Below, in pieces: positions 1-64,000 of a stretch of 64,000 bases of DNA; position 1 is the stretch's first letter; every line of letters starts with the position of its first letter. The position numbers and the translations under genes are program-made. The notes under the pieces were generated by a model that was not told the origin of the DNA, did not search any database, and saw only the letters and a program-made list of their open reading frames with translations. The stretch is from Hyphomicrobiales bacterium (GTDB lineage: Bacteria > Pseudomonadota > Alphaproteobacteria > Rhizobiales > Beijerinckiaceae), in assembly GCA_930633495.1 (NCBI GenBank), contig CAKNFJ010000002.1, positions 434,001-498,000 of the forward strand, in the 5' to 3' direction.

Positions 1-1175
1 GCTATCCCTATCAGAACCATGCGCCGATGGAGGTGCTTTCGGCGACGGTGCGCTGGACGCCGGAGCGTTGCGAGATGTGGGGCCCGACCCAAGTCCCCGC
101 GGCGGCGCTAACGACCTTGTCGACTGCCGCGGGCGTGCCGATCGAGGGGTGCGAAATTCACCCGATGCGCATCGGCGGGAGCTTCGGCCGCCGATTGCAG
201 ACCGACTACATCAAAATGGCGACGCTGATCGCCAAGCAAATCCCGAACACGCCGGTCAAGATGATGTGGACCCGGGAGGAGGATATGGCGCAAGGCCGCT
301 TCCACCCGGTGACGCAGTGTCGGCTGCGCGCTGCGCTCGATACCGACGGCAATGTCGAGGCGCTGCATGTCCGCATCTCCGGGCAGTCGATCGCGGCCTA
401 TGCCATCCCGAACCTTATGACGGCCAATGGCGACCCGTTGGTCTTCCAGGGGCTCATCCCTGGCGGCGCCGAGATGGCGATCGGCTACACCATCCCCAAC
501 GTGCTGGTCGATCATGCGATGCATAATCCGCATGTGCGTCCCGGCGCCTGGCGTGGCGTCAACCTCAACCAGAACGCGCTCTATCTGGAGTGCTTCATGG
601 ATGAGCTTGCCCATGCGGTCGGGGCCGATCCGCTCGCTTTCCGCCGCAAGCTCATGGCCAAGCATCCCAAGCATCTCGCGGTGCTGGAAGCTGCGGCGAA
701 GGGGATCGGCTGGGAGACGAGCAAACCGGCGCAGGGCGTGCATCGCGGCCTCGCGCAAGTTATGGGCTTCGGCAGCTACGTCGCTGCGGCCGCCGAGGTT
801 TCGGTGACGGGCGGCAAGCTCAAGATCCATCGCATCGTGGCCGCTACCGATTGCGGCCATGTCCTGAACCCGCAGCAGGTCGATGCCCAGATCTCGGGCT
901 CTTTCGTCTATGGGCTCTCGGCCATGCTCTATGGCGAGTGCACCGTGAAGGACGGCCGGATCGAGCAGGAGAACTTCGACACCTACAACGTCATGCGGCT
1001 CGACGAGATGCCGAAGGTCGAAGTGATCACAGTTCCCTCGGGTGGCTTCTGGGGCGGCGTCGGCGAACCGACAATCGCGGTAGCGGCGCCGGCGGTGCTA
1101 AACGCGGTCTTCGCGGCGACCGGGAAGCGTGTCCGCAATATGCCGCTGAAGAATATCGACTTGGGTAGCACCTAA
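1..1175 (+). CDS. Xanthine dehydrogenase family molybdopterin-binding subunit, C-terminal part (IorB-like)
   Basis: The reading frame is already open at base 3 (YPYQNHAPME...), so the gene starts left of the window and only about its last 390 codons are present. The motifs are those of the large molybdopterin subunit of isoquinoline 1-oxidoreductase-type enzymes: HAPME near the start, GGSFGRRLQTDY, RPGAWRGVN, and GGFWGGVGEPTIAV near the end, whose Glu corresponds to the catalytic base of the xanthine oxidase family. Such enzymes hydroxylate N-heterocycles or oxidise aldehydes and need a small [2Fe-2S] partner, probably upstream outside the window. It is convergent with paoC and the two are separated by a terminator. 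The substrate cannot be told from sequence. Confidence 0.88.
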   Translation, partial: YPYQNHAPMEVLSATVRWTPERCEMWGPTQVPAAALTTLSTAAGVPIEGCEIHPMRIGGSFGRRLQTDYIKMATLIAKQIPNTPVKMMWTREEDMAQGRFHPVTQCRLRAALDTDGNVEALHVRISGQSIAAYAIPNLMTANGDPLVFQGLIPGGAEMAIGYTIPNVLVDHAMHNPHVRPGAWRGVNLNQNALYLECFMDELAHAVGADPLAFRRKLMAKHPKHLAVLEAAAKGIGWETSKPAQGVHRGLAQVMGFGSYVAAAAEVSVTGGKLKIHRIVAATDCGHVLNPQQVDAQISGSFVYGLSAMLYGECTVKDGRIEQENFDTYNVMRLDEMPKVEVITVPSGGFWGGVGEPTIAVAAPAVLNAVFAATGKRVRNMPLKNIDLGST

Positions 1176-1187
1176 CGCCTGCAGACG

Positions 1188-1220
1188 ATGGAGCGCCTCT
1201 CAAGCGGGCGCTCCATTTTT
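1188..1220 (+). terminator. Rho-independent terminator between convergent genes
   Basis: ATGGAGCGCC at 1188-1197 pairs with GGCGCTCCAT at 1207-1216, with a 9-nt loop, and is followed at once by a run of five T. It lies 12 bases after the stop of the upstream oxidoreductase and ends just before the paoC stop, so it should end transcription of the rightward gene. Confidence 0.85.
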
Positions 1221-1226
1221 GCTTCC

Positions 1227-3434
1227 TCACGCCGCGTCCGGCATCCGCGTGAGCATTTTGTCCAGCGTGATCGGGTAGTCGCGGATACGAACGCCGGTGG
1301 CGTTGTAGATCGCATTCGCGACGGCAGCGCCGACACCGCAGATGCCGAGCTCGCCGACGCCCTTGGCCTTCATCGGCGAGGACATCGGATCAGTCTCGTC
1401 GAGGAAGACGACCTCCTGATGTGGGATGTCGGCATGGACCGGCACCTCGTAGCCAGCGAGGTCGTGATTGACGAAGAAGCCGCGGCGCTTGTCGACGGCA
1501 AGCTCCTCCATCAGTGCGGCACCGGCACCCATCGTCATTGCGCCGATCACCTGGCTGCGCGCTGTCTTTGGATTCAGGATCCGGCCGGCGGCACAGACCG
1601 CCAGCATCCGCCTGATCCGGGTCTCTGCTGTCGCCGCATCGACTGCCACCTCGACAAAGTGTGCGCCGAAGGTCGACTGTTGGTGCGTCTTATCGAGGTC
1701 GCCATATTCCATCTGATCCTCGCCAGTCAGCGTTCCGTCCTCGGCGGCCTTCGCCAACGGCACGGTGCGATTGCCCGAACGCACTTCGCCGCCAGCGAAG
1801 ACCGCTTCGGTGGAATTGATGCCTAGCTTCTGCGCGATCGCCTCGCGCAGCTTCACGCAGGCCGCATAGACGCCGGCCGTCGAACTGTTGCCGCCCCATT
1901 GGCCGCCCGAGCCTGCGGAAACAGGAAACCGTGAATCACCCAGCTTCACCACGACCTTGTCCAGCTCGACACCAAGCATCTCGGCCGCGGTCTGGCCGAT
2001 GATCGTGTAGCTGCCGGTGCCGATATCCGTCATATCGGTCTCGACCGTGACGATGCCGTCCGCTCCAAGCCGTACTCGCGCCCCGGATTTCATGACCAGG
2101 TTGTTGCGGAACGCGGCGGCGACACCTAGCCCCACCAACCAGCGGCCATCGCGGGTTTGCCCGGGTTTCGGCGAGCGTCGATCCCACCCGAAACGCTGCG
2201 ATCCGACCTTGAAGCACTCGTCAAGGCGCCGCATCGAGAACGGCCGCTGTGGCTTCTCCGGGTCGACTTGCGTGTCGTTGATCAAGCGGAATGCGATCGG
2301 GTCCATGCCGAGTTTCTCGGCCATCTCGTCCATGGCCATTTCGAGTGCCATGAGACCCGGCGCCTCACCGGGCGCGCGCATCGCGTTACCCTCAGCCAGA
2401 TCCAGTGCAGCCAGACGCATCGCGGTCATTCGGTTCGGGCCGGCGTAGAGCAGTCTGGTCTGCTGGACGGCAACTTCGGGGCCGCCTCCTTCAAGATCCC
2501 CCGACCAGCTCTCATGGCCGATCGCAGTGATCTTGCCGTCCTTGGTCGCTCCGATCCGAATGCGCTGGATCGTCGCCGGCCGGTGCGTCGTATTGTTCAT
2601 CATCAGCGGCCGTTGAAGCGCAATCTTGACGGGGCGCCTCACCAATCGTGCTCCGAGCGCCGCCAGGAGCACATCGGAACGCAGGAACAGCTTTCCGCCG
2701 AACCCGCCGCCGATGAAGGGCGATACGACGCGGATGTTCTCCTTGGGAATGTCGAGCGTCGCCGCCATGTCCGCGACAGCCCAGGCGACCATCTGGTTCG
2801 ACGTCCACAATGTGAGCTTGTCGCCTTCCCATGCCGCAAGGGTGGCATGGGGCTCCATCATCGCGTGGCTTTCGTCCGGCGTGCTGTAGGTCTCGTCGAG
2901 CTTGACCGGGGCCTCGGCGAAGGCGCCGGGAAAATCACCGACCCGCGTATCAGCCAGGCTGGGATCATCGCCCTCGGGTTCGGTGGCGCCGCTCCGGGCT
3001 GCATCGAGATCGAACCTTCCCGCGGTCTGGGCGTACTCCACCCGGATCAGGCTCGCAGCAGCACGCGCCTGCTCGAAGGTCTCGGCAATCACGACCGCAA
3101 TCGCCTGATGATAGTGCTCGATTTCAGGGCCACCGAGCAGCCGAGCGGTGTTCCTCTTCCCTTTCCCGAGCTTGCCCGCTTCCTTGGCAGTGACTACCGC
3201 AAGGACACCGGAAGCCTTTCGGGCGGGCTCTGCATCGAGAGACGAAATCCGCCCCTTCGCGATGCCCGAACCGAGGACGTAGCCATAGGCCTGGTTCGCG
3301 ACGACATCATGCTGCTCGTAGGCGTAACGCGCGCCGCCCGTGACCTTCAGCGGGCCGTCGATGCGATCGCGCGGATGACCGACAACCTTCAGCTTGTCGA
3401 TCGGGTTGGTGGAAGCGGGTTTGTCGAATTTCAT
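1227..3434 (-). CDS. paoC: Aldehyde oxidoreductase molybdenum-binding subunit PaoC
   Basis: The 735-residue length matches PaoC/YagR, the large subunit of the periplasmic aldehyde oxidoreductase PaoABC, which binds molybdopterin cytosine dinucleotide and oxidises aromatic and other aldehydes to acids. Seen: a fused aldehyde oxidase a/b hammerhead domain (about 20-135), the GGGFGGK motif of the cofactor-binding region, and KGVGELG near the C-terminus (Glu about 695), the position of the catalytic base. It is the last gene of paoA-paoB-paoC and starts 3 nt after the paoB stop, so the three are surely co-transcribed. Export would be by hitch-hiking on the Tat signal of PaoA. A MocA/XdhC-type chaperone is not in the window. 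Confidence 0.93.
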   Translation of the reverse strand: MKFDKPASTNPIDKLKVVGHPRDRIDGPLKVTGGARYAYEQHDVVANQAYGYVLGSGIAKGRISSLDAEPARKASGVLAVVTAKEAGKLGKGKRNTARLLGGPEIEHYHQAIAVVIAETFEQARAAASLIRVEYAQTAGRFDLDAARSGATEPEGDDPSLADTRVGDFPGAFAEAPVKLDETYSTPDESHAMMEPHATLAAWEGDKLTLWTSNQMVAWAVADMAATLDIPKENIRVVSPFIGGGFGGKLFLRSDVLLAALGARLVRRPVKIALQRPLMMNNTTHRPATIQRIRIGATKDGKITAIGHESWSGDLEGGGPEVAVQQTRLLYAGPNRMTAMRLAALDLAEGNAMRAPGEAPGLMALEMAMDEMAEKLGMDPIAFRLINDTQVDPEKPQRPFSMRRLDECFKVGSQRFGWDRRSPKPGQTRDGRWLVGLGVAAAFRNNLVMKSGARVRLGADGIVTVETDMTDIGTGSYTIIGQTAAEMLGVELDKVVVKLGDSRFPVSAGSGGQWGGNSSTAGVYAACVKLREAIAQKLGINSTEAVFAGGEVRSGNRTVPLAKAAEDGTLTGEDQMEYGDLDKTHQQSTFGAHFVEVAVDAATAETRIRRMLAVCAAGRILNPKTARSQVIGAMTMGAGAALMEELAVDKRRGFFVNHDLAGYEVPVHADIPHQEVVFLDETDPMSSPMKAKGVGELGICGVGAAVANAIYNATGVRIRDYPITLDKMLTRMPDAA

Positions 3435-3437
3435 GGC

Positions 3438-4388
3438 TCAAGCCCTCGCTTCGGCCAGCACCGCTGCGAGCGTCCGCTCGACCAGCGGCAGCTTGAATGC
3501 ATTCTCCTTGGTGGCCTTGGCGCCATCAAGCAGCGCCGCGGCCGCGGGCTTGGCGCCACGCGGCAGCTCTGCCTCCGCCGCCTCCACCCGCCATGGCTTA
3601 GGTGCAACGCCTCCGAGCGCCACGCGGCCGGACCCGTCGCGTTGCACGATCGCTGCCACGGAGACCAACGCGAATGCATAGGAGGCCCTGTCGCGGACCT
3701 TGCGATAGATCTGGGTGCCGCCGACTGGTTTCGGCAAAGTGACCGCTGTGATCAGCTCGCCCTTCTCCAACGCGGTTTCGAGATGAGGAGTGTCGCCGGG
3801 CAGCCGATGCAGATCTGCAATCGCGATGGTCCTTGTCGACCCATTCGGTTTGACCGTCTCAACCTGTGCGTCGAGCACCCGCATCGCGACCGCCATGTCG
3901 GAAGGGTGGGTAGCGATGCAGGCGTCGCTGACGCCAATCACACCAAGTTGGCGAGTAAAGCCGCCCAAGGCGGAGCACCCGCTTCCGGGCTGACGCTTAT
4001 TGCAGGGTTGGGCAGGGTCATAGAAGTAGGGGCAGCGTGTCCGCTGGAGGAGGTTTCCGGCGGTCGTGGCCCGATTTCTCAACTGGCCAGAGGCTCCGGC
4101 GAGCAGCGCGCGGGACAGAACGCCATAGTCGCGACGTACCCGCTCGTCAGCAGCCAGGACGGTGTTGCGAACGAGAGCGCCGATGCGCAGCCCACCCTCC
4201 GCCGTCGGCTCGATCGTATCGAGCTTCAGCGGATTGACGTCGATGAGATGGGCCGGCGTCTCGATCTGCAGCTTCATAAGGTCGAGGAGGTTGGTGCCGC
4301 CCGCGATGAATTTCGCCTCCGGTTTGGCAGCCGCGGCCGCCGCCGCTGCCTTTGACGTTTCCGCCCGTTCGTATGTGAAGGCTCTCAT
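3438..4388 (-). CDS. paoB: Aldehyde oxidoreductase FAD-binding subunit PaoB
   Basis: 316-residue FAD subunit of the xanthine dehydrogenase family. The FAD-binding segments are [11 protein letters not shown] (about 29-39) and [11 protein letters not shown]. Directly after them lies a cysteine-bearing insertion, [20 protein letters not shown], with Cys119, 129 and 138 and a further Cys157. In the PaoB/HcrB type such an insertion carries an extra [4Fe-4S] cluster that ordinary FAD subunits lack. The start codon overlaps the paoA stop by four bases (ATGA), showing translational coupling. It transfers electrons from the molybdenum and iron-sulfur sites to its acceptor through FAD. Confidence 0.93.
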
Positions 4389-4996
4389 GCGCGCCTCCCC
4401 GCAACCTCAAGCATGGCCTCGACAATGTTCGAATAGGCGCCACAGCGACAGATGTTGCCGCTCATGCGTTCGCGGATCTCCGCCTCCGACACCTGTGCCG
4501 GTGAGTTCAGGTCCGAGGTCACGTGGCTCGGGATCCCTGACTTGATCTCTTCGAGCATGGCGATGCCCGAGCAGATCTGGCCGGGTGTGCAATAGCCGCA
4601 CTGGAACCCGTCATGCTTTACGAAAGCAGCTTGCATCGGATGAAGGCGATCGATGCTTCCGAGGCCTTCGATGGTCGTAATTTTGGCTTCTGGATGCATG
4701 ACCGCAAGTGTCAGGCACGAGTTTATCCGGTGGCCATCGACGATCACTGTGCAGGCTCCGCACTGACCATGATCGCAGCCCTTCTTGGTCCCGGTCAGGT
4801 GCAAATGCTCCCGCAATGCATCGAGCAAGGTCGTCCGAGTATCGAGATCGAGCGAGTGCTTCTCGCCGTTCACATTCAGCGAGACGCCGGTTCTCACCGG
4901 CTCGCCGATCGGAACAGGCTGAGCACGGGCACCACGGTCCATCATGGGTAGTGCAGCACAGGCGCCGGCAGCAGCCATCAGGTCGCGCCTGTTCAT
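4385..4996 (-). CDS. paoA: Aldehyde oxidoreductase [2Fe-2S] subunit PaoA with Tat signal
   Basis: From the start chosen here the protein has 203 residues. That ATG at 4996 is preceded by AGGAGA at a good distance; the frame stays open to 5041 but the more upstream codons have no comparable ribosome site. The N-terminus [17 protein letters not shown] is a twin-arginine signal. The plant-ferredoxin domain has CDHGQCGAC (Cys74, 79, 82) and Cys94. The C-terminal four-helix [2Fe-2S] domain has CGYCTPGQ (133, 136) and CRCG (183, 185). This is the small subunit of PaoABC; its Tat signal should carry the folded complex to the periplasm. First gene of the operon. Confidence 0.93.
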
Positions 4997-5398
4997 TCTG
5001 AATTCTCCTGGAGTTGGCATATCCGCCTCCGATGGTGGCAAAACGGCCGGGTGATCTGCGTCCTGCGATCACGAGGCATTGCAGGGAGAACGGGCGAGGT
5101 AGTGACTAGTTCATTCTGATTCTAAGCTGCCCGTCGCACGAACGCGTCAGAACCGGTGAGGCTCGACCGGGGGGCAGTCCTGAATCAGCCTAAGCGACTG
5201 TCCTGGCGCCGGTTTTACAATGATAGCTGGGGCAATTAATTAGCTGGGCTCATAAGCGCATGCGGCTTTTGCGGGGTAATCCCGACTGAGACCCGTCCCC
5301 ATTTTCGAGGAGAAGTGACCTGCCTGTGTGCGTCACCAGGCTGGCGAACCCCGAGAACGCTGAGCCACGTTTCTAAAAAATTGGAAGATCGGAGACGC
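4997..5398. promoter_or_regulatory. Divergent intergenic region between paoA and the cupin gene
   Basis: About 400 bases with no convincing gene. It must hold the paoABC promoter on the minus strand and that of the cupin gene on the plus strand. A short AT-rich block (around 5218-5245) is the most promoter-like part, but no clear -35/-10 pair was recognised. The cupin frame extends back to 5315 without a ribosome site. Confidence 0.4.
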
Positions 5399-5830
5399 AT
5401 GTTGAGCACCATCGAATCCCGCGGATCCGATCGAGCAAAGGCATTCGTTCTCCGCGTCACCGGAAAGGCGCGCATTGACCGCAGACCGCCGACCACGCGG
5501 TTGGGTCAATCGCCCGGGACGCATGCTCGTTTCGAACCTGGCGCGCGAACCGCCTGGCATACCAACCCGCGCGGCCAGACCCTCATCGTCAAAGAGGGAT
5601 GCGGTCGCATGCAGTGCTGGGGGCAGCCATTTCGAGAAATCCAGCCCGGCGATGTAGTGTCGATCGCTCCGGGGGAAAAGCATTGGCATGGCGCATCGCC
5701 GGAAAGCGGCGTGGTGTTGTTCACCGTGCAAGCTGCGTTGGACGGCGCTTCGGTGACCTGCTTGGAGGATGTGTCGGAGGCCGAGTACCTTGGCCATACC
5801 CAGGAACACGGGACAATGCGCGTCCGTTGA
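5399..5830 (+). CDS. Small cupin protein related to manganese-dependent hydroxynitrile lyase-like cupins, one metal ligand changed
   Basis: 143 residues from the ATG at 5399, chosen because GGAGAC precedes it and the cupin fold begins soon after. The core FEPGARTAWHTNPRGQTLIV, PGDVV and PGEKHWHGA is that of the single-domain cupins annotated as (R)-mandelonitrile lyase-like or linked to carboxymuconolactone decarboxylases. Family members carry WHTHP...Q...H as metal ligands; here the second His is Asn56 (His54, Asn56, Gln60, His95). Whether metal is still bound is unknown. The N-terminal ~30 residues have no recognised signal. It stands 63 bases before the S10 peptidase gene and could be co-transcribed with it. 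Confidence 0.78.
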   Translation: MLSTIESRGSDRAKAFVLRVTGKARIDRRPPTTRLGQSPGTHARFEPGARTAWHTNPRGQTLIVKEGCGRMQCWGQPFREIQPGDVVSIAPGEKHWHGASPESGVVLFTVQAALDGASVTCLEDVSEAEYLGHTQEHGTMRVR

Positions 5831-5893
5831 TGACCGCTTCCGGCTTCGGGATCGTGCTGCCGGAAGCGGCGTCACTGCGGGAAAGGGTGGCTG

Positions 5894-7411
5894 ATGCGCA
5901 GGTTGCCTCTGGCTATTTCAACTGCCTTGGCGCTGTTCATATGCGCGCCTCTTTCCAGTCAAAGCCAAAACCCGGAGCGTGGCTCGGCCACAACCGGGCT
6001 CCTCTCCCTGCTGCCGGCACCTCAAACGACTGAGCACTCGATCGAGGTCGGGGGCCGCACCCTCCGATATGGGGCACGCGCAGCTACATTGTCGCTGCTC
6101 GGGGGCAATGCCGAAACGACTGCCGAGGTCTTCTATGTCGCCTATTCGCTCCACCCGGAGGAGCCACAGAGAGAGACTTCGCAAAGGCCGCTGACGTTCG
6201 TCTTCAACGGCGGCCCAGGAGCTGCTGCGGCTTATCTTCATCTCGGGGCCATGGGGCCGCGGGTGCTGATGACGGGGACCGATGGAAGCCTGCTCCCGTC
6301 GCCTCAGAGGCTAATCGATAATCCGGACACCTGGCTCGACATGACCGATCTCGTGTTCGTAGATCCCGTAGGGACAGGTTATAGCCGCGAAGCCTCCGGC
6401 CAGCAGACGCGGAACTTCTGGGGCGTCAACCAGGACGCGGCGTCTATGGGAGCATTCGTCCGTCTATATCTAGCGCAGACAGGCCGTACGCGGTCTCCAG
6501 TCTTTTTGGCAGGCGAGAGCTACGGTGGGTTTCGGGCAGCGCTGCTTGCTCGAACGCTTCAGCAGGATATCGGGATCAGTCCGAGCGGCATCGTTCTTGT
6601 CTCACCTGCGCTTGAATTCGCCCTGCTGCGGCCCGACGAATTCGACATCCTTCATTATGCGCTAGAGCTTCCTTCGCTTGCAGCCGTGCGCCTTCGACGC
6701 GCCGGTATTGCCGGCCAAGCGTTCCAAGACAAAATCGCCGAGATCGAACATTTCGCGCTCGGCGATTATCTCGTTGCGCTCGCAGGCGGCCTGGAGGCGG
6801 GTGGGCGCGCTGTCAGCCAGCGCGTGGCAGAGATCACAGGGCTGCCTCTTGAGCTTGTGCAGCGGAATTTCGCCCGGGTCTCCACCAGCCTTTTTACGAA
6901 GGAATTCGCTCGGCCTCGAGGAAACGTCCTAAGCCCGTATGACGGCCTGGTCGAAACCGGCGACATTGCGCCGCAAAGTCCGAGGGATCGTGGTCCCGAT
7001 CCGATTCTCGATCGCAGCGTGTCCGCTCTGACTTCAGCCTTCACGGGCTACGTCCGGGACGAATTGGGCTATCGGACAGACATGTCCTATCGGCTGCTAA
7101 ACGGGGAGATCGCCCGAAGCTGGGACTATGGGACAAGCCCGTCCCGCCAGGGCTTTGCCGGGGTCCTGGGCGACCTGCAACGGGCGCGCAGCCTGAACCC
7201 GGCGATGGGTGTCCTGCTCGTCAACGGCTACACCGATCTCGTGACGCCCTACATGACCTCTCGGTATCTGCTGAACCAGATCAACACGCTCGCTGGAGCA
7301 AGACCCGTTCGATCCGCCGTGGTCGACGGCGGCCACATGATGTATCTGCGCCCTGATGGCCGTCAGACGTTGAAAGAACTCGCGGCGGAACTCTATCCGG
7401 GCACTAGATAG
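5894..7411 (+). CDS. Exported serine carboxypeptidase-like protein, peptidase family S10
   Basis: 505 residues. Residues 1-25 (MRRLPLAISTALALFICAPL...) form a Sec signal peptide, so the enzyme acts in the periplasm. Family S10 marks: FNGGPGAAA (oxyanion region, about 104-112), DPVGTGYS, the nucleophile elbow GESYGG with Ser209, the Asp segment GYTDLVTPY and the His segment VDGGHMMYL near the C-terminus. S10 enzymes remove C-terminal residues from peptides; bacterial members are poorly characterised, so the substrate is open. AAAGGGTGG precedes the ATG. A GC-rich hairpin follows the stop. Confidence 0.9.
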   Translation: MRRLPLAISTALALFICAPLSSQSQNPERGSATTGLLSLLPAPQTTEHSIEVGGRTLRYGARAATLSLLGGNAETTAEVFYVAYSLHPEEPQRETSQRPLTFVFNGGPGAAAAYLHLGAMGPRVLMTGTDGSLLPSPQRLIDNPDTWLDMTDLVFVDPVGTGYSREASGQQTRNFWGVNQDAASMGAFVRLYLAQTGRTRSPVFLAGESYGGFRAALLARTLQQDIGISPSGIVLVSPALEFALLRPDEFDILHYALELPSLAAVRLRRAGIAGQAFQDKIAEIEHFALGDYLVALAGGLEAGGRAVSQRVAEITGLPLELVQRNFARVSTSLFTKEFARPRGNVLSPYDGLVETGDIAPQSPRDRGPDPILDRSVSALTSAFTGYVRDELGYRTDMSYRLLNGEIARSWDYGTSPSRQGFAGVLGDLQRARSLNPAMGVLLVNGYTDLVTPYMTSRYLLNQINTLAGARPVRSAVVDGGHMMYLRPDGRQTLKELAAELYPGTR

Positions 7412-7420
7412 AGCGGAAAA

Positions 7421-7445
7421 GGCCGCCCCGGGGTTTCGGGCGGCC
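7421..7445. terminator. GC-rich hairpin between convergent genes
   Basis: GGCCGCCC at 7421-7428 pairs with GGGCGGCC at 7438-7445. It lies 10 bases after the S10 stop and 26 bases before the end of the small leftward gene, and can end transcription from both sides. There is a short A-run on the left side (T-run for the leftward message) but none on the right. Confidence 0.6.
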
Positions 7446-7470
7446 CTCGAATTGGTATCGTTCGCGCGGA

Positions 7471-7695
7471 TCAGACTTGCGCGGGTGCTCTAACCAAAGG
7501 GACCATCTGATCGCCCCAGTTCCCGCTGCCATCATGAAAGCGAGATACCCGGACCAACTCAATCGACAATCCGGATTCGACCGCCCGTTGAACGGCCTCG
7601 TTGAGCCGGTGAACCGCATCGGCCAATCGCTGAATGGCCCGCTCCTCCGCTCCAAGCTCAGGTGTCTGGAGGACCTTGAATTCTGGCTGACTCAT
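7471..7695 (-). CDS. Small conserved-looking protein downstream of aceA
   Basis: 74 residues (MSQPEFKVLQTPELG...). The ribosome site AGGGAGAG sits 6 bases before the ATG, codon use fits the neighbours, and the protein has an amphipathic helix (about 18-42) followed by a short beta-rich tail. It follows aceA on the same strand, separated by a strong hairpin at 7712-7741. I do not recognise the family; the position suggests expression from the aceA message at a reduced level. Confidence 0.65.
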   Translation of the reverse strand: MSQPEFKVLQTPELGAEERAIQRLADAVHRLNEAVQRAVESGLSIELVRVSRFHDGSGNWGDQMVPLVRAPAQV

Positions 7696-7711
7696 TGTGC
7701 TCTCCCTTGAA

Positions 7712-7741
7712 GAGCGGCCGGTGCTTGGGCACCGGCCGCTC
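7712..7741 (-). terminator. Perfect 13-bp stem hairpin after aceA
   Basis: GAGCGGCCGGTGC at 7712-7724 and GCACCGGCCGCTC at 7729-7741 with the 4-nt loop TTGG. It starts 5 bases beyond the aceA stop and ends just before the ribosome site of the small gene. With no T-run it may act as a partial terminator or as a 3' stabiliser of the aceA message. Confidence 0.65.
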
Positions 7742-7746
7742 GCCGG

Positions 7747-9408
7747 TTACGCTGGTGAGAACTGGTTCATGGTGTTGGCGTGGCCGCCCGCCTTCAGCGC
7801 GCGATCGCCGGCGACCATCTCTTTGAAAGTGTCGCCCAGGTCAGAGCCGACTTCGTGCTGGTGTTTCACAGCTGAGATCCCCCGACGGATCTCCTCGCGC
7901 TGAACCGTGTTGACGTAAGCCTTCATCCGATCGTCGCCGAAATAGCCGCGTGCGAGCTCGTCGACGCTCTTGGCAGTGAGGTGGAATGTCGGCAGCGTGA
8001 TGAGATTGTGGAACACGCCGGCACGGGCGGCGATGTCAACTTGGAAGCGGGCGAGCCTGGCATCGGCCTCGTGGCCGAGCTCGCTGTCATCGAGATCGGC
8101 GGCCATCAGCGCATTGCTATCCGGGTAGTCGTCGGCCTTGATACGACCGTCTTTCAGCCATTCCGCACGGACCTGCTTACGCAGATTGAGCGTCCAGTTG
8201 AACGAAGGCGAGTTGTTATAGGCCAGCTTGGCACCCGGGGCCGCTTTGCGGATCTCCGCGACCATCGAAGCGATCTCGTTGACGTTGGGGGTATCCGTTT
8301 CGATCCAGAGGAGATCGGCTCCGCCCTCATTGATGGAGGCAATGCAGTCTTCGACGACACGCGCTCGGCCGCTCCCTGCCTTGAATTGGAAAAGACCGTT
8401 GGCGAGCCTCGTCGGCCGCACGAGCTTGCCTTCGAGCTGGATCGCGACCTCGCCCTCCTGAAGCGGGGAGGCATCGGACACAGGCTCGGTGTTGAGCCAC
8501 TTGGTGTACTGAGACGCCAAATCGCCGGGCTTCTGACTAACCGGAATCTTCTGCGTGAGACCGGCGCCCAGGCTATCGGTGCGGGCGACGACAACTCCAT
8601 CGGTGACGCCGAGTTCTTCGAAAGCAAGACGGCAGGCACGCAGCTTCTCGATAAAGTCCTCGCGCGGGACGGTAACCTTGCCGTCCTGGTGTCCGCATTG
8701 CTTGGCGTCCGAGACCTGGTTTTCGATCTGCAGGCAACAAGCGCCGGCGCGGATGAGCTCCTTCGCCAGGAGATAGGTCGCATGCTCGTTGCCGAACCCA
8801 GCATCGATATCGGCGATAATCGGAACGACATGAGTCTCGAAACCATCGATTGCGGCTACAGCGGCCGCTTCAGCCTTGGCATCGCCAGCCGAGCGAGCGT
8901 CCTTGAGAGCCTTGAAGAGGTCGTTCAGCGCTACCTCATCCGCCTGGCGCAGCGAGACATAGATCTCCTCGATGAGATCCGCGACTGCGGTCTTCTCATG
9001 CATCGACTGGTCGGGGAGATGGCCGAAGCGATTACGAAGGCCTGCGACCATCCAGCCCGACAGGTAGACGTAAGAGCCCTTGGCCGTGCCGCGGAGTCGC
9101 TTCACAGACTTGATCATCTGCTGGGCGTGAAACCCTGACCAGCAGCCGAGCGACTGAGTGAACTTTGAGGTGTCGGCGTCATAGGCAGCGATGTCGTGGC
9201 GCATGACAGTGGCCATCTCGCGAGCGATATCGAGATGGGTGTCAAATGTGTTTTGAAGGCGCAGCTGCGCGATGTCATCGATGGCGACGCCGCCTGGGGC
9301 AAATCCCGAAGGATAACGGGCCAGGAGTTCGCTCCTGAGCTCCGCGTAGGTGGGGCGACGGGTGCCCGTCGGGGCAAAAGACTTTGGCTGCTGGGCGATG
9401 GCGTTCAT
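7747..9408 (-). CDS. aceA: Isocitrate lyase, Pseudomonas-type
   Basis: 553 residues. Cleaves isocitrate to glyoxylate and succinate, the first step of the glyoxylate shunt. Seen: FHAQQMIKSVKRL, DIDAGFGNEHATY, the active-site stretch DAKQCGHQDGKVTVP with catalytic Cys238, VARTDSLGAG, WIETDTPN, and NNSPSFNWT. The KQCGHQDGK form in place of KKCGH marks the subfamily found in Pseudomonas aeruginosa rather than the enteric enzyme; it is normal for that group. AAGGAAATTGCC precedes the ATG. It follows panC by 64 bases. A divergent XRE regulator of the kind often linked to isocitrate lyase genes lies upstream but is destroyed by an insertion sequence. Confidence 0.96.
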   Translation of the reverse strand: MNAIAQQPKSFAPTGTRRPTYAELRSELLARYPSGFAPGGVAIDDIAQLRLQNTFDTHLDIAREMATVMRHDIAAYDADTSKFTQSLGCWSGFHAQQMIKSVKRLRGTAKGSYVYLSGWMVAGLRNRFGHLPDQSMHEKTAVADLIEEIYVSLRQADEVALNDLFKALKDARSAGDAKAEAAAVAAIDGFETHVVPIIADIDAGFGNEHATYLLAKELIRAGACCLQIENQVSDAKQCGHQDGKVTVPREDFIEKLRACRLAFEELGVTDGVVVARTDSLGAGLTQKIPVSQKPGDLASQYTKWLNTEPVSDASPLQEGEVAIQLEGKLVRPTRLANGLFQFKAGSGRARVVEDCIASINEGGADLLWIETDTPNVNEIASMVAEIRKAAPGAKLAYNNSPSFNWTLNLRKQVRAEWLKDGRIKADDYPDSNALMAADLDDSELGHEADARLARFQVDIAARAGVFHNLITLPTFHLTAKSVDELARGYFGDDRMKAYVNTVQREEIRRGISAVKHQHEVGSDLGDTFKEMVAGDRALKAGGHANTMNQFSPA

Positions 9409-9472
9409 GGCAATTTCCTTCTCTTCAGGATTGATATGCCGCTGGCGCTGAGCGACGGTCGCGCTCAGCTTT

Positions 9473-10321
9473 TCAAACCGCGATGTTGTCGATCAGTCGG
9501 GTGCCGCCCAGTCGCGCGGCCGCCAGAATCCGAACGGAGCCTCCGGTGAGTGAACTGACCGGCTCCAGGGTTTCGGCGCCCCGAACTTCCAGATAGTCGA
9601 CGGCGAAGCCGGACGCAGTGAGTTCGTCGCGGGCGGCGCTGATCGCCTGCGCTACGGACTTCCGTAGACGGATATTCGCCGCCAGGTTCTGCATGACACG
9701 ATGCAGCGTCGGTGCCTGATAGCGCTCTTCGGCCGTCAGATACCGATTGCGCGAAGACATCGCGAGCCCATCAGGTTCACGCAGCGTCTCGACGGGGATC
9801 ACCCGGGTGCCAAGCCCAAGGTCCGACGCCATTCGTGTCACGACCTTAAGCTGCTGAAAGTCCTTTTCGCCAAAAACCACGAAGTCAGCACGGGATTGGG
9901 CGAACAGCTTACAGCAGACTGTCGCGACACCTTCGAAGTGACCGGGACGAAATTGATCTTCAAGACCAACCGCCGCCGGTCCAACGACACGCACGGTTGT
10001 AGCGAAATCGGCAGGGTACATTTCCCCAACCGAAGGGAAGTAGACGGCATCGACCTGCGAAGCCATTAGCTTGCAGCAGTCGTCTTCGAAGCTTCGAGGA
10101 TACTTTTGGAAGTCCTCATTTGGTCCAAATTGCGTCGGATTCACGAAGATCGAGACGATGATCCGGCTGGCGTGGCGACGACCGGCTTCAACGAGCGAAA
10201 GGTGCCCCTCGTGTAACGCTCCCATAGTGGGAACGAGAGCAACTTGCTCTCCCGACGCGCGCCATCCATCGACAGCCTCGCGCATCGCCGAGGCTGTCTC
10301 AAAAATCGAGAGTCGATCCAC
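9473..10321 (-). CDS. panC: Pantoate--beta-alanine ligase
   Basis: ATP-dependent joining of pantoate and beta-alanine, the last step of pantothenate synthesis, in the cytoplasm. PTMGALHEGH (ATP-binding HIGH-type motif), FVNPTQFGPNEDF, FRPGHFEGVATV, FGEKDFQQL and SSRNRYL are all present. I chose the GTG at 10321 (282 residues, the usual family length), which has GAGG at a fitting distance; the frame runs on to a TTG at 10366 but the extra 15 residues have no counterpart in the family. panB and panD are not in the window. Located just upstream of aceA on the same strand. Confidence 0.95.
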   Translation of the reverse strand: MDRLSIFETASAMREAVDGWRASGEQVALVPTMGALHEGHLSLVEAGRRHASRIIVSIFVNPTQFGPNEDFQKYPRSFEDDCCKLMASQVDAVYFPSVGEMYPADFATTVRVVGPAAVGLEDQFRPGHFEGVATVCCKLFAQSRADFVVFGEKDFQQLKVVTRMASDLGLGTRVIPVETLREPDGLAMSSRNRYLTAEERYQAPTLHRVMQNLAANIRLRKSVAQAISAARDELTASGFAVDYLEVRGAETLEPVSSLTGGSVRILAAARLGGTRLIDNIAV

Positions 10322-10392
10322 TGGAACTGCCTCTACGGCCTCGCGCCCGCCCCGCGACGGGTGCAAACTGCGCTGGGTTGTGGATAGCCGGA

Positions 10393-10608
10393 TCAGGCGT
10401 CGTAGCCGTGGGCGGCTTCGTTGATGACGATCACGGGCGCCCGGGTACCTTCGAGAGGCCGGGTGTCGGCTCCATTGTCCGGTTTCGTCGAAGTGAATGC
10501 GTCGATCAGGCGGCGAACCGTCTCCTGGATTGCGGGCGAATGCTCGTTCAAGCCCAGAGGCTTCAGACAGCTTTCGATGAGCTCACGTGGATTTTGATGT
10601 CGCGTCAT
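10393..10608 (-). CDS. Small protein of unknown function upstream of panC
   Basis: 71 residues (MTRHQNPRELIESCLKPLGLNEHSP...). GGAG lies 7-8 bases before the ATG. It is mostly helical at the N-terminus (about 5-38) with a polar tail. No family recognised. Its stop is 71 bases before the panC start and it shares a divergent control region with the truncated XRE gene, so it may be the first gene of the panC-aceA transcript. Confidence 0.55.
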   Translation of the reverse strand: MTRHQNPRELIESCLKPLGLNEHSPAIQETVRRLIDAFTSTKPDNGADTRPLEGTRAPVIVINEAAHGYDA

Positions 10609-10810
10609 GGATCACTCCATTGGCTTCGGGTCGCGAGCACATGAGCGAGAAGCGCCGCTTTGCGGTCGGCTGCTCCCCGCGTGCTCACCGGGTTGTCTAT
10701 ATATTGACAGGGAGCGGCGGTGGCGCAAGAATTACTGGTAAATCAATGTGTTAATGAGAAAATCGCTGTCAAGTTTTGCGTCGATTGAGTCAATCTTGTA
10801 AAGGTCAAGT
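10609..10810. promoter_or_regulatory. Divergent control region between the aceA-side genes and the XRE regulator
   Basis: 200 bases, more AT-rich than the surroundings, with TTGACA at 10704-10709 inside CTATATATTGACAG. It is the likely place of both promoters and, by analogy with RamB/ScfR-type regulators beside glyoxylate-shunt genes, of the regulator's operator. No -10 with ideal spacing was found. Confidence 0.45.
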
Positions 10811-11154
10811 GTGCAGCAGATGAATGTCCAGATCGGAGGCAGGATCAAACGCTTCCGTCGATTGCGGAAGGTCAGCCAGGCGGCTCTCGCTGAGGCGTTG
10901 GGGATCTCGCCGAGCTATCTCAATTTGCTGGAACACAACCGCCGGCGGGTGACCGTTCCGCTGCTGTTCAAGGCGGCGGCCTATTTCGGCGTGGAACCTG
11001 GAGAGCTCGCGGAAAGCGAAGAACCCCGGCTCGCGGGAGACTTGATGGAGTTGTTCGGCGACGATCTTTTTGCCGACTCCGATTTGACAAACCAGGACAT
11101 CAGCGATCTAGCGACATCCAATCCCGCGGTTGGCCGGGCAATCTTGCGTTTATA
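10811..11154 (+). pseudogene. XRE-family regulator (RamB/ScfR type), truncated by the ISL3 element
   Basis: The 114 codons begin with a clear Cro/CI-type helix-turn-helix (GGRIKRFRRLRKVSQAALAEALGISPSYLNLLEHNRR, about 8-44) followed by the linker typical of the roughly 470-residue RamB/MccR/ScfR regulators, which continue with an IrrE-like metallopeptidase domain and a C-terminal acyl-CoA-sensing domain. The frame ends in TAG formed at the junction with the insertion sequence at 11155; nothing resembling the missing 350 residues was found elsewhere in the window. Regulators of this type control isocitrate lyase and short-chain fatty acid genes. A DNA-binding stub might still be made. Confidence 0.85.
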
Positions 11155-11163
11155 GGGTCTGCC

Positions 11164-12882
11164 TCACTTTGTGTGGAGATCGGACAATTGGATGGGCATC
11201 ATCCGCGCTCTGAGAAGCTCTGCACCCGCTCGGCCATACATAGCGCGCTTGATCGTCTTCAGTCGGTTGATCTGACCTTCCGCTTGACCATTGCTCCAAG
11301 GCAGGTCGATGGCGTTACAGACGGCGTCGATATCGCGGCGAAGGACGCGGGCAAAACGGGCCAGGAAAACCAGGCCAGAATGAATGGCATCATCAATCCA
11401 ATCTTCGAGCCTTGCCGAATTTCGGCTATGAAATATTCCGCGAAACCGCATGGATAAGCTGCGCAAAGTCGCAAAGGTATCTGATCCCTGCTTGAGGGCG
11501 TCCACTTTCCGCTCTTGATTGACGGTCAGCGCGCCGCGCGGCTTGATGCAGAGAGCAGCGGCGACAACCGGCGAGATCCAGTGGCCAGTGTGCGGATCAC
11601 GCACAGGCGCATTATCGTATGTACTGTCGACGACGCCAACCCGAGCCGGCGCCGCATCATCCTTATCCTTATCCTTATCCTTATCCGATTCCGGTCTCTC
11701 GGCGCGGCGCCAGGTTGCCAGGAGGCGTTCAAGATTGGAAAAGCTGCCGGTGTACCCGCGATGCTTGATGTCATGAAACAGATGCCGCCCACGGCGGTTG
11801 CCGTCCTTCCAACATTGGGTGAGAAAGGCTTCGAAATACAGGGGAGATGTCGGCTGCAACGCTCCCCTGCGTCGGTCGGGTGGCGTTTCAAACGTCAGCC
11901 ATTTCGCGATGCTGCGGCGGCCATATCCAGTGCGACGCGCAATCTCCGAGCAGGTCAGGCCTTCTTTGCTCAAGGCGTGCACCGTCTCGAACACCTCCTT
12001 CCGGGACTGCCTATGTGTCCGTCGAAGCTGATTGCGCAACCGCATTCCGGGCGCCTCCTCATGCAAAGCTCGATCGTCATGATCAGTCTCGATGTCCTCG
12101 TCTGGCAGCAGTGCCCTGCCTGTAGCTCGGCCGGAGAGGCTCATCTGTTCCTCGATCGCAAGACGCAGGTTCTGGAAGAGATGAAAGCGGTCAGCCACCT
12201 GAGACGCTTGCGGGGCACCTTCACGAGCAGCCTGCGCGTATAGCCCGCATCGATCTCGACTGACCACCTCAATGGAGGGATGCCGCTTCAACCATTGTGC
12301 AACGCTCGCCACGCTCCGGTCCTCGAGAATGTCCATGACCTTTCGGCGCTCGAGATCAACGATGATCGTGCCGTAGCGCCACGATTTCCTCCAACTCCAG
12401 TCATCGATACCGATGATCCGAGCGGGGGGCTCGTCGTCGATCTGTAAAGCCATGCGCTTCAAGTGCCGAAGGATGGTGTCGTCGCTGACCGGCATCCCGA
12501 GCTGGTTCATCAAGCGCTCTCCCGGGCGTCCGCCTGTGCCGTGCCCCAGAAGGCCGACTATGTTGGCGACCCTCTTTGTCCTGCGGGCGTAGGGCGAGGC
12601 AATATCCGGGATCGGGTCCGAGAATGTTTGCCGCCCGCACTGCCGATAACTGCAACGCCAGCGGCTCAACCGAAGCCTTACCGTCACTTCATTGCCTTGG
12701 ATCGGCAGGTCCTGAAGACTGCGGTACGACCAGCCGTGCCGACGTGCGCTCTGTTTCCTGCAATCTGGACAAATGCCCGAGGATGGTCCGCAAGCCGACA
12801 CAACCCAGTCACCGTCGCCGTTGGTTGCGATGCTTTGGACCTTGATGCCCGGACCGGGCGACCATTTTGATTTTGTTCTCAT
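11164..12882 (-). CDS. ISL3-family transposase (copy A)
   Basis: 572 residues from the ATG at 12882 (MRTKSKWSPGPG). An N-terminal zinc-ribbon-like part has CPDC...CSYRQCGRQTF (the zf-ISL3 type), followed by a helix-turn-helix and the DDE domain beginning IIGIDDWSWRKSWRYGTIIVD, with the DRCGLYAQAAREGAPQASQVADRFHL segment and the late Glu. There is a long insertion before the last catalytic residue, containing a (Lys-Asp)4 tract. The frame continues upstream beyond the element, without a stop, into a TniA fragment up to 13221, giving a fused 685-codon frame; the fusion is a by-product of the insertion site. It should be active in trans on copy B. Confidence 0.9.
   Translation of the reverse strand: MRTKSKWSPGPGIKVQSIATNGDGDWVVSACGPSSGICPDCRKQSARRHGWSYRSLQDLPIQGNEVTVRLRLSRWRCSYRQCGRQTFSDPIPDIASPYARRTKRVANIVGLLGHGTGGRPGERLMNQLGMPVSDDTILRHLKRMALQIDDEPPARIIGIDDWSWRKSWRYGTIIVDLERRKVMDILEDRSVASVAQWLKRHPSIEVVSRDRCGLYAQAAREGAPQASQVADRFHLFQNLRLAIEEQMSLSGRATGRALLPDEDIETDHDDRALHEEAPGMRLRNQLRRTHRQSRKEVFETVHALSKEGLTCSEIARRTGYGRRSIAKWLTFETPPDRRRGALQPTSPLYFEAFLTQCWKDGNRRGRHLFHDIKHRGYTGSFSNLERLLATWRRAERPESDKDKDKDKDDAAPARVGVVDSTYDNAPVRDPHTGHWISPVVAAALCIKPRGALTVNQERKVDALKQGSDTFATLRSLSMRFRGIFHSRNSARLEDWIDDAIHSGLVFLARFARVLRRDIDAVCNAIDLPWSNGQAEGQINRLKTIKRAMYGRAGAELLRARMMPIQLSDLHTK
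11661..11686 (-). repeat. Hexamer array, 4 units, inside transposase copy A
   Basis: CC followed by four TTATCC units (plus strand), encoding (Lys-Asp)4 in the transposase. Copy B has six units, the only length difference between the two elements. Confidence 0.9.
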
Positions 12883-12942
12883 GCACGCCAATAGCGAAGT
12901 GCCTGCTAACGATCTATTAACCACACAAAGTGAGGCAGACCC

Positions 12943-13221
12943 CTTTACAAGGAGACGCCGGTTAGAGCGCCCAACATCGGCGGTGAGGGCAGCTGACCAA
13001 TAACGCAGCCCGAACAGGTGAATCCCGGTTGGCCGCAGCGTGCGTTCCTGCTCAGGCAGGAACGTCAGCCAGAAACGCATCCGGCCCTGGGGAAGTCGAA
13101 GCGGTATCACGTCCTCGTGCTCCCGCCATACTGCAATCGGCGGCCGGCCCAAGCTGGCGTGTATCGAATGGTGATAGGAGCCGACAATGTCCAGCGCGAT
13201 GTACCGCTCGAGCTCGCGCAA
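12943..13221 (-). pseudogene. C-terminal fragment of a TniA/Mu-type DDE transposase
   Basis: About 92 codons: ELERYIALDIVGSYHHSIHASLGRPPIAVWREHE and FLPEQERTLRPTGIHLFGLRYWSAALTADVGRSNRRLLVK. This is the region between the end of the rve catalytic core and the Mu-transposase C-terminal barrel in TniA-like transposases of Tn5053/Tn552-type elements. The N-terminus is lost at the IS110 junction near 13221 and the C-terminus at the ISL3 insertion. It cannot be functional. Confidence 0.82.
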
Positions 13222-13909
13222 AGTGATGCTGGTTGGCCTACGAGAACGTGTTGTTGCCGCACAGACGCAGCTTGCGAATAGTATTCGCGGTTATGCAGCC
13301 GAGTTTGGGCTGACCGCCGCCAAAGGTATGTCTCATATTCCGCTGCTTCTGGAACGCATCAGGATCGATGACGCAATCCCTGATCTGGCACGAGACCTAT
13401 TTGCATCACTAGCAGTTGAGTTTGTGCAGTTGAATGAGCGGCGCAAGGAACTGGAGGGAAAGCTGATGGCTTGGTACAGGAACAATGAATGCTGCCGCCG
13501 TCTCGCAAAAATCCCAGGTGTCGGGCCGATTGGTGCAGCACTCCTGGTGATGAAAGCACCGGCGCCAGAATTGTTTGCATCTGGCAGACAATTTGCCGCC
13601 TGGATGGGATTAACGCCCAAGGACCATTCCACTGCGGGCAAGGTCAGGCTCGGTATTATTACGAGGGCCGGAGACGAGGTATTGCGCAAAACCTTGGTAG
13701 TGGGCGCGACGTCATTGCTTCGGCATGTGAGAGTGGGACGCGGAAGGAATGCTTCGCCATGGCTCACGGAATTACTCAAGCGCAAGGCCCCTAAACTGGT
13801 CGCTGTCGCGCTGGCCAATAAGATTGCCCGGATTGCCTGGAAGTTGATGGTGACTGGTGAGGTCTACCGCCGAGACGATGGGACAACAAAGTTGGCAACC
13901 GCAGCATAA
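13222..13909 (+). pseudogene. IS110-family transposase, 5'-truncated
   Basis: The frame has LRERVVAAQTQLANSIRGYAAEFG, then the transposase-20 domain IPGVGPIGAALLVMKAPAPELFASGRQFAAWMGLTPKDHSTAGKVRLGIITRAGDEVLRKTLVVGA with the late catalytic serine region of IS110/IS116/IS902 enzymes. The N-terminal DEDD RuvC-like domain (about 100 residues) is missing; an ATG at 13187 lies within sequence antisense to the TniA fragment and is not a native start. The 246 bases after its stop (13910-14155) hold no gene and are probably the 3' end of the same element. Confidence 0.85.
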
Positions 13910-14155
13910 GAGACCAGGCAGCCATGGTGAACTGACGATAGAAGCCGCCGTGTTGCTCTGACGCGTGAACTTGCAGGAAACGAGGAGATGGTGTGATCGA
14001 TCGATCCAAGACGCGGGATACTCCGTAAGAGCCAATGGCCAACCTGGTCGAATACCTGTTTGGACCCCACGTCGCGGAAACCATCTTGGCCAGCGTTCAT
14101 GTGCGAGCGCAACAACAGGCCGGACATATGAACGCAAGCGATCCGATCAAAACCA

Positions 14156-14581
14156 TCATAGGAATTCTTGCAAAGAGGGGGCCGTCCACATATGGCTCTT
14201 CAACAATTTGCGCATCAGCCGAAGAGCGGCTCCCTTGTTTCTGCGGCTTTGCAGCAGAGCATCGAGAACGTAGCCGTTGGCATCGACGGCGCGCCACAGC
14301 CAGTATTTCTTGCCCTTGATCGATACGACCATCTCATCGAGATGCCATTTGTCTGCGAAGTTGCCGATCGACCGCCGCTTGAGTTGGTGGGCGAATTTCA
14401 GGCCAAACTTAGTCGTCCATTCTGAGACGGTCTGAAACGAGACGGCAATGCCGCGCTCGGCAAGCAGGTCTTCGATATCGCGCAGGCTCAGCGGGAACCG
14501 GTAATAGAGCCATACCGCATGCGCGATGATCTCGGCTGGAAAGCGGTGGCGTTTGTATCGGGCGGACGCATCGTCAGTCAT
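14156..14581 (-). pseudogene. IS6-family (IS26-like) transposase, 3'-truncated
   Basis: From the ATG at 14581 the protein reads RHRFPAEIIAHAVWLYYRFPLSLRDIEDLLAERGIAVS (helix-turn-helix) then WHLDEMVVSIKGKKYWLWRAVDANGYVLD with the first catalytic Asp. Homology ends around LRLMRKLLKSHM; the remaining ten codons to 14156 are unrelated. About the last 90 residues, with the second Asp and the Glu, are absent. It is a dead fragment. Confidence 0.88.
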
Positions 14582-14689
14582 GCCGATAGACTATTGCCTC
14601 GATCCGCACCAGCCGGTTAAGGCGACGCCTCCCTGCCGCACTCAAGCAGCACGGCGGAGCCGATTCGCCAGTACGCGCTGGGCGTCCCC

Positions 14690-14865
14690 GTGCCGCTTCT
14701 TCAACTACAGTACTGTCGAGATCGGCAATAGCGCCACCGAACAGGCGATCCGGCCAATCGCATTCGGCTCTAAGGACCGGTTGTTTGCTGAAGCGGACAA
14801 GGGCGTCGCTCTCGTCGCTCATCGAAACCGCGAAGCTCAACGGCTATTGCCGTAGTACATCGCCC
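14690..14865 (+). pseudogene. IS66-family TnpC transposase remnant
   Basis: Two out-of-register pieces of the TnpC C-terminus are visible: VEIGNSATEQAIRPIAFGSKDRLFAEADKG (family form: IDNNxAERAIRPIALGRKNYLFAGSDxG) in one frame, then SSLIETAKLNG (family form: YSLIETAKLNG) in the next, joined by a frameshift and a small deletion near 14808. No intact element is left. Confidence 0.75.
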
Positions 14866-15024
14866 AGCACCCTCACCGGACGTTTACCAGGCACTCTGGT
14901 GTCGGCTTCCCCTCGTATCTCTGACGCCTCCGTGATCGACGTGAAAGAAGGAATCACAGTCGATTCATAGGGCACAAAGACTATGAACGATGTAGGTAAT
15001 TGAGGGTTTGGGCGGTCGGATGCA

Positions 15025-15756
15025 TTAGTGCGATAGTATTTTCGAAAGAAACATTTGCGCTCGCTCACTTCGAGGAGTGCCGAAAAAGTCACTCTTCGTC
15101 GCATCTTCGACAATTTCGCCCTTGTCCATAAAAATTACGCGGTCTGCTACCTTCTTCGCAAACCCCATTTCGTGCGTGACAACCATCATGGTCATCCCTT
15201 CCTGCGCGAGTTCGACCATAACGTCGAGCACTTCGTTGATCATCTCAGGATCGAGTGCTGAGGTGGGTTCATCGAAAAGCATGCAAATCGGGTCCATGAC
15301 AAGCGCACGCGCAATCGCCACGCGCTGCTGCTGGCCTCCCGAAAGCTGGCCAGGGAATTTTTCCGCGTGCGCCTTCAGCCCAACTCGATCAAGGAGTTTC
15401 ATAGCCTTTGCCATCGCCTCATCGCGGCGCCGGCCAAGTACCTTCATCTGACCCAGGCAGAGATTCTCATAAATTCGGAGGTGGGGAAAAAGTTCGAAAT
15501 GTTGGAAAACCATACCCACCCGGGAGCGAAGCTTCGTAAGATTCGTCTTCTTGTCAGTAACTTCAACCCCGTCGAGAACAATTCTCCCCTCTTGGATGGG
15601 CTCCAAGGCATTAACGCATTTAATGAGCGTTGATTTCCCGGACCCGGATGGACCGCAAATCACGACAACTTCGCCCTTGTTGACGTTTGTCGAACAATCC
15701 GTCAGCACGCGAAAAGACTGCCCGTACCATTTGCTAACATGGCTGAGTTCGATCAT
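15025..15756 (-). CDS. gltL: Acidic amino acid ABC transporter ATP-binding protein (GltL-like)
   Basis: 243 residues from the ATG at 15756, preceded by AAGGAG at 6 bases; the frame is open to an ATG at 15819, but the 21 extra residues are not family-like and that codon lacks a good ribosome site. Walker [10 protein letters not shown] (35-43), Q-loop in [11 protein letters not shown], signature [10 protein letters not shown], Walker [13 protein letters not shown], and the H-loop VVTHEMGFA are all present. It energises uptake through GltJK. Last gene of the gltIJKL operon; the last 150 bases before the IS66 remnant (14866-15024) hold nothing recognised. Confidence 0.93.
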
Positions 15757-15823
15757 GGCTGCTCCTTCGAGCGGACGCGAGGTGTTGGGGGACACTTGGG
15801 ATTGGATCGTAGCAGACATTTGA

Positions 15824-16516
15824 TCACCGTATGATTGCTGTGCGCGCTTCGAGGCGCTTGACCAGGAAGGAGGCGGCGAATGAGATCACGAAGTATATGA
15901 TCGCCGCGAAGAGATACATTTCCACAAGGCGACCATCGCGCTGTGCGACTTTAGAAGCAGCACCGAGGAAGTCTGTCAGCGAAATGACATATACGAGAGA
16001 TGTATCTTGAAAGAGGATGATCGTTTGCGTCAACATGACCGGCAGCATATTGCGGAATGCCTGCGGCAGAACGATATAGCCCATCACCTGTGAGTAGTTT
16101 AACCCTATTGCATACCCGGCGCCGGTCTGTCCGCGAGGGATCGACTGGATTCCGGCTCGCATGATTTCTGAGAAGTATGCTGCCTCGAAAAGGGTGAACG
16201 TGATGAGTGCCGACGCAAATGCGCCCACGGCGATCGGCTGGCTCGCTCCGATGAGCCAGGCCCCAATATAGGGGACGAGGAAGTAGAACCAGAAAATTAC
16301 AAGTACGAGCGGAAGAGACCGCATCAGGTTCACGTACCCGCCGGCGAGTGTCGACAAGGCTTTGATCGAGCTAAGCCGCATGAGTGCTAGGAGGGTTCCA
16401 AGCACGATCCCCCCGATGGTGGCGAGCGCGGTCAGTAGCAGCGTGAAACGCATGCCATCCCAGAATAGATAGGGAAGAGAACGGGCGATGACGTCGAAGT
16501 CAAAACTATAGAACAT
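15824..16516 (-). CDS. gltK: Acidic amino acid ABC transporter permease (GltK-like)
   Basis: 230 residues with about five membrane segments and the EAA loop [40 protein letters not shown] of the HisMQ-type permeases. [19 protein letters not shown] closely follows the GltK pattern. It forms a heterodimer with GltJ in the inner membrane. It begins two bases after the gltJ stop, so the two are translated together. Confidence 0.92.
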
Positions 16517-16518
16517 CG

Positions 16519-17250
16519 TTAACGCCCCGCAGTATAGCCAGGTACAGCAACCCGGTGTTCAAGGTAGAGCATCCCGATCGTTACCAGGATGTTGACAGTG
16601 AGATAAAGGACAGTCGCGACGGTGAACGCCTCGAATATCTGAAAGGTGAATTCCTGCATGGCTCGGGCGCGGGCAGTGAGTTCTACCAGTCCGATCGTGA
16701 GTGCCACCGACGTATTCTTGATCGTGTTCAGGAACTCAGACGTCAGTGGAGGCAGGATGATCCGAAATGCCATTGGCAGCAGAACATATCGATAGGTTTG
16801 CGGTGTCGTAAGCCCGATTGCGGCACCCGCCAGCTTCTGACCACGGGGCAGTGAGCTGATGCCCGCACGGAGCTGTTCCGCGACTCGTGCCGACATATAA
16901 AAGCCGAGCCCCAAGACCGTCGTCCAGAACGCCGAATTTGGCAACGCTTTCAACCAGTTGCCCATGCTTTGCGGTAGCAGTTCAGGCAACACGAAATACC
17001 AAAGGAAAAGCTGTACAAGGAAAGGAATGTTGCGAAACAATTCCACATATGCGCTCGCAATCCTTTGGGCAGGCCCGGACGGCATCGTCCGCATCACCCC
17101 GACGACAAGACCCAGTGCCAGCGCAAGAAGCCATGCACCTACTGCGGTGACTAGCGTTACTTGCAGACCCCGCAACAGCATTTCCAAGTAACTACCCGAC
17201 CCATCCAGCGATTGCTGGAAGAGAATTCCCCAGTTCCAGTTATAGTTCAT
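16519..17250 (-). CDS. gltJ: Acidic amino acid ABC transporter permease (GltJ-like)
   Basis: 243 residues from the ATG at 17250, which follows GGAGGG; the frame begins earlier at a TTG (17271) with no ribosome site. The start MNYNWNWGILFQQ and the segments YVELFRNIPFLVQLFLWYFVLPELLPQ and EQLRAGISSLPRGQKLAGAAIGL (EAA loop) match GltJ. Five or so membrane helices. Partner of GltK. Confidence 0.92.
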   Translation of the reverse strand: MNYNWNWGILFQQSLDGSGSYLEMLLRGLQVTLVTAVGAWLLALALGLVVGVMRTMPSGPAQRIASAYVELFRNIPFLVQLFLWYFVLPELLPQSMGNWLKALPNSAFWTTVLGLGFYMSARVAEQLRAGISSLPRGQKLAGAAIGLTTPQTYRYVLLPMAFRIILPPLTSEFLNTIKNTSVALTIGLVELTARARAMQEFTFQIFEAFTVATVLYLTVNILVTIGMLYLEHRVAVPGYTAGR

Positions 17251-17272
17251 AGAGCCCTCCGTACGCTCCAAG

Positions 17273-17301
17273 CCTCATGGCGACGTTCTTTCGCCATGAG
17301 G
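17273..17301 (-). terminator. Hairpin between gltI and gltJ
   Basis: CCTCATGGCGA (17273-17283) and TCGCCATGAGG (17291-17301) form a perfect 11-bp stem with a 7-nt loop, 12 bases beyond the gltI stop. Such hairpins between a binding-protein gene and its permease genes usually protect the 3' end of the binding-protein message or partly stop transcription, giving an excess of binding protein. Confidence 0.75.
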
Positions 17302-17313
17302 CAGTTGTTGGAA

Positions 17314-18225
17314 TTATTGCAGGTAGGAGGCCGTGTCGGCGGAGTCGGAAGGGTTCTCGAACGCGCGCTTCAATGCCGGGTCAAGCGGGACGTTCAGGTT
17401 AAGCCCGCGGGGCGGGATGGCCTGGTTGAACCACTTGTTGTAGATATCCAGCATCTCCGGGCTCTTGTAGAGCGCGGCGGTCGCGTCATCTACGAGTTCC
17501 TTGAACTCCGCATCGTCGCGACGGAGCATGATTGCATAGGGTTGGGGATTGGAAAATGCCTCCTGCGAGATTGCATAGCCGGACGGATCGCGCGACCCGG
17601 CAACGAGCGAGGCCAGCAGAATGTCGTCCATCACGAATGCTGCCGCACGACCCGTTTCGACCATAAGGAACGCTTCCGCATGGTCGTTTGCGGCAATGAT
17701 GTTCATGCCGAGTTGCTGCGCCGTATTCACTTCGTTCAGCTCTTGGATATTGACCGTTCCGGATGTCGACACGACTGACTGGCCTTTGAGGTCGGCAATC
17801 GAGCTGAGATTGCTCGATTTCTTGGCAACGAACCTGTTTGCAGTCAGAAAGTATGTATTGCTGAACGCCACCTGCTTCTGGCGCTCTGCAGTATTGAAGG
17901 TTGAGCCGCACTCGAGATCAACGGTCCCGTTTGCGATCAACGGGATGCGCGTTGCCGAAGTAACGGGGTTAAATCGCACCTCAAGCTTATCAAGCTTGAG
18001 CCGCTCTTTGACGGCGTCGACGACCTTCAGGCAGATATCAACAGCATAACCGACCGGCTGCTGCTTGTCGTCGAGATATGAGAAGGGCACGGACGAGTCG
18101 CGGTTGCCGACCGTGATCACTCCTGTGTCCTTGATCTTTTTCAGCGTTCCGGTGAGATCATCTGCCGACGCACCACCACACATTGCTGTCATGACGACTG
18201 CAAAAGCACAAAGTTTCTTCAACAT
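17314..18225 (-). CDS. gltI: Periplasmic acidic amino acid-binding protein (GltI-like)
   Basis: 303 residues from the ATG at 18225, preceded by GGAGGAATACG; the frame runs on to 18375 but that part is leader. The N-terminus MLKKLCAFAVVMTAMCGGASA is a Sec signal. The mature part keeps the GltI pattern: VITVGNRDSSVPFSYLDDKQQPVGYAVDIC, RIPLIANGTVDLECGSTFNTAERQKQVAFS, and NKWFNQAIPPRGLNLNVPL. GltI binds glutamate and aspartate; a relative beside bhc genes may bind beta-hydroxyaspartate or a D-acidic amino acid (inference). First gene of the operon, divergent from the LysR gene. Confidence 0.92.
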   Translation of the reverse strand: MLKKLCAFAVVMTAMCGGASADDLTGTLKKIKDTGVITVGNRDSSVPFSYLDDKQQPVGYAVDICLKVVDAVKERLKLDKLEVRFNPVTSATRIPLIANGTVDLECGSTFNTAERQKQVAFSNTYFLTANRFVAKKSSNLSSIADLKGQSVVSTSGTVNIQELNEVNTAQQLGMNIIAANDHAEAFLMVETGRAAAFVMDDILLASLVAGSRDPSGYAISQEAFSNPQPYAIMLRRDDAEFKELVDDATAALYKSPEMLDIYNKWFNQAIPPRGLNLNVPLDPALKRAFENPSDSADTASYLQ

Positions 18226-18532
18226 CGTATTCCTCCAGAGGTTGCAATTAGAAAGAGATAGCTGGCTGCTGGTTTCTTGGTCGCGTTGCAGACCCATGTG
18301 GCGGATGTTCAATATCCAATTGGTACGTTGCCTTGCGACTGCTCCCAAACAGAAAAGGCACCGGCCACGACACACCGCCTCACAACACGGTCAGTCGCAT
18401 GTGACGTTCACGCAAACCATTTTGACCGTCGCTGCCTCTTCCTAGAGGGTATAATAAATGCGATAGGTGACTGCCGATCAAATGCATTATAGCGGCCGAT
18501 CTATGTGCAAATATTATATGATGGAGAAGATT
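18226..18532. promoter_or_regulatory. Divergent control region of gltIJKL and the LysR regulator
   Basis: About 300 bases without a gene. TATAAT at 18450-18455 is a good -10 for the rightward LysR gene. TCAAATGCATTAT at 18478-18490 and CAAATATTATAT at 18508-18519 recur in nearly the same form in the control region of the RidA-DadA-bhc genes (25141-25183), so they are candidate LysR operator parts. Confidence 0.5.
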
Positions 18533-19447
18533 ATGCTGAAGCATAGGCAGGTGGAGGCGTTCCGCGCGGTCATCATCAGCGGTTCAGTGTCGACTGCGGC
18601 GGACATTCTCGGAATCACTCAACCTGCGGTCAGTCGGCTCGTGAAAGATTTGGAATACGAGACGCGCTTGAATTTGTTCGAACGCTCTGGAGGTCGACTT
18701 GTTGCAACCGGCGACGCGATGGCCCTCTATCGCGAGATCGACCGCTCATTTGTTGGACTTGAGCGTATCGCCGACTTGGCGCGCGATTTGAGAGAAAGAC
18801 GAGGAGGTTCTCTGCGCATCGCGGCACTGCCGGGACTAGCAAACGGGTTCCTGCCGGCCTTTGCCGCAGGTTTTCTTGCCAAAAGGCCATCGTTAAATAT
18901 GTCGCTTCACGGCATGAATTCTCATTTCGTCCTCGAATGGATCAGCACCGGCCATTGTGATCTCGGAATCGTCGAGAACACGCAACTCACCAACGTCACC
19001 ATCGAAGAACTGCCACCCTGCGATATGGTAGCGGTGCTCCCTCTCCAACACCGGCTCGTGGAACGCGAGCGAATCGTTCCCGAGGACTTTGACAATGAGG
19101 ATTTCATCTCACTCATACAGCCGTCGGTAATGCATGTCATGGTCGATGCCATAATGCGCGAGCGAGGAATAATCAGACGTATTAAGGCTGAAACTCCACT
19201 CTCCATGATTGTTTGTGGTATGGTTTCAGCAGGATTCGGCGTTTCGATCGTCGATCCGTTTACTGCCGATAGATATTCTTCATCTTTGGTAGTTCGGCCA
19301 ATCGATCCGCCAATCTCTATCAATTGGACAATCGTGCTACCGACGCACATAAAAGCGTCTTCGATTACGAACGAGTTTATAGTCGAGTTTCGAAAAAGCT
19401 TTCGAAATTTTCTTTCGGAGCGATCGACTTCAGCAAAGCTTGCCTAG
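18533..19447 (+). CDS. LysR-family transcriptional regulator (OccR/NocR-like)
   Basis: 304 residues from the ATG at 18533, preceded by GGAGAAGATT; upstream ATGs (18467, 18503 and others) lack a site. The N-terminal winged helix reads KHRQVEAFRAVIISGSVSTAADILGITQPAVSRLVKDLE, close to the opine and amino acid regulators OccR and NocR. The effector domain starts about residue 95 (GSLRIAALPGLANGFLP). It lies between the gltIJKL operon (divergent) and bhcD (convergent), so it most likely senses the imported amino acid or a pathway intermediate and controls both units. Confidence 0.87.
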   Translation: MLKHRQVEAFRAVIISGSVSTAADILGITQPAVSRLVKDLEYETRLNLFERSGGRLVATGDAMALYREIDRSFVGLERIADLARDLRERRGGSLRIAALPGLANGFLPAFAAGFLAKRPSLNMSLHGMNSHFVLEWISTGHCDLGIVENTQLTNVTIEELPPCDMVAVLPLQHRLVERERIVPEDFDNEDFISLIQPSVMHVMVDAIMRERGIIRRIKAETPLSMIVCGMVSAGFGVSIVDPFTADRYSSSLVVRPIDPPISINWTIVLPTHIKASSITNEFIVEFRKSFRNFLSERSTSAKLA

Positions 19448-19598
19448 CCGTATGTTATCCTCATCGTCATGAACGACTGATATCGCGAAAATGGGTTTGG
19501 GGGCACATTCTTCAGCGCGGTCACTACAGAGTGCGGGCTGATCTGGCAATCCAAGTCCGACGTCAAGCCATCTCCCTCAATGTCAATCGCGCGCAGAA

Positions 19599-20564
19599 CT
19601 AAAGCTCCACTTCCAGGGCGAGCCCTCGCGCCCGAGCAATATCCACCGCAACTGACGCCACCGCGAGATCCTGGAGGCCAACGCCCGTGCCGTCGAACAA
19701 CGTGATCTCCTCCGGCGAGGTCCGCCCCGGCGCCAGGCCGGCGATCACCGCGCCGAGCGGCGTGATGTCGCCGGTCGCGATCAATCCCTGCGCCACCGCG
19801 TGCTGCGCCTCACCGATGGTGACGGACTGTTCAACCTCATCGGCAAAGAGCCGAGCGCGTGGGAAAAGAGCCGCCTCTACTTCCTGCTTCCCTTTAGTGT
19901 CGGTCCCCATGCAAGCGAGATGGGTTCCTGGGCGAATATGCCCGGAAAGAAGAATCGGTGCGAAGCTGGATGTGATCGTGATGATGACATCGGCCTGTGC
20001 CCCGAGTTGTGGCAGGTCGACCACCTCGAAAGGCAGGCCGAGTTCGACCGCCGTGTCGGCCAGCCGCGACAGCATTTCGGGGTGCAAGTTCCAACCAACC
20101 ACCTTGTCGAATTTGCGCGCCCGCACTGCGGCGCGCATCTGGAAGGCGGACTGGTGACCGGCCCCGACCATGCCGAGCACGCGGGCGTCGGGGCGGGCCA
20201 GATGCTTGATCGACACCGCCGAGGCGGCGGCCGTGCGCAGCGCGGTCAGCAGGTTACCGCCGACCGCCGCCTTGATCCGGCCGGTGTCCGGGTCGAACAG
20301 CAGCACCGTGGACTGGTGGTTGGTCAAGCCCTTCGCCATGTTGCCCGGCCAGTAGCCGCCCGCCTTGACCCCAAGGACGAGCCCCGCACTGTCGAAGCCA
20401 GCCTTGAAGCCGTAGAGCGCGTCGGCATAGCCGATCGCCTCTCGGATGACGGGGAAGTTACGGGCCTCGTCTCGCGCCATGGCAGCGAAGACGCTTTCGA
20501 TGGCTTCAAAGACAGCGGCCTCGCTCATGAGGTCGGAGATCAGACGCTCCGGTACGATGATCAT
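19599..20564 (-). CDS. bhcD: Iminosuccinate reductase of the beta-hydroxyaspartate cycle
   Basis: 321 residues from the ATG at 20564, preceded by GGAGGAGTC; the longer frame to 20699 is antisense leader. Belongs to the ornithine cyclodeaminase/mu-crystallin family, with KAGGYWPGN, GGNLLTALRTAAASAVSIKHLA and the NAD(P)-binding VLGMVGAGHQSAFQMRAA. The sequence follows Paracoccus BhcD throughout (for example MGTDTKGKQEVEAALF and FDGTGVGLQDLAVASVAVD). BhcD reduces iminosuccinate to aspartate with NADH. Third gene of bhcB-bhcC-bhcD. General ornithine cyclodeaminase annotation would be too broad. Confidence 0.9.
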   Translation of the reverse strand: MIIVPERLISDLMSEAAVFEAIESVFAAMARDEARNFPVIREAIGYADALYGFKAGFDSAGLVLGVKAGGYWPGNMAKGLTNHQSTVLLFDPDTGRIKAAVGGNLLTALRTAAASAVSIKHLARPDARVLGMVGAGHQSAFQMRAAVRARKFDKVVGWNLHPEMLSRLADTAVELGLPFEVVDLPQLGAQADVIITITSSFAPILLSGHIRPGTHLACMGTDTKGKQEVEAALFPRARLFADEVEQSVTIGEAQHAVAQGLIATGDITPLGAVIAGLAPGRTSPEEITLFDGTGVGLQDLAVASVAVDIARARGLALEVEL

Positions 20565-20622
20565 GGATTGACTCCTCCAAGAATAACACCGGAGCGCCCA
20601 GTTGCGCTTCGCAGGTACGTTC

Positions 20623-21786
20623 TCAATACGCCTTGCCGCGTGCCGACACCGGCCAGACCGTCTCGACCTTACCGTTGCGCACCCCGACATACCAGTCATG
20701 GACGTTGCAGGTCGGATCGCAATGGCCGGGCACCAGCCTGAGCTTGTCGTTGACCTTCAGCACGCCCTTGGGGTCATCGATCACACCGTGCTCGTCGCTG
20801 CACTTGATGTATTTCACGTCGTCGCGGCCGTAGATGAAGGGCAGGCCGCTGTCGACCGATTGCGCCTTGAGGCCGGCGTCGCAGATGGCGCGGTCGGGCT
20901 TGGCGTGGCTCATCACGCTGGTCAGGATGAACAGCGCGTTCTCCCATTCGCCCTTGTCGATGCGGTGGCCATCCTTATCGAGGATGCGGCCGTAGTCAGC
21001 GTCCATGAAGGCGTAGGAGCCGCATTGCAGCTCGTTATAGACGCCCGAGCCCGTCTCGAAATAATAGGAGCCGGTGCCGCCGCCGGAAACCAGTTCCGGC
21101 TCCAGCCCGACAGCCTTCAGGCCCTCGACGGCGTCCTTGACCATGGCGATCGCCGCGTCGAGCTTCTCCTTACGCGCCTCATAGCTGTCGATGTGCTGCA
21201 TCGCGCCCTGGTAGGCTTGGATGCCGGTGAACTTGAGGCCCGGCGCCGCGTCGGCGGCCTGGGCGATCTTCACGACGGCGTCGGTCGAGGTGACGCCGCA
21301 GCGGCCGGCGCCGCAGTCGATCTCCACGAAGATTTCGAGCTGCGTGCCGTGCTTTTCGGCGGCAGCAGACAGGTCAGCGATGTTGGCAACGTCATCGACG
21401 CAGACGATGATGCGCGAGCCGAGCTTGGGCAGGCGGGCCAGCCGGTCGATCTTGGCCGGGTCGCGCACCTGGTTCGACACCAGCACGTCCTTGATGCCGC
21501 CGCGCACGAAGACTTCCGCCTCGCTGACCTTCTGGCAGCAGACGCCGACCGAGCCGCCGAGCCTCTCCTGCAGTTTCTGCACGTCAACCGACTTATGCAT
21601 CTTGCCGTGGCTGCGATGGCGCATACCGTTCGCCTTGGCGTAATCGCCCATCTTGCGGATATTGCGCTCCAGCGCGTCGAGGTCGAGGATCAGGCAGGGC
21701 GTCTGGATCTGGGATTCGTCCATGCCGGGGACCGCCGGCACGTCGAAACCGACGTCGAGTTGTTCAGTTTGAGTCGTCGCGTTCAT
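20623..21786 (-). CDS. bhcC: Beta-hydroxyaspartate aldolase
   Basis: 387 residues from the ATG at 21786, preceded by GAGGAGAAGAGC; the same length as Paracoccus BhcC. PLP enzyme of the D-threonine aldolase/D-serine dehydratase fold III group: RHRSHGKMHKS with the cofactor lysine (about 62), FVEIDCGAGRCGV, SGGGTGSYYF, and the metal site PGHCDPTCNVHDWYVGVRNG at the C-terminus. It joins glyoxylate and glycine to (2R,3S)-beta-hydroxyaspartate, or cleaves it. It starts 10 bases after the bhcB stop. Confidence 0.93.
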   Translation of the reverse strand: MNATTQTEQLDVGFDVPAVPGMDESQIQTPCLILDLDALERNIRKMGDYAKANGMRHRSHGKMHKSVDVQKLQERLGGSVGVCCQKVSEAEVFVRGGIKDVLVSNQVRDPAKIDRLARLPKLGSRIIVCVDDVANIADLSAAAEKHGTQLEIFVEIDCGAGRCGVTSTDAVVKIAQAADAAPGLKFTGIQAYQGAMQHIDSYEARKEKLDAAIAMVKDAVEGLKAVGLEPELVSGGGTGSYYFETGSGVYNELQCGSYAFMDADYGRILDKDGHRIDKGEWENALFILTSVMSHAKPDRAICDAGLKAQSVDSGLPFIYGRDDVKYIKCSDEHGVIDDPKGVLKVNDKLRLVPGHCDPTCNVHDWYVGVRNGKVETVWPVSARGKAY

Positions 21787-21796
21787 GCTCTTCTCC

Positions 21797-22744
21797 TCAG
21801 TTCCACGGTAATTTGTCGAGATCCACATTGCCGCCCGTCACGATCACGCCGACGCGCTTGCCGGCAAAGACATCAGGGTTCTTCAGGATGGTCGCCAGCG
21901 GCACGGCGCTGGACGGCTCCATCACGATCTTCATGCGCTTCCAGATCAGCTTCATCGCGTCGACGATCTCCTGCTCGGAAGCCGTCAGGATGTCGGTGAC
22001 GTTGTTCTTCACGAAATGCCAGGTCAGTTCCTTCAGCGGCACTTTCAGGCCGTCGGCGACCGTTTCTGGCGCGTCGTCGGCGATGATGCGGCCGGCCTTG
22101 AAGCTACGGTAGGCGTCGTCGGCCTGCTCGGGCTCGGCGGCGTAGATCTTTACGCCGGGCGCGAGATTGGAGAGCGTCAGGCAGCTTCCCGACACCATGC
22201 CGCCGCCGCCAATCGGCGCGACCACGGCGTCGAGACCGTCGACCTGCTCGATCAACTCGGCAGAGCAGGTCGCCTGCCCGGCGATGACACGATGGTCGTT
22301 ATAGGGATGCACGAATTCCGCGCCGGTCTCGGCAACAACCTCGGCAAAGACGGCCTCACGCGACGAGGTTGACGGCTCGCATTCGACGACACGACCGCCG
22401 TAGCCCCGGACCGCATCCTTCTTAGCCTGCGGCGCGGTGCGCGGCATCACTACGGTGCAGGGAATGCCGCGCCGACCAGCTGCATAGGAAAGGCAGGTTC
22501 CGTGATTGCCGGACGAGTGCGTTGCAACACCCTTCTTCGCCTGCTCGTCGTTCAGGCCAAACACCGCGTTCGACGCGCCGCGCGCTTTGAAGGCCCCAGC
22601 CTTCTGAAGGTTCTCGCACTTGAAGAAGAGTTCGGCGCCAGCAAGTCCATTGATGAATGTCGATGTGAGAACGGGTGTGCGATGAATATGGGGTTCGATT
22701 AAGGCTCGTGCTGCAAGCACGTCGGTAAGATTCGGAATGTACAT
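21797..22744 (-). CDS. bhcB: Beta-hydroxyaspartate dehydratase
   Basis: 315 residues from the ATG at 22744; a TTG six bases upstream lies nearer AAGGAG and cannot be excluded. PLP fold type II, serine/threonine dehydratase-like: FFKCENLQKAGAFKARGASNAV with cofactor Lys53, SSGNHGTCLSYAA, and the phosphate loop PIGGGGMVSG. It follows Paracoccus BhcB (AEPEQADDAYRSFKAG, SAVPLATILKNP, VGVIVTGGNVDLDKLPWN). It dehydrates beta-hydroxyaspartate to iminosuccinate. First of the three bhc genes and 15 bases from the RidA gene upstream. bhcA, the aspartate-glyoxylate aminotransferase that normally precedes it, is absent. Confidence 0.92.
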   Translation of the reverse strand: MYIPNLTDVLAARALIEPHIHRTPVLTSTFINGLAGAELFFKCENLQKAGAFKARGASNAVFGLNDEQAKKGVATHSSGNHGTCLSYAAGRRGIPCTVVMPRTAPQAKKDAVRGYGGRVVECEPSTSSREAVFAEVVAETGAEFVHPYNDHRVIAGQATCSAELIEQVDGLDAVVAPIGGGGMVSGSCLTLSNLAPGVKIYAAEPEQADDAYRSFKAGRIIADDAPETVADGLKVPLKELTWHFVKNNVTDILTASEQEIVDAMKLIWKRMKIVMEPSSAVPLATILKNPDVFAGKRVGVIVTGGNVDLDKLPWN

Positions 22745-22759
22745 ATCCAAGCGCGCTCC

Positions 22760-23185
22760 TTACGCTGTAATCGCTGCGGCGCCTCGATCGGTATCGCTCG
22801 GATCGAGAGCAACAGCATCAAGTTCGATGAGGTATCCATGATGAAGCGCCGGCACTGGAACGACCGACCGGGCAGGACGCGCTTCACCGAACGCCTTGGC
22901 ATATGCTGCGTTGAAGCTGCTCCAATGCTCGACGCCGACGATGTAAGCTGTGACTTTCACGACATGAGAAGGCGTCGCACCAGCCGCCTCGAGTACGGCC
23001 AGCAAATTCCGGAGAACGAGACTGGCCTGGTTATCGAAGAGATCGTCAGATTGCTCCGACTGGCCTTCTGGTTTGATCGGAAGCTGACCGGAAACATGAA
23101 TGAATCCACCCGCTCGGGCCGCCTGACTGTAGTGACCCAAAGGCTTCGGGGCGTGACTCGTTAATATGTGTTCTATTTGCGCCAT
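22760..23185 (-). CDS. RidA/YjgF-family imine deaminase-like protein
   Basis: 141 residues from the ATG at 23185, preceded by GGAGACG; the frame runs back to 23305 over the end of the dadA-like gene without a ribosome site. Family marks: LGHYSQAARAGGFIHVSGQLPI, NLLAVLEAAGATPSHVVKVTAYI, and ARPARSVVPVPALHHGYLIELDAVA with the conserved Arg. RidA proteins hydrolyse reactive imines/enamines formed by PLP dehydratases and amino acid oxidases. Between the DadA-like gene and bhcB it would handle iminosuccinate or other imino acids. Confidence 0.88.
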   Translation of the reverse strand: MAQIEHILTSHAPKPLGHYSQAARAGGFIHVSGQLPIKPEGQSEQSDDLFDNQASLVLRNLLAVLEAAGATPSHVVKVTAYIVGVEHWSSFNAAYAKAFGEARPARSVVPVPALHHGYLIELDAVALDPSDTDRGAAAITA

Positions 23186-23264
23186 TTCGCGTCTCCGAGG
23201 TGATTGCGAGGTGCAGATTGATCTTGACACCGGCTCTGCGCTGTACTCACGACCGCGTAAGTAC

Positions 23265-24560
23265 TTAACTTGCCGGACCCGTTTGCTTGGATTTGCCAAT
23301 ACCAAAGCGGTTTGGTGCGAAGGGCGAAATGTCGATTGAGGTCTTTTCGCCTGCGAGGAGCTCTGAGACGAGCGTTGCGGTCATCGGCGCCCCTGTCATG
23401 CCGAGATGACCATGGCCGAAAGCATAGATTACGTCGGGTGTCCGGGTTGCCCGGCCAATCACGGGGAGCGAATCCGGGATGCTCGGCCGGAACCCCATCC
23501 ATTTGGAATATCGTTCTTCAGAACTCGCAGGCGCGAGGGCTGGAAGAAGTTTTCGAGCGTGCGTATAGAGCACATGCGCACGTTTCCAGTTAGGAACGGC
23601 TGTGAGCCCAGCGAACTCAACCGTACCCGCCACGCGAAGCCCCATTTCCATAGGTGTCGCGATGAATTTTCCTGACGCATCGGTCGTCGGAATGCGTGGA
23701 GCGGCTTCCGGATTCGCGATGACGATATGATATCCACGTTCGGTATCGAGCGGGATGTCATCGCCTAGCGAATTAGCAAGTGATTTCGAGTGTGCGCCGG
23801 CTGCGACAACCGCTGCATCAACGGCCAGAACGCCGTTCGTGGTTGTAATGCCTTTAAGCGCCCTACCTTCAGTCTCAAAGCCGATGACACGCGCAGATAC
23901 GAATTCGCCACCGTTCGCGATAAAACGCCGAAACAAGAGGGTCACGAGCCCTTGCGGATTAATCGTGTGACCGTTCTCTTCTATAAGAATGCCCTTGGTA
24001 AACGCATGCGACAAGTTCGGATCGAAATCCCGCAACGCATCGGCGCTGAGGATCTGCGTGCGAACACCGTTGAGACGCCGCAGTTCCCAACCTCCGCGGT
24101 CCTTGGCGAAGTCTGCTTCTCCACGATATACGGTCAGATGACCTTCATGGCGGATCAGATGGCTCGCATCAGCCTCCTCCGCCAATGACTTGATCAGAGG
24201 CACCGTGGACTTGATGAGATTGCGGAGTGCTTTCGCCTGCTCCTTCACCTTGTTTGGTCTTCCGGCTAACAGAAAGCGAATCAACCAGGGCATGATGGTT
24301 GGAAAATAGCTGAACCGGATTGACAACGGCCCCATCGGGTCAAGGAGCCACTTCGGTACGCTCGTCAAGTTTCCCGGCATGGACATAGGGACGACGGCTG
24401 AGCCGTTGAAGCATCCGGCATTCCCAAACGATGCACCTTCGCCAGGAGGGTTCGGGTCAATCAAGGTGACTTTGAATCCGCGGCGCTGAAGCATCAGCGC
24501 CGTGCATACGCCGACGATTCCGGCTCCAGCGATGCCTACTTTTTTGTGGTTCTCAGACAT
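23265..24560 (-). CDS. DadA-family D-amino acid (or glycine) dehydrogenase, FAD-dependent
   Basis: 431 residues; GGGAGCATCCT precedes the ATG. The N-terminal dinucleotide fold is KVGIAGAGIVGVCTALMLQRRGFKVTLIDPN (GxGxxG), followed by GEGASFGNAGCFNGSAVVPM as in D-amino acid dehydrogenase DadA, and near the end GFRPSIPDSLPVIGRATRTPDVIYAFGHGHLGMTGAP. Such enzymes oxidise D-amino acids, sometimes glycine or D-aspartate-like substrates, to imino acids, passing electrons to the respiratory chain. Flanked by two RidA-like genes and upstream of bhcBCD. Substrate not predictable from sequence. Confidence 0.88.
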   Translation of the reverse strand: MSENHKKVGIAGAGIVGVCTALMLQRRGFKVTLIDPNPPGEGASFGNAGCFNGSAVVPMSMPGNLTSVPKWLLDPMGPLSIRFSYFPTIMPWLIRFLLAGRPNKVKEQAKALRNLIKSTVPLIKSLAEEADASHLIRHEGHLTVYRGEADFAKDRGGWELRRLNGVRTQILSADALRDFDPNLSHAFTKGILIEENGHTINPQGLVTLLFRRFIANGGEFVSARVIGFETEGRALKGITTTNGVLAVDAAVVAAGAHSKSLANSLGDDIPLDTERGYHIVIANPEAAPRIPTTDASGKFIATPMEMGLRVAGTVEFAGLTAVPNWKRAHVLYTHARKLLPALAPASSEERYSKWMGFRPSIPDSLPVIGRATRTPDVIYAFGHGHLGMTGAPMTATLVSELLAGEKTSIDISPFAPNRFGIGKSKQTGPAS

Positions 24561-24636
24561 AGGATGCTCCCGCGGAGCCGACAGTCTCTCGCTGCCTAGC
24601 CACCGTTTCGCGGTAGGTGATAAAATTCGGCGTGCC

Positions 24637-24984
24637 TTACCTTGCTGCGGTAACGACGATTTCGATCAGGACGTCCTGGCCAAGATCTGAAACCCCTATC
24701 GTCGCACGCGCGGGCAAATCCTGTGCGTCGAGCCAAGAAGTCCAGACGTCGTTCATCTCTTGCTTCAGGTTCATGTCAGTGATGAACAAGGTCGCGGAAA
24801 TTAGTTTCGTCTTGTCGGTTCCCGCTTCTGCGAGGAATTTGTCGAGCTTGGCACAAACTTGCGTCGTTTGGGCCCGCATCGAGGCGCCCTTGAGTTCATC
24901 GGCCAGCACGCCACCGAAGTAAATCACATCAGCATATTCAACTGACCGATGCATGATTGGTGTTCTGTCTCGACGTGTGATCAT
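24637..24984 (-). CDS. Second RidA-family protein
   Basis: 115 residues from the ATG at 24984, preceded by AGGAGCAAGACG; the longer frame to 25017 lacks a site. VIYFGGVLADELKGASMRAQTTQVCAKLDKFLAEAGTDKTKLISATLFITDM and LPARATIGVSDLGQDVLIEIVVTA fit the YjgF/RidA fold. It diverges from the first RidA (22760-23185), so the two probably act on different imines. First gene of the RidA-DadA-RidA-bhcBCD series, transcribed from the AT-rich region upstream. Confidence 0.87.
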   Translation of the reverse strand: MITRRDRTPIMHRSVEYADVIYFGGVLADELKGASMRAQTTQVCAKLDKFLAEAGTDKTKLISATLFITDMNLKQEMNDVWTSWLDAQDLPARATIGVSDLGQDVLIEIVVTAAR

Positions 24985-25733
24985 CGTCTTGCTCCTGCAT
25001 TCATGGAATCGTGCCAACTACAGGTCGCGCTGTAGGCAGGATTCGGTGTTAGGCACTGCAGCTACGTCCGGCTCCACACCTCAGCCCTGGCTGCCTTCAT
25101 GCCGCCTATATGCATAATATTTCAACATGATAACGCTTAGTCAAATGCCAATTATTGCGCTATCTATAATCAAATATTATATTATCGACGGAGGTTAGAA
25201 ATATCGTTGACGCTGAACGTAAATGATAAAAGCCCAATCGATGCGTAGCTGCGAAGAATGAGCGTCATTGAGGGGAGCAAGTGTATTATCAGCTTACGAG
25301 CATCGCCCCCGGAGCGGGTGGGGGCCGAATTCCCAGCCCTGCATGCGGCTAGTCTCTACGACGCAGCAATGCTGGTTCGCACCTTTAGAAATGCCTGGCG
25401 ACTCTGAGCCGGAGCTGCACGAAGGGTTCTGGATCTGGCTCGGCGGATTCAAAGCGGCTACGCTCTAAAAATCCTATGCATGAGGCGGTGTAAGCTGTTT
25501 GGACCGCTACTGTCGAATGAGGTGCATGGGGTAAATGGAAGCATGACTTCCGCCTGTGGCATAGGTGGCAATCTCAGTCATTCTGCAGGCGCACAGCTCA
25601 AGGATCTGCGTGCCGTCATGCTCCCCCAACCGGTGTTAGGATAGGATGAATTGAGGCGGCCTCGCATTTTGGCGCGGAGATAGTACACCTCGCTGGAACA
25701 ATGACGATAAATTGGTTCGTTACGTTCGTAGCT
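24985..25733. promoter_or_regulatory. Long AT-rich control region upstream of the RidA-DadA-bhc genes
   Basis: About 750 bases with no convincing gene. The part 25095-25200 is strikingly AT-rich. TCAAATGCCAATTATT (25141-25156) and CAAATATTATATT (25171-25183) resemble motifs in the gltI/LysR region. The rest, to 25733, shows only short unsupported frames and looks like degenerate sequence beside the pseudogenes that follow. Confidence 0.5.
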
Positions 25734-26585
25734 CTAAGCAGGGAACCATTCATTTGCTATATGGTGGCATGGGATACCATTGACCATGGGATCATGTGTC
25801 ACTATCCCGAATATGCCATCGATAGCTGCATCAACCGTTCCACGAACGCCGTACAACTGTTTTGCGGCTACAATTGTTCGACGAAATAGAGCGCCGGGAT
25901 CGAGCAGCGTCGTCGCACAGAGCGACATCGCCTGCTGCGAACTGGTGAGGACGAGAACGCGATCGGCCGTGGCACGCGCGCCGCGCTCCAGATTGACATA
26001 GTCGGCGATGGCTCTCCGGAGCGGTTCGGCGCCCTGAGGATCGCCGTGCAGAAGGGCTTTCGTGCCGTAGTCCTTGAGGACCTGCCGCTCCAGGCGCTCC
26101 CACAATTGCAGCGGAAACTCCCGTGTTTCCGGTATGCCATGCGTGAACGGCCGTGGCGCGAGGATGTCACGCACGCCGCCGCCGCTGAACATGGCTGCTC
26201 CACGCTTGCTGAGGTTCGGGGCCTGGTTGCGCAACAGCGAATCCCGCCGCGATCTGCGCTGGCCGGGCTGAAATGCCGAGATCTCGGCCACGAAACTGCC
26301 GCTGCCGACTCGCCGCTCGATGAACCCTTCGGCGTGAAGCTGGATATAGGCCGCCTCGATCGTATCACGCGACACGCCAAGTGCCTTGGCAAGCCCGCGG
26401 GTGGCCGGCAACGGCTTGCCCGGTCCCAGCACGCCGTCGAGGATCAACTGCCGGATCGCCCGTTGTATCCGGGCGTGCAGCGGCATCGTCGCATTGGCAG
26501 GATGGGCCATCCAGGCCTGCACGGATTCGAGCTGTGAGTGCTTGAACAAATGGCCTGCCCTTCGCAAGATAATTGGCAGGAACAA
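25734..26585 (-). pseudogene. MocR-type GntR regulator, 3'-truncated
   Basis: The N-terminal GntR winged helix is clear (MPLHARIQRAIRQLILDGVLGPGKPLPATRGLAKALGVSRDTIEAAYIQLHAEGFIERRVGSGSFV), followed by a linker and the first part of an aminotransferase-like domain (LLHGDPQGAEPLRRAIADYV, VLTSSQQAMSLCATTLLDPG). Homology stops after LLDPG near 25895, where about 250 residues with the PLP lysine should follow; the last 50 codons are unrelated. The start is uncertain (TTG at 26585 or ATG at 26510). Divergent from the benE remnant, which it may once have controlled. Confidence 0.8.
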
Positions 26586-26603
26586 TCAGGCCATTGACGG
26601 GCT

Positions 26604-26972
26604 ATGTGTCAAGGCATGTTTTTTTGGGCTTTCGCCCGTTCCGTTCAGGAGACCCGCCAGGATCATGCCGTCGACCTCACCATCCACTTCGTTCGACTGA
26701 ACGATCTCACCCATCCAGTAGTCGCGGGCCTGATCTCGGTCATCGTCAATTATGGCGGCACGTTCATCCTCGTGCTGCACGCCGCGGGCCTCGCCGGTCT
26801 GAGCCCGGAGCTGACCGCCTCATGGGTCTAGTCGGTATCGATGGGCGTCGGCCTGACTGGCATCCTCTTGAGCTGGTGCTATCTTGAGCCGATCATCACC
26901 GCATGGTCAACGCTGGCGTGCCTAGTGACTGCGGTTGCCGCGATGCCCTATCCCGAAGCGGTCGGCGCCTAG
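26604..26972 (+). pseudogene. BenE-family transporter remnant
   Basis: THPVVAGLISVIVNYGGTFILVLHAAGLAGLSPELTASWV, then an in-frame TAG at 26829-26831 in place of an expected Trp, then SVSMGVGLTGILLSWCYLEPIITAWST in the same frame, a small deletion, and a stop about 26972. This is the first quarter of a benzoate:H+ symporter-like protein; the rest is missing. The remaining 150 bases up to the ISL3 element at 27127 hold nothing recognised. Confidence 0.82.
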
Positions 26973-27135
26973 TTTGCGTCCGATCTTGCTTGATCCTGGA
27001 ATTGTATCTGGCAATTCGCCCAAAAAATGCAACCAGTCACAGTGCTGCTGAAGCAAACTTTGGCTCCATGCACCCAAAAGAACAAGGGTGTTTGCCGAAG
27101 ACATCAGTGAGAAATGACAATAATCCGGGTCTGCC

Positions 27136-28866
27136 TCACTTTGTGTGGAGATCGGACAATTGGATGGGCATCATCCGCACTCTGAGAAGCTCTGCACCCG
27201 CTCGGCCATACATAGCGCGCTTGATCGTCTTCAGTCGGTTGATCTGACCTTCCGCTTGACCATTGCTCCAAGGCAGGTCGATGGCGTTACAGACGGCGTC
27301 GATATCGCGGCGAAGGACGCGGGCAAAACGGGCCAGGAAAACCAGGCCAGAATGAATGGCATCATCAATCCAATCTTCGAGCCTTGCCGAATTTCGGCTA
27401 TGAAATATTCCGCGAAACCGCATGGATAAGCTGCGCAAAGTCGCAAAGGTATCTGATCCCTGCTTGAGGGCGTCCACTTTCCGCTCTTGATTGACGGTCA
27501 GCGCGCCGCGCGGCTTGATGCAGAGAGCAGCGGCGACAACCGGCGAGATCCAGTGGCCAGTGTGCGGATCACGCACAGGCGCATTATCGTATGTACTGTC
27601 GACGACGCCAACCCGAGCCGGCGCCGCATCATCCTTATCCTTATCCTTATCCTTATCCTTATCCTTATCCGATTCCGGTCTCTCGGCGCGGCGCCAGGTT
27701 GCCAGGAGGCGTTCAAGATTGGAAAAGCTGCCGGTGTACCCGCGATGCTTGATGTCATGAAACAGATGCCGCCCACGGCGGTTGCCGTCCTTCCAACATT
27801 GGGTGAGAAAGGCTTCGAAATACAGGGGAGATGTCGGCTGCAACGCTCCCCTGCGTCGGTCGGGTGGCGTTTCAAACGTCAGCCATTTCGCGATGCTGCG
27901 GCGGCCATATCCAGTGCGACGCGCAATCTCCGAGCAGGTCAGGCCTTCTTTGCTCAAGGCGTGCACCGTCTCGAACACCTCCTTCCGGGACTGCCTATGT
28001 GTCCGTCGAAGCTGATTGCGCAACCGCATTCCAGGCGCCTCCTCATGCAAAGCTCGATCGTCATGATCAGTCTCGATGTCCTCGTCTGGCAGCAGTGCCC
28101 TGCCTGTAGCTCGGCCGGAGAGGCTCATCTGTTCCTCGATCGCAAGACGCAGGTTCTGGAAGAGATGAAAGCGGTCAGCCACCTGAGACGCTTGCGGGGC
28201 ACCTTCACGAGCAGCCTGCGCGTATAGCCCGCATCGATCTCGACTGACCACCTCAATGGAGGGATGCCGCTTCAACCATTGTGCAACGCTCGCCACGCTC
28301 CGGTCCTCGAGAATGTCCATGACCTTTCGGCGCTCGAGATCAACGATGATCGTGCCGTAGCGCCACGATTTCCTCCAACTCCAGTCATCGATACCGATGA
28401 TCCGAGCGGGGGGCTCGTCGTCGATCTGTAAAGCCATGCGCTTCAAGTGCCGAAGGATGGTGTCGTCGCTGACCGGCATCCCGAGCTGGTTCATCAAGCG
28501 CTCTCCCGGGCGTCCGCCTGTGCCGTGCCCCAGAAGGCCGACTATGTTGGCGACCCTCTTTGTCCTGCGGGCGTAGGGCGAGGCAATATCCGGGATCGGG
28601 TCCGAGAATGTTTGCCGCCCGCACTGCCGATAACTGCAACGCCAGCGGCTCAACCGAAGCCTTACCGTCACTTCATTGCCTTGGATCGGCAGGTCCTGAA
28701 GACTGCGGTACGACCAGCCGTGCCGACGTGCGCTCTGTTTCCTGCAATCTGGACAAATGCCCGAGGATGGTCCGCAAGCCGACACAACCCAGTCACCGTC
28801 GCCGTTGGTTGCGATGCTTTGGACCTTGATGCCCGGACCGGGCGACCATTTTGATTTTGTTCTCAT
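27136..28866 (-). CDS. ISL3-family transposase (copy B)
   Basis: 576 residues from the ATG at 28866. It is the same protein as copy A apart from a (Lys-Asp)6 instead of (Lys-Asp)4 tract and a few substitutions (for example Val for Ala in LLRVRMMPIQ close to the C-terminus). Zinc-ribbon, helix-turn-helix and DDE parts are intact, so the element should be functional. Confidence 0.92.
   Translation of the reverse strand: MRTKSKWSPGPGIKVQSIATNGDGDWVVSACGPSSGICPDCRKQSARRHGWSYRSLQDLPIQGNEVTVRLRLSRWRCSYRQCGRQTFSDPIPDIASPYARRTKRVANIVGLLGHGTGGRPGERLMNQLGMPVSDDTILRHLKRMALQIDDEPPARIIGIDDWSWRKSWRYGTIIVDLERRKVMDILEDRSVASVAQWLKRHPSIEVVSRDRCGLYAQAAREGAPQASQVADRFHLFQNLRLAIEEQMSLSGRATGRALLPDEDIETDHDDRALHEEAPGMRLRNQLRRTHRQSRKEVFETVHALSKEGLTCSEIARRTGYGRRSIAKWLTFETPPDRRRGALQPTSPLYFEAFLTQCWKDGNRRGRHLFHDIKHRGYTGSFSNLERLLATWRRAERPESDKDKDKDKDKDKDDAAPARVGVVDSTYDNAPVRDPHTGHWISPVVAAALCIKPRGALTVNQERKVDALKQGSDTFATLRSLSMRFRGIFHSRNSARLEDWIDDAIHSGLVFLARFARVLRRDIDAVCNAIDLPWSNGQAEGQINRLKTIKRAMYGRAGAELLRVRMMPIQLSDLHTK
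27633..27670 (-). repeat. Hexamer array, 6 units, inside transposase copy B
   Basis: CC followed by six TTATCC units on the plus strand, 12 bases longer than in copy A. It encodes alternating Lys-Asp in a charged loop of the transposase. Replication slippage is the likely source. Confidence 0.9.
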
Positions 28867-28955
28867 GCACGCCAATAGCGAAGTGCCTGCTAACGATCTA
28901 TTAACCACACAAAGTGAGGCAGACCCCTTTATCTCTGGATCGAACGGGAATTCCC

Positions 28956-30077
28956 ATGCGTCGCCGCGTCTCGCGACTCGCCATCCAACATCTCTCTGCC
29001 GGCGCGCGTATCCTTCTCGGGTCCGCCAAGCCCTGGCCTGGCTTCGAGCACAGTCTCAAGTCGTATGTCCTGGTCGATCGTGACGACGACGCCATTAGCC
29101 TCCGCGACGACCATGGCGAGATCCACAAGCATCCTCTCCACGAAGGCCGTCCGACCGATCCGCTGACAAGCGAGATCTATTGGGCCGGGCCTCTGCCGAC
29201 GCCGCAAACGGGGCTGTTCCCAATCGCGTGGGCCCGCCTTCTGAATTCCGCTGGACGTTCAGCTGTCATGCTGCACATGCTGCGCTTTGACGGCGCCCAC
29301 GCGACCGCTGAATTCGTCTTCCCAGCCTATGCTGCGCAAGCGCATGAAGGATTGGATCACTTCACGAACTTGGTCTCCGAAAGAGACAAGCCGTTCGAGG
29401 GCGAGATCGTCGGGTCGGCCGCGTTCCACCGGCAGCACGTTCTTGTGGCGTTGCCGGACGGCTTTCACGCTCGCCCAGGAGACTTGGTGGGCGCCGCATC
29501 GATCAAGCTGGAAATGACACCGGAAGGAGCCTTCCTCGCCGAGCTGGAGGATGCCGTGATCCTTCGCTTCTTCAGGAGCCGTGAGGAACTGGGCGAAGCG
29601 CTGCCCACTTGGTCCGTCTCGGCGGTCAATCCCTTCGAATTCGGCCCGGCGGACGACCGGGAGTTCGACCGCCTGCTCGGAGCCGCGCGCGCCAGGACGG
29701 AGCCAAACGAGGCGATCGTCTACCGGTATGAGCACGATGGCACCCATATCGTAGCGGGGAGGGGAGCTCTCTTCTTCGATACCGGCGCGGCCGAGGACAC
29801 GTTGTCGAACCATCGCTGCGCACCCGGCCTATGGATCGTCGAGCAGGCGACCGGCTGGTCGCATCAATGCCTCGAGGGTGAAGTCGATTTCGGGATCGAC
29901 GCAACCTGGCGCCCGGCGACGCCGGCTGACGTGCTGCGCTTCGGCCTCACACCCGAACAGGTCTCGCAGACAATCGCCGAGCTGCGCGAGATCGAGCCAC
30001 TGCCGACGCTGTGTGATGAAGCGATCGAAGCCGCCTGCGCTGCCGGCGGACCCAGCCTGGGTCTCACGGCAGGCTAA
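28956..30077 (+). CDS. Protein of unknown function beside ISL3 copy B
   Basis: 373 residues from the ATG at 28956. The frame is open back into the inverted repeat of the insertion sequence (GTG at 28914), so the native 5' end may have been replaced by the element. No signal peptide, membrane segment or known motif; the composition is that of a globular cytoplasmic protein with alternating beta strands (EIYWAGPLPTPQTGLFPIAW, EGEIVGSAAFHRQHVLVALPDGF). Followed by a convergent small gene whose stop directly abuts its own. Confidence 0.6.
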   Translation: MRRRVSRLAIQHLSAGARILLGSAKPWPGFEHSLKSYVLVDRDDDAISLRDDHGEIHKHPLHEGRPTDPLTSEIYWAGPLPTPQTGLFPIAWARLLNSAGRSAVMLHMLRFDGAHATAEFVFPAYAAQAHEGLDHFTNLVSERDKPFEGEIVGSAAFHRQHVLVALPDGFHARPGDLVGAASIKLEMTPEGAFLAELEDAVILRFFRSREELGEALPTWSVSAVNPFEFGPADDREFDRLLGAARARTEPNEAIVYRYEHDGTHIVAGRGALFFDTGAAEDTLSNHRCAPGLWIVEQATGWSHQCLEGEVDFGIDATWRPATPADVLRFGLTPEQVSQTIAELREIEPLPTLCDEAIEAACAAGGPSLGLTAG

Positions 30078-30410
30078 TCAGGCAGCCGGCCGGCCATAGG
30101 CGTAACGCGGCGTGCCGTACTGCAGCAGCTCCGGCGAGCCGACGACCTCCTTCCATAGGTTCAGTGCCTCGGCGAGCGTGAAGCGCGTCGCCTTCAGGTG
30201 CTCCTCGGTCCTGCCGGACGGAAGGCCTTCATAGACGAAGTCGAGATGCTCGCGGTCCAGGACGAAGCCGTGTCGGGCGATCGCCCAATAGTCCTCGTCG
30301 TGATAGCCGCGGCGTTCGAGGAAGACCTGTGGTGCTCCGCGGCTATCCGCGAGCAAAACGTAGGAGGCGACCGGCGGGAGCTCGGTTGCGGGGGCGTTGT
30401 CCTGTTGCAT
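30078..30410 (-). CDS. Small protein of unknown function
   Basis: 110 residues. GAGAG precedes the ATG. VASYVLLADSRGAPQVFLERRGYHDEDYWAIARHGFVLDREHLDFVYEGLPSGR looks like a compact alpha/beta domain; no family recognised. Its stop touches that of the rightward gene before it. Confidence 0.6.
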   Translation of the reverse strand: MQQDNAPATELPPVASYVLLADSRGAPQVFLERRGYHDEDYWAIARHGFVLDREHLDFVYEGLPSGRTEEHLKATRFTLAEALNLWKEVVGSPELLQYGTPRYAYGRPAA

Positions 30411-30514
30411 GGTACTCTCAGGCTAGTTTGGGGCGCCGCGGCGCGGGCGCTGACGAATGATGCTCGCGCTCATGCGAGGCGGCATGTGGCAGCATCGAGG
30501 CTCGGGTGGCTCCA

Positions 30515-31342
30515 TTACCGGGCCCAAAACGCAAGTTCGGAATACCCAGTCCGGATATCGTGGAGATCGAAGCCGAAGGGCGCGATGACCAGATAAATCA
30601 GGACAATCATCGCCTTCGCCATCGGATCGATCATGAAGATCAAGAATATCGCCGTGAACCCGGCGATCGACCGCGTCAGAGCGTCCGGCCGCCAAGCTTC
30701 CGGTAGCCACTGTTCGATCGCTCCAAAGCCGTCGAAGGATGGCACCGGCAAAAGGTTGATCACGATCGAGCTCGCCTGAAGCCATGCCATGAGAACGATC
30801 GACGCCCGGAGTCCCACCGCCGCGTCATCCGAAAGGGAGGCATGGAAAATGGCCAAAGCCACCAGGAACACGAAGTTTGCCGCCGGGCCGGCGAGATAGA
30901 CAAGAGAGCGGTCTAACCGCCGACTGATTGCGCCGAGATCGACATATACCCGCGCGCCAGGCAACACGAAGAAGCCACCTAGCAGGAAAACCAGGGGAAG
31001 CAGGAACGTCCCGAGCGGGTCCGTAAAGCTCACAGGATCCAGCGCCAGGTGCGGCCTGTGCCGACTTTCATCGTCGCCAGATCGCACCGCCGCCCAGGCA
31101 TGCGCGCCTTCGTGGAAACAAAGACCGAGGAGCCAGCCGAAAACGACGAAGACAAAGACGAGCGGCATCCCTGGCAGCCAGCCGAGCGACAACGAAAGAC
31201 CCGCTCCCGCGAAGACCCCAAGGACCAGCAGGAAATTCGGGCTCAGCGATCTGTCATCGCGGGTGACGGCGTCCACATGCGGCTCCGGCAAATCGAATCC
31301 ACCCATCATCCATGAGAACGCTGAAAGCCAACAGGATTGCAT
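30515..31342 (-). CDS. Site-2-protease-like M50 membrane metalloprotease
   Basis: 275 residues from the ATG at 31342, preceded by AAGGAA; the frame runs to a TTG at 31438 without a site. The zinc motif HEGAH (LLGLCFHEGAHAWAA) sits in a membrane helix, and the second M50 motif is NLLPVPSFDGFGAIEQWLP, with the usual NxxPxxxxDG. About six hydrophobic segments. Family members cut within the membrane, releasing regulators or processing membrane proteins. Neighbours give no hint of the substrate. The 104 bases between this gene and 30410 hold nothing. Confidence 0.85.
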   Translation of the reverse strand: MQSCWLSAFSWMMGGFDLPEPHVDAVTRDDRSLSPNFLLVLGVFAGAGLSLSLGWLPGMPLVFVFVVFGWLLGLCFHEGAHAWAAVRSGDDESRHRPHLALDPVSFTDPLGTFLLPLVFLLGGFFVLPGARVYVDLGAISRRLDRSLVYLAGPAANFVFLVALAIFHASLSDDAAVGLRASIVLMAWLQASSIVINLLPVPSFDGFGAIEQWLPEAWRPDALTRSIAGFTAIFLIFMIDPMAKAMIVLIYLVIAPFGFDLHDIRTGYSELAFWAR

Positions 31343-31474
31343 ATCGATTCCTTGAGGATTCGGTGGATAGCCGCTCCTCCCGATGAAATTCTCGCCAGTC
31401 CACGTCTTTCTCCCCGTCACTCCTTGTGGCGCGCCCAACAGCCACCGATGCTCGATTGTAACGAGTGAGGACCC

Positions 31475-32128
31475 ATGCTGACTGACACCATCGAACTGGA
31501 CGCCGACGCGAGCGACGAAATCCGCCGCTGCGCTGAGGAAATGAACCTCCCCGCGGAAGGCATGGCGCTAATACTGGCCACGGCCCGGGCTGAGGCCGAA
31601 ACCGAGCCCGCTAATGAGGCGTACGCTCGCTTCCTGGCGGAGATCGGTGCACGCACCGATCTTTCGCCGGTCGATCGAGACGCGCTTCTCGTCGCACTGG
31701 ATTACTTCGGCCAGTTCGTGACCACGCTGCCAATCATGACGGTCGACCAGTCCTGGATGACCGACACCGGCGGGGAGGGCATCTACATCGCCTCCAAGGC
31801 CATTCACGGTCCACGCTGGCGGGAGCTGCGTGCATCCGGCGTCCCGATCATTTCGACCTGGATCGACGAGGCCGAGGTGGGGTTGACCAATGACTGGTCG
31901 GATCTCTGGGTCCGTTCGGCCAAGGAGGCGGCCGCCGCGCGCGCACTCATCCTCTTCCGACTTCCGGAGGAGCAGCACGCCGGCGCTCTCATCGAGGCTG
32001 GCTGCGCGATCCGGCAGGGGCGGCCCGTCTTTGCCGTCGGCTGGGACCATGCCTCCTTCCGACACCACCCGCTCGTTCGAGCGGTCGACACGCTGGAGGA
32101 AGCGCTCGACTTGGCACTCGCTGTGTAG
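31475..32128 (+). CDS. Two-part protein with a nucleoside 2-deoxyribosyltransferase-like C-terminal domain
   Basis: 217 residues; GAGGACCC precedes the ATG. Residues about 1-90 are helical and unrecognised. From about 100 on, GIYIASKAIHGPRWRELRASGVPIISTWIDEAEVG...WVRSAKEAAAARALILFRLPEEQHAGALIEAGCAIRQGRPVFAVG has the layout of the nucleoside 2-deoxyribosyltransferase-like Rossmann fold, with the late Glu (LIEAGCA) in the place of the nucleophile. Related domains occur in nucleotide salvage and in nucleotide-signal sensing. Assignment rests on pattern only. Confidence 0.6.
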   Translation: MLTDTIELDADASDEIRRCAEEMNLPAEGMALILATARAEAETEPANEAYARFLAEIGARTDLSPVDRDALLVALDYFGQFVTTLPIMTVDQSWMTDTGGEGIYIASKAIHGPRWRELRASGVPIISTWIDEAEVGLTNDWSDLWVRSAKEAAAARALILFRLPEEQHAGALIEAGCAIRQGRPVFAVGWDHASFRHHPLVRAVDTLEEALDLALAV

Positions 32129-32226
32129 GGCCAGAATTCGGCGCTTGATGCTCGCTTCAGGGCACCTCACCCTGAACGAAGGAAGAACGGCCTGAGAATC
32201 GACGGTGCCGGAACAACGAAGGCTTC

Positions 32227-34524
32227 ATGACCATGACGCAGATCACCAATCAAATTGCCGCCGAGCTCGCGGTGCGGCCGGAGCAGGTCCAAGCGGTGAT
32301 CGACCTCCTCGGCGAGGGCGCCACGGTTCCGTTTATTGCGAGGTACCGGAAGCATCTCCATGGCGATCTGGACGATCAGCAGATCCGCGTCATCGAGGAG
32401 CGTCGCGGCTACCTCGTCGAGATGAACGAGCGCCGCGAGACCATTCTCGGAACCATCTCGGAGCAGGGAAAGCTCACCGACGAGCTCAAGGCAACGATCC
32501 TTCGCGCCGCGACCAAGGCCGAGCTGGAGGATCTCTATCTGCCCTACCGCCCCAAGCGGCGCACCAAGGCACAGATCGCCCTGGAAGCGGGCCTGGGGCC
32601 GTTGGCGGATGCTCTGCTGGCTCACCCCGAGCGTGACCCGAATGTGCAGGCTGGCGGCTTCCTCAAGCCCGACGCGGCGATCGATACGCCGCAGGCGGCG
32701 CTCGAAGGCGCGCGTGCCATCCTCAGCGAACGCTTCTCGGAGGACGCCAAGCTGCTCGGCCGGCTGCGCGACCTCTACTGGCGCCAGGGCGAGCTCGTCG
32801 CCAAGGTGAAGGAGGGCAAGGAGGAGGTGGGTTCGAAATTCCGGGACCTCTTCGACTACGCCAGCCCGTTGATGAAGGCGCCCTCGCACCGTGTGCTGGC
32901 AGCTTTCCGGGGCGAGAAGGAAGACTTCCTCGACGTCCGGCTGCGCCCCGAGCCGGAGGAGGGCGCGGTCGGCTATATCTCGGCCATCGCAAGCCACTTC
33001 AAGATCGCCGACAAAGGGCGTCCGGGCGACCGCTGGCTTCTCGACACCGCCCGCTGGGCGTGGCGCACCAAGATCGAGCTCCACCTCAACGTGGCACTTC
33101 GCATGGATCTCTGGGAGCGAGCCGAACGCGAGGCGATCGAGCTCTTCGCTGTCAACCTCCGGAGCTTGCTGTTCGCTGCGCCGGCCGGATCCAAGCGTGT
33201 CCTGGCTCTCGATCCCGGCTTTAAGGCCGGTGTGAAGATGGCCGTGATGGATGCGACCGGTCGCGTTCTCGATTTCGCGACGGTCTATCCGTTCGTACCT
33301 CATCATCGGAGCGAGGAGGCGCAGCAGAGCATCCGCGCGCTCATCCGCAAGCACAGTGTCGAGCTCATCGCGATCGGCAACGGAACCGCGTCCCGCGAGA
33401 CCGAGCGCCTGGTCGCCGAGATCCTCAAGCGCTGGCCGGATATCAAGGCCACGAAAGTGGTGGTGTCTGAAGCCGGCGCCTCCGTCTACAGCGCCAGCGA
33501 ATATGCTTCCCGAGAGCTTCCTGATCTGGACGTCTCGATCCGCGGGGCGGTGTCGATCGGACGCCGGCTCCAAGACCCGATGGCAGAACTGATCAAGATC
33601 GAACCGCGCAGCATCGGTGTCGGTAGCTACCAGCACGACGTCAGCCAGACCCTTCTCGCCAAGCGCCTCGATGCGACGGTTGAGGACACGGTCAATGCAA
33701 TCGGCGTGGAGCTTAACACCGCTTCTTCGAAGCTGCTCGCTCGTGTTTCAGGCATCGGCGAAAGCCTGGCCGAGAACATCGTCTCCTATCGCGACGCGAA
33801 CGGCCCCTTCCGCAATCGCGAGGCACTCCGGAACGTCCCGCGTCTCGGCCCCAAGGCGTTCGAGCTCGCGGCCGGCTTCCTGCGCATCCAGGATAGCGAT
33901 CAGCCGCTCGATCGCTCCGGCGTCCACCCGGAAGCCTATCCCGTGGTGGACCGCATCCTCAGCAAGCTCGGCGACGAGCTGAAGTCGATCCTCGGCAACT
34001 CTGCCCGGCTCAGCAAGCTGCGCGCGTCCGACTTCGCCGACGAGAGGTTTCCGCCTGCTGCCGTGGCAGATATCCTGACCGAGCTGGCTAAGCCCGGACG
34101 CGATCCGCGTCCCGATTTCCGGACTGTTGAATTCGCCGACGGAGTGGAGGACATCAAGGACCTGGAGCCTGGCATGGTCCTGCCCGGAATCGTGACGAAC
34201 ATCGTCAACTACGGCGTTTTCGTCGATTTAGGTGTTCATTTGGACGGTTTGGTACACATTTCGCAGCTCTCTTCGAAAGGCTTCGTCAAGGATCCGAACT
34301 CCGTCGTGAAAATCGGCGAGGCGGTCAGGGTCCGCGTGGTCGAGGTTGACCTGCCCCGCAAGCGCATCTCACTCAGCATGCGCCTCGGCGAGGCGAACGA
34401 TCCGGCGCCGCCCAAAACGGCCGCTGCCCCGGGCCGGATGCCGAAGAAGCCCATGCAGAGCCAGAGCTCCAACTCGGGCAATGCGTTTGCAGAAGCGTTC
34501 GCCCGCGCGGGACTGCGCAAATGA
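32227..34524 (+). CDS. tex: Tex-family RNA-binding protein
   Basis: 765 residues, the usual Tex length. In order: N-terminal helical Tex domain (TIPFIARYRKH-type: ATVPFIARYRKHLHGDLDDQQIR), YqgF/RNase H-like domain (KRVLALDPGFKAGVKMAVMDATGRVLD), helix-hairpin-helix pair (GIGESLAENIVSYRDANGPFRNREALRNVPRLGPKAFELAAGFLRI), and an S1 domain near 650-720 (GIVTNIVNYGVFVDLGVHLDGLVHISQLS). Tex is a cytoplasmic nucleic-acid-binding factor linked to transcription and RNA quality control. The C-terminal tail is low-complexity. The next gene overlaps its stop by four bases. Confidence 0.96.
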   Translation: MTMTQITNQIAAELAVRPEQVQAVIDLLGEGATVPFIARYRKHLHGDLDDQQIRVIEERRGYLVEMNERRETILGTISEQGKLTDELKATILRAATKAELEDLYLPYRPKRRTKAQIALEAGLGPLADALLAHPERDPNVQAGGFLKPDAAIDTPQAALEGARAILSERFSEDAKLLGRLRDLYWRQGELVAKVKEGKEEVGSKFRDLFDYASPLMKAPSHRVLAAFRGEKEDFLDVRLRPEPEEGAVGYISAIASHFKIADKGRPGDRWLLDTARWAWRTKIELHLNVALRMDLWERAEREAIELFAVNLRSLLFAAPAGSKRVLALDPGFKAGVKMAVMDATGRVLDFATVYPFVPHHRSEEAQQSIRALIRKHSVELIAIGNGTASRETERLVAEILKRWPDIKATKVVVSEAGASVYSASEYASRELPDLDVSIRGAVSIGRRLQDPMAELIKIEPRSIGVGSYQHDVSQTLLAKRLDATVEDTVNAIGVELNTASSKLLARVSGIGESLAENIVSYRDANGPFRNREALRNVPRLGPKAFELAAGFLRIQDSDQPLDRSGVHPEAYPVVDRILSKLGDELKSILGNSARLSKLRASDFADERFPPAAVADILTELAKPGRDPRPDFRTVEFADGVEDIKDLEPGMVLPGIVTNIVNYGVFVDLGVHLDGLVHISQLSSKGFVKDPNSVVKIGEAVRVRVVEVDLPRKRISLSMRLGEANDPAPPKTAAAPGRMPKKPMQSQSSNSGNAFAEAFARAGLRK

Positions 34525-34706
34525 GTGAGAAGGTCGAGCACGGCTTCTCGATCCGCTGGGGCGACAGGACGATCTCCGCCTCCGGCTTCGAAAGCCGCGA
34601 AGCCATGGAGGCAGCCCGCTCTGCCGAGTTCGCATCGATGCGCGAGCTCGGCTGGACTCCTCCGCGCTGGTGGCAACTCTGGCGGCGCGGCGACACCCGC
34701 CCCTGA
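34521..34706 (+). CDS. Small basic protein coupled to tex
   Basis: 61 residues (MSEKVEHGFSIRWGDRTISASGFES...RWWQLWRRGDTRP). The ATG overlaps the tex stop (ATGA), so it is translated from the same message. Trp- and Arg-rich tail. No family recognised. Confidence 0.6.
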   Translation: MSEKVEHGFSIRWGDRTISASGFESREAMEAARSAEFASMRELGWTPPRWWQLWRRGDTRP

Positions 34707-34721
34707 CACCGCCTCTTGCCG

Positions 34722-34763
34722 TTTGGCATTTTTGAGACTACATTCTGCCAAAGTGAGGCAGAA
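34722..34763 (+). promoter_or_regulatory. Candidate operator of the RES/Xre toxin-antitoxin operon
   Basis: Two inverted repeats share a half-site: TTTGGCA (34722-34728) with TGCCAAA (34746-34752), and TTCTGCC (34743-34749) with GGCAGAA (34757-34763). The second covers the ribosome site (GAGG) just before the antitoxin ATG at 34766. Xre-family antitoxins of these systems repress their own promoter, so this is the likely binding site. The complement of 34749-34762 is identical over 14 bases to the end of the ISL3 element. Confidence 0.6.
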
Positions 34764-34765
34764 CG

Positions 34766-35176
34766 ATGCTTGTCGAGATCCCCCGCACCGCCGCGCAACC
34801 GGACGTTCCGCAGATTTCCCCGGAAGAGGCCGCAGCAGCAGCGCGAGCCGTAATCAACCTCTTCGACAGGTGGAAGGTCAGCGACACGATCGCTCGCGAG
34901 ATCCTCGGCGGAATGCCTGCCAGGACTTACGCGAGGTGGAAGACCGGCGAGCTCGGCCGGATCGATCGCGATCTTGCCACCCGGCTCTCGCTCCTGATGG
35001 GCATTCACAAGAGCCTGCGCATCCTCTTCACGGATCCCGAGCGCGGCTACGCCTGGGTCAGCAAGCCCAACGACGCCTTCGGCGGCCGGACGCCGGTGGA
35101 CATCATGGCCGAGGGCAGCATCTTCTCGCTGGCGCGCGTCCGCTCGTACCTCGACGCCGAGCGCGGTGGCTGGTGA
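34766..35176 (+). CDS. Antitoxin of the Xre/MbcA/ParS family (DUF2384)
   Basis: 136 residues. An N-terminal Xre-like helical region (AARAVINLFDRWKVSDTIAREILGGMPARTYARWKTGELG) is followed by the toxin-binding domain (RLSLLMGIHKSLRILFTDPERGYAWVSKPNDAFGGRTPVDIMAEG), the hallmark of antitoxins paired with RES toxins. It neutralises the toxin by covering its active site and represses the operon. The toxin GTG starts within the antitoxin's stop (GTGA overlap). Confidence 0.93.
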   Translation: MLVEIPRTAAQPDVPQISPEEAAAAARAVINLFDRWKVSDTIAREILGGMPARTYARWKTGELGRIDRDLATRLSLLMGIHKSLRILFTDPERGYAWVSKPNDAFGGRTPVDIMAEGSIFSLARVRSYLDAERGGW

Positions 35177-35868
35177 GCACTGCAGCCCCCGCGATCACCC
35201 GCATCCAGTGGCCTCGCGCATACCGGATCATCCGCTCTGCCTTCCCGCCAATCGATCTGTTCGAGGACATCGCCGACCCGCGCGACTGGGAAGCGCTCGC
35301 CTCCATCGAGTCGAAGTCCAATCCACGCATTTGGGAGCAGCTCGGCCGGCTTGAGTTGGTACCGCCCACTCGCCGCGTGAACGGCCCGGGCGCCAGCCTG
35401 CTGATGGCACCTTTCGTCCATATCAGCACGGACCGGCCCGGCCGCTTCACCGATGGCACCTATGGCGTCTATAGCGCCGCCAATGCGGAGGAGGTCGCCA
35501 TCCGTGAAGTCGCCCACCACTTCGGCCGCGCCATGGCAAACAGCCGCGAGACGGCCGGATGGACCTCACAGTTTCGCGTTCTGATCAATGCGATCGATCT
35601 CGACCTGCATGATGTCCGAGCCATCCCGGCGATGCATCATGCGATGAGCTACCAAGCTCCTCAGACGCTCGCGCGAGGCCTGCGGGCAAACGGCTCGAAC
35701 GGAATCGTCTATCAGAGCGTACGGGCCGCCGGCGGGGAGTGTGCAGCCATCTTCTGGCCGAACCTGATCCCGATCCCGCTACAGGGCGACCACTACGATT
35801 ATCACTGGGACGGCGCGCGCGTGGATATGGTTCGCAACTGCCGCACGCACGCGATCTTCGGGCTGTAG
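35173..35868 (+). CDS. RES-domain toxin
   Basis: 231 residues from the GTG at 35173, overlapping the antitoxin stop; an artefactual longer frame extends to 34525. Seen: AYRIIRSAFPPI at the start, then GRFTDGTYGVYSAANAEEVAIREVAHH (the RES Arg and Glu region) and NGIVYQSVRAAGGECAAIFWPNLI (the Ser region). RES toxins degrade NAD+ or transfer ADP-ribose. The N-terminal extension of about 60 residues is common in proteobacterial members. Convergent with the gene at 35870, with one base between the stops. Confidence 0.93.
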   Translation: MSTAAPAITRIQWPRAYRIIRSAFPPIDLFEDIADPRDWEALASIESKSNPRIWEQLGRLELVPPTRRVNGPGASLLMAPFVHISTDRPGRFTDGTYGVYSAANAEEVAIREVAHHFGRAMANSRETAGWTSQFRVLINAIDLDLHDVRAIPAMHHAMSYQAPQTLARGLRANGSNGIVYQSVRAAGGECAAIFWPNLIPIPLQGDHYDYHWDGARVDMVRNCRTHAIFGL

Positions 35869-35869
35869 C

Positions 35870-36613
35870 TTACAGCCTCGGTGCCGGCTCCGCGTTCGGC
35901 TCCGGCTTGATTAGCTTGTACGCGACGCCGGCCATATAAACCGCCGCCGGCAGCTTATCTTCTGGCGGGGCGATCTTGGCCCATTCGCGAGCTGTCCTCG
36001 TCGTCCCAGGCCGATACCCCTCTAGGGAGCAGGTATCACCAGTCCTCAGAAGCTCGTAGCCTCTCTCGGTAAGGCGTACGACATCCCATCCTCCCCGGAG
36101 AACCCCGCGGACATACTCGAACAGCCCCGCTCGGATCATCGGCAGGAAAGCCTTGTTCGACACTCCCCTGGGATCGTCGCCAAGCCAGTACACCAGCCAC
36201 TCGTCTCGCGTTAGAGACGCTGCGAGGCCGTCGAGTTGGGGTCTCTTGAAAACGAACAGGCGACCAGGCTCCGGGAGATGTCTGATGTCCTCGATCGCCC
36301 ACGCATCGAAAAGATGCCGCCGAAGGTAGCTCAGGCTCTCTCTGGAGGTGGCTGGGAGATCGATCTCCGTCACCCTGGCGGGCGCTGACGAAGCAGCCGG
36401 TCCGACTGAGAGATCGAGCTTCGCGCCCGCAAGGCCTGCCTTATATGCCTGTTCCATCATGCGGGCGATGCTTCCAGGTCCATCGGTGATGACCCCTTCG
36501 CGCTTTGCGAGCAGGAAATCCTTAGCCATCGCACGAAAGACATTCTTTCGCCGCCCGGCGTCGGCGATGTCAGCTGCCTCAATCTTGTCTTTGAAGTCGA
36601 TGTGGATGGTCAT
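35870..36613 (-). CDS. Protein of unknown function, third gene of a coupled operon
   Basis: 247 residues. The ATG overlaps the stop of the gene before it (ATGA). N-terminal part helical (DFKDKIEAADIADAGRRKNVFRAMAKDFLLAKREGVI), a Pro/Ala linker near 70-85, then a domain with winged-helix-like character (VSNKAFLPMIRAGLFEYVRGVLRGGWDVVRLTERGYELLRTG), as in DNA-binding proteins. No named family recognised. Confidence 0.62.
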   Translation of the reverse strand: MTIHIDFKDKIEAADIADAGRRKNVFRAMAKDFLLAKREGVITDGPGSIARMMEQAYKAGLAGAKLDLSVGPAASSAPARVTEIDLPATSRESLSYLRRHLFDAWAIEDIRHLPEPGRLFVFKRPQLDGLAASLTRDEWLVYWLGDDPRGVSNKAFLPMIRAGLFEYVRGVLRGGWDVVRLTERGYELLRTGDTCSLEGYRPGTTRTAREWAKIAPPEDKLPAAVYMAGVAYKLIKPEPNAEPAPRL

Positions 36614-37110
36614 GGCTGCTCCTGCTGGACATCAGTCTGCTCGCATCCCTTGCAAGAGACGATCGCCCGCACGCGAAGCACCGCTGCGATCAAAGCCCTC
36701 GCCAAGGTCTCGTCAGAGCCCGGCCGCAGCTCAACCTCAAGCCCCTCGTTCCAGACATCGATCTCGGGCGGAAATTCTCGATGAAGACGCAGGGCATGCT
36801 CCGGAGAGCCATGATCCGGACAGATACGGGCCTCGCTCGAAACCCAGCACGTTCCGCCGCGCCACCACCAGCCCGGCAAGACTTCCCTGAACAGTGCGAC
36901 GGCGGCATCGAAGCTCGTCAGGATCGCCGGTGCACTGTCGTAGGCGACCAGGTCCTTCGGATCGCGCCGGAGCCAGCGATCCTCAAACTGGACCCAGACG
37001 TCGCCTTCCTTCGCGACGAGAACCCGCCACACGAGGGATTCCAGCTCAACGTCTGGACCGCGGCCTTCCTCGACGCGCGAGATGAGGCTGGAAAGAGAGG
37101 GGCTGCTCAC
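36610..37110 (-). CDS. Phage-type protein of unknown function (ABA-sandwich-like)
   Basis: 166 residues from the GTG at 37110, which overlaps the preceding stop (GTGA). The segment PAILTSFDAAVALFREVLPGWWWRGGTCWVSS...FPPEIDVWNEGLEVELRPGSDETLARALIAAVLRV recalls the phage ABA-sandwich/DUF2591 proteins (LPGWxW... and a late ARALxAAxLR helix). The C-terminus has CKGC. Middle gene of the operon 37532-35870. Confidence 0.55.
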   Translation of the reverse strand: MSSPSLSSLISRVEEGRGPDVELESLVWRVLVAKEGDVWVQFEDRWLRRDPKDLVAYDSAPAILTSFDAAVALFREVLPGWWWRGGTCWVSSEARICPDHGSPEHALRLHREFPPEIDVWNEGLEVELRPGSDETLARALIAAVLRVRAIVSCKGCEQTDVQQEQP

Positions 37111-37532
37111 TGGATCTCTCCGACGACCGGGAGAATGTCCTTGCGTGTCACCGCAATCGTCCGGGTGTAGCCCACGGCCCCGGCGATCGACAGCATCGCG
37201 CGCCAAGTCCAAGGCGCGTCACGCCATCTCGTAAAGCCTAAGAGATCGGTCGCGAACAGCCCGCGACCCGCGGACGGTCCGAGCTCAACGAACTTGTCCT
37301 CAAGGGTGAAGGCTGAGAGATCCAGGCGTTCGACAGGGATCGCGAAAACGATCGGGCGTGCGGCCTCGAACTCCGCCATGCAGAGCGCGTGATACTCAGC
37401 CGCCTCGCGCTCGTCCGTCAGGCACGTCATCAGCACCGCCCCTGTCATATGGGACGGCAGCAGGCCCTCGCCGAGCTTGCGGCGCAGGTATTTGGTCGAG
37501 GTGCCATGATAAAGGATTTGCGGAAGACTCAT
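37107..37532 (-). CDS. Possible ADP-ribosyltransferase-fold protein
   Basis: 141 residues from the ATG at 37532; a weak ribosome site. ILYHGTSTKYLRRKLGEGLLPS, then VLMTCLTDEREAAEYHALCMAEFE, fits the start of the ADP-ribosyltransferase fold (a YHGTS strand-loop and the xLTxxxxxAxxYA strand-helix) seen in Tpt1-like and toxin-like enzymes. The final catalytic Glu cannot be placed with confidence. First gene of a three-gene operon with four-base overlaps. Function inferred from pattern only. Confidence 0.5.
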   Translation of the reverse strand: MSLPQILYHGTSTKYLRRKLGEGLLPSHMTGAVLMTCLTDEREAAEYHALCMAEFEAARPIVFAIPVERLDLSAFTLEDKFVELGPSAGRGLFATDLLGFTRWRDAPWTWRAMLSIAGAVGYTRTIAVTRKDILPVVGEIQ

Positions 37533-37601
37533 TCGCCGATTGGCGCATGAAGCCGCGCCAAAGGCCACATCCCGCCCGGGCGCCATCCACGTCCTTCGCC
37601 C

Positions 37602-38057
37602 CTAATGCGTGGAGAATTCGCTGAGATCGAGACCCCATTCCAGCGCGCAGTACGCCTCAGCGAAGTGCTGCTCCAGCGGATCCTCTACCTCGACAAACTT
37701 GACCGTCATCGCGGCAACCAGCGCAACCTGGCGGCGGAACTCAATCGCGAAGGCCTCCGTCTGCATAAGATGCCCTCGCGATCCTTCCTTCTTGTAGGTC
37801 GCGACATGGCCGAGAACACCTCTCGTCCTTTTGAAGGCGTAGGTGGCTTTCAGGTGCGAGACGGCGCGATGCCCCTTGATGCGTTGCACGATATCGCGCG
37901 TCCGGCCGACGTGAACGCAAACTCCATCCTCGAAGAAGGCGTAGATCCCTGGCGCCTTGCGGCGACCGATCGATTTCAGATCGAGAGGCTCGCTGGCTTC
38001 GAGCTCGCGGAAAATTTCTGGGGCGCGAGCGACCGTCGCGGCGAATCGAGCATTCAT
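37602..38057 (-). CDS. GIY-YIG nuclease-like protein
   Basis: 151 residues from the ATG at 38057, chosen because GAGG precedes it; the frame extends to 38105. APGIYAFFEDGVCVHVGRTRDIVQRIKGHR gives the GIY strand, an HVG in place of YIG, and the catalytic-type Arg; a Glu occurs in TEAFAIEF. The fold cuts or processes DNA, but a degenerate YIG strand leaves activity open. Its start faces a 330-base intergenic region with a strong inverted repeat. Confidence 0.68.
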   Translation of the reverse strand: MNARFAATVARAPEIFRELEASEPLDLKSIGRRKAPGIYAFFEDGVCVHVGRTRDIVQRIKGHRAVSHLKATYAFKRTRGVLGHVATYKKEGSRGHLMQTEAFAIEFRRQVALVAAMTVKFVEVEDPLEQHFAEAYCALEWGLDLSEFSTH

Positions 38058-38139
38058 TGGGGCCTCACTCCCCCATTCATGACGGGTGATGCTTCTTCGG
38101 CGCAAGCGGAGGGGAGAGGCGCGACGCCTGGTCGATGGA

Positions 38140-38186
38140 TGATACTGATCTAAGGCGAAATCCGCTTCTGCCTTAGATCAGTATCA
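38140..38186. repeat. Perfect 17-bp inverted repeat with 13-nt spacer
   Basis: TGATACTGATCTAAGGC (38140-38156) and GCCTTAGATCAGTATCA (38170-38186). No T-run on either side. It lies in the 326-base gap between the GIY-YIG gene and the PilZ gene. It could be a protein-binding site, a hairpin recognised in transfer or recombination, or part of a small RNA. Confidence 0.8.
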
Positions 38187-38320
38187 CAGAGATGCCGGTC
38201 TCGCGCGGCCGAGCGCCTGCCCTTTCGACCGTCGCCAAAAAACAAGGGGACGACCGCTCGAAAACAGGAGCAGGGCCTGCGGGTACGCGCAATCTGAGCT
38301 AATTGTTGCAAGCCGCCTGA

Positions 38321-38341
38321 AAGGATTGTCCGGCAATCCTT
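38321..38341. promoter_or_regulatory. AAGGATTG palindrome upstream of the PilZ gene
   Basis: AAGGATTG and CAATCCTT with a 5-base spacer, centred about 50 bases before the PilZ start. The same half-site AAGGAT/ATCCTT recurs before both ATPase operons and at 54667. Likely operator of an island regulator. Confidence 0.6.
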
Positions 38342-38383
38342 CACCCAGGAGCGCCTATCCTTGCCACTTCTGAAGAGCGCGAA

Positions 38384-39058
38384 TTGACCCGCCCAGCCGA
38401 CACTCCCGTAGCTCGCATCTTGCAGACGGTATTGCGTCTCGATGCAGACCAGGATCCGGCCACCCGCCGCATGTATCCTCGACACGACCTGCGCCTGAAG
38501 GGTCGCTGCATGTTCGGGAACATGAGCGAGCATCTTTGTGAGTCGGTGAACATCTCCGCGACAGGCCTTGCGGTTGCCTGCAGCCATCCAGCGCGCGCCG
38601 GCGACCGTGTCGTCATCTATCTGGATCGGCTTGGCCGGCTGGAAGGATCGATCATCAGGGCAACGAATGGCGCCTTCGCCGTCACCCTGATCAATAGCGT
38701 GCGCAAACGCGTGAAACTCGCCAGCCAGATCGAGCATCTGGTGAGCCTCCCTGCTGCGCAGCGCGTCGAACACCGCATGAACGATCGCTTCGTACCAGAC
38801 GATCGTGCCGCAACCGTCGCGCACGGCAAAGACATCCGCGATGCCATGATCATCGACGTCTCCCGAACCGGCATCGCGCTCAAAACAACCCTATCCGCCG
38901 GCATCGGTGACACTGTGGTGGTCGGCAAGCGGCTGTTCGGTCGCGTCGCTCGCCAGTTCCCCGGCGGCTTCGCCATTGCCTTCTCCGTGCCCGTCCCGGA
39001 ATCGATCCTGCTGGAGGGGAAGGCCTTCGTTGCCGACGACGCCAGGATCGCCGCATGA
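38384..39058 (+). CDS. PilZ-domain protein
   Basis: 224 residues from the TTG at 38384; an ATG at 38471 would cut off the start of the domain. RRMYPRHDLRLKGRCMFGNMSEHLCESVNISATGLAVAC is a PilZ strand pattern (RxxxR-like start, NISATGL), and a second similar unit follows (RDAMIIDVSRTGIALKTTLSAGIGD), so the protein may hold two PilZ domains in tandem. PilZ domains bind cyclic di-GMP; the second unit lacks a clear RxxxR. The next gene overlaps its stop (ATGA). Confidence 0.75.
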   Translation: MTRPADTPVARILQTVLRLDADQDPATRRMYPRHDLRLKGRCMFGNMSEHLCESVNISATGLAVACSHPARAGDRVVIYLDRLGRLEGSIIRATNGAFAVTLINSVRKRVKLASQIEHLVSLPAAQRVEHRMNDRFVPDDRAATVAHGKDIRDAMIIDVSRTGIALKTTLSAGIGDTVVVGKRLFGRVARQFPGGFAIAFSVPVPESILLEGKAFVADDARIAA

Positions 39059-39447
39059 CCTCGATTTCAGTCGACAGCGAGATCAAGCGCAATCAGCTGC
39101 TGACCCGGGCTATCAGCGCAGCCTCGATGCTGCTCTCCGCAACCCGCGCCGCGGCGAACCGTACCCCGGCCTGGGCAACATCGATCGACCGAGCCACCTC
39201 CGACGCAACGTGCCTCGCCAAGGAAGTTCTGCCGCACGGCTATCCCGACGATGCGAGCGACCTCTGGTATGCGAGCGACCCGGACGAGGCCGGTCTGGTC
39301 GAGATCTGGCAGTGGAACTCCCAGGCGGCGATTCAAGCTGGCTGCATGCCCATTTCCAGCGTCGCCGCCGGCATTCCCCAGAACGCTGCGGCTGCCCTGA
39401 TCGCCGCACATAACGCCGCGATCACGCTTTCGCGCCTCGCGGCGTAG
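39055..39447 (+). CDS. Helical protein of unknown function coupled to the PilZ gene
   Basis: 130 residues. Starts in a four-base overlap with the PilZ stop. Ala-rich and mostly helical, with a charged middle (DASDLWYASDPDEAGLVEIWQWN). No signal peptide and no family recognised. Confidence 0.6.
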   Translation: MTSISVDSEIKRNQLLTRAISAASMLLSATRAAANRTPAWATSIDRATSDATCLAKEVLPHGYPDDASDLWYASDPDEAGLVEIWQWNSQAAIQAGCMPISSVAAGIPQNAAAALIAAHNAAITLSRLAA

Positions 39448-39458
39448 ACGGGAACAGC

Positions 39459-39517
39459 GCGTAAAAATCGAAACATCTGCGTAAAAACGCGAATTTCTTC
39501 GCGGCTCTGCGTAAAAA
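39459..39517 (+). repeat. Three GCGTAAAAA direct repeats downstream of the fic-like gene
   Basis: GCGTAAAAA at 39459-39467, 39479-39487 and 39509-39517, spaced 20 and 30 bases, so all on one face of the helix. A related pair, 20 bases apart, lies at the other end of the gene. Confidence 0.75.
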
Positions 39518-39532
39518 TGATAATCGATCCGC

Positions 39533-41143
39533 TTACGGTTTGAACGTGTTCGAGGAACCGTTATCGACGCTGTAGACCTCCTGCACCACGGCTTCCATGC
39601 CCTCAAGCTCGTCGTCGGAGAGCTCCGAGAACATCTTCTCTCGCTTTGCCTTCGATAGCCGGCCATGGTTCTGCATCACGAGCTTGGCAAAGAGGTCGAG
39701 GCGCTCCGGCCGCATGTCGACCACCTCCCTCATGCCAGCGACCATCCTGTCTCGAAGCGCGATCGAGGTGATCTCCTCCGGGATGCTGTAGTCGAGGCAA
39801 TAGGCGAGGCGGTTCGTGACGAAGGCTGCCTGATGGCTCGCATCGAAATGGCCGTACAGGTCGCGAGTATCGTTCACGACAATCACGTTGCCATTGGCCG
39901 TCCTTTCCCACTTGATCAGCCCAATGCGCTTTTCATCGAAATTGGTCAGCGTCTCGCGGTAGCCGTCCATGTCAGCGAAGATCGCGTTCGAGATCGGTAG
40001 CGTGATCCCCTGAGGCCTGATCCCGTGCTGGTTCAGGATGTGATTGAGGATGTAGCGGTGCGTCCGGCCGTTGCCGTCGGCCAAGGGGTGGACCATCAGC
40101 CAGCCGAACGACACCGCCGTCGCGTGGGCGATGGGATCGAAGCCCGGGGTCTCTCCCATCCTGCGATCGGCTGCGAAAATGCCCTCGACGAGGATCTCAA
40201 GATCGTCGGGCGCCGCTCCAAGCCAATTTGGAATGAGCGAGCCGTCAACTTCCTCGCCGAGCCACACCCCATTATGTCGGATCCCGGTGTTCACCCAACG
40301 CGAGTCGATGATCATCTTCTGGAGCCCGAGGAGTAGCGGCAGGTCGAGCCGGGTGCGACCCGCGTCACTGACCAGCGTGCTCCATTTTTCGAGCTTGTCG
40401 ACGGATGGATTCTCGTTCTCGATCGCGAAAGTCGAGCGGGAATCCCTGAGAAGAAGCCGGCGCCTCAGGCGCGTGATGATGCCGGGCGGACCTTCGGCCA
40501 AGGCTGCGCTAGCCTTCCTGTTGCACTCCTCGCGCAGGTCTCCCTGAAAGGTTGCGGAGCGGCGAACAAGCGGCGCAAAAACCGGCGTACCGGGAATGTT
40601 GTCACGAACGCGATGCCGCGGCGAATTGATCGGGCTCGCGGTGTGCCACACCCCGGGATCCAGCGCGTCGATGTAGCCGCCGCCGGCGGAGGGGACATCC
40701 AGCTTCAGGCCGGTCAGCCACTCGTAGAAGAAGAACGCCTGGCGCGCATAAGTCCCCGTCGGGCTCTGCCGGATCATGTCGGCAACGAGCTCGGGGTCGA
40801 CCTTGAGAAACAGCTTGCGCAGGACATGGAGATCCGTCGCCTCGTGCTTCAACGCGAAGACCAGGTGCTCGGCGAAGGTCATGTCGCCTCGCGAGAGCCT
40901 CCCTCGCTCACGATCATCGGTGCCCCGATAGGTGACCTCGTAGACGGCATATCCGCCGGGGGCCATGGCATGGTTTCGACCTCGTTCCGTTCGCTGGCGC
41001 GCATCCGACGTCACCGCGAGGGTATCCGGCATCGGGACTTCGAGGTCGAAATGATGGATGAGCGCCGAATAGCCCGTCAGAACCGTCCCTGACGGCTGAC
41101 GATACCCGTGGCGACCGGTCTCACGAATGGCGCGGATCAGCAT
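39533..41143 (-). CDS. Fic-family protein with N-terminal inhibitory motif
   Basis: 536 residues; AGAGGGAAAG precedes the ATG. The Fic core HPLADGNGRTHR (His352) is a slightly altered HPFxxGNGR. Upstream, TFAIEN (Thr238 to Glu242) fits the (S/T)xxxE(G/N) inhibitory helix of class II Fic proteins, which blocks ATP binding until released. Fic enzymes transfer AMP (or other nucleotide parts) to protein hydroxyls. The first 150 residues and the C-terminal 130 have no recognised domain. The gene is bracketed by GCG-A5 type direct repeats. No antitoxin gene is adjacent, in line with an internal inhibitory helix. Confidence 0.88.
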   Translation of the reverse strand: MLIRAIRETGRHGYRQPSGTVLTGYSALIHHFDLEVPMPDTLAVTSDARQRTERGRNHAMAPGGYAVYEVTYRGTDDRERGRLSRGDMTFAEHLVFALKHEATDLHVLRKLFLKVDPELVADMIRQSPTGTYARQAFFFYEWLTGLKLDVPSAGGGYIDALDPGVWHTASPINSPRHRVRDNIPGTPVFAPLVRRSATFQGDLREECNRKASAALAEGPPGIITRLRRRLLLRDSRSTFAIENENPSVDKLEKWSTLVSDAGRTRLDLPLLLGLQKMIIDSRWVNTGIRHNGVWLGEEVDGSLIPNWLGAAPDDLEILVEGIFAADRRMGETPGFDPIAHATAVSFGWLMVHPLADGNGRTHRYILNHILNQHGIRPQGITLPISNAIFADMDGYRETLTNFDEKRIGLIKWERTANGNVIVVNDTRDLYGHFDASHQAAFVTNRLAYCLDYSIPEEITSIALRDRMVAGMREVVDMRPERLDLFAKLVMQNHGRLSKAKREKMFSELSDDELEGMEAVVQEVYSVDNGSSNTFKP

Positions 41144-41151
41144 GGCTTTCC

Positions 41152-41191
41152 CTCTGCGGAAAAATCGTAATCTCCGCGGAAAAAACGTAAC
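41152..41191 (-). repeat. Two 20-bp direct repeats in the fic-like promoter
   Basis: CTCTGCGGAAAAATCGTAAT (41152-41171) and CTCCGCGGAAAAAACGTAAC (41172-41191), 16 of 20 positions alike, directly before the ribosome site of the leftward gene. Probably a tandem operator. Confidence 0.7.
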
Positions 41192-41329
41192 ACATCCCTT
41201 TGAAAGGCAGGAGGTGGCCTCCGAACCAGTGCGACCGACACCGCGAAAGAGCCTGCAACATCGGCACTAAGGGAGCTGCGACCACGCCTGAAGAGCACCG
41301 TAACTGATTTCCCACAGCAGTGGACGCCA

Positions 41330-41905
41330 CTACACGCCGTCGCAGCTCGTTTCCTGGGTGGCGCAGATGCGGTTGAGCCATCCGCTGAAGCGGTGCTCCA
41401 CGCTCGAAACAAACGCCCACTGCCCGACGCAGTCATGCAGCCGCGCTGACCTGACGAAGCTGTCACTGTCAAAATCGACTGCAGCCCGAACCGGACGCCC
41501 TTTGGCGCTGGCGACGTCGCGCCCCACTGGGGCCTGCGACTTCACGCTCAGATGCCGTCCCGATACCCAGCCCGCGCCATTGAAGACCTTTCGCCCAGGT
41601 GGCGCGAGGAGCGCATTGTCGCGCGCGTTGCGGATCCGAAACCAACCGTTCTGCGCGGCGACGACCTCCACTTCGACGAAGGCATGGATCGGCGGGTCAT
41701 CGTCCGATAGCGCCGGCGGAGGGAGCTTGCCAACGATCGGCGAGCTGACATCGGGTCCCGCGCGAACATTCAGACCGGCCGGATCACTGTCCGTCACGAA
41801 TGCGCCGAACGAGCAACTCCGTAGGATGCCGATCTCGGTAGCGAAGGAACTCACCGCTCCGAGCACGCAGGCCAAAGAGACCAATACGGCGCATGCAATC
41901 TTCAC
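41330..41905 (-). CDS. Exported SH3-like (SH3b) domain protein
   Basis: 191 residues from the GTG at 41905, chosen because the next residues form a Sec signal (KIACAVLVSLACVLGAVSSFA); the frame runs on to 42097. AGLNVRAGPDVSSPIVGKLPP is the start of a bacterial SH3 (SH3b) domain, ending at GWVSGRHLSVKSQ, typical of periplasmic or wall-binding proteins. The C-terminal part has Cys pairs (DCVGQW, ICATQETSC) that may form disulfides. Confidence 0.72.
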   Translation of the reverse strand: MKIACAVLVSLACVLGAVSSFATEIGILRSCSFGAFVTDSDPAGLNVRAGPDVSSPIVGKLPPPALSDDDPPIHAFVEVEVVAAQNGWFRIRNARDNALLAPPGRKVFNGAGWVSGRHLSVKSQAPVGRDVASAKGRPVRAAVDFDSDSFVRSARLHDCVGQWAFVSSVEHRFSGWLNRICATQETSCDGV

Positions 41906-42056
41906 AGGCAGGATCCCGACTCGATGGCGACACCACAATGCTACCCGCAGATTCGCCTTCGGCGAATGCGTTCGGTGGATGAAGCCCGCATGACCTCTAG
42001 ATGCATTCAAGAATCGGGTCGACAATTCATGTCTCAGGCGGAAAGGAGCCTTCTCC

Positions 42057-42968
42057 ATGCTCGCTACGGACTTCCATCTCACCCACGGGTCGTTCAAGAC
42101 CTACGACACGAGCCTGATCGCCTATATCGACATCCCGCATCGGGACGACGGCGAGAAGCGCCATAGGGAGCTCGCCCACCGGATGATCGATCTGATGCGA
42201 GCCAACGGCTTTTGCATCGAACTCGATCCGGAGGTGCTGAGGCGCCACCGCTGCATCAGTAAGAACTATTTCACCGGCCGACGCGGCGACCTGAAGGTCC
42301 GCATCGAGATCTGTTCGATGAGCGTCATCGCCGAGTTTTGGCAGGACTTGGTCGTGATCAACCGCAACGGTGGCCGCTACGATTTCAACAAGCTCGCTCG
42401 GATGCCCTACCTAGTCCGGAAGGCCTTTGAGTGCATTTCGCGCAAGATCCTGGCGAGTTGGGAGCGCGAAGGGATGGAACTGATCAATCCCCCGGCCTCG
42501 GCCAACCCATCGGCATTGGCCTACTTCAACGCCACCTGGAATAGCACGCATGACGTGCGCGCCGGCCGCAATCGCTTCGAGCGTCGCGAGGATGGCTGGC
42601 CTTCGGACCGCGAAATCGATTGCTGGGATCGAAACGACGCGGACGGCAATCGACTTGAACACAGTGCGGTCCGCTATTTCCGGACCCGCAACGGATGCCT
42701 GGCGCGCGCGGTCGTCGCCGGCGGGATCAACTCACGATGGCTGGCAGTGTACGGCCCGGGCGAGCGAGACTTCACCCACCTCTCGCATTACGAGCTCTTC
42801 TCCTTCCGGCCTGATCTCCCGCGCCGAGACAAGGGCGCCTACCGACGCGAATGCGGGCTTCGGCGCCAGCTGAAGAGATGCCTCGAGGCGGGTGAAGTCG
42901 CGCGCGCGGAATCGATCTCCCGATTGCTCCGGACCGAAGGGTTCGAGGTCGCTTCCAGCGCTGCCTAG
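42057..42968 (+). CDS. Protein of unknown function
   Basis: 303 residues; AAGGAG precedes the ATG. No signal or membrane segment. The sequence is rich in Arg and aromatic residues, and the end (RRECGLRRQLKRCLEAGEVARAESISRLLRTEGFEV) is helical. Divergent from the SH3b gene. No family recognised. Confidence 0.62.
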   Translation: MLATDFHLTHGSFKTYDTSLIAYIDIPHRDDGEKRHRELAHRMIDLMRANGFCIELDPEVLRRHRCISKNYFTGRRGDLKVRIEICSMSVIAEFWQDLVVINRNGGRYDFNKLARMPYLVRKAFECISRKILASWEREGMELINPPASANPSALAYFNATWNSTHDVRAGRNRFERREDGWPSDREIDCWDRNDADGNRLEHSAVRYFRTRNGCLARAVVAGGINSRWLAVYGPGERDFTHLSHYELFSFRPDLPRRDKGAYRRECGLRRQLKRCLEAGEVARAESISRLLRTEGFEVASSAA

Positions 42969-43014
42969 GGCCCTTGCGGTTGTCGGCAGAGCTTCGAGCC
43001 GGCAATCTCGGCCT

Positions 43015-43611
43015 ATGGATTCCGATTCGGCGACAACTTGGCTCCATGAGAGGCTTCTCTCCAGCGACTTGATGAGCCACTTCTTCGAGCTGCGCGACGA
43101 GCTCGGATTATCCGGTGATCTCGTCGCAAAGACCGTGTTCTCCCTGGCGCATAAATTCACGCTCGGTGACTGCCTAAAGCTCGCTGCAGTGCTTGGCGAG
43201 GTTTCAGGCGCCGATCATGTCGTCACAATCTCCCGACCGGACGGACGCCTCCTTCATGCCGTCTTCGCCTGCGCGCCGCAGTATCCGAACGAACGCCCGC
43301 GGGGCGACTGCGTCGACGTCATGGGCAGGATGAGCTTGAGCACAGCGATTGCTGGACTTGAAAAGGCCTTCGGCCAGGTAGAGATCGCCGTCGGCAAGCA
43401 CTGGGACGACGACTTCCTCGACGCGGAAGAACGGGCGCGCATCCGCTCCATCGCCGCGGCCTTGCCATGGACGAGGTCCTTCGCTCGGGTCGAGGGGGTC
43501 ACGCCGAAAGATCTGATGGATCTCACCGAGCCCTATCGCGCGGCCGCGAACGAGTTTTACGGCTTCGGGGAGGAGCCGGCGCCAACTCCCTCGTGGAGCG
43601 CCACGATCTGA
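43015..43611 (+). CDS. Protein of unknown function, 3' end overlapping a convergent gene
   Basis: 198 residues from the ATG at 43015; ribosome site weak. Acidic, globular. Its last 55 bases overlap the end of the leftward gene 43557-44417. No family recognised. Confidence 0.55.
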   Translation: MDSDSATTWLHERLLSSDLMSHFFELRDELGLSGDLVAKTVFSLAHKFTLGDCLKLAAVLGEVSGADHVVTISRPDGRLLHAVFACAPQYPNERPRGDCVDVMGRMSLSTAIAGLEKAFGQVEIAVGKHWDDDFLDAEERARIRSIAAALPWTRSFARVEGVTPKDLMDLTEPYRAAANEFYGFGEEPAPTPSWSATI

Positions 43612-44417
43612 TCCGAGACATAGTCCTGGCGGTAGAAGCGATGCATGTCGCCGGCGTCGCAGTTGTTCGCCTCGCCATGAACAATGCAGCGGTAGACGCG
43701 ATAGGCGCGGTCCAAGGTATCGACGAACGTTTCACCGGTGCGAGTCATCGCGAGAATCTCTTCCCACGCGCTGCCGAATTCCGACGGATGCCGATCGCCA
43801 TATTTGAGCGAGAACAGAAACCCGTTCGAGGTGACCTTCACCGACATGCCGTGGAGCGTGCCGACGTCCTTGTGGACCGAATTGAGCGAGATCGCCATCT
43901 GCTTGCCGGCGTCATCCTTGCCGAACATCTCTTCGAGCCGCTTGTGGATGTCGGCCTCACAAGCGAGTCCGAGATGCTTGGCACCATCGAAGGGACGATA
44001 GACCCGATGCGAAATCACGAGCGACTGTGTGACGTCTATCTTATGGTCCCGACGCCACTGCGCTTGCCCATCGGAGGCGGCGCGCCCGAGCAACGCGCGA
44101 TGAAATACATCCCGAAGGCCGGCGATGCTGGTAATCGCTTCCAAGCCGGGGCTGCTCACGACGCCACGCCCGTTCATGAGATCCCACGGCCCTGATCGGC
44201 CCCACTGACCAGGCGTTTGGTACTGAGGCTCACTGCCGGTCCGGACGAAGTGCTGCAGCGTGCAGAAAGCCTGTTCCAGGCTGTACGGGTTCGGCCAGAA
44301 ACTGTCGGGCCTTACGAACTCGACCAGCTTCACCGAGAAACGGCGCAGGATATGAGGGCGCTCCGGCGCGGGCGAGAAAGGGCGGTTCCTGGCGGCGGTA
44401 GCGTGAATTGCGTGCAT
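43557..44417 (-). CDS. Protein of unknown function
   Basis: 286 residues from the ATG at 44417, preceded by AAGGA; the frame extends to a TTG at 44444. No signal peptide or membrane segment. Contains FCTLQHFVRTGSEPQYQTPGQWGR and ISHRVYRPFDGAKHLGLACEADIHKRLEEMFG. No family recognised. Its 3' end overlaps the convergent gene at 43015-43611. Confidence 0.6.
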   Translation of the reverse strand: MHAIHATAARNRPFSPAPERPHILRRFSVKLVEFVRPDSFWPNPYSLEQAFCTLQHFVRTGSEPQYQTPGQWGRSGPWDLMNGRGVVSSPGLEAITSIAGLRDVFHRALLGRAASDGQAQWRRDHKIDVTQSLVISHRVYRPFDGAKHLGLACEADIHKRLEEMFGKDDAGKQMAISLNSVHKDVGTLHGMSVKVTSNGFLFSLKYGDRHPSEFGSAWEEILAMTRTGETFVDTLDRAYRVYRCIVHGEANNCDAGDMHRFYRQDYVSDQIVALHEGVGAGSSPKP

Positions 44418-44469
44418 CGACTCGGGTCCTTGGACTGCGATCAATGAAATCCCGCGGCCCTGAAAGGCA

Positions 44470-44922
44470 CTAGACTGAAGCGACCGGGCGTCGTCCGCGC
44501 TTTCGTCGATCCGCCTCGATCGCGTGGAGCATGCCTCGGCCGGCCGGGCTCAAAATGCTTGTCTGTGCTCCGATCGGGTAGGTCTCGACGACATCAGCCG
44601 GCTCGAAGGTCAACCTGGCTCGCTTGAGCGCCCTCACGACCTCCGGGGTATTGTGCAGGACCGGTCCAGGGCCATCGATCGGCCTTTCCGGGATTGGCGG
44701 TGCGGCAAGCCTCCTGACCACATCAGCAGGGACAGCCATGCGAACAATCCGGCGCCCCTCGCTCTTGCAGTAGGAACGCCGGCCGGACGCTATCTCTTCC
44801 AGGGCGTAGAGACCCGCCCAAGGCACCGACTGCGCGTAGCCCGCGTCATTCGCCCGCCACATGGTCAGGTAGGGCTCGGCCGCCCAGGCCGGGCGCACGT
44901 CGACGATGTAGAACTCAGACAT
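44470..44922 (-). CDS. Small protein, last gene of the giant-ATPase operon
   Basis: 150 residues from the ATG at 44922, preceded by GGAGGAACCG; it overlaps the end of the preceding gene by eight bases. A composite frame running to 45309 is not native. MSEFYIVDVRPAWAAEPYLTMWRANDAGYAQSVPWAGLYALEEI, then a basic helix and tail. No family recognised; tight coupling suggests it works with the two genes upstream. Confidence 0.65.
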   Translation of the reverse strand: MSEFYIVDVRPAWAAEPYLTMWRANDAGYAQSVPWAGLYALEEIASGRRSYCKSEGRRIVRMAVPADVVRRLAAPPIPERPIDGPGPVLHNTPEVVRALKRARLTFEPADVVETYPIGAQTSILSPAGRGMLHAIEADRRKRGRRPVASV

Positions 44923-45652
44923 CGGTTCCTCCGACTTTCTGCGCACGCGCGACCTTCTGCAGGATTCCATTGACGTCCGGCAGCGACAGAAACCCGTTCG
45001 AGAAATCCTCCAGCATCCCCCGCTCGAACTCGTTCGGCGCGTGCTCGGTGTCATCGGTCGAGTAGACGTAGCCGTCCAGGTAGCGCTCGGCCGCCTCCAG
45101 AAGATCCGAGCCGACCTGGCCTGGAGCAAAGACTGGGAGGAGGGGCTCTGACGTCGGCTCCGCCCCGCGCCGCCCGAACTTCTCGAAGTGATCGAGCAGC
45201 TGGCGCCGCGCCTGGTCTGTCGATGTCGAGGATTGATAGTGCGGCCGCAAGCGTGCGACCTCGCCGAGGAGAGCTGCGCTTCCGCCGGCGCGGGCCTGCC
45301 CGCGTTCAACCTTCAGTGAGATGGAAGCGACCAGATCAAGAAGGTCGGCTTGACCCCCCTGGAATTTCTGACCTCCCCACTGCGCATAGACCCACGGCCT
45401 GTGACCACGGTCTGAGATGCGCCCGCGATCCATGCTGCTCCAGACATAGCCGATCCAGTCAGCAACGACCTTGGCCGCCGGAACGAGCTCTTCGCGTTCC
45501 CCAAAATCCGAAGCGGGGACCGGCTCGCCACCATACTCGGTCACGAAACGCTCAACCTGGCTGAGAGCCTCAACCACATCCGGTTTGGAGCCAGCGGTCG
45601 CCAGCTCCCGGAGACGACCGAGTTCGGCCGCGAGATCCGCGCGAAAGGCCAT
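44915..45652 (-). CDS. Protein of unknown function, second gene of the giant-ATPase operon
   Basis: 245 residues. Its ATG shares one base with the ATPase stop (TGATG). Helical; DLLDLVASISLKVERGQARAGGSAALLGEVARLRPHY is a likely coiled segment. Near the C-terminus NEFERGMLEDFSNGFLSL resembles NEFERGFLAAL in the 55973-56242 protein, hinting at a shared small motif in this island. Confidence 0.65.
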   Translation of the reverse strand: MAFRADLAAELGRLRELATAGSKPDVVEALSQVERFVTEYGGEPVPASDFGEREELVPAAKVVADWIGYVWSSMDRGRISDRGHRPWVYAQWGGQKFQGGQADLLDLVASISLKVERGQARAGGSAALLGEVARLRPHYQSSTSTDQARRQLLDHFEKFGRRGAEPTSEPLLPVFAPGQVGSDLLEAAERYLDGYVYSTDDTEHAPNEFERGMLEDFSNGFLSLPDVNGILQKVARAQKVGGTDV

Positions 45653-48600
45653 CAGCCCCCGAGCCTCCCAAGAACAGGGTTGAATTTCACATAGGTCTCC
45701 CCGAGCGCATCCTTGCCCTGATCGGCCAAGCCCATGAGTCGGGCGAACCTAACGAGCTCATTCGGCTTTTTGACCCCGACCAGATCGCTCAGAAGCTTCA
45801 GCGTGAGCTCCTCGCCCGTGTCCCCAAGTACGGCGACCTGGCGGAAGTACTCCCGATAGGCCGAGACGATACCGAGCTGGCTGAAGAGTTCATCCTGGGA
45901 GACCCCGTCAGCCCACATATTCAGCGCGGCGATCTTGTCCGACGTCCCCGCAATTGCGTTCATCGCACTGACCGCCAGACCGTTGAGCCCGCCCGTCAGC
46001 TGCATGAAGCGCTTGCGGTCCTCGCCCAGCAGTGCCGCCCCGAATTTGCTGCCCGCGCGATCCACCAGCCCCTCGGCCCACTGCCGCGGAGCGATCCAGT
46101 CGACATTGAGCTTCTCCGGATAATTGGAGATCGTGACGACCTGCTGGGGCCCCACAACGAAGAGGGCGCGAACCGCCGGGCGCTCGCCCGTCATTCGCTT
46201 GTTGTTGTGAGCCGCAATGACCGCCGCGCTTACGTGCTCGCCCGACCAGGCGCCGCCATCGAAGATGACCAAATGCTCTGAGGTCTCCTCGCTGAGCTTA
46301 CCGAGCATCATACCGACATCGCTGGCTCGCTTCGGCGGCTCGATGAGGCGGGTGATCTTGCCGCGATACGATCCGGCATGCTCCTCGATAGCCGTCCCAA
46401 AGAGCTTGATATCGGTCGCGTCACTTCCCGAAGCGAGCATGATCGCGCTGCGTCCGCGGAAGATCGTCCCGACCTGGCCGCCGGTCAGCGGCGACAGGTG
46501 ATCGGGCTCCTCGTCCTGCGAGGCCGCCTTGTGGACCGACTTGCGGTTGGACCGGAAATCGAATTCCGAGATCGAAGGCTGATTGATGAAACCATCAAGT
46601 CGGGTCTCGATCTTGTCGCGGCTGCCGAAGAGCTTCCGCAGCGACGGCGACTTGAGCGCATAGTGGTCCTCGCCGACACGGCGGATCAGCGCCAGGCCCT
46701 CCATCTCGTCGAGCGTATCCTCGACCAGCGAAGTGCCACTGACCCCGCCGAAAGTCGCCGGCCAGTAGAGCGCGGCCTCGCGACTGATCTCCGAGATCGA
46801 CATGCCCTCGGCGAAGAAGCCCTCGCTCTGACGGCCTGCGACGACCTTGGCGATGATATTGGCGATCAGCACATACCGACGGTCGTATTCAATCGCGATC
46901 CCGAGGGTCTTCGACACGGTGTCCATAACGGTGGGGTCCGAGAGAACGTCGTTGACCACCGCCTCGTCGATCACCATCGGAGGATTGGCCTTGACGTTCA
47001 TCGAACGGGCATAAATCGCCTGAAGGATGGCTCCTGCCATGACGGAAATCAGTGCCGGGGCATGGTTCGCCCGAGAAACCAGCCGCCAGACATGCTCCGG
47101 GCCCGAAAAATAGAGACCGAGTGCCGCGAAGGTCTTCCGCAGCATGATCTCGGCGTATTTCAGCTCGTCGCCCGCGAAGGGACCGATACGGATCGGGTTC
47201 GAGGCGATCTGCCTCAGGGGCGCGTTGCCTTCGAGAGCCAGGCGCGAAACGTTCCTCAGGCCGGCGAAAACGACCTTGAAGCGACGACCCGAACCCTCCA
47301 TCAGATTCTGCAGCGTGAGGAACGCGCCGAAATCCGCCTGCGCGTCGGCCTCGATCACATCATCGGCTTCGTCCAGCATCAGGAGGATGCGCGCCCCGGG
47401 GTTGCCCGCGAGGAAACGCTTGATGCCGTCCTCGAAAGCCTCAGGCGTCGCAACGACCCGGCCCGGCCGGAACACCTCCGGCATGGCCTCGGCGATCCGC
47501 GGCCAGAGATCCGCAACCTTGCCGCCCTCCAGGCGGCTGCAGCCCTGCACAGAAACCGCAGCTGCGATGAAGCCGTCTGCAGGCGCGTGGTAGCGGTCTA
47601 CGATGTGCAAAATCGTGGCTGTCTTGCCGTTTCGACGGGCGCCGTACACGACATTGGGCCCATTTGCGTCGAGAATCGCAGCGACCTCCCGAACCCTCCC
47701 CACGAAGGATTCTCGGGGCACGGCCGCCTTCCCCCAATCACGAAGCGGTGTCGCATAACTGAACGGCTGGGCAAATTCGAGCAGATAGGCTGCGCGCAGC
47801 GACGGCTCGGAAGCGACAGCCGCAATAGCCGCAAGGTCGATCACAAGCAGCTTCCTGCGGGCCTGGCGGCACGCCAACGCAAGCTTCCTGCGTTCATCCG
47901 AACCCACAAGGCCGGTCACGAGGATCATCGCCCCGCCATAGGTCTGGCCGGCGCAGAAGCGGGAAATCTCCTGCTCCGTGGGCAGCTGGGAGGCGACCAT
48001 GACGAGCCACCTCCCGTTGGTCTGACTGCCGAAATCGGGCAGGATGTTCGAGTGCTCGTCCTGAGGGACGTCCAGCATCAGCTGGGCCGTGACCGCGCGC
48101 GAATTGCTGATCACGAGCTGTTTGACGCTCTCGGGCTGGCTCACCGTGATGCCGAGATGGCCGAGCATTTCCGAAGCAAGCCGGAGGACGCCGCCAGCTG
48201 GAAGACCGGCACCATCGTTGACACCACGGCGCAGCTTCTGAAACGCCGCCAGAAAATCGCGGGCAGCCGCGCGCTTCCCGGGCCCGATGCGACCGAACTT
48301 CAGCGGACCAAGATCCTGGCCGGCTTCGGCAGCATTCGTCATCTCGGTGACGATCGTCGCGGGGCTCACGGACGAGAGGAAATCAGGGATACCCGGGAAC
48401 GCAGCGCGGAAGCTGTCGCCGAACTCCCGCTGCTCCTGGATTTCAACGCCGCTACGCAGCATCTCAAGCCATTCGCCGGCGATGATCAGATCGTTCTCGT
48501 CGACGATCTTGCGGACCCGCTCGATCGCCTCCGACGACGCAATCTTCTGGGTGTCGAGCTCCGTCAGCTGAGCGTGAAGGATCTCGCGCCGCTTCGCGTT

Positions 48601-51114
48601 GATGACGTCGCCGCGCCTGTCGATATCGGCAACCAGCTCCGCGACACTCGCGAAATCGACGAAGCTGTCGACCGCCTCCGGCTCTTCGGTGCGCACTTCA
48701 GCAGCCACGGTAACCGGGAGCTTCGCGATATCGATCCGGTCGAGCTGCTCCGCCATCGAGACGGCCTGCTCCTGCTCGGACGGGTTCCCGCCTCGCTCGA
48801 TGGCTTCGAGCATGCGACGCGCCTTGTCGAGCTTCTTGCCCATCGCCGCGCGGTGCGGCTCCACCGCCTCTGCGCTCTCGCGGCAGAGGGTCTCAATCGA
48901 CTCGCCGTACCCGCAATCTCTGGCAAATTCCTCGACGATGGTCGCCGACGAAAACGCTCCCGCTTCGACAAGGCTGCCGTGAGCTTCGCGGATCAGGGTT
49001 TCGTCAATCTCCCGCCCGATCGCGGGTGAGAGCGCGGCGGCCATCTCATCAGCGGTCCTCAGCCCTCGCGGGAGCCAGGTGCGACCGTGGTAGAGCTTCG
49101 GCACCAACGCGGTTGGCCCGTGCAGTGCCAGCAGATGGCTCATCAGGCCCGAGCTCTGTGCGGTTCCGTCGATGACGTCGCGCAGCCGATCCAGTGCCTG
49201 CTGTGCGATCTGGCTGCAGGCCCGAAGGAGCATGTTGCCATTCGCATGGGCCTTCGTGGCCTTGGAGGCGCTTTCAATTGCCTGGAGGAGCTGATTGCGC
49301 AATTCGTTGTAATGACCGCGCCGCTCGCCCTCCACCTCGCGAGCAGCATCGCAGGCTGCAACGAAATCCGCGGCCGATGCAGCGAGATCCGTGATCTCCG
49401 TTACCAGCTTCTCGCGAACCGAACCGATAAGGGGGGTGCGCTTGTCCGGCCCGGACGTGACCGTCTCCTGCTTCGCCCGCTGAACCAGCGCGTTCGCATT
49501 TTCCTGTGAGCTGTATCGCTTCGCGAAGTCTTTCGCGGCGTTATACGCCTGAACGGCCGTGCCATCGATCTGCAGCGCCAGGGAGCCGGGCGGCTGAGCC
49601 TTGCTCGCAAGGTTGGATGCAACCTTCGTTCCCACATTGAAATTGCTGAAGCTCAGGCGCCCAATGCGAGCAACGGCATCCTTGATGTCAGCCTTGTGGC
49701 TCTCGACATCCTTCGCGGTGCTCTCTGCCTCCTTCAGGCCCCGGAACAGCTCGATGGTCAGCGGCTGGCCGGTGCGCCCGACGCTTCGGATGCACTCCTT
49801 CAGCCCGAATGCCGCCTTGTTCCAATCGCCGTCGATCGTCAGCCGTTCGATGATCATCATCGCGGCGTGATCGCGCCCGATCAGGGCCGGCTCCAAGGCG
49901 CCAGCGAAGCAGAGGAGCTTGCGGGCATCGCCGAGCGCACCCTCTCCAAGGCGATCCTGCTCGACCAGATAGAGCACCTCTTCGAGAGCCTCGCGGATCT
50001 CCACTGGCATGCCCGTGACGGAGACAGTCGACAGGTTCAGCTTGCCGACGACCGTAGCCAGCCGGAGCTCGCCTGCGCTGAAGGCCGGCACCTTATTCTC
50101 CGCCACGGCCGTCCGCGCGAGATGCCACGCCAGCGCCGTCTGGCTGTTTGCCACCAGACCGGCCAACGTCGCCGCCCACGACTCCTGCGGCATCGTCGCG
50201 GGCTGCGGCTCGGCGACCTCGACCCTCTTCCTCGCCTTCGTCGCGACCGGAGCGGTCTCGATCGCGTGAGCGACGGCAACAGGGGCCGGATCGGCGACGG
50301 CTTCGCCGACACTGCAGATTTTGAACATGCGCCGCGACTCGTCGCTCGGCAGCAGCGAGTGGGCTGCTTCGACGGCCTCAGCGACCGGCGCCAAGGCTGC
50401 GGGCTGAGCGAGGACTTCAGTCACCAGATCCACCGCCTCGTCAAAGACTTTCCCGGGAAGGTCGACCTCCGGTTCCTGAAGAGCGACGACCTCAAGGAGC
50501 GGCGGGGCCACGATCCCCGGAACCGAGGACGAGCCCGCTTCGGACAGGAGCTCCTGGAGTCCGTCATAAGCGCCGGCATAAAGCGTCGCGAGCTGTGATG
50601 CTGCCGCCGCAACCGCGAGCATCTTGAGCTGATCGAAGCTGCGCTGAAGTTCGAGCGTGAGCGCAGCCAATCGCTCGGCAGCCGTTCCGACCTCCTCCAC
50701 CACCCTGGCGAGATGGTCCAATTTGTCTCCGGCAACGGACGCTGGTGCAGTTGCGAGCGCGGTCCTCAGAACGGAGCAACTCCGCTCATCCCCCTTGCGG
50801 GCCTTGTCTTCATGGGTGGCGAGTGCATCCACCAAGACTCGAAGGCGATCCAGCGAGCCGTTCCCCTGTGCCACAGCGGCCTCGCAGCGCTCCAGCTTTG
50901 CGACCATCGGCTTCAGCGCCAAGGCTCGCGCGTCGATCGCTTCGACGGCGGTTTGCAGAGCTGTGGACGAGATGCCCTCGGCGAACGCGGAGTTGAGATC
51001 TGCCAGGAGGCCGTCGACCTCTACCTTCGCGAGATCGCGGGCAAGCTGGAGATCGGTCTCCGGAGAAGCCGACTGCTCCGCCTCGATCACCTTCAGCTCA
51101 TTCTTCTTTGCCAT
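45652..51114 (-). CDS. Giant P-loop ATPase (1820 residues) of unknown function
   Basis: Residues 1-330 are helical with an Ala/Pro/Val-rich linker (about 240-330); 330-1040 is a long helical region without recognised domain; 1040-1150 is an alpha/beta segment (AMILVTGLVGSDERRKLALACRQARRKLLVIDLAAI) leading to FVGRVREVAAILDANGPNVVYGARRNGKT with Walker A at about 1158-1165, and Walker B ILLMLDEADD (Asp1248, Glu1249). A sensor/winged-helix part follows (to about 1460), then a C-terminal 300 residues with another alpha/beta segment (HLVIFDGGAWSGEH) that lacks a P-loop. The FxGR...YGxRxxGKT pattern is that of STAND/ORC-like regulatory ATPases, several of which act in defence. It is led by palindromes and followed by two coupled small genes. 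No catalytic effector domain was seen. Confidence 0.85.
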   Translation of the reverse strand: MAKKNELKVIEAEQSASPETDLQLARDLAKVEVDGLLADLNSAFAEGISSTALQTAVEAIDARALALKPMVAKLERCEAAVAQGNGSLDRLRVLVDALATHEDKARKGDERSCSVLRTALATAPASVAGDKLDHLARVVEEVGTAAERLAALTLELQRSFDQLKMLAVAAAASQLATLYAGAYDGLQELLSEAGSSSVPGIVAPPLLEVVALQEPEVDLPGKVFDEAVDLVTEVLAQPAALAPVAEAVEAAHSLLPSDESRRMFKICSVGEAVADPAPVAVAHAIETAPVATKARKRVEVAEPQPATMPQESWAATLAGLVANSQTALAWHLARTAVAENKVPAFSAGELRLATVVGKLNLSTVSVTGMPVEIREALEEVLYLVEQDRLGEGALGDARKLLCFAGALEPALIGRDHAAMMIIERLTIDGDWNKAAFGLKECIRSVGRTGQPLTIELFRGLKEAESTAKDVESHKADIKDAVARIGRLSFSNFNVGTKVASNLASKAQPPGSLALQIDGTAVQAYNAAKDFAKRYSSQENANALVQRAKQETVTSGPDKRTPLIGSVREKLVTEITDLAASAADFVAACDAAREVEGERRGHYNELRNQLLQAIESASKATKAHANGNMLLRACSQIAQQALDRLRDVIDGTAQSSGLMSHLLALHGPTALVPKLYHGRTWLPRGLRTADEMAAALSPAIGREIDETLIREAHGSLVEAGAFSSATIVEEFARDCGYGESIETLCRESAEAVEPHRAAMGKKLDKARRMLEAIERGGNPSEQEQAVSMAEQLDRIDIAKLPVTVAAEVRTEEPEAVDSFVDFASVAELVADIDRRGDVINAKRREILHAQLTELDTQKIASSEAIERVRKIVDENDLIIAGEWLEMLRSGVEIQEQREFGDSFRAAFPGIPDFLSSVSPATIVTEMTNAAEAGQDLGPLKFGRIGPGKRAAARDFLAAFQKLRRGVNDGAGLPAGGVLRLASEMLGHLGITVSQPESVKQLVISNSRAVTAQLMLDVPQDEHSNILPDFGSQTNGRWLVMVASQLPTEQEISRFCAGQTYGGAMILVTGLVGSDERRKLALACRQARRKLLVIDLAAIAAVASEPSLRAAYLLEFAQPFSYATPLRDWGKAAVPRESFVGRVREVAAILDANGPNVVYGARRNGKTATILHIVDRYHAPADGFIAAAVSVQGCSRLEGGKVADLWPRIAEAMPEVFRPGRVVATPEAFEDGIKRFLAGNPGARILLMLDEADDVIEADAQADFGAFLTLQNLMEGSGRRFKVVFAGLRNVSRLALEGNAPLRQIASNPIRIGPFAGDELKYAEIMLRKTFAALGLYFSGPEHVWRLVSRANHAPALISVMAGAILQAIYARSMNVKANPPMVIDEAVVNDVLSDPTVMDTVSKTLGIAIEYDRRYVLIANIIAKVVAGRQSEGFFAEGMSISEISREAALYWPATFGGVSGTSLVEDTLDEMEGLALIRRVGEDHYALKSPSLRKLFGSRDKIETRLDGFINQPSISEFDFRSNRKSVHKAASQDEEPDHLSPLTGGQVGTIFRGRSAIMLASGSDATDIKLFGTAIEEHAGSYRGKITRLIEPPKRASDVGMMLGKLSEETSEHLVIFDGGAWSGEHVSAAVIAAHNNKRMTGERPAVRALFVVGPQQVVTISNYPEKLNVDWIAPRQWAEGLVDRAGSKFGAALLGEDRKRFMQLTGGLNGLAVSAMNAIAGTSDKIAALNMWADGVSQDELFSQLGIVSAYREYFRQVAVLGDTGEELTLKLLSDLVGVKKPNELVRFARLMGLADQGKDALGETYVKFNPVLGRLGG

Positions 51115-51143
51115 CAGAGCACCACCACCACAAACAACGAACC

Positions 51144-51180
51144 ATCCTTCTAATGTCGAAGGATTGAATCCACAATCCTT
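51144..51180. promoter_or_regulatory. Double palindrome upstream of the giant-ATPase operon
   Basis: ATCCTT (51144-51149) and AAGGAT (51159-51164) are 9 bases apart; AAGGATTG (51159-51166) and CAATCCTT (51173-51180) form a second, overlapping inverted repeat. They start 30 bases before the ATPase ATG. The divergent membrane-protein gene at 51352 shares this 237-base region. Confidence 0.65.
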
Positions 51181-51351
51181 GGTGCTTGCTCATCCCCACT
51201 TCCAAAAAATTTCGATCGCGAGGATGATTTCACAGCCGTTAACAAGAATCGTCGCGGTGTCGGGCTGCAAAAAGCACGCGATGAGACAGAACCGCATCCC
51301 GCTGTGAATCGCCGTCCGCCGCCTCCGAATTGAAACAGCATCGAGAAAAGC

Positions 51352-52161
51352 GTGACCCAATCAGAAATCCAGCCAGCACGATCGATCTGGCGTGCATGGC
51401 TGCATTCAGAGCCAATCCGATTCGCTTTCGCATTCGCCGGCTTTGCCGCATTTGTCATCGGCAGCCAGATATTCGTGCCAGGTTTAGGCGTGCTCTGGCT
51501 CAAGGTGCTCTACTACGGCGCGATGCCAGCCGTGTTCATCGGGATTGCCGCTGTCTCGGTTTGGCTTCGCTCGCCTGCGATCGCGGTCGCGCCGGTCATC
51601 TACACGCTCATCTCAACGATCGCGGTGGTCGGGCTATCCGGGCCTGGCCGTGACGCTTCCTCGGCGCCTCACCAGGTCCCGAACCTCCCGCAAGGCGTCG
51701 AGAGCGTTCTGGTGAAGTCGCAAGATGGCAAAGCGATCGCCCGCAAGATCGCCGAGAGCGGCAAGGTCGGGGCGGTCTTCTATCTTCAGCGCCAGACCAT
51801 TCTGAGGGTTCTGCCCACAATCGCCTGTGGCTCGGAGTGCGGTGACGAGGTCGAGGTCCCCTCGGTTTCGACCTCGAGGCTCGAATACTCGTCCCAGTGG
51901 CGCCCGGCATCCGGACTGGCCCGCGAGCGACTCATCGAGAGAATTGACCTTCGAACACCAACATCCCGGGTCAATGTCGCAACCGAAACGAGCTACGGCA
52001 GTCGCGATATCCTCTACCTCGCGCCCATGCCTGTCTACGTTCTCGTCCCGTCGCTGGCGCGAGCTTTGCGCAAGCCGCAGATCCTAACGGCCGACCCGCC
52101 GCTCCTTCGAAACTGGCTTGCGACCCTCGGAAATCCTACGAAGCCCGAAAGACCTCGTTAA
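51352..52161 (+). CDS. Membrane protein of unknown function
   Basis: 269 residues from the GTG at 51352. Three hydrophobic segments (about 23-45, 49-69, 75-97) anchor it in the inner membrane. The remaining 170 residues form a soluble domain (RQTILRVLPTIACGSECGDEVEVPS...). No family recognised. Divergent from the ATPase operon. Confidence 0.62.
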   Translation: MTQSEIQPARSIWRAWLHSEPIRFAFAFAGFAAFVIGSQIFVPGLGVLWLKVLYYGAMPAVFIGIAAVSVWLRSPAIAVAPVIYTLISTIAVVGLSGPGRDASSAPHQVPNLPQGVESVLVKSQDGKAIARKIAESGKVGAVFYLQRQTILRVLPTIACGSECGDEVEVPSVSTSRLEYSSQWRPASGLARERLIERIDLRTPTSRVNVATETSYGSRDILYLAPMPVYVLVPSLARALRKPQILTADPPLLRNWLATLGNPTKPERPR

Positions 52162-52208
52162 GCGTTCTTGCTTGGCCCCTTGAACGCGGCTGAGGATCCG
52201 GGAAACTT

Positions 52209-53045
52209 ATGGGGACGCCACCGTGGAGAGCCTGCGTGCGTCCTCTGTTTTCCCGCTTCAAAGACACAATCACCCGCTTCGGGGTCGACGCCGCAACTAT
52301 GCCTGGCGTTGTCGTCCAGCGCGACGCCGGGCATTATCTGGTTTACACGCCATTTGAGGGCGTGAATCCCCATGCACGGCTGTGCCTAGTTGGGATTACG
52401 CCGGGTCCGACCCAAGTCATCGACGCCTACGGATGCATTCGCTCGCTAGCGATCCGCGCCGAGGATCCCGCCGACTTCGAGAAGATCAAGCGCTACGCCA
52501 CCTTCAGCGGCTCTGCTGTCCGCCCCAACCTGGTGAAGCTTCTGGATGGGACCGGCGTAACCGACTTGATGGGCCTGGAATCCGGGCAGCAGCTCTGGGA
52601 GGACGCCGGCGCCCATCTTCTACACGCGACATCTGTCGTGCCGCACGCCGCCTTCTCCCAGAGAGGCTCGCCTTTCAACGGCTCCTTCGCCGAAGTCCTG
52701 AAATCGAAGGCGATGCGGTCGAGCTTCGAGAAGGACTTCGTACCCTCACTTCAGCAGCTGCCTGCCGATTGCCTCTTCATTGGCCTCGGGCCGACCCCGC
52801 ATGAAGCGCTGAAATGGTGCGTCCAGCGAAAGCTGATCCCTGAGGGCAACATCCTCGGCTCGTTCCCGCATCCGTCCGGAAACGGCGGATCGCAGACCGA
52901 CCTTTATCTCGGCCTGCGATCCATGGATTCGCTGAAGCCCAACGACCCCGTTCGGCACCGCGGCTACCTATTGGAGTGGGCCGCGGAGCTTCGAGCTCGC
53001 GTCGATGAACTCCGGGCAGCGCCTAGCCTCGCCCCGGCGGCTTGA
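52209..53045 (+). CDS. Uracil-DNA-glycosylase-superfamily-like protein
   Basis: 278 residues. ARLCLVGITPGPTQ resembles the first motif of the UDG superfamily (GxxPG), ADCLFIGLGPTP a central strand, and NILGSFPHPSGNGG the late His-Pro-Ser loop (HPSP/HPSG) that inserts in the DNA. These enzymes remove damaged bases. The order and spacing fit a UDG-like fold, but catalytic residues cannot be assigned surely. The 3' end overlaps the convergent gene by 23 bases. Confidence 0.6.
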   Translation: MGTPPWRACVRPLFSRFKDTITRFGVDAATMPGVVVQRDAGHYLVYTPFEGVNPHARLCLVGITPGPTQVIDAYGCIRSLAIRAEDPADFEKIKRYATFSGSAVRPNLVKLLDGTGVTDLMGLESGQQLWEDAGAHLLHATSVVPHAAFSQRGSPFNGSFAEVLKSKAMRSSFEKDFVPSLQQLPADCLFIGLGPTPHEALKWCVQRKLIPEGNILGSFPHPSGNGGSQTDLYLGLRSMDSLKPNDPVRHRGYLLEWAAELRARVDELRAAPSLAPAA

Positions 53046-54537
53046 GCCCATCCTGCGGCTCTTCGTCGTCGACGATGATGCGAGGCGACGGCCGATCTCC
53101 GATCTTGATGAAGTGCGAGGCCCGTAGCACCGGCTTGGCCTCGGCTTCATCAAAGTGACCCGGAGGAAGCTCCGGGGGCACACCATACGCCAGGAAGACG
53201 ACCCCGTCCGGCGATAGGACCTTGCAGCCCCGAAGTTGGAACAGGGTGCCCGGCTGGTTCACATCCAAATTGGTCGCGATCACCATGATACCCGACATCA
53301 TGATCGGCAGGATTTCGGAGACCTCGCGCCCGGTCATGTCGACAATCACCGCATAGGCGTGACGACGCGCGGCCGACCTCAGGCCGGCGATGAAGCCGTC
53401 GTCGGCAGGGATCACGGCGTAATCCAATCCCCCTGCCTCCAGCAGCTCGGCAGCCTTCGCCGCGCCGGCTCGATCCGTGGGCAACAGCTCCAGCTTGTCC
53501 CAATCGACCCCTTTGCCTGGTGCCATTGGGTCGAGCGCGTGAGAGGGGCGGATAAGCTGGCGTGCCTCTGACCAAGAGACCACAGCTCCCGCGCCATTGA
53601 CGATCCGGGTCCCGGCCGGCACACCGATACCAAGGGAAACCTGCTGCAATCTCTCGGTCATCTGACGGAGCACCGCATGCGAGACCCCGGTGCGCCAATG
53701 AGCCATCAGCGCCAGCCCGGTGAGATCGAGATAGGAAGCCTCGACTTGCCCCGCCTCGAACAGGGAAAGCGGCTCTCCCGGCGCGAGTGACAACGAAATC
53801 GTCGGCACACCCTTGATGCGAGGACGCTCGGGCTGGCCTACCGGCATGAGGCTCATCGGATCGACCGCCTGGTCCCAGGCGAGACAAAGCGCATTGAGGT
53901 AGGCGTTGATCCGGAAGCGCATGGCTTCGTAGATCCGATCTCCCCATTCAGCCTCCTCCTGCTCGCCGGCGGCAACGAGCCAATCTGCGAGGAAGGCCGA
54001 GATCTCCGGATCATAGTTCGGGTTGGCCTGGCAGGCCGCCGCGAGATGCAGATGGACAGGCACGATATCGGCATAGTCGGCGACGAAGTTCGCAATACCG
54101 GCGTTCATCATCCGCCAGCGCAACAGGAACGCCATGTACGCGAACCGCTCGGCATTGCTCATGTCCGGCGCGCGCCAGTCACCGACTTGGGACTGCCCGA
54201 AGAACTTCTCGCGCCCGGAATTCGAGAGCTCGTCATAGCCCGCCGTGCGAATGGTCGCGCCCGCGGCATCCGCAGCTCCCGCTAGAGCCCCGTTGTCGCG
54301 GATCTCAGCCCCAGAGAGTTCGCCCAGCCGAGACTGGAAGGCACCGGTGACGACTTCGCGTGCCCGCACCTCATGACGCGGCGTGGACGCCAGATAGACG
54401 AGAAGGGCCGCATTGTTGCGGAAGCCAAACCCAGCAGCGAGGGCTTCGGCACGATGGGACGCCTTGGTCCCGGGGAATGCCTCGCCGATCGACGCGCGAA
54501 CGGAGGCAACAATCTCATCAGAGAGCAGAATGCGCAT
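53023..54537 (-). CDS. Large protein of unknown function
   Basis: 504 residues from the ATG at 54537 (MRILLSDEIVASVRASIGEAFPG), preceded by AAAGGTG; the frame runs to 54591. The N-terminus has KASHRAEALAAGFGFRNNAALLVYLAS, a short helical module of the kind found at the start of several plasmid-borne hypothetical proteins. The rest is alpha/beta without signal or membrane segment. No named family. A pair of AAGGAT half-sites lies upstream. Confidence 0.62.
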   Translation of the reverse strand: MRILLSDEIVASVRASIGEAFPGTKASHRAEALAAGFGFRNNAALLVYLASTPRHEVRAREVVTGAFQSRLGELSGAEIRDNGALAGAADAAGATIRTAGYDELSNSGREKFFGQSQVGDWRAPDMSNAERFAYMAFLLRWRMMNAGIANFVADYADIVPVHLHLAAACQANPNYDPEISAFLADWLVAAGEQEEAEWGDRIYEAMRFRINAYLNALCLAWDQAVDPMSLMPVGQPERPRIKGVPTISLSLAPGEPLSLFEAGQVEASYLDLTGLALMAHWRTGVSHAVLRQMTERLQQVSLGIGVPAGTRIVNGAGAVVSWSEARQLIRPSHALDPMAPGKGVDWDKLELLPTDRAGAAKAAELLEAGGLDYAVIPADDGFIAGLRSAARRHAYAVIVDMTGREVSEILPIMMSGIMVIATNLDVNQPGTLFQLRGCKVLSPDGVVFLAYGVPPELPPGHFDEAEAKPVLRASHFIKIGDRPSPRIIVDDEEPQDGLKPPGRG

Positions 54538-54666
54538 GCAACACCTTTGAGGTCCGTCGTCTGCCGATTCCACAAAGGACCGCGAGGTCAAGTTGCAGCG
54601 AAATTCTTGGTGATCAGAAGGATCGTCTAACCCGGCAGCAGGTTGGGTGATCCAAAACCTGCTGCG

Positions 54667-54683
54667 AGGATGACAATCCTTCT
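54667..54683. promoter_or_regulatory. AGGAT/ATCCT palindrome between the sigma factor and the 54.5-kb gene
   Basis: AGGATGACAATCCTTCT, with AGGAT and ATCCT 4 bases apart; another AAGGAT lies at 54618-54623. Upstream of the gene ending at 53023. Weaker than the sites before the two ATPase genes because the spacing differs. Confidence 0.45.
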
Positions 54684-54727
54684 GCGCGTGGTCAAGCCGG
54701 CGACCACCGAAATGGTGGACGAGCGGC

Positions 54728-55864
54728 TCAGGCCGCGTGCGCCATCCGGGAGCGGCGCATGTTTTGCTGCGCGATTACTGCCATCACATCGGCCGCTTCG
54801 GCACCGATCTCGGCCGCGATCGACGAGGCACTCATGCCCAGCCCCAGGAAGTACTTCACCCTCGCAGGATCGACCTCCTCGTTCGCCGGCACGACCTCAT
54901 GCTCGGCGATCTGGAAGCTCTTCCTGGCGGGCGCGATGTTCTCGGCAGGCACCTCAACATCCGGCTGCGGTTCAGGCTCCGCGGCCGCGCGGGAGAGGGC
55001 TCGTTTGAGCTTCTGCAACGCCTTCTGCTCGATCTGACGGATGCGTTCGCGGCTCACCCCGAATTCGAAGGAGAGCGTCTCCAGCGTCGCGACATCGTCG
55101 GAATCGACGAGGTAGCGCGCCTCGACCACCCGGCGGGAGCGCGCGTCGAGCTCGGCCACAGCCGACATGAGACCGGCGCCGCGGCGTTCATTGTCAATCT
55201 TGCGACCAACAACGACATCCGGCGTATCGGACGGGTCGACGAGGTAATCGCCGCGCTCAGCGCCATCCTCCGACTCACCCACCCGCAGATTTAGGGAGGT
55301 GTCGGCGTTGCTCAGCCGATCGAACATGGCAGCTGCCTCGGCGGGGAGGCAGTTCAGCTGCAAAGCGGCCCGCTCGATGACCGCCTTCCGAGGCAGATGA
55401 GGGAACTCAGCCTCGATGGCGCGCACCGTCGCCTTCAGCTTGAAGAACAGCCGCTTCTGGACAGCGGTCGTACCCATCTTCACGAGGCTCTGATTACGCA
55501 TGATGAAGTCGTTGAGCATCGCCTTGACCCAGTACGAGGCATAGGTCGCGAAGCGATAGCCCGCCGCCGGTCCCGAAGCGCCTTCGACTTCCCCGCGCTT
55601 GCCGAGATCGAAACGCTTCAGCGCCTCGATCAGGCCAATCTGGCCTTCCTGGAAGAGATCAGTTTCCGACATGCCGTAGCCCGCCATCTTCTTGACGGCT
55701 TTCAGCACCAGGCGCCCATGAGACAGGACGATCCGATCGCGGGCACGGGTGCACCCGGTCTCCTGGAAGGCCTGAACGAGTTCGCGTTCTTCCTCGGGAC
55801 CGAGGTACGGCGCGGACATGACCTGGGCGAGGACGAACTGGTCAATCGGTTCGAATACGGGCAT
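54728..55864 (-). CDS. RpoH-like sigma-70 factor with C-terminal extension
   Basis: 378 residues from the ATG at 55864. Region 2: LVLKAVKKMAGYGMSETDLFQEGQIGLIEALKRFD and YRFATYASYWVKAMLNDFIMRNQSLVKMG. QKRLFFKLK matches the RpoH box (QRKLFFNLR) of heat-shock sigma factors. Region 4: TLETLSFEFGVSRERIRQIEQKALQKLKRAL. After it come about 80 residues not found in housekeeping RpoH (normally about 290-300 residues), including EEVDPARVKYFLGLGMSASSIAAEIG, a helix-turn-helix-like end. It is probably an accessory, island-borne sigma factor with its own regulon. Confidence 0.85.
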   Translation of the reverse strand: MPVFEPIDQFVLAQVMSAPYLGPEEERELVQAFQETGCTRARDRIVLSHGRLVLKAVKKMAGYGMSETDLFQEGQIGLIEALKRFDLGKRGEVEGASGPAAGYRFATYASYWVKAMLNDFIMRNQSLVKMGTTAVQKRLFFKLKATVRAIEAEFPHLPRKAVIERAALQLNCLPAEAAAMFDRLSNADTSLNLRVGESEDGAERGDYLVDPSDTPDVVVGRKIDNERRGAGLMSAVAELDARSRRVVEARYLVDSDDVATLETLSFEFGVSRERIRQIEQKALQKLKRALSRAAAEPEPQPDVEVPAENIAPARKSFQIAEHEVVPANEEVDPARVKYFLGLGMSASSIAAEIGAEAADVMAVIAQQNMRRSRMAHAA

Positions 55865-55972
55865 CACGACACCTCTCAGGGCGCCGCAAGGAATGCGCCC
55901 TCAATCAATGATATTGATCTCTATCCCTATGCGAGACACAATCTGCCCGCCTCTGTTTGCCGGGGATGAGCA

Positions 55973-56242
55973 TCACACGACGCCGACGAGGCGAGATGCC
56001 GCGATGAGCCGAGCGTCGCCTTCTCCACGACGCAGGCCTTGCCGGTAAACAGCGGTCAGAGCAGCCAAAAATCCGCGCTCGAACTCATTGGATGGTGGGT
56101 TCTTGAGAAAAATGTCGAGCGAAGTCAGCAGAAATCGCTCAGCTCTGCGTCCATCGAGGTCGACGATATTGGACTGCTCCGCGGAGATGACCCCGGGCTT
56201 CAGAGCAGGAAAGGGAACGACGGTCTGATTGAGCGCGGACAT
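55973..56242 (-). CDS. Small protein of unknown function with NEFERG motif
   Basis: 89 residues from the ATG at 56242, preceded by AAGGG; the frame extends to 56341. VDLDGRRAERFLLTSLDIFLKNPPSNEFERGFLAALTAVYRQGLRRGEGDARL is amphipathic helix. The NEFERG motif is shared with the 245-residue protein of the ATPase operon. Confidence 0.55.
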   Translation of the reverse strand: MSALNQTVVPFPALKPGVISAEQSNIVDLDGRRAERFLLTSLDIFLKNPPSNEFERGFLAALTAVYRQGLRRGEGDARLIAASRLVGVV

Positions 56243-56703
56243 GGCTGGACCCTTAGCGAAGACCTTACCTTGGTAAAGGATTCGTTTCTTGGGTCCAACC
56301 AACGGCAGGAAGGTATCCACAGGAATGGGCGGACGATCCATGTAGGATCACAATCCATTCCTTCAAGCCCGTTCGCTCGAACTAAGATCTGGGGCGCAGA
56401 CCTTCGCATTTGAGCTGAGCGCGCCCCGCCTCGTAACGGCGACGATTTCCGAAGCGCATATCCTTGCCGGGCCTACTGCAGCCAGGCTGTTTGTGGGGCT
56501 TGCACAGCGCACAGCAGCGCCTGGTCGCCCGCGAAACACGTTTGTGATGCACGATGTCCTCCGACTTATGCCGGTGCGCCCCTATGGCGCCCGGTTGGCG
56601 AGCCGGGGGGAAGAACGAGAGCCATTGCCGAATCCCAGATTGAAACCTGCAGCCAGAGTAGCGAGTATGGGCGAAACCTTGAAGCTCCCTGCTCGGAGAC
56701 CCC
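56243..56703. other. Gene-poor stretch
   Basis: About 460 bases with no convincing gene. AGGATCACAATCC (56345-56357) and AAAGGATTC (56275-56283) resemble the island half-sites. The short frames here have poor composition and no ribosome sites. Confidence 0.4.
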
Positions 56704-57264
56704 ATGATCGGCATCTATGTCCCGCGCCCCGGCTCGCCCATCGAGGCCATGGTTCGTCCTCATAGCGCGATTGTGGCAGCGATCGACGAAGGGGCCGACA
56801 TGGCTTCCTGCTACTTCGAGGGCAACACCCACGACGCGGAGAACCTCCGCTCCTTCCACGACAAGCTCGTCGTGGCAGCCGGCAAGTTGGTCGCCGACTA
56901 CCCGACGATCGCGCGCGCCACCGTCCCGGTCGACGACCTCATCAGCGTCGCCTCGTACGATCCTCGATTCCTCGCGGTCCACGACGTCACTGACGCTCAG
57001 TGCCTCTCTGGGTGGGCGGGTGAGCCAATCGAATCGATCACCGGCATCACACTGCCTGTGGGCCGGAGATCCTGGTCCGAACTCTCGGCAGTCTCTGAGG
57101 AGCTCCGACCGGTCGGAGCGCGATCCATGTTCGCGTTCCGCAGCCGTGCCGGCCAGATTCTGGTGTTCGGACCCGACAAGGTCGCCGAGGTCCTCGCCGG
57201 CGACGACCCTCGCGCGCAGGCCTTCGCAATCGAGCCGCAGGCTCCCCAGCCCCGCTTCGGCTGA
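56704..57264 (+). CDS. Protein of unknown function
   Basis: 186 residues; GGAGACCCC precedes the ATG. No signal or membrane segment. Alpha/beta composition; C-terminal SMFAFRSRAGQILVFGPDKVAEVLAGDDPRAQAF. No family recognised. Followed 101 bases later by a gene on the same strand. Confidence 0.6.
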   Translation: MIGIYVPRPGSPIEAMVRPHSAIVAAIDEGADMASCYFEGNTHDAENLRSFHDKLVVAAGKLVADYPTIARATVPVDDLISVASYDPRFLAVHDVTDAQCLSGWAGEPIESITGITLPVGRRSWSELSAVSEELRPVGARSMFAFRSRAGQILVFGPDKVAEVLAGDDPRAQAFAIEPQAPQPRFG

Positions 57265-57365
57265 TCGCCGCGGCCTGTTCTTTGCCGCTTTCGGATCTGC
57301 CCCATATCCTGCGCCCAAGGTAAGGAATCGATCCCGATTTCTTCGAATTGCTAGCGGGCGGCGAG

Positions 57366-58376
57366 ATGGGCAGCTTCATGGTCAACGACGGCGTCACCGG
57401 CCTCGCCATCGACCGCGACGAGGAGGTCGTCGGCCTTATGGTCGAACGCCGCACCGGTGGCTATCCCGATGCGCTGACGGCTCTGGCGCTCGGTCCGCTC
57501 AAGCCCACCGACATGTTCGAGCCCGCAAGCCTCCCGATCTTCGGGAAGATGGGCGACATGGGTGAAATCGTGCCGCATGCGGGGCAGGTCGCCGCTTCGC
57601 TTTTCACGAGCATGGTCGGTCTCCCCAAATTCGATGACGCCTTCGAGCTCGCAACCAATTTCCGCGACGGCGGCATCGCGTACCCGATCGATCGCATCTC
57701 TGCGATCATGGGCCAGAAGGAACCAATCAAGGAGATCCTTGGCCTTGCAGTGTTCGCTCGCTCGTCATGGGACAAGATTGTCTCGTTGCGCTGGGCCCGG
57801 GGCGAGCGCGACGACGACGTCGATACCGTAATGGCCATTGCGGACGACCTCGCCCAACGTTCGGCGACGAAAGACGACCTCGCGACCATGCAACTCATCC
57901 TGCTTCGGGACCTGCGACTCGGTCGCGGTCGGCCCTACTCGTTCCTGAGTGGTCACGAGACCGAAATCCCGATGGTGGCCGGCGTGCTCGAACACCAGGA
58001 ATGCGGCTCACCGGTGTCTGGGAATTTCGCTCGCTGGCTGACGACTGCGGGCCCGCTCGGAAAAACCCGGGACAAGCCAGACCGCGCTATCGTTGAAGGC
58101 CTGTGGGACCTCCTCGCCTTCGAACAGGGCCTCGACGTCATCGGCCGCACCCTTGGCCCTTCCAAGAAACACGGCCAGCGCGTCAACCATCTGGATGCGA
58201 TCGAAGCCGGTCTCCTCGCAATCGAAAATGCCGGTGCGCAGATCATCGCTCGGGCTGAAGACGACCGCGAACTTCGAGATGGTGAAGTTGAGAGGCTTCA
58301 TGCCCAGCTCGCGAGCATGGACGAGATCCGCGAACGGCTTGAGATGGCGCTGACGAGGGCTGCGCCCCGGCCGTAA
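57366..58376 (+). CDS. Protein of unknown function
   Basis: 336 residues from the ATG at 57366; the frame also has an ATG at 57348. Mostly helical and acidic, ending in DDRELRDGEVERLHAQLASMDEIRERLEMALTRA, a likely coiled coil. No family recognised. Confidence 0.6.
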   Translation: MGSFMVNDGVTGLAIDRDEEVVGLMVERRTGGYPDALTALALGPLKPTDMFEPASLPIFGKMGDMGEIVPHAGQVAASLFTSMVGLPKFDDAFELATNFRDGGIAYPIDRISAIMGQKEPIKEILGLAVFARSSWDKIVSLRWARGERDDDVDTVMAIADDLAQRSATKDDLATMQLILLRDLRLGRGRPYSFLSGHETEIPMVAGVLEHQECGSPVSGNFARWLTTAGPLGKTRDKPDRAIVEGLWDLLAFEQGLDVIGRTLGPSKKHGQRVNHLDAIEAGLLAIENAGAQIIARAEDDRELRDGEVERLHAQLASMDEIRERLEMALTRAAPRP

Positions 58377-58385
58377 GCCGACACC

Positions 58386-58853
58386 CTATTTCCCAACCAG
58401 ATGCCGCACATTCCGGCGATCGATCGCTTTCTCGACCTCCGCGCAGATCATGGGCAGGTCTCTCGCCGCTCCACCACGACACCAACGTCCAGCTTCGACG
58501 ACGCCTTTTTCTGAGCCCCCGTTGAAGACGAACTGACCCATCCATTCGGTCGGCTCCCGCTTGTCAAACGAGACGACTTTCCCTCGAAGGGCGAACTGCA
58601 CCCCGGTCGGCGCCGCGGGCCAGTCGATATTGACGAGCCACTGCGTCGCTTTCGGATGGGCCTGCCAGAGCTTTCTCGTCTGCTCGAAAGCCGCTGGGAA
58701 CGCCGACGGTATCGGGCTCGTGTCGGAGGAGACCTTCACATTGACGACGGCCTCGCTTGCGATCACCCAGTCATCAGCCTGACCCGGCGATACCCACGTC
58801 GCCAACGCGATTGAGATCAGGCCCCTCGATAGAGCGCGATTGTCCTTCGCCAT
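58386..58853 (-). CDS. Exported protein of unknown function
   Basis: 155 residues from the ATG at 58853, preceded by GAGGGTG. ALSRGLISIALATWVSPGQA is a Sec signal peptide, so the mature protein is periplasmic. It has two Cys (RWCRGG, PMICAEV) that may form a disulfide. No family recognised. Same strand as the next gene upstream. Confidence 0.65.
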   Translation of the reverse strand: MAKDNRALSRGLISIALATWVSPGQADDWVIASEAVVNVKVSSDTSPIPSAFPAAFEQTRKLWQAHPKATQWLVNIDWPAAPTGVQFALRGKVVSFDKREPTEWMGQFVFNGGSEKGVVEAGRWCRGGAARDLPMICAEVEKAIDRRNVRHLVGK

Positions 58854-58878
58854 CACGACACCCTCTCAGCGTTCCCTG

Positions 58879-59424
58879 CTATCGCTTCAAGCCATTCCTG
58901 AAGGCAATGCGGAGATCGAAGATTGCCCTGGTGAGCACCTCGATCTCGGCGTGCAAGGCATCTGCATGGGAGGCGAACCCCTCCCTCCCGAAAATGCGAT
59001 CGAAGGCGTACATGATCAGAAGGCTCTCGCCTTCGCTCCGCTGCTTTCCGCCGCAGAGTTGCAGGACTGCGTTGATCTCCGACACTCTGCTTTCGAAGAG
59101 CGCTGTCAGCCCAACATAGAGGTCCGGCGCCTCCTTCATGAAGTCCTTCATCCCGGCCCGCACCAGGGCATCAATCCTCGCATCCCCATCGGCCGTTCTC
59201 AGCCCTGCATCGGCCGTCTCCATGATGCAGAGGCCCGAGTAAACGCAGCTGATGACATGAAGGGCGCGCACCGCCGCCAGCGCGTTCTGGACGGGCTCAT
59301 TTCCGGAATTCGCCTTCGCAGCCTTCACTAGGGCGGGGAAGACCGGATTGAAGAACGGGTAGAAATTCTGCGCGACGAGCCGAGAGATGTCCTCAGACCC
59401 GGCCTTCTTCTTCTGCCAGAACAT
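58879..59424 (-). CDS. Helical protein of unknown function
   Basis: 181 residues; GAGGGGAC precedes the ATG. Predicted as all-helical from its composition, without signal peptide. Segments VQNALAAVRALHVISCVYSGLCIMETADAG and LHAEIEVLTRAIFDLRIAFRNGLKR. No family recognised. Confidence 0.6.
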   Translation of the reverse strand: MFWQKKKAGSEDISRLVAQNFYPFFNPVFPALVKAAKANSGNEPVQNALAAVRALHVISCVYSGLCIMETADAGLRTADGDARIDALVRAGMKDFMKEAPDLYVGLTALFESRVSEINAVLQLCGGKQRSEGESLLIMYAFDRIFGREGFASHADALHAEIEVLTRAIFDLRIAFRNGLKR

Positions 59425-59501
59425 CGACCAAGTCCCCTCGCCATCCCGGAACGCTGCTCGGCGAGCGACCAGGTGTCAAGCAAGAGGCGTTCTGGCTTCC
59501 C

Positions 59502-60605
59502 TCAAGGCGCCATGATCAGTGCCATAGCATCTCCGAGGCCGTCCTCGTCGAGACCCGGCTCGATCTTCTGAGGCGTCAACGGCGAGCGATTGATCGACTC
59601 GATCGCGAGCTCGACGGTTCGGATGAGCTCGGCCATCGCCTCCCCACTCAGCCGCGGAATCGCCAGCCCGACGTTCCTGAAGCCTTCGAGCAGGGGGAGC
59701 GCATCGGACCCGGCCTCAATATCGCCGTCGCGAGCTCGGTCCCGCAAGCGGGACATCTGCGCGAGCTGATCGATCCGTTCCGCAGGCATCTGCCCGATAT
59801 AGGGACCGAAACGATGGAGCATCACGCTCAGCATGCGTGCTGCATTGTGCTCCCGCTCACCCAACGGCCCGACCAGCTCGCGGTCCCATTTCCGGATTTC
59901 AAGCGTCCCCGGGAAAGGGGTGAAAATCTTGGCTCGGATCCCCGGCGCGCCCTCCTCGAGGAACTTGAACGCCTCTTGCGCCCTCAGGGGGCTGAACAGG
60001 ACATCGGCTCGGTCCGGATCATCAGCAATCGTCGGGTAGCTCCCGTTTCGCATCTGGTGGTAGATCTCGATCTGCGGGGCCCGGCGCTCGCGGTGAAGCA
60101 CTCCATCCACGAAGATGAAGCTCTCACCGAGAACCTTCATCACCAGATCGCGCGTCGAGGCTTCCTCGTCGTCAACGATTTTGGTCACGTTCGCGGGAAG
60201 AGCGTCGAGCGCGCCTTCGCCAGCCGGGAGAGGGGAGGTTCCCACGCGGTTTTCTTCGATAAGCGACCGTGTCAACTCCGCCGTCCAAGCAGCGCTCAGG
60301 AACTCTCTCCAGTCGCCACCCTTTTCAAGGCGCTGAATTCGCCCGCCCGGCGCGGCCACCCCATACTGGACGCCGAGGTGAGGACCATAGAGCTTATCGT
60401 CCACCGCATATCGAACGTAGCGATTGATCTGCTTCCCCTCCTTGAGGTGGACGAGATCCACAGCCAGCTGAACCTGCTCCGCGGAGAAGCTTCGGATGTC
60501 GATATCGGCTTGGCCCTGCAGGACAAAGGTCACCGGCTCTCGCTTGCGCGGCTGTACGGCTCGGACGCGATAAGGGAAGCGAATCTTGAATCGAAGCGTG
60601 CTCAT
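59502..60605 (-). CDS. Partner protein of the AAA+ ATPase, unknown function
   Basis: 367 residues from the ATG at 60605; a composite frame runs on over the ATPase gene to 61034 but is not native. The start MSTLRFKIRFPYRVRAVQPRKREPVTFVLQGQADIDIRSFSAEQVQLAVDLVHL suggests a beta-rich domain; the C-terminal half is helical. It lies 67 bases after the ATPase stop on the same strand, so both are probably made together and the ATPase may remodel this protein. No protease or nuclease motif was seen. Confidence 0.65.
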   Translation of the reverse strand: MSTLRFKIRFPYRVRAVQPRKREPVTFVLQGQADIDIRSFSAEQVQLAVDLVHLKEGKQINRYVRYAVDDKLYGPHLGVQYGVAAPGGRIQRLEKGGDWREFLSAAWTAELTRSLIEENRVGTSPLPAGEGALDALPANVTKIVDDEEASTRDLVMKVLGESFIFVDGVLHRERRAPQIEIYHQMRNGSYPTIADDPDRADVLFSPLRAQEAFKFLEEGAPGIRAKIFTPFPGTLEIRKWDRELVGPLGEREHNAARMLSVMLHRFGPYIGQMPAERIDQLAQMSRLRDRARDGDIEAGSDALPLLEGFRNVGLAIPRLSGEAMAELIRTVELAIESINRSPLTPQKIEPGLDEDGLGDAMALIMAP

Positions 60606-60672
60606 ACCGGAAGCCTGCCATGCGAACATGCAAGGCTGAACGGCCGGCTGCTCTCGGGTGCGATCGTCCCTC

Positions 60673-61611
60673 TTAGACAAGGCGCGTCTGGCCATTCGCC
60701 CAGGTGTCGAGCTCGCGCGCGATCGCATCCTCGATCGTGATGGGCGCTCCCCGATCCTCTGCGACAACGAAGGCGCGCATTGCGTTTCGAGTGAACAGCT
60801 CGGCGTCAGAGAAGTGGTCCGGCTGAATCCGCATGGCCGCGTCCAGCAGGTCGACCTTGCCTGGGTCGGGCTCGAAGCCATAGCGCTTGAATTCGTCTTC
60901 CATGAAGGGAGCGAAGCGCTCCAGCTTCGGACGCGGCAACTCGATGCGGATGTTGAAACGGCGCCAGATGGCCGAATCGAGCATTCCCGCGTGGTTCGTC
61001 GCGGCCATGCAGACGACGTGCGACGGCACGTCATCGAGCTGGACCAGCAGCGTGGAGACCACGCGCTTCATCTCGCCACTCTCCTGGTCGTTGTCGCGCT
61101 CGCGACCGAGAGCATCGAACTCGTCGAAGAAGAGCATGCTCGGCTGCCGCGCGGCGTACGAGAACAGGCGCAGGAGATTGCGCGATGTCTCACCAGGCGT
61201 CTTCGAGATCAGGTCGTCATAGCGGACCATGTAGGCCGGCAAACCGAGCTCCACCGCGATCGCCGTCGCCAACACCGTCTTACCGTTGCCGGGAGGACCG
61301 ATCAGCAGCGCCTTGTGCCGCGGATCCAGCTTGCGCCGTTTCAATGCCTCCGCGTGGCGAACCTCGACCATGAACTCCTCGACGATCACCGCCACTTCGG
61401 GAGGCAGCTTCAAATCGGTGAGCGACTTCTTCGGCTTCAGGGGAGCCAGCCCGATCGGGAGCTCACGGCTCAACCCGAAGATCTCGTCGACCTCGGCCAT
61501 CAGCTCGCGATCCCCCAGCTGCTCGGCCGCGGATTGAGCGAGCTCCTTCAGCAGGATCGTATCGCCGGCGACGCCAGCCGCGATCAGGTTCTTGAGCGTG
61601 TCGCGATTCAT
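60673..61611 (-). CDS. AAA+ ATPase
   Basis: 312 residues; GAGGAAGGC precedes the ATG. Walker A GPPGNGKT (105-112), Walker B MLFFDEFDALG (Asp163, Glu164), sensor-1 Asn206 in AATNHAGM, and an arginine pair (217-218) in AIWRRFNIRIELP. The small N-terminal helical part (1-60) would bind substrate or partner. It is of the SpoVK/FtsH-like classic AAA type, but lacks any protease domain. An ATCCTT-N9-AAGGAT repeat lies 35 bases before the start, as with the giant ATPase. Confidence 0.9.
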   Translation of the reverse strand: MNRDTLKNLIAAGVAGDTILLKELAQSAAEQLGDRELMAEVDEIFGLSRELPIGLAPLKPKKSLTDLKLPPEVAVIVEEFMVEVRHAEALKRRKLDPRHKALLIGPPGNGKTVLATAIAVELGLPAYMVRYDDLISKTPGETSRNLLRLFSYAARQPSMLFFDEFDALGRERDNDQESGEMKRVVSTLLVQLDDVPSHVVCMAATNHAGMLDSAIWRRFNIRIELPRPKLERFAPFMEDEFKRYGFEPDPGKVDLLDAAMRIQPDHFSDAELFTRNAMRAFVVAEDRGAPITIEDAIARELDTWANGQTRLV

Positions 61612-61645
61612 GCCTTCCTCGGTGTCGAGAAGAAGCGTCCGCTCA

Positions 61646-61666
61646 ATCCTTCATGCCGTCAAGGAT
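61646..61666. promoter_or_regulatory. ATCCTT-N9-AAGGAT repeat upstream of the AAA+ operon
   Basis: ATCCTT (61646-61651) and AAGGAT (61661-61666), the same half-sites and spacing as at 51144-51164 before the giant-ATPase operon, at a similar distance from the start codon. Confidence 0.6.
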
Positions 61667-62455
61667 CACGCTCAAAATCGAGCAACCTAAAGCCCTTTCG
61701 CTTGCCCTTCATGCGCAACTGCATTTCGGCCCACCGACGACCATGCCCCTCACCACATTCGCCTCGGTGTCAACTGACCGACCTCGCGAACGCTGCCATG
61801 TCAACTCGCTTTGCATCGCGCTTCCGTGTCAACACGGCAGCAATGACCACAATCCAGAAACGAGCCTCATAATCGGCCGCACAGCACCGTCGCCATGCTC
61901 TTTCGATCCAATTCCTGTCGACACCGCCTGAGCCCCTCACGGAGCTTCTGTGGGGTTCCTCGCGCTCCTGCTCGCGCACACCCCATATCTCCAGACGCTC
62001 CATGCCGTCGATCGGCCGGACGATGCGCTTCGATCACCACGAGCTCCCGGCCTCTCAATGTTGACTGCGCAGCCTTGCTCGCGACCTTTCGTCATGACGA
62101 TGACGCGCTCGGTGCCCCGGATCTCTTCGACGGCCCCGCGACACCCCATCTTCGATAGGAGCCCTCGGTCCTGATCAACGACGATCTCAATGTGTGCTTG
62201 ATCGCGCAATCCCGGCCAAGGCCTCGACCGCCTGCGTGAGAATCCGCCCGTCCCTGTGCGATTGCTCAGCTGGTGCGACGAATACCGTCCGGAGGGACGG
62301 CGTCAGCGATTGCCCCGAAGCCCCGTCAGGCGCTCGATACCCATCGACGGGAGCCGAAAACGAAAACGCCGGCGCGGCGCACCCGAGAGAGGGGCAGTCG
62401 CGCCGGCGCTATGGTTCGGCAGGTTGGTGGCGAGGCGACAACGCGCCTGTTAGCC
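61667..62455. other. Gene-poor stretch between the AAA+ operon and the recombinase
   Basis: About 790 bases without a gene I can support. A leftward frame from a TTG at 62209 to 61937 (90 codons, AHIEIVVDQDRGLLSKMG...) has reasonable composition for its first half but no ribosome site; it might be a small gene or the remains of one. Direct placement next to the recombinase makes this a possible site of an attachment sequence, but no repeat of a tRNA end was seen. Confidence 0.4.
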
Positions 62456-64000
62456 TCAATCCGGCAAGGCGCCCTTGATCGCGTCGCTTCCGACCCTCTC
62501 GCCGCGAACGATACGGTCGAAGGTGATGCGATCCTGGTGGAACCTCAGCGTCCGCCTCACGCTCTGGACTTCCTCATGGATCGGGCGCGGGCGCTCCAGG
62601 ATACGATCGATCGACCAGGAGCTGCGCTTCTTCCCATAGGTGTGCGCCGCCGTCTCATCGCTCACATGGCCGACCATCGCAGAAATCTCCTCAGGCAGGA
62701 GATCGAGCGCCTTCATGTTCGCGATGAACTGGTGCCGGAACGTGTAGAGGGAGATCTGGAGCTTCTTCTTCCGGAAGATCTGCTTGCCAGACAGATAGAG
62801 CGTCCTCGCCACATTCTCCATCTCGTCGCTGAAGCGCCCTTCGGCGTGCCAACGCCGGCCCGTTTCCGACATACGTCGGATCGCGCTGAGAGCAGCATCA
62901 CTGCAGAAGGTCAGATCGAGCGTCCGGACCAGGCCGTTCCCGCGACCATTCGTGGTCTTCGCGTTCATCACGAACAGGAAGGCCTTACGTCGCTTGTCAG
63001 GCGGCACCCCGACGCCGGAAGACTCCGGCCCCGTCATCGGAAAGATGCGCAGCTCGGTCGCCTGCCACTCACCCGGCCGCAAACCGGTGCTGATGCCCGC
63101 AATCATCCAGGCGCGGAGGATCTCCGCGTTCTTCGAGCGACGACGGACCTTGAGATAAAGCAGCAGGCGCTGGAACTCGTCGAAGCTGACCTGCTTGGCC
63201 TTCTTCGCCGAAGTCAGCCGCCGGCTCTCTTCCGGCACCGTATCGCTTGTGACCGCCTCCGCGGTTCCCATCTCGATGTCGCCGCGGTCATCGTTCTCGA
63301 TAAGCGCGATCGCCTCCTCGACCTTCTCCGAGGCGAGAGGTTCCAGCACCATCAGGATCGCCTGCCGATACTGCCGCCAGGTTGACGGAGCGACAGAGTA
63401 GCGAAGCCCTCGGCACCAGTGGGCGAATTCGACAGGGTCGAAGGCCTCGACGTCGGAGCTGAGCCCGCGCTCGCGGCGGAACCGTTTGACGAGATCTTCC
63501 CCTCGCTTGTGATACATCGCGACCGTGCTCGCAGCCCGCTTAGGTGCAGTCGCGGTCCCGTCGTGGCCATCGCGGCGCCTCTTCGCCGCGCGCTCCAACT
63601 CGGCCTTGGCCGAATTCCTGATATCCCGCACGGCTTCGTCACTGGGCCGAACCGAAAACGGGGTCGGAGATCCCGGCTTCCGGGGCATGCCACCGGGAAC
63701 GCGGCGAGGCTGAGGAGCCGATTCCGGCTTTACGTCTACGCCGCCCAGCCCGGGTATTCCCGGCACCTTGCCCGGCCGACCATTCGGCTTGGGCGAAGGC
63801 GAAGGCCTGTTATCAGATGTCGCTGCACCTTCCGCATTCGTGTCAACATTGGGGAATTCCGCGCGCCCCTGGGCGACTTCCCGGCTTGCCATGGTGTCAA
63901 CATTGGAGGGATCGCGGCTGAGCTCGCCGCCGACGAGGGCGACGTCCCAGCCGATCGTGCCGGCACCGCGCAGCCGGGGCAGCAGGGCGCCTGCGACGGC
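62456..64000 (-). CDS. Tyrosine recombinase (integrase-like), possibly 5'-incomplete
   Basis: The first ATG in the window is at 63892 (478 residues), but the frame stays open to the right edge (AVAGALLPRLRG...), so the true start may lie outside. Residues 1-100 are a Pro/Gly-rich tail. The core-binding domain covers about 115-200 (ASTVAMYHKRGEDLVKRFRRERG). Catalytic marks: Arg in ISTGLRPGEWQATEL, YTFRHQF in place of HxLRH, GHVSDETAAHTYGKK with the last His and the nucleophile Tyr. It cuts and joins DNA at specific sites and is probably the mobility gene of the island, or one relic of it. There is no excisionase next to it. Confidence 0.82.
   Translation of the reverse strand, partial: AVAGALLPRLRGAGTIGWDVALVGGELSRDPSNVDTMASREVAQGRAEFPNVDTNAEGAATSDNRPSPSPKPNGRPGKVPGIPGLGGVDVKPESAPQPRRVPGGMPRKPGSPTPFSVRPSDEAVRDIRNSAKAELERAAKRRRDGHDGTATAPKRAASTVAMYHKRGEDLVKRFRRERGLSSDVEAFDPVEFAHWCRGLRYSVAPSTWRQYRQAILMVLEPLASEKVEEAIALIENDDRGDIEMGTAEAVTSDTVPEESRRLTSAKKAKQVSFDEFQRLLLYLKVRRRSKNAEILRAWMIAGISTGLRPGEWQATELRIFPMTGPESSGVGVPPDKRRKAFLFVMNAKTTNGRGNGLVRTLDLTFCSDAALSAIRRMSETGRRWHAEGRFSDEMENVARTLYLSGKQIFRKKKLQISLYTFRHQFIANMKALDLLPEEISAMVGHVSDETAAHTYGKKRSSWSIDRILERPRPIHEEVQSVRRTLRFHQDRITFDRIVRGERVGSDAIKGALPD

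Follow-up and report, generated by a model that had tools for sequence, protein, structure and literature searches.

What might a bacterium do with enzymes of the beta-hydroxyaspartate cycle in the absence of BhcA? The window analyzed here (the entire stretch of 64,000 nucleotides) contains an operon that shares BhcB, BhcC and BhcD, in the same order, with the cycle of Paracoccus denitrificans (bhcABCD and bhcR), but it has neither BhcA nor BhcR, carries a LysR gene where canonical clusters have an IclR-type BhcR, and also encodes an importer.

A bhcBCD operon without bhcA

All of the genes considered here (bhcD, bhcC, bhcB, ridA1, the flavoenzyme gene, ridA2 and those for the GltIJKL-type importer and LysR) are open reading frames at the coordinates of the sequence-only reading, which had recognized most of them correctly. 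The three Bhc enzymes, all on the minus strand, exceed their NCBIfam cut-offs: the beta-hydroxyaspartate dehydratase BhcB (21797..22744; NF045641, 602.1 bits, cut-off 550), the 3-hydroxy-D-aspartate aldolase BhcC (20623..21786; NF045642, 772.3 bits, cut-off 690) and the iminosuccinate reductase BhcD (19599..20564; NF045643, 582.1 bits, cut-off 500), the last of which aligns along its full length with 6rqa, an iminosuccinate reductase of solved structure (E 1.5e-139). On the same strand lie RidA1, a Rid-family hydrolase of 141 aa (22760..23185; PF01042; TIGR00004, 108.6 bits, cut-off 106.25), a 431 aa FAD-dependent dehydrogenase of the DAO family (23265..24560; PF01266) and RidA2, a Rid-family imine/enamine hydrolase of 115 aa (24637..24984). 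RidA2 was recognized by its 69% identity to a gene annotated as RidA at the same place in the related locus L099 rather than by profile scan, and has further homologues at that place in L010 (74%) and L025 (68%); the claim that there are two RidA proteins thus stands.

Pfam and NCBIfam matches also bear out the ABC importer, the LysR-type regulator (18521..19447, plus strand; PF03466/PF00126) and the DAO-family flavoenzyme as neighbors of the Bhc genes. The importer, encoded on the minus strand, consists of a GltL-like ATPase (15025..15756; PF00005, scanned with two additional codons at its start), a GltK-like permease (15824..16516; PF00528, with GltK as best NCBIfam match, under cut-off), a GltJ-like permease (16519..17250; PF00528) and a GltI-like periplasmic binding protein (17314..18225; PF00497). 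The best PDB match of the binding protein is 2ia4/2vha (E 1.3e-75), of the glutamate/aspartate type, in agreement with the suggestion that an importer of acidic-amino-acid type is joined to the bhc set. The NCBIfam scores fall short for both GltI (292.2 bits against a cut-off of 375) and GltK (253.4 against 318); the importer appears to be of the same type as the GltIJKL glutamate/aspartate importer, a likeness that does not establish identity with that transporter.

A bhcA gene elsewhere in the genome had been named beforehand as the case that would speak against the earlier reading, and a genome-wide search found no BhcA over the cut-off, the sole match scoring 78.5 bits against 650. The operon neighborhood (L127) has no BhcA match, nor any match to IclR-type BhcR at E 1e-10, and a second bhcBCD set, which lies on the same contig at a distance of about 294 kb, likewise lacks bhcA. 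With bhcA missing and the set joined to an importer, the Bhc enzymes do seem to be put to a new use here, as had been proposed.

The flavoenzyme and its resemblance to glyphosate oxidoreductase

The flavoenzyme had been called DadA-like, an identity that must be given up, as it scores 217.5 and 134.2 bits against NCBIfam DadA cut-offs of 383 and 494. Identity with the glycine oxidase ThiO was rejected as well (119.2 bits, cut-off 250.8). In its length, family, motifs and pattern of homologues it looks instead like the glyphosate oxidoreductase (GOX) of Ochrobactrum: it has 431 residues where the published GOX reference has 430, and strictly matches seven of nine published motifs (M1-M8 and a proline motif; M1 and M8 show one departure each), although these motifs mark a group of ~2200 proteins and not GOX alone. 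Positions S84, K153 and H334, which we take to be those of GOXv247, have the same residues in the flavoenzyme (positions 84/153/334). Its relatives are 82-83% identical in Mesorhizobium sp. Root157 (the best named alphaproteobacterial match), 69-71% identical in Pseudomonas putida and up to 85% identical elsewhere. These values are similar to the ceilings published for the 'homology' of GOX homologues, 84% for alpha- and 69% for gammaproteobacteria (PMC12452685), GOX being compared here through its published traits. The first report of GOX was a 1995 patent on glyphosate-tolerant plants, and its biological role has been described as unresolved; it is reported to use both glyphosate and iminodiacetate (IDA) without producing H2O2 (PMC12452685). 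Whereas GOX is known as a herbicide-degrading enzyme, the flavoenzyme sits in a bhcBCD operon.

A structure model of the flavoenzyme (pLDDT 89) matches the folds of glycine oxidases, which are the nearest solved, and of IdaA (6pxs), the iminodiacetate oxidase of Chelativorans BNC1. The proposed reaction would be the same as that of IdaA, and the modeled DAO fold is alike (TM-score 0.70), but the two share only 19% identity in the Foldseek alignment, where IdaA ranks 26th with other families higher, so that orthology was rejected; furthermore, the products here would enter bhcBCD. At E 1e-140, flavoenzyme matches were present in 4 of 298 genomes sampled from the family, 1 of 398 from the phylum and 3 of 385 from the class, the source genome being counted each time. 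None of these samples yielded a further GOX-clade locus beyond the window, and the five other matches are 51-56% identical. Within the 9-15 kb read around each, no bhc genes were seen for four of the five, one of which (L138) has only a 36% BhcB-like match.

The nature of the flavoenzyme bears directly on the suggestion that glycine alone feeds the pathway, being oxidized to iminoglycine and, with the help of RidA, to glyoxylate, to which BhcC would add a second glycine such that aspartate is made from two glycines. The nearest solved folds are those of glycine oxidases, a pair of RidA proteins would be in keeping with free imino acids, and excess glycine would make BhcA needless. Nevertheless, we regard this as unlikely: the ThiO score is less than half the cut-off, the importer is of a type for acidic amino acids, which glycine is not, and the reported substrates of GOX are IDA and glyphosate (PMC12452685). 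What survives of the earlier proposal is therefore its logic of oxidation followed by condensation, in which the flavoenzyme would generate glyoxylate for BhcC to condense with glycine; glycine as the substrate is less likely because the flavoenzyme scores too low for DadA and ThiO and resembles GOX.

Related loci and the origins of bhcBC

The order RidA-flavoenzyme-RidA-bhcB-bhcC, without bhcA, is the same in the window and in L010, L025 and L099 (a copy, L134, was also read). These four loci represent three lineages, and the three other than the window represent two. The flavoenzyme reading frame of L010 appears broken in that record, and bhcD was not found in L025 or L099. Among the four, only the window and L025 carry an acidic-amino-acid importer; the ABC parts of L010 are different ones, with binding proteins of the NMT1 type, and in L099 a DctP-type TRAP system takes the importer's place.

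It had also been suggested that the cluster imports external beta-hydroxyaspartate or D-aspartate. The binding protein is of a suitable type, and BhcB and BhcD would be enough to use hydroxyaspartate, but bhcD, which would be needed to reach aspartate, was not found in two of the loci, while the flavoenzyme and BhcC, which would then be idle, are kept in all four. D-aspartate, for its part, needs no Bhc enzyme, and the flavoenzyme is under the DadA cut-offs. We consider this reading very unlikely, and have set it aside.

The bhcBC genes of these loci have two sources. An AU test against a single bhcBC clade gave p 0.0111, and BhcB and BhcC of L025 share 96-97% identity with their counterparts in the complete cluster L030, whereas the L025 flavoenzyme and RidA proteins are 75% and 68% identical to those of the window; the seam can also be seen in GC content. 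These comparisons point to at least two events of capture or replacement of bhcBC, none of them with bhcA; replacement of bhcBC within one old operon, rather than two captures, fits the tree too and would also explain the pattern.

Could the operon simply be an assembly of unrelated pieces brought together by IS elements? GC content is uneven, importers and regulators differ among the relatives, and the operon is flanked by two IS copies, ISL3-like by eye (11155..12947 and 27127..28931), that are direct repeats of one another with 99.2% identity and 22-base inverted ends. However, the same gene order in four loci, from three lineages and with two sources of bhcBC, makes a chance neighborhood highly unlikely. 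A composite transposon was considered and rejected, for despite the direct repeats no target-site duplication was seen at the IS ends; recent transposition as one unit is thus not established.

A possible route from iminodiacetate to aspartate

The explanation we lean towards, with somewhat better than even confidence, is that the operon is passed on horizontally and serves the breakdown of IDA or of an N-carboxymethyl amino acid very similar to it. The importer would take up the dicarboxylic amine and the GOX-like flavoenzyme would oxidize one of its C-N bonds, passing electrons to the respiratory chain, after which the imine would break down, perhaps aided by RidA, to glycine and glyoxylate in a 1:1 ratio. 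BhcC would condense these to beta-hydroxyaspartate, BhcB would convert this to iminosuccinate, and BhcD would reduce iminosuccinate to L-aspartate; where bhcD is missing, RidA or water might instead convert iminosuccinate to oxaloacetate and ammonia. In contrast to the route in P. denitrificans, this would not be a cycle, as one precursor would supply both glycine and glyoxylate. BhcA would be dispensable because IDA oxidation already yields glycine, the provision of which is BhcA's only job, and glycine and glyoxylate are the substrates of BhcC. Aspartate is an isomer of IDA (both C4H7NO4), so in effect the operon would convert an amino acid of no use into one that is central. Counting against IDA, a compound of largely synthetic origin, is that L099 and its copies are plasmids from marine settings.

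Aminobacter aminovorans KCTC 2477T is reported to degrade both NTA and IDA (PMC5146447). The cluster on its plasmid pAA02 (L100) has in common with the window operon a RidA, bhcB, bhcC, bhcD and a flavoenzyme relative (57% identity), which is divergent from the bhc genes; it differs in having bhcA, an NtaA-family monooxygenase, a flavin reductase and another transporter. The presence of bhcA there fits, since NTA gives surplus glyoxylate. NTA as the substrate in our source genome was rejected, as the best NtaA-family match scores 27.7 bits against 279.7.

Four clusters adjoining glycolate/hydroxy-acid oxidase or allantoin genes have all kept bhcA. This is pertinent to the idea that the substrate is some other N-carboxymethyl amine, such as glyphosate, strombine or an N-carboxymethyl amino acid, which would yield glyoxylate and a different amine, with glycine drawn from the pool. 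GOX is reported to be active on glyphosate (PMC12452685), and the source genome has the C-P lyase protein PhnI on C1. Yet a source of glyoxylate only would require BhcA or another glycine supply, bhcA is kept in 4/4 clusters read beside glyoxylate sources, and no phosphonate gene was recognized among the ten operon proteins scanned; we therefore think this improbable.

Other loci fit less neatly. L130 and L131 keep bhcA behind genes resembling a glycine source, and L137, an NTA-type cluster like L100 with a flavoenzyme relative in the 51-56% range, has bhcD and part of bhcC, but within the 15 kb read neither BhcA nor BhcB is matched; being without BhcA, it counts against a stoichiometric rule for bhcA. 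L056 and L083, both without bhcA, have no clear partner enzyme among the reading frames scanned; L083 has an ABC permease.

It is tempting to speculate, with something short of an even chance of being right, that the native pathway of GOX is an importer-to-aspartate operon that isomerizes IDA via beta-hydroxyaspartate, and that bhcBC is a plug-in sink for glycine and glyoxylate, repeatedly captured by mobile operons and retaining bhcA only where glyoxylate is in surplus. If so, an enzyme of crop biotechnology would gain a natural role, and the locus makes that role testable. Such a route would also conserve carbon and nitrogen while turning a fragment of aminopolycarboxylate chelators into an amino acid linked to the TCA cycle, which could be useful in cleaning up chelators and in engineering work with bhc enzymes. 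More generally, these loci suggest a rule, which can be checked across genomes, whereby the presence of bhcA tracks the glyoxylate-to-glycine ratio provided by the substrate.

Operon layout and the nature of the flavoenzyme

The genes for RidA2, a 431-aa FAD enzyme (window 23265..24560), RidA1, bhcB, bhcC and bhcD run from 24984 downwards on the minus strand, and the intergenic gaps of 10-79 bases from RidA2 through BhcD are spaced as in one operon. Between bhcD and the gltI-like gene lies a plus-strand LysR gene, beyond which gltI-, gltJ-, gltK- and gltL-like genes follow on the minus strand. As the sequence-only reading held, bhcB, bhcC and bhcD stand in order, and all three proteins score above their NCBIfam cut-offs. 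By type this is a glutamate/aspartate importer, yet it falls below the cut-offs of those NCBIfam models; its GltI-like binding protein aligns to 2ia4/2vha over 271 residues, preserving the stretches in which 2ia4/2vha contacts its ligand.

The flavoenzyme, described at first as a DadA-like dehydrogenase, scores below the DadA cut-offs and likewise misses that of ThiO. Glyphosate oxidoreductase (GOX), for which the reference is a 430-aa protein, is reported to act on iminodiacetate (IDA) and glyphosate with no H2O2; its biological role is termed unresolved, and its homologues, near-copies (over 97%) excluded, span a 'homology percent' of 36-84% (alpha), 37-56% (beta) and 37-69% (gamma) (PMC12452685, 2025). 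Nearest to our flavoenzyme is a 37-member sequence cluster, from whose representative it departs at 3 positions. Relatives at 79-85% come next; among those from named Alphaproteobacteria, Mesorhizobium sp. Root157 ranks first at 82-83%, and Pseudomonas putida stands at 69-71%. Seven of the nine published GOX motifs match strictly. The flavoenzyme carries S, K and H at positions 84, 153 and 334, the residues altered in the crop version GOXv247 (S84, K153, H334). Since its length, the identity pattern of the relatives, the motifs and these residues agree, it is very likely GOX or a near-copy, a judgement made from these features. Its AlphaFold model (mean pLDDT 89) has glycine oxidases as top structural matches, whereas IdaA, the IDA oxidase of Chelativorans, ranks 26th with 19% identity. 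R358, invariant across 45 aligned sequences, aligns to the arginine in the WxGxRP stretch of glycine oxidases.

Absence of bhcA and a proposed supply of glycine

That bhcA is missing was borne out across the whole genome: the NCBIfam BhcA model gave a lone match in 5,944,473 bases, which scores 78.5 bits where 650 are required. A second BhcC (750.8 bits) lies at 748381-749538 of the same 758,792-base contig, in a bhcBCD set that also has no BhcA match. Ahead of this set (738000-757500 of the contig, outside the window) stand genes for a class-III aminotransferase and an aldehyde dehydrogenase resembling SSADH; a truncated GOX-like remnant (47%) accompanies it, as do large ORFs with the look of transposases by eye.

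Among the best 80 of at least 582 confirmed BhcC loci in named genomes, 73 show BhcA within the surveyed stretch, two (L034, L046) end too near BhcC to judge, and five (L010, L025, L056, L060, L083) have none there. It is also missing from three of 12 bhcC plasmid records read with their surroundings (L090, L099 and its copy L134). The bhcA-less loci are dispersed on the BhcC tree (four changes, equally low in 162 of 500 shuffles), which argues that bhcA was lost or omitted more than once. L060, a bhcBCD set of Rhodobacteraceae KLH11, has a PRK12409-type D-amino acid dehydrogenase gene (7746-8996; 647.9 bits, cut-off 494) immediately before bhcB; a second KLH11 cluster, L061, encodes an identical BhcC and has bhcA.

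Glycolate or allantoin give glyoxylate only, so that the cycle needs BhcA to turn it into glycine; bhcA is retained in all four clusters read next to hydroxy-acid/glycolate oxidase or allantoin genes. Oxidation of IDA, which shares the formula C4H7NO4 with aspartate, yields glycine and glyoxylate together, and the remaining cycle enzymes would then be enough. The chelator NTA would be degraded to IDA plus one extra glyoxylate; at two glyoxylate to one glycine, BhcA would be required. Degradation of both NTA and IDA is reported for Aminobacter aminovorans KCTC 2477T (PMC5146447), whose plasmid pAA02 carries an NtaA/DmoA-family monooxygenase (504.5 bits, cut-off 279.7), a flavin reductase, a 57% flavoenzyme relative, RidA and bhcABCD. 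Against such a substrate-ratio rule stands L137, from a genome in the window's own family, where an NTA-type set similar to that of pAA02 (monooxygenase 95% over the part available, flavin reductase 69%, flavoenzyme 88%) is accompanied by bhcD and a partial bhcC only, and the 15 kb covered gave neither a BhcA nor a BhcB match; this cluster looks decayed. A simple bhcA rule also fares poorly for the glutamine-synthetase-like/aldehyde/alcohol dehydrogenase set that directly precedes bhcB in the bhcA-less L090, because it precedes complete bhcRABCD in L130 and L131 as well. With an N-formylglutamate amidohydrolase gene (L090, 2.1-10.1 kb; likewise L130 and L131), that set resembles a gamma-glutamyl pathway by which an amino alcohol would be turned into glycine.

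EDTA and NTA are named as glyoxylate sources in a 2024 mBio paper (PMC11323563), and that link is already known; bhc genes lacking bhcA did not come up in the passages covered. Nothing joining GOX or IDA to bhc genes was found in the portion of the open literature covered.

Relatives and assembly of the cassette

Comparing neighbourhoods of BhcC homologues, as had been proposed, revealed the order RidA-flavoenzyme-RidA-bhcB-bhcC in the window, Mesorhizobium sediminum (L010), an 11.2-kb contig filed under Spirulina subsalsa (L025) and a Phaeobacter plasmid (L099); the Roseovarius copy of the last (L134) was also read, and a Yoonia plasmid appears among the matches listed. The flavoenzymes of L010, L025 and L099 are 75%, 75% and 73% identical to the window's, those of L025 and L099 being 96% identical to each other and treated as one lineage; the sample of GOX-clade loci is small, four loci in three lineages. 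In L010 the best match is limited to residues 1-236, which makes the gene look broken there. L025 has the GltIJKL importer and LysR (74%); L010 has LysR (86%), but its ABC parts come with binding proteins of the NMT1 type, while L099 carries a TRAP system and its LysR is unrelated. No bhcD was found in the L025 contig or in 25.3 of the 31.9 kb of L099, so iminosuccinate may exit there as oxaloacetate.

More distant flavoenzyme relatives (53-54%) on plasmids of Agrobacterium vitis and Ancylobacter neighbour LLM monooxygenases, flavin reductases and D-arabinono-lactone-oxidase-like genes, with no bhc match. Others (51-54%), in two alphaproteobacterial genomes, immediately precede polar amino acid ABC importer genes with no BhcC match, and may represent an older importer-dehydrogenase pair.

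Two directly oriented IS copies (11155-12947 and 27127-28931; ISL3-like by eye), 99.2% identical, enclose the whole operon; no target-site duplication was seen at them. By eye, the ORF list places transposase-like ORFs and a shortened GntR/MocR-like ORF at its flanks (13187-13909, 14156-14581, 25734-26585). The sole match of a 24-kb stretch of the window in the plasmid collection is a Bosea sp. ANAM02 plasmid (75% covered, 85% identity), making the host Bosea-like.

In bhcBC, L025 and L099 share 94-97% identity with a complete Paracoccus aerius cluster, whereas the window's BhcC groups with that of L010 (support 100/98). A joint grouping of all four loci was rejected (p-AU 0.0111), a result of moderate weight as the grouping was chosen after tree inspection and the bootstrap was unsettled. 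At the three loci measured, GC content is 62-66% in bhcBC(D) against 53-57% in the RidA and flavoenzyme genes, a step that marks the seam between the bhc genes and the RidA/flavoenzyme cassette; LysR and importer genes have 52-56% in the window and L025, but the LysR and TRAP genes of L099 58-61%. Tree, p-AU and seam together argue that bhcB and bhcC without bhcA entered the cassette on two or more occasions, or else underwent replacement inside it; capture and replacement alike suggest that the cassette requires bhcB and bhcC, and not BhcA.
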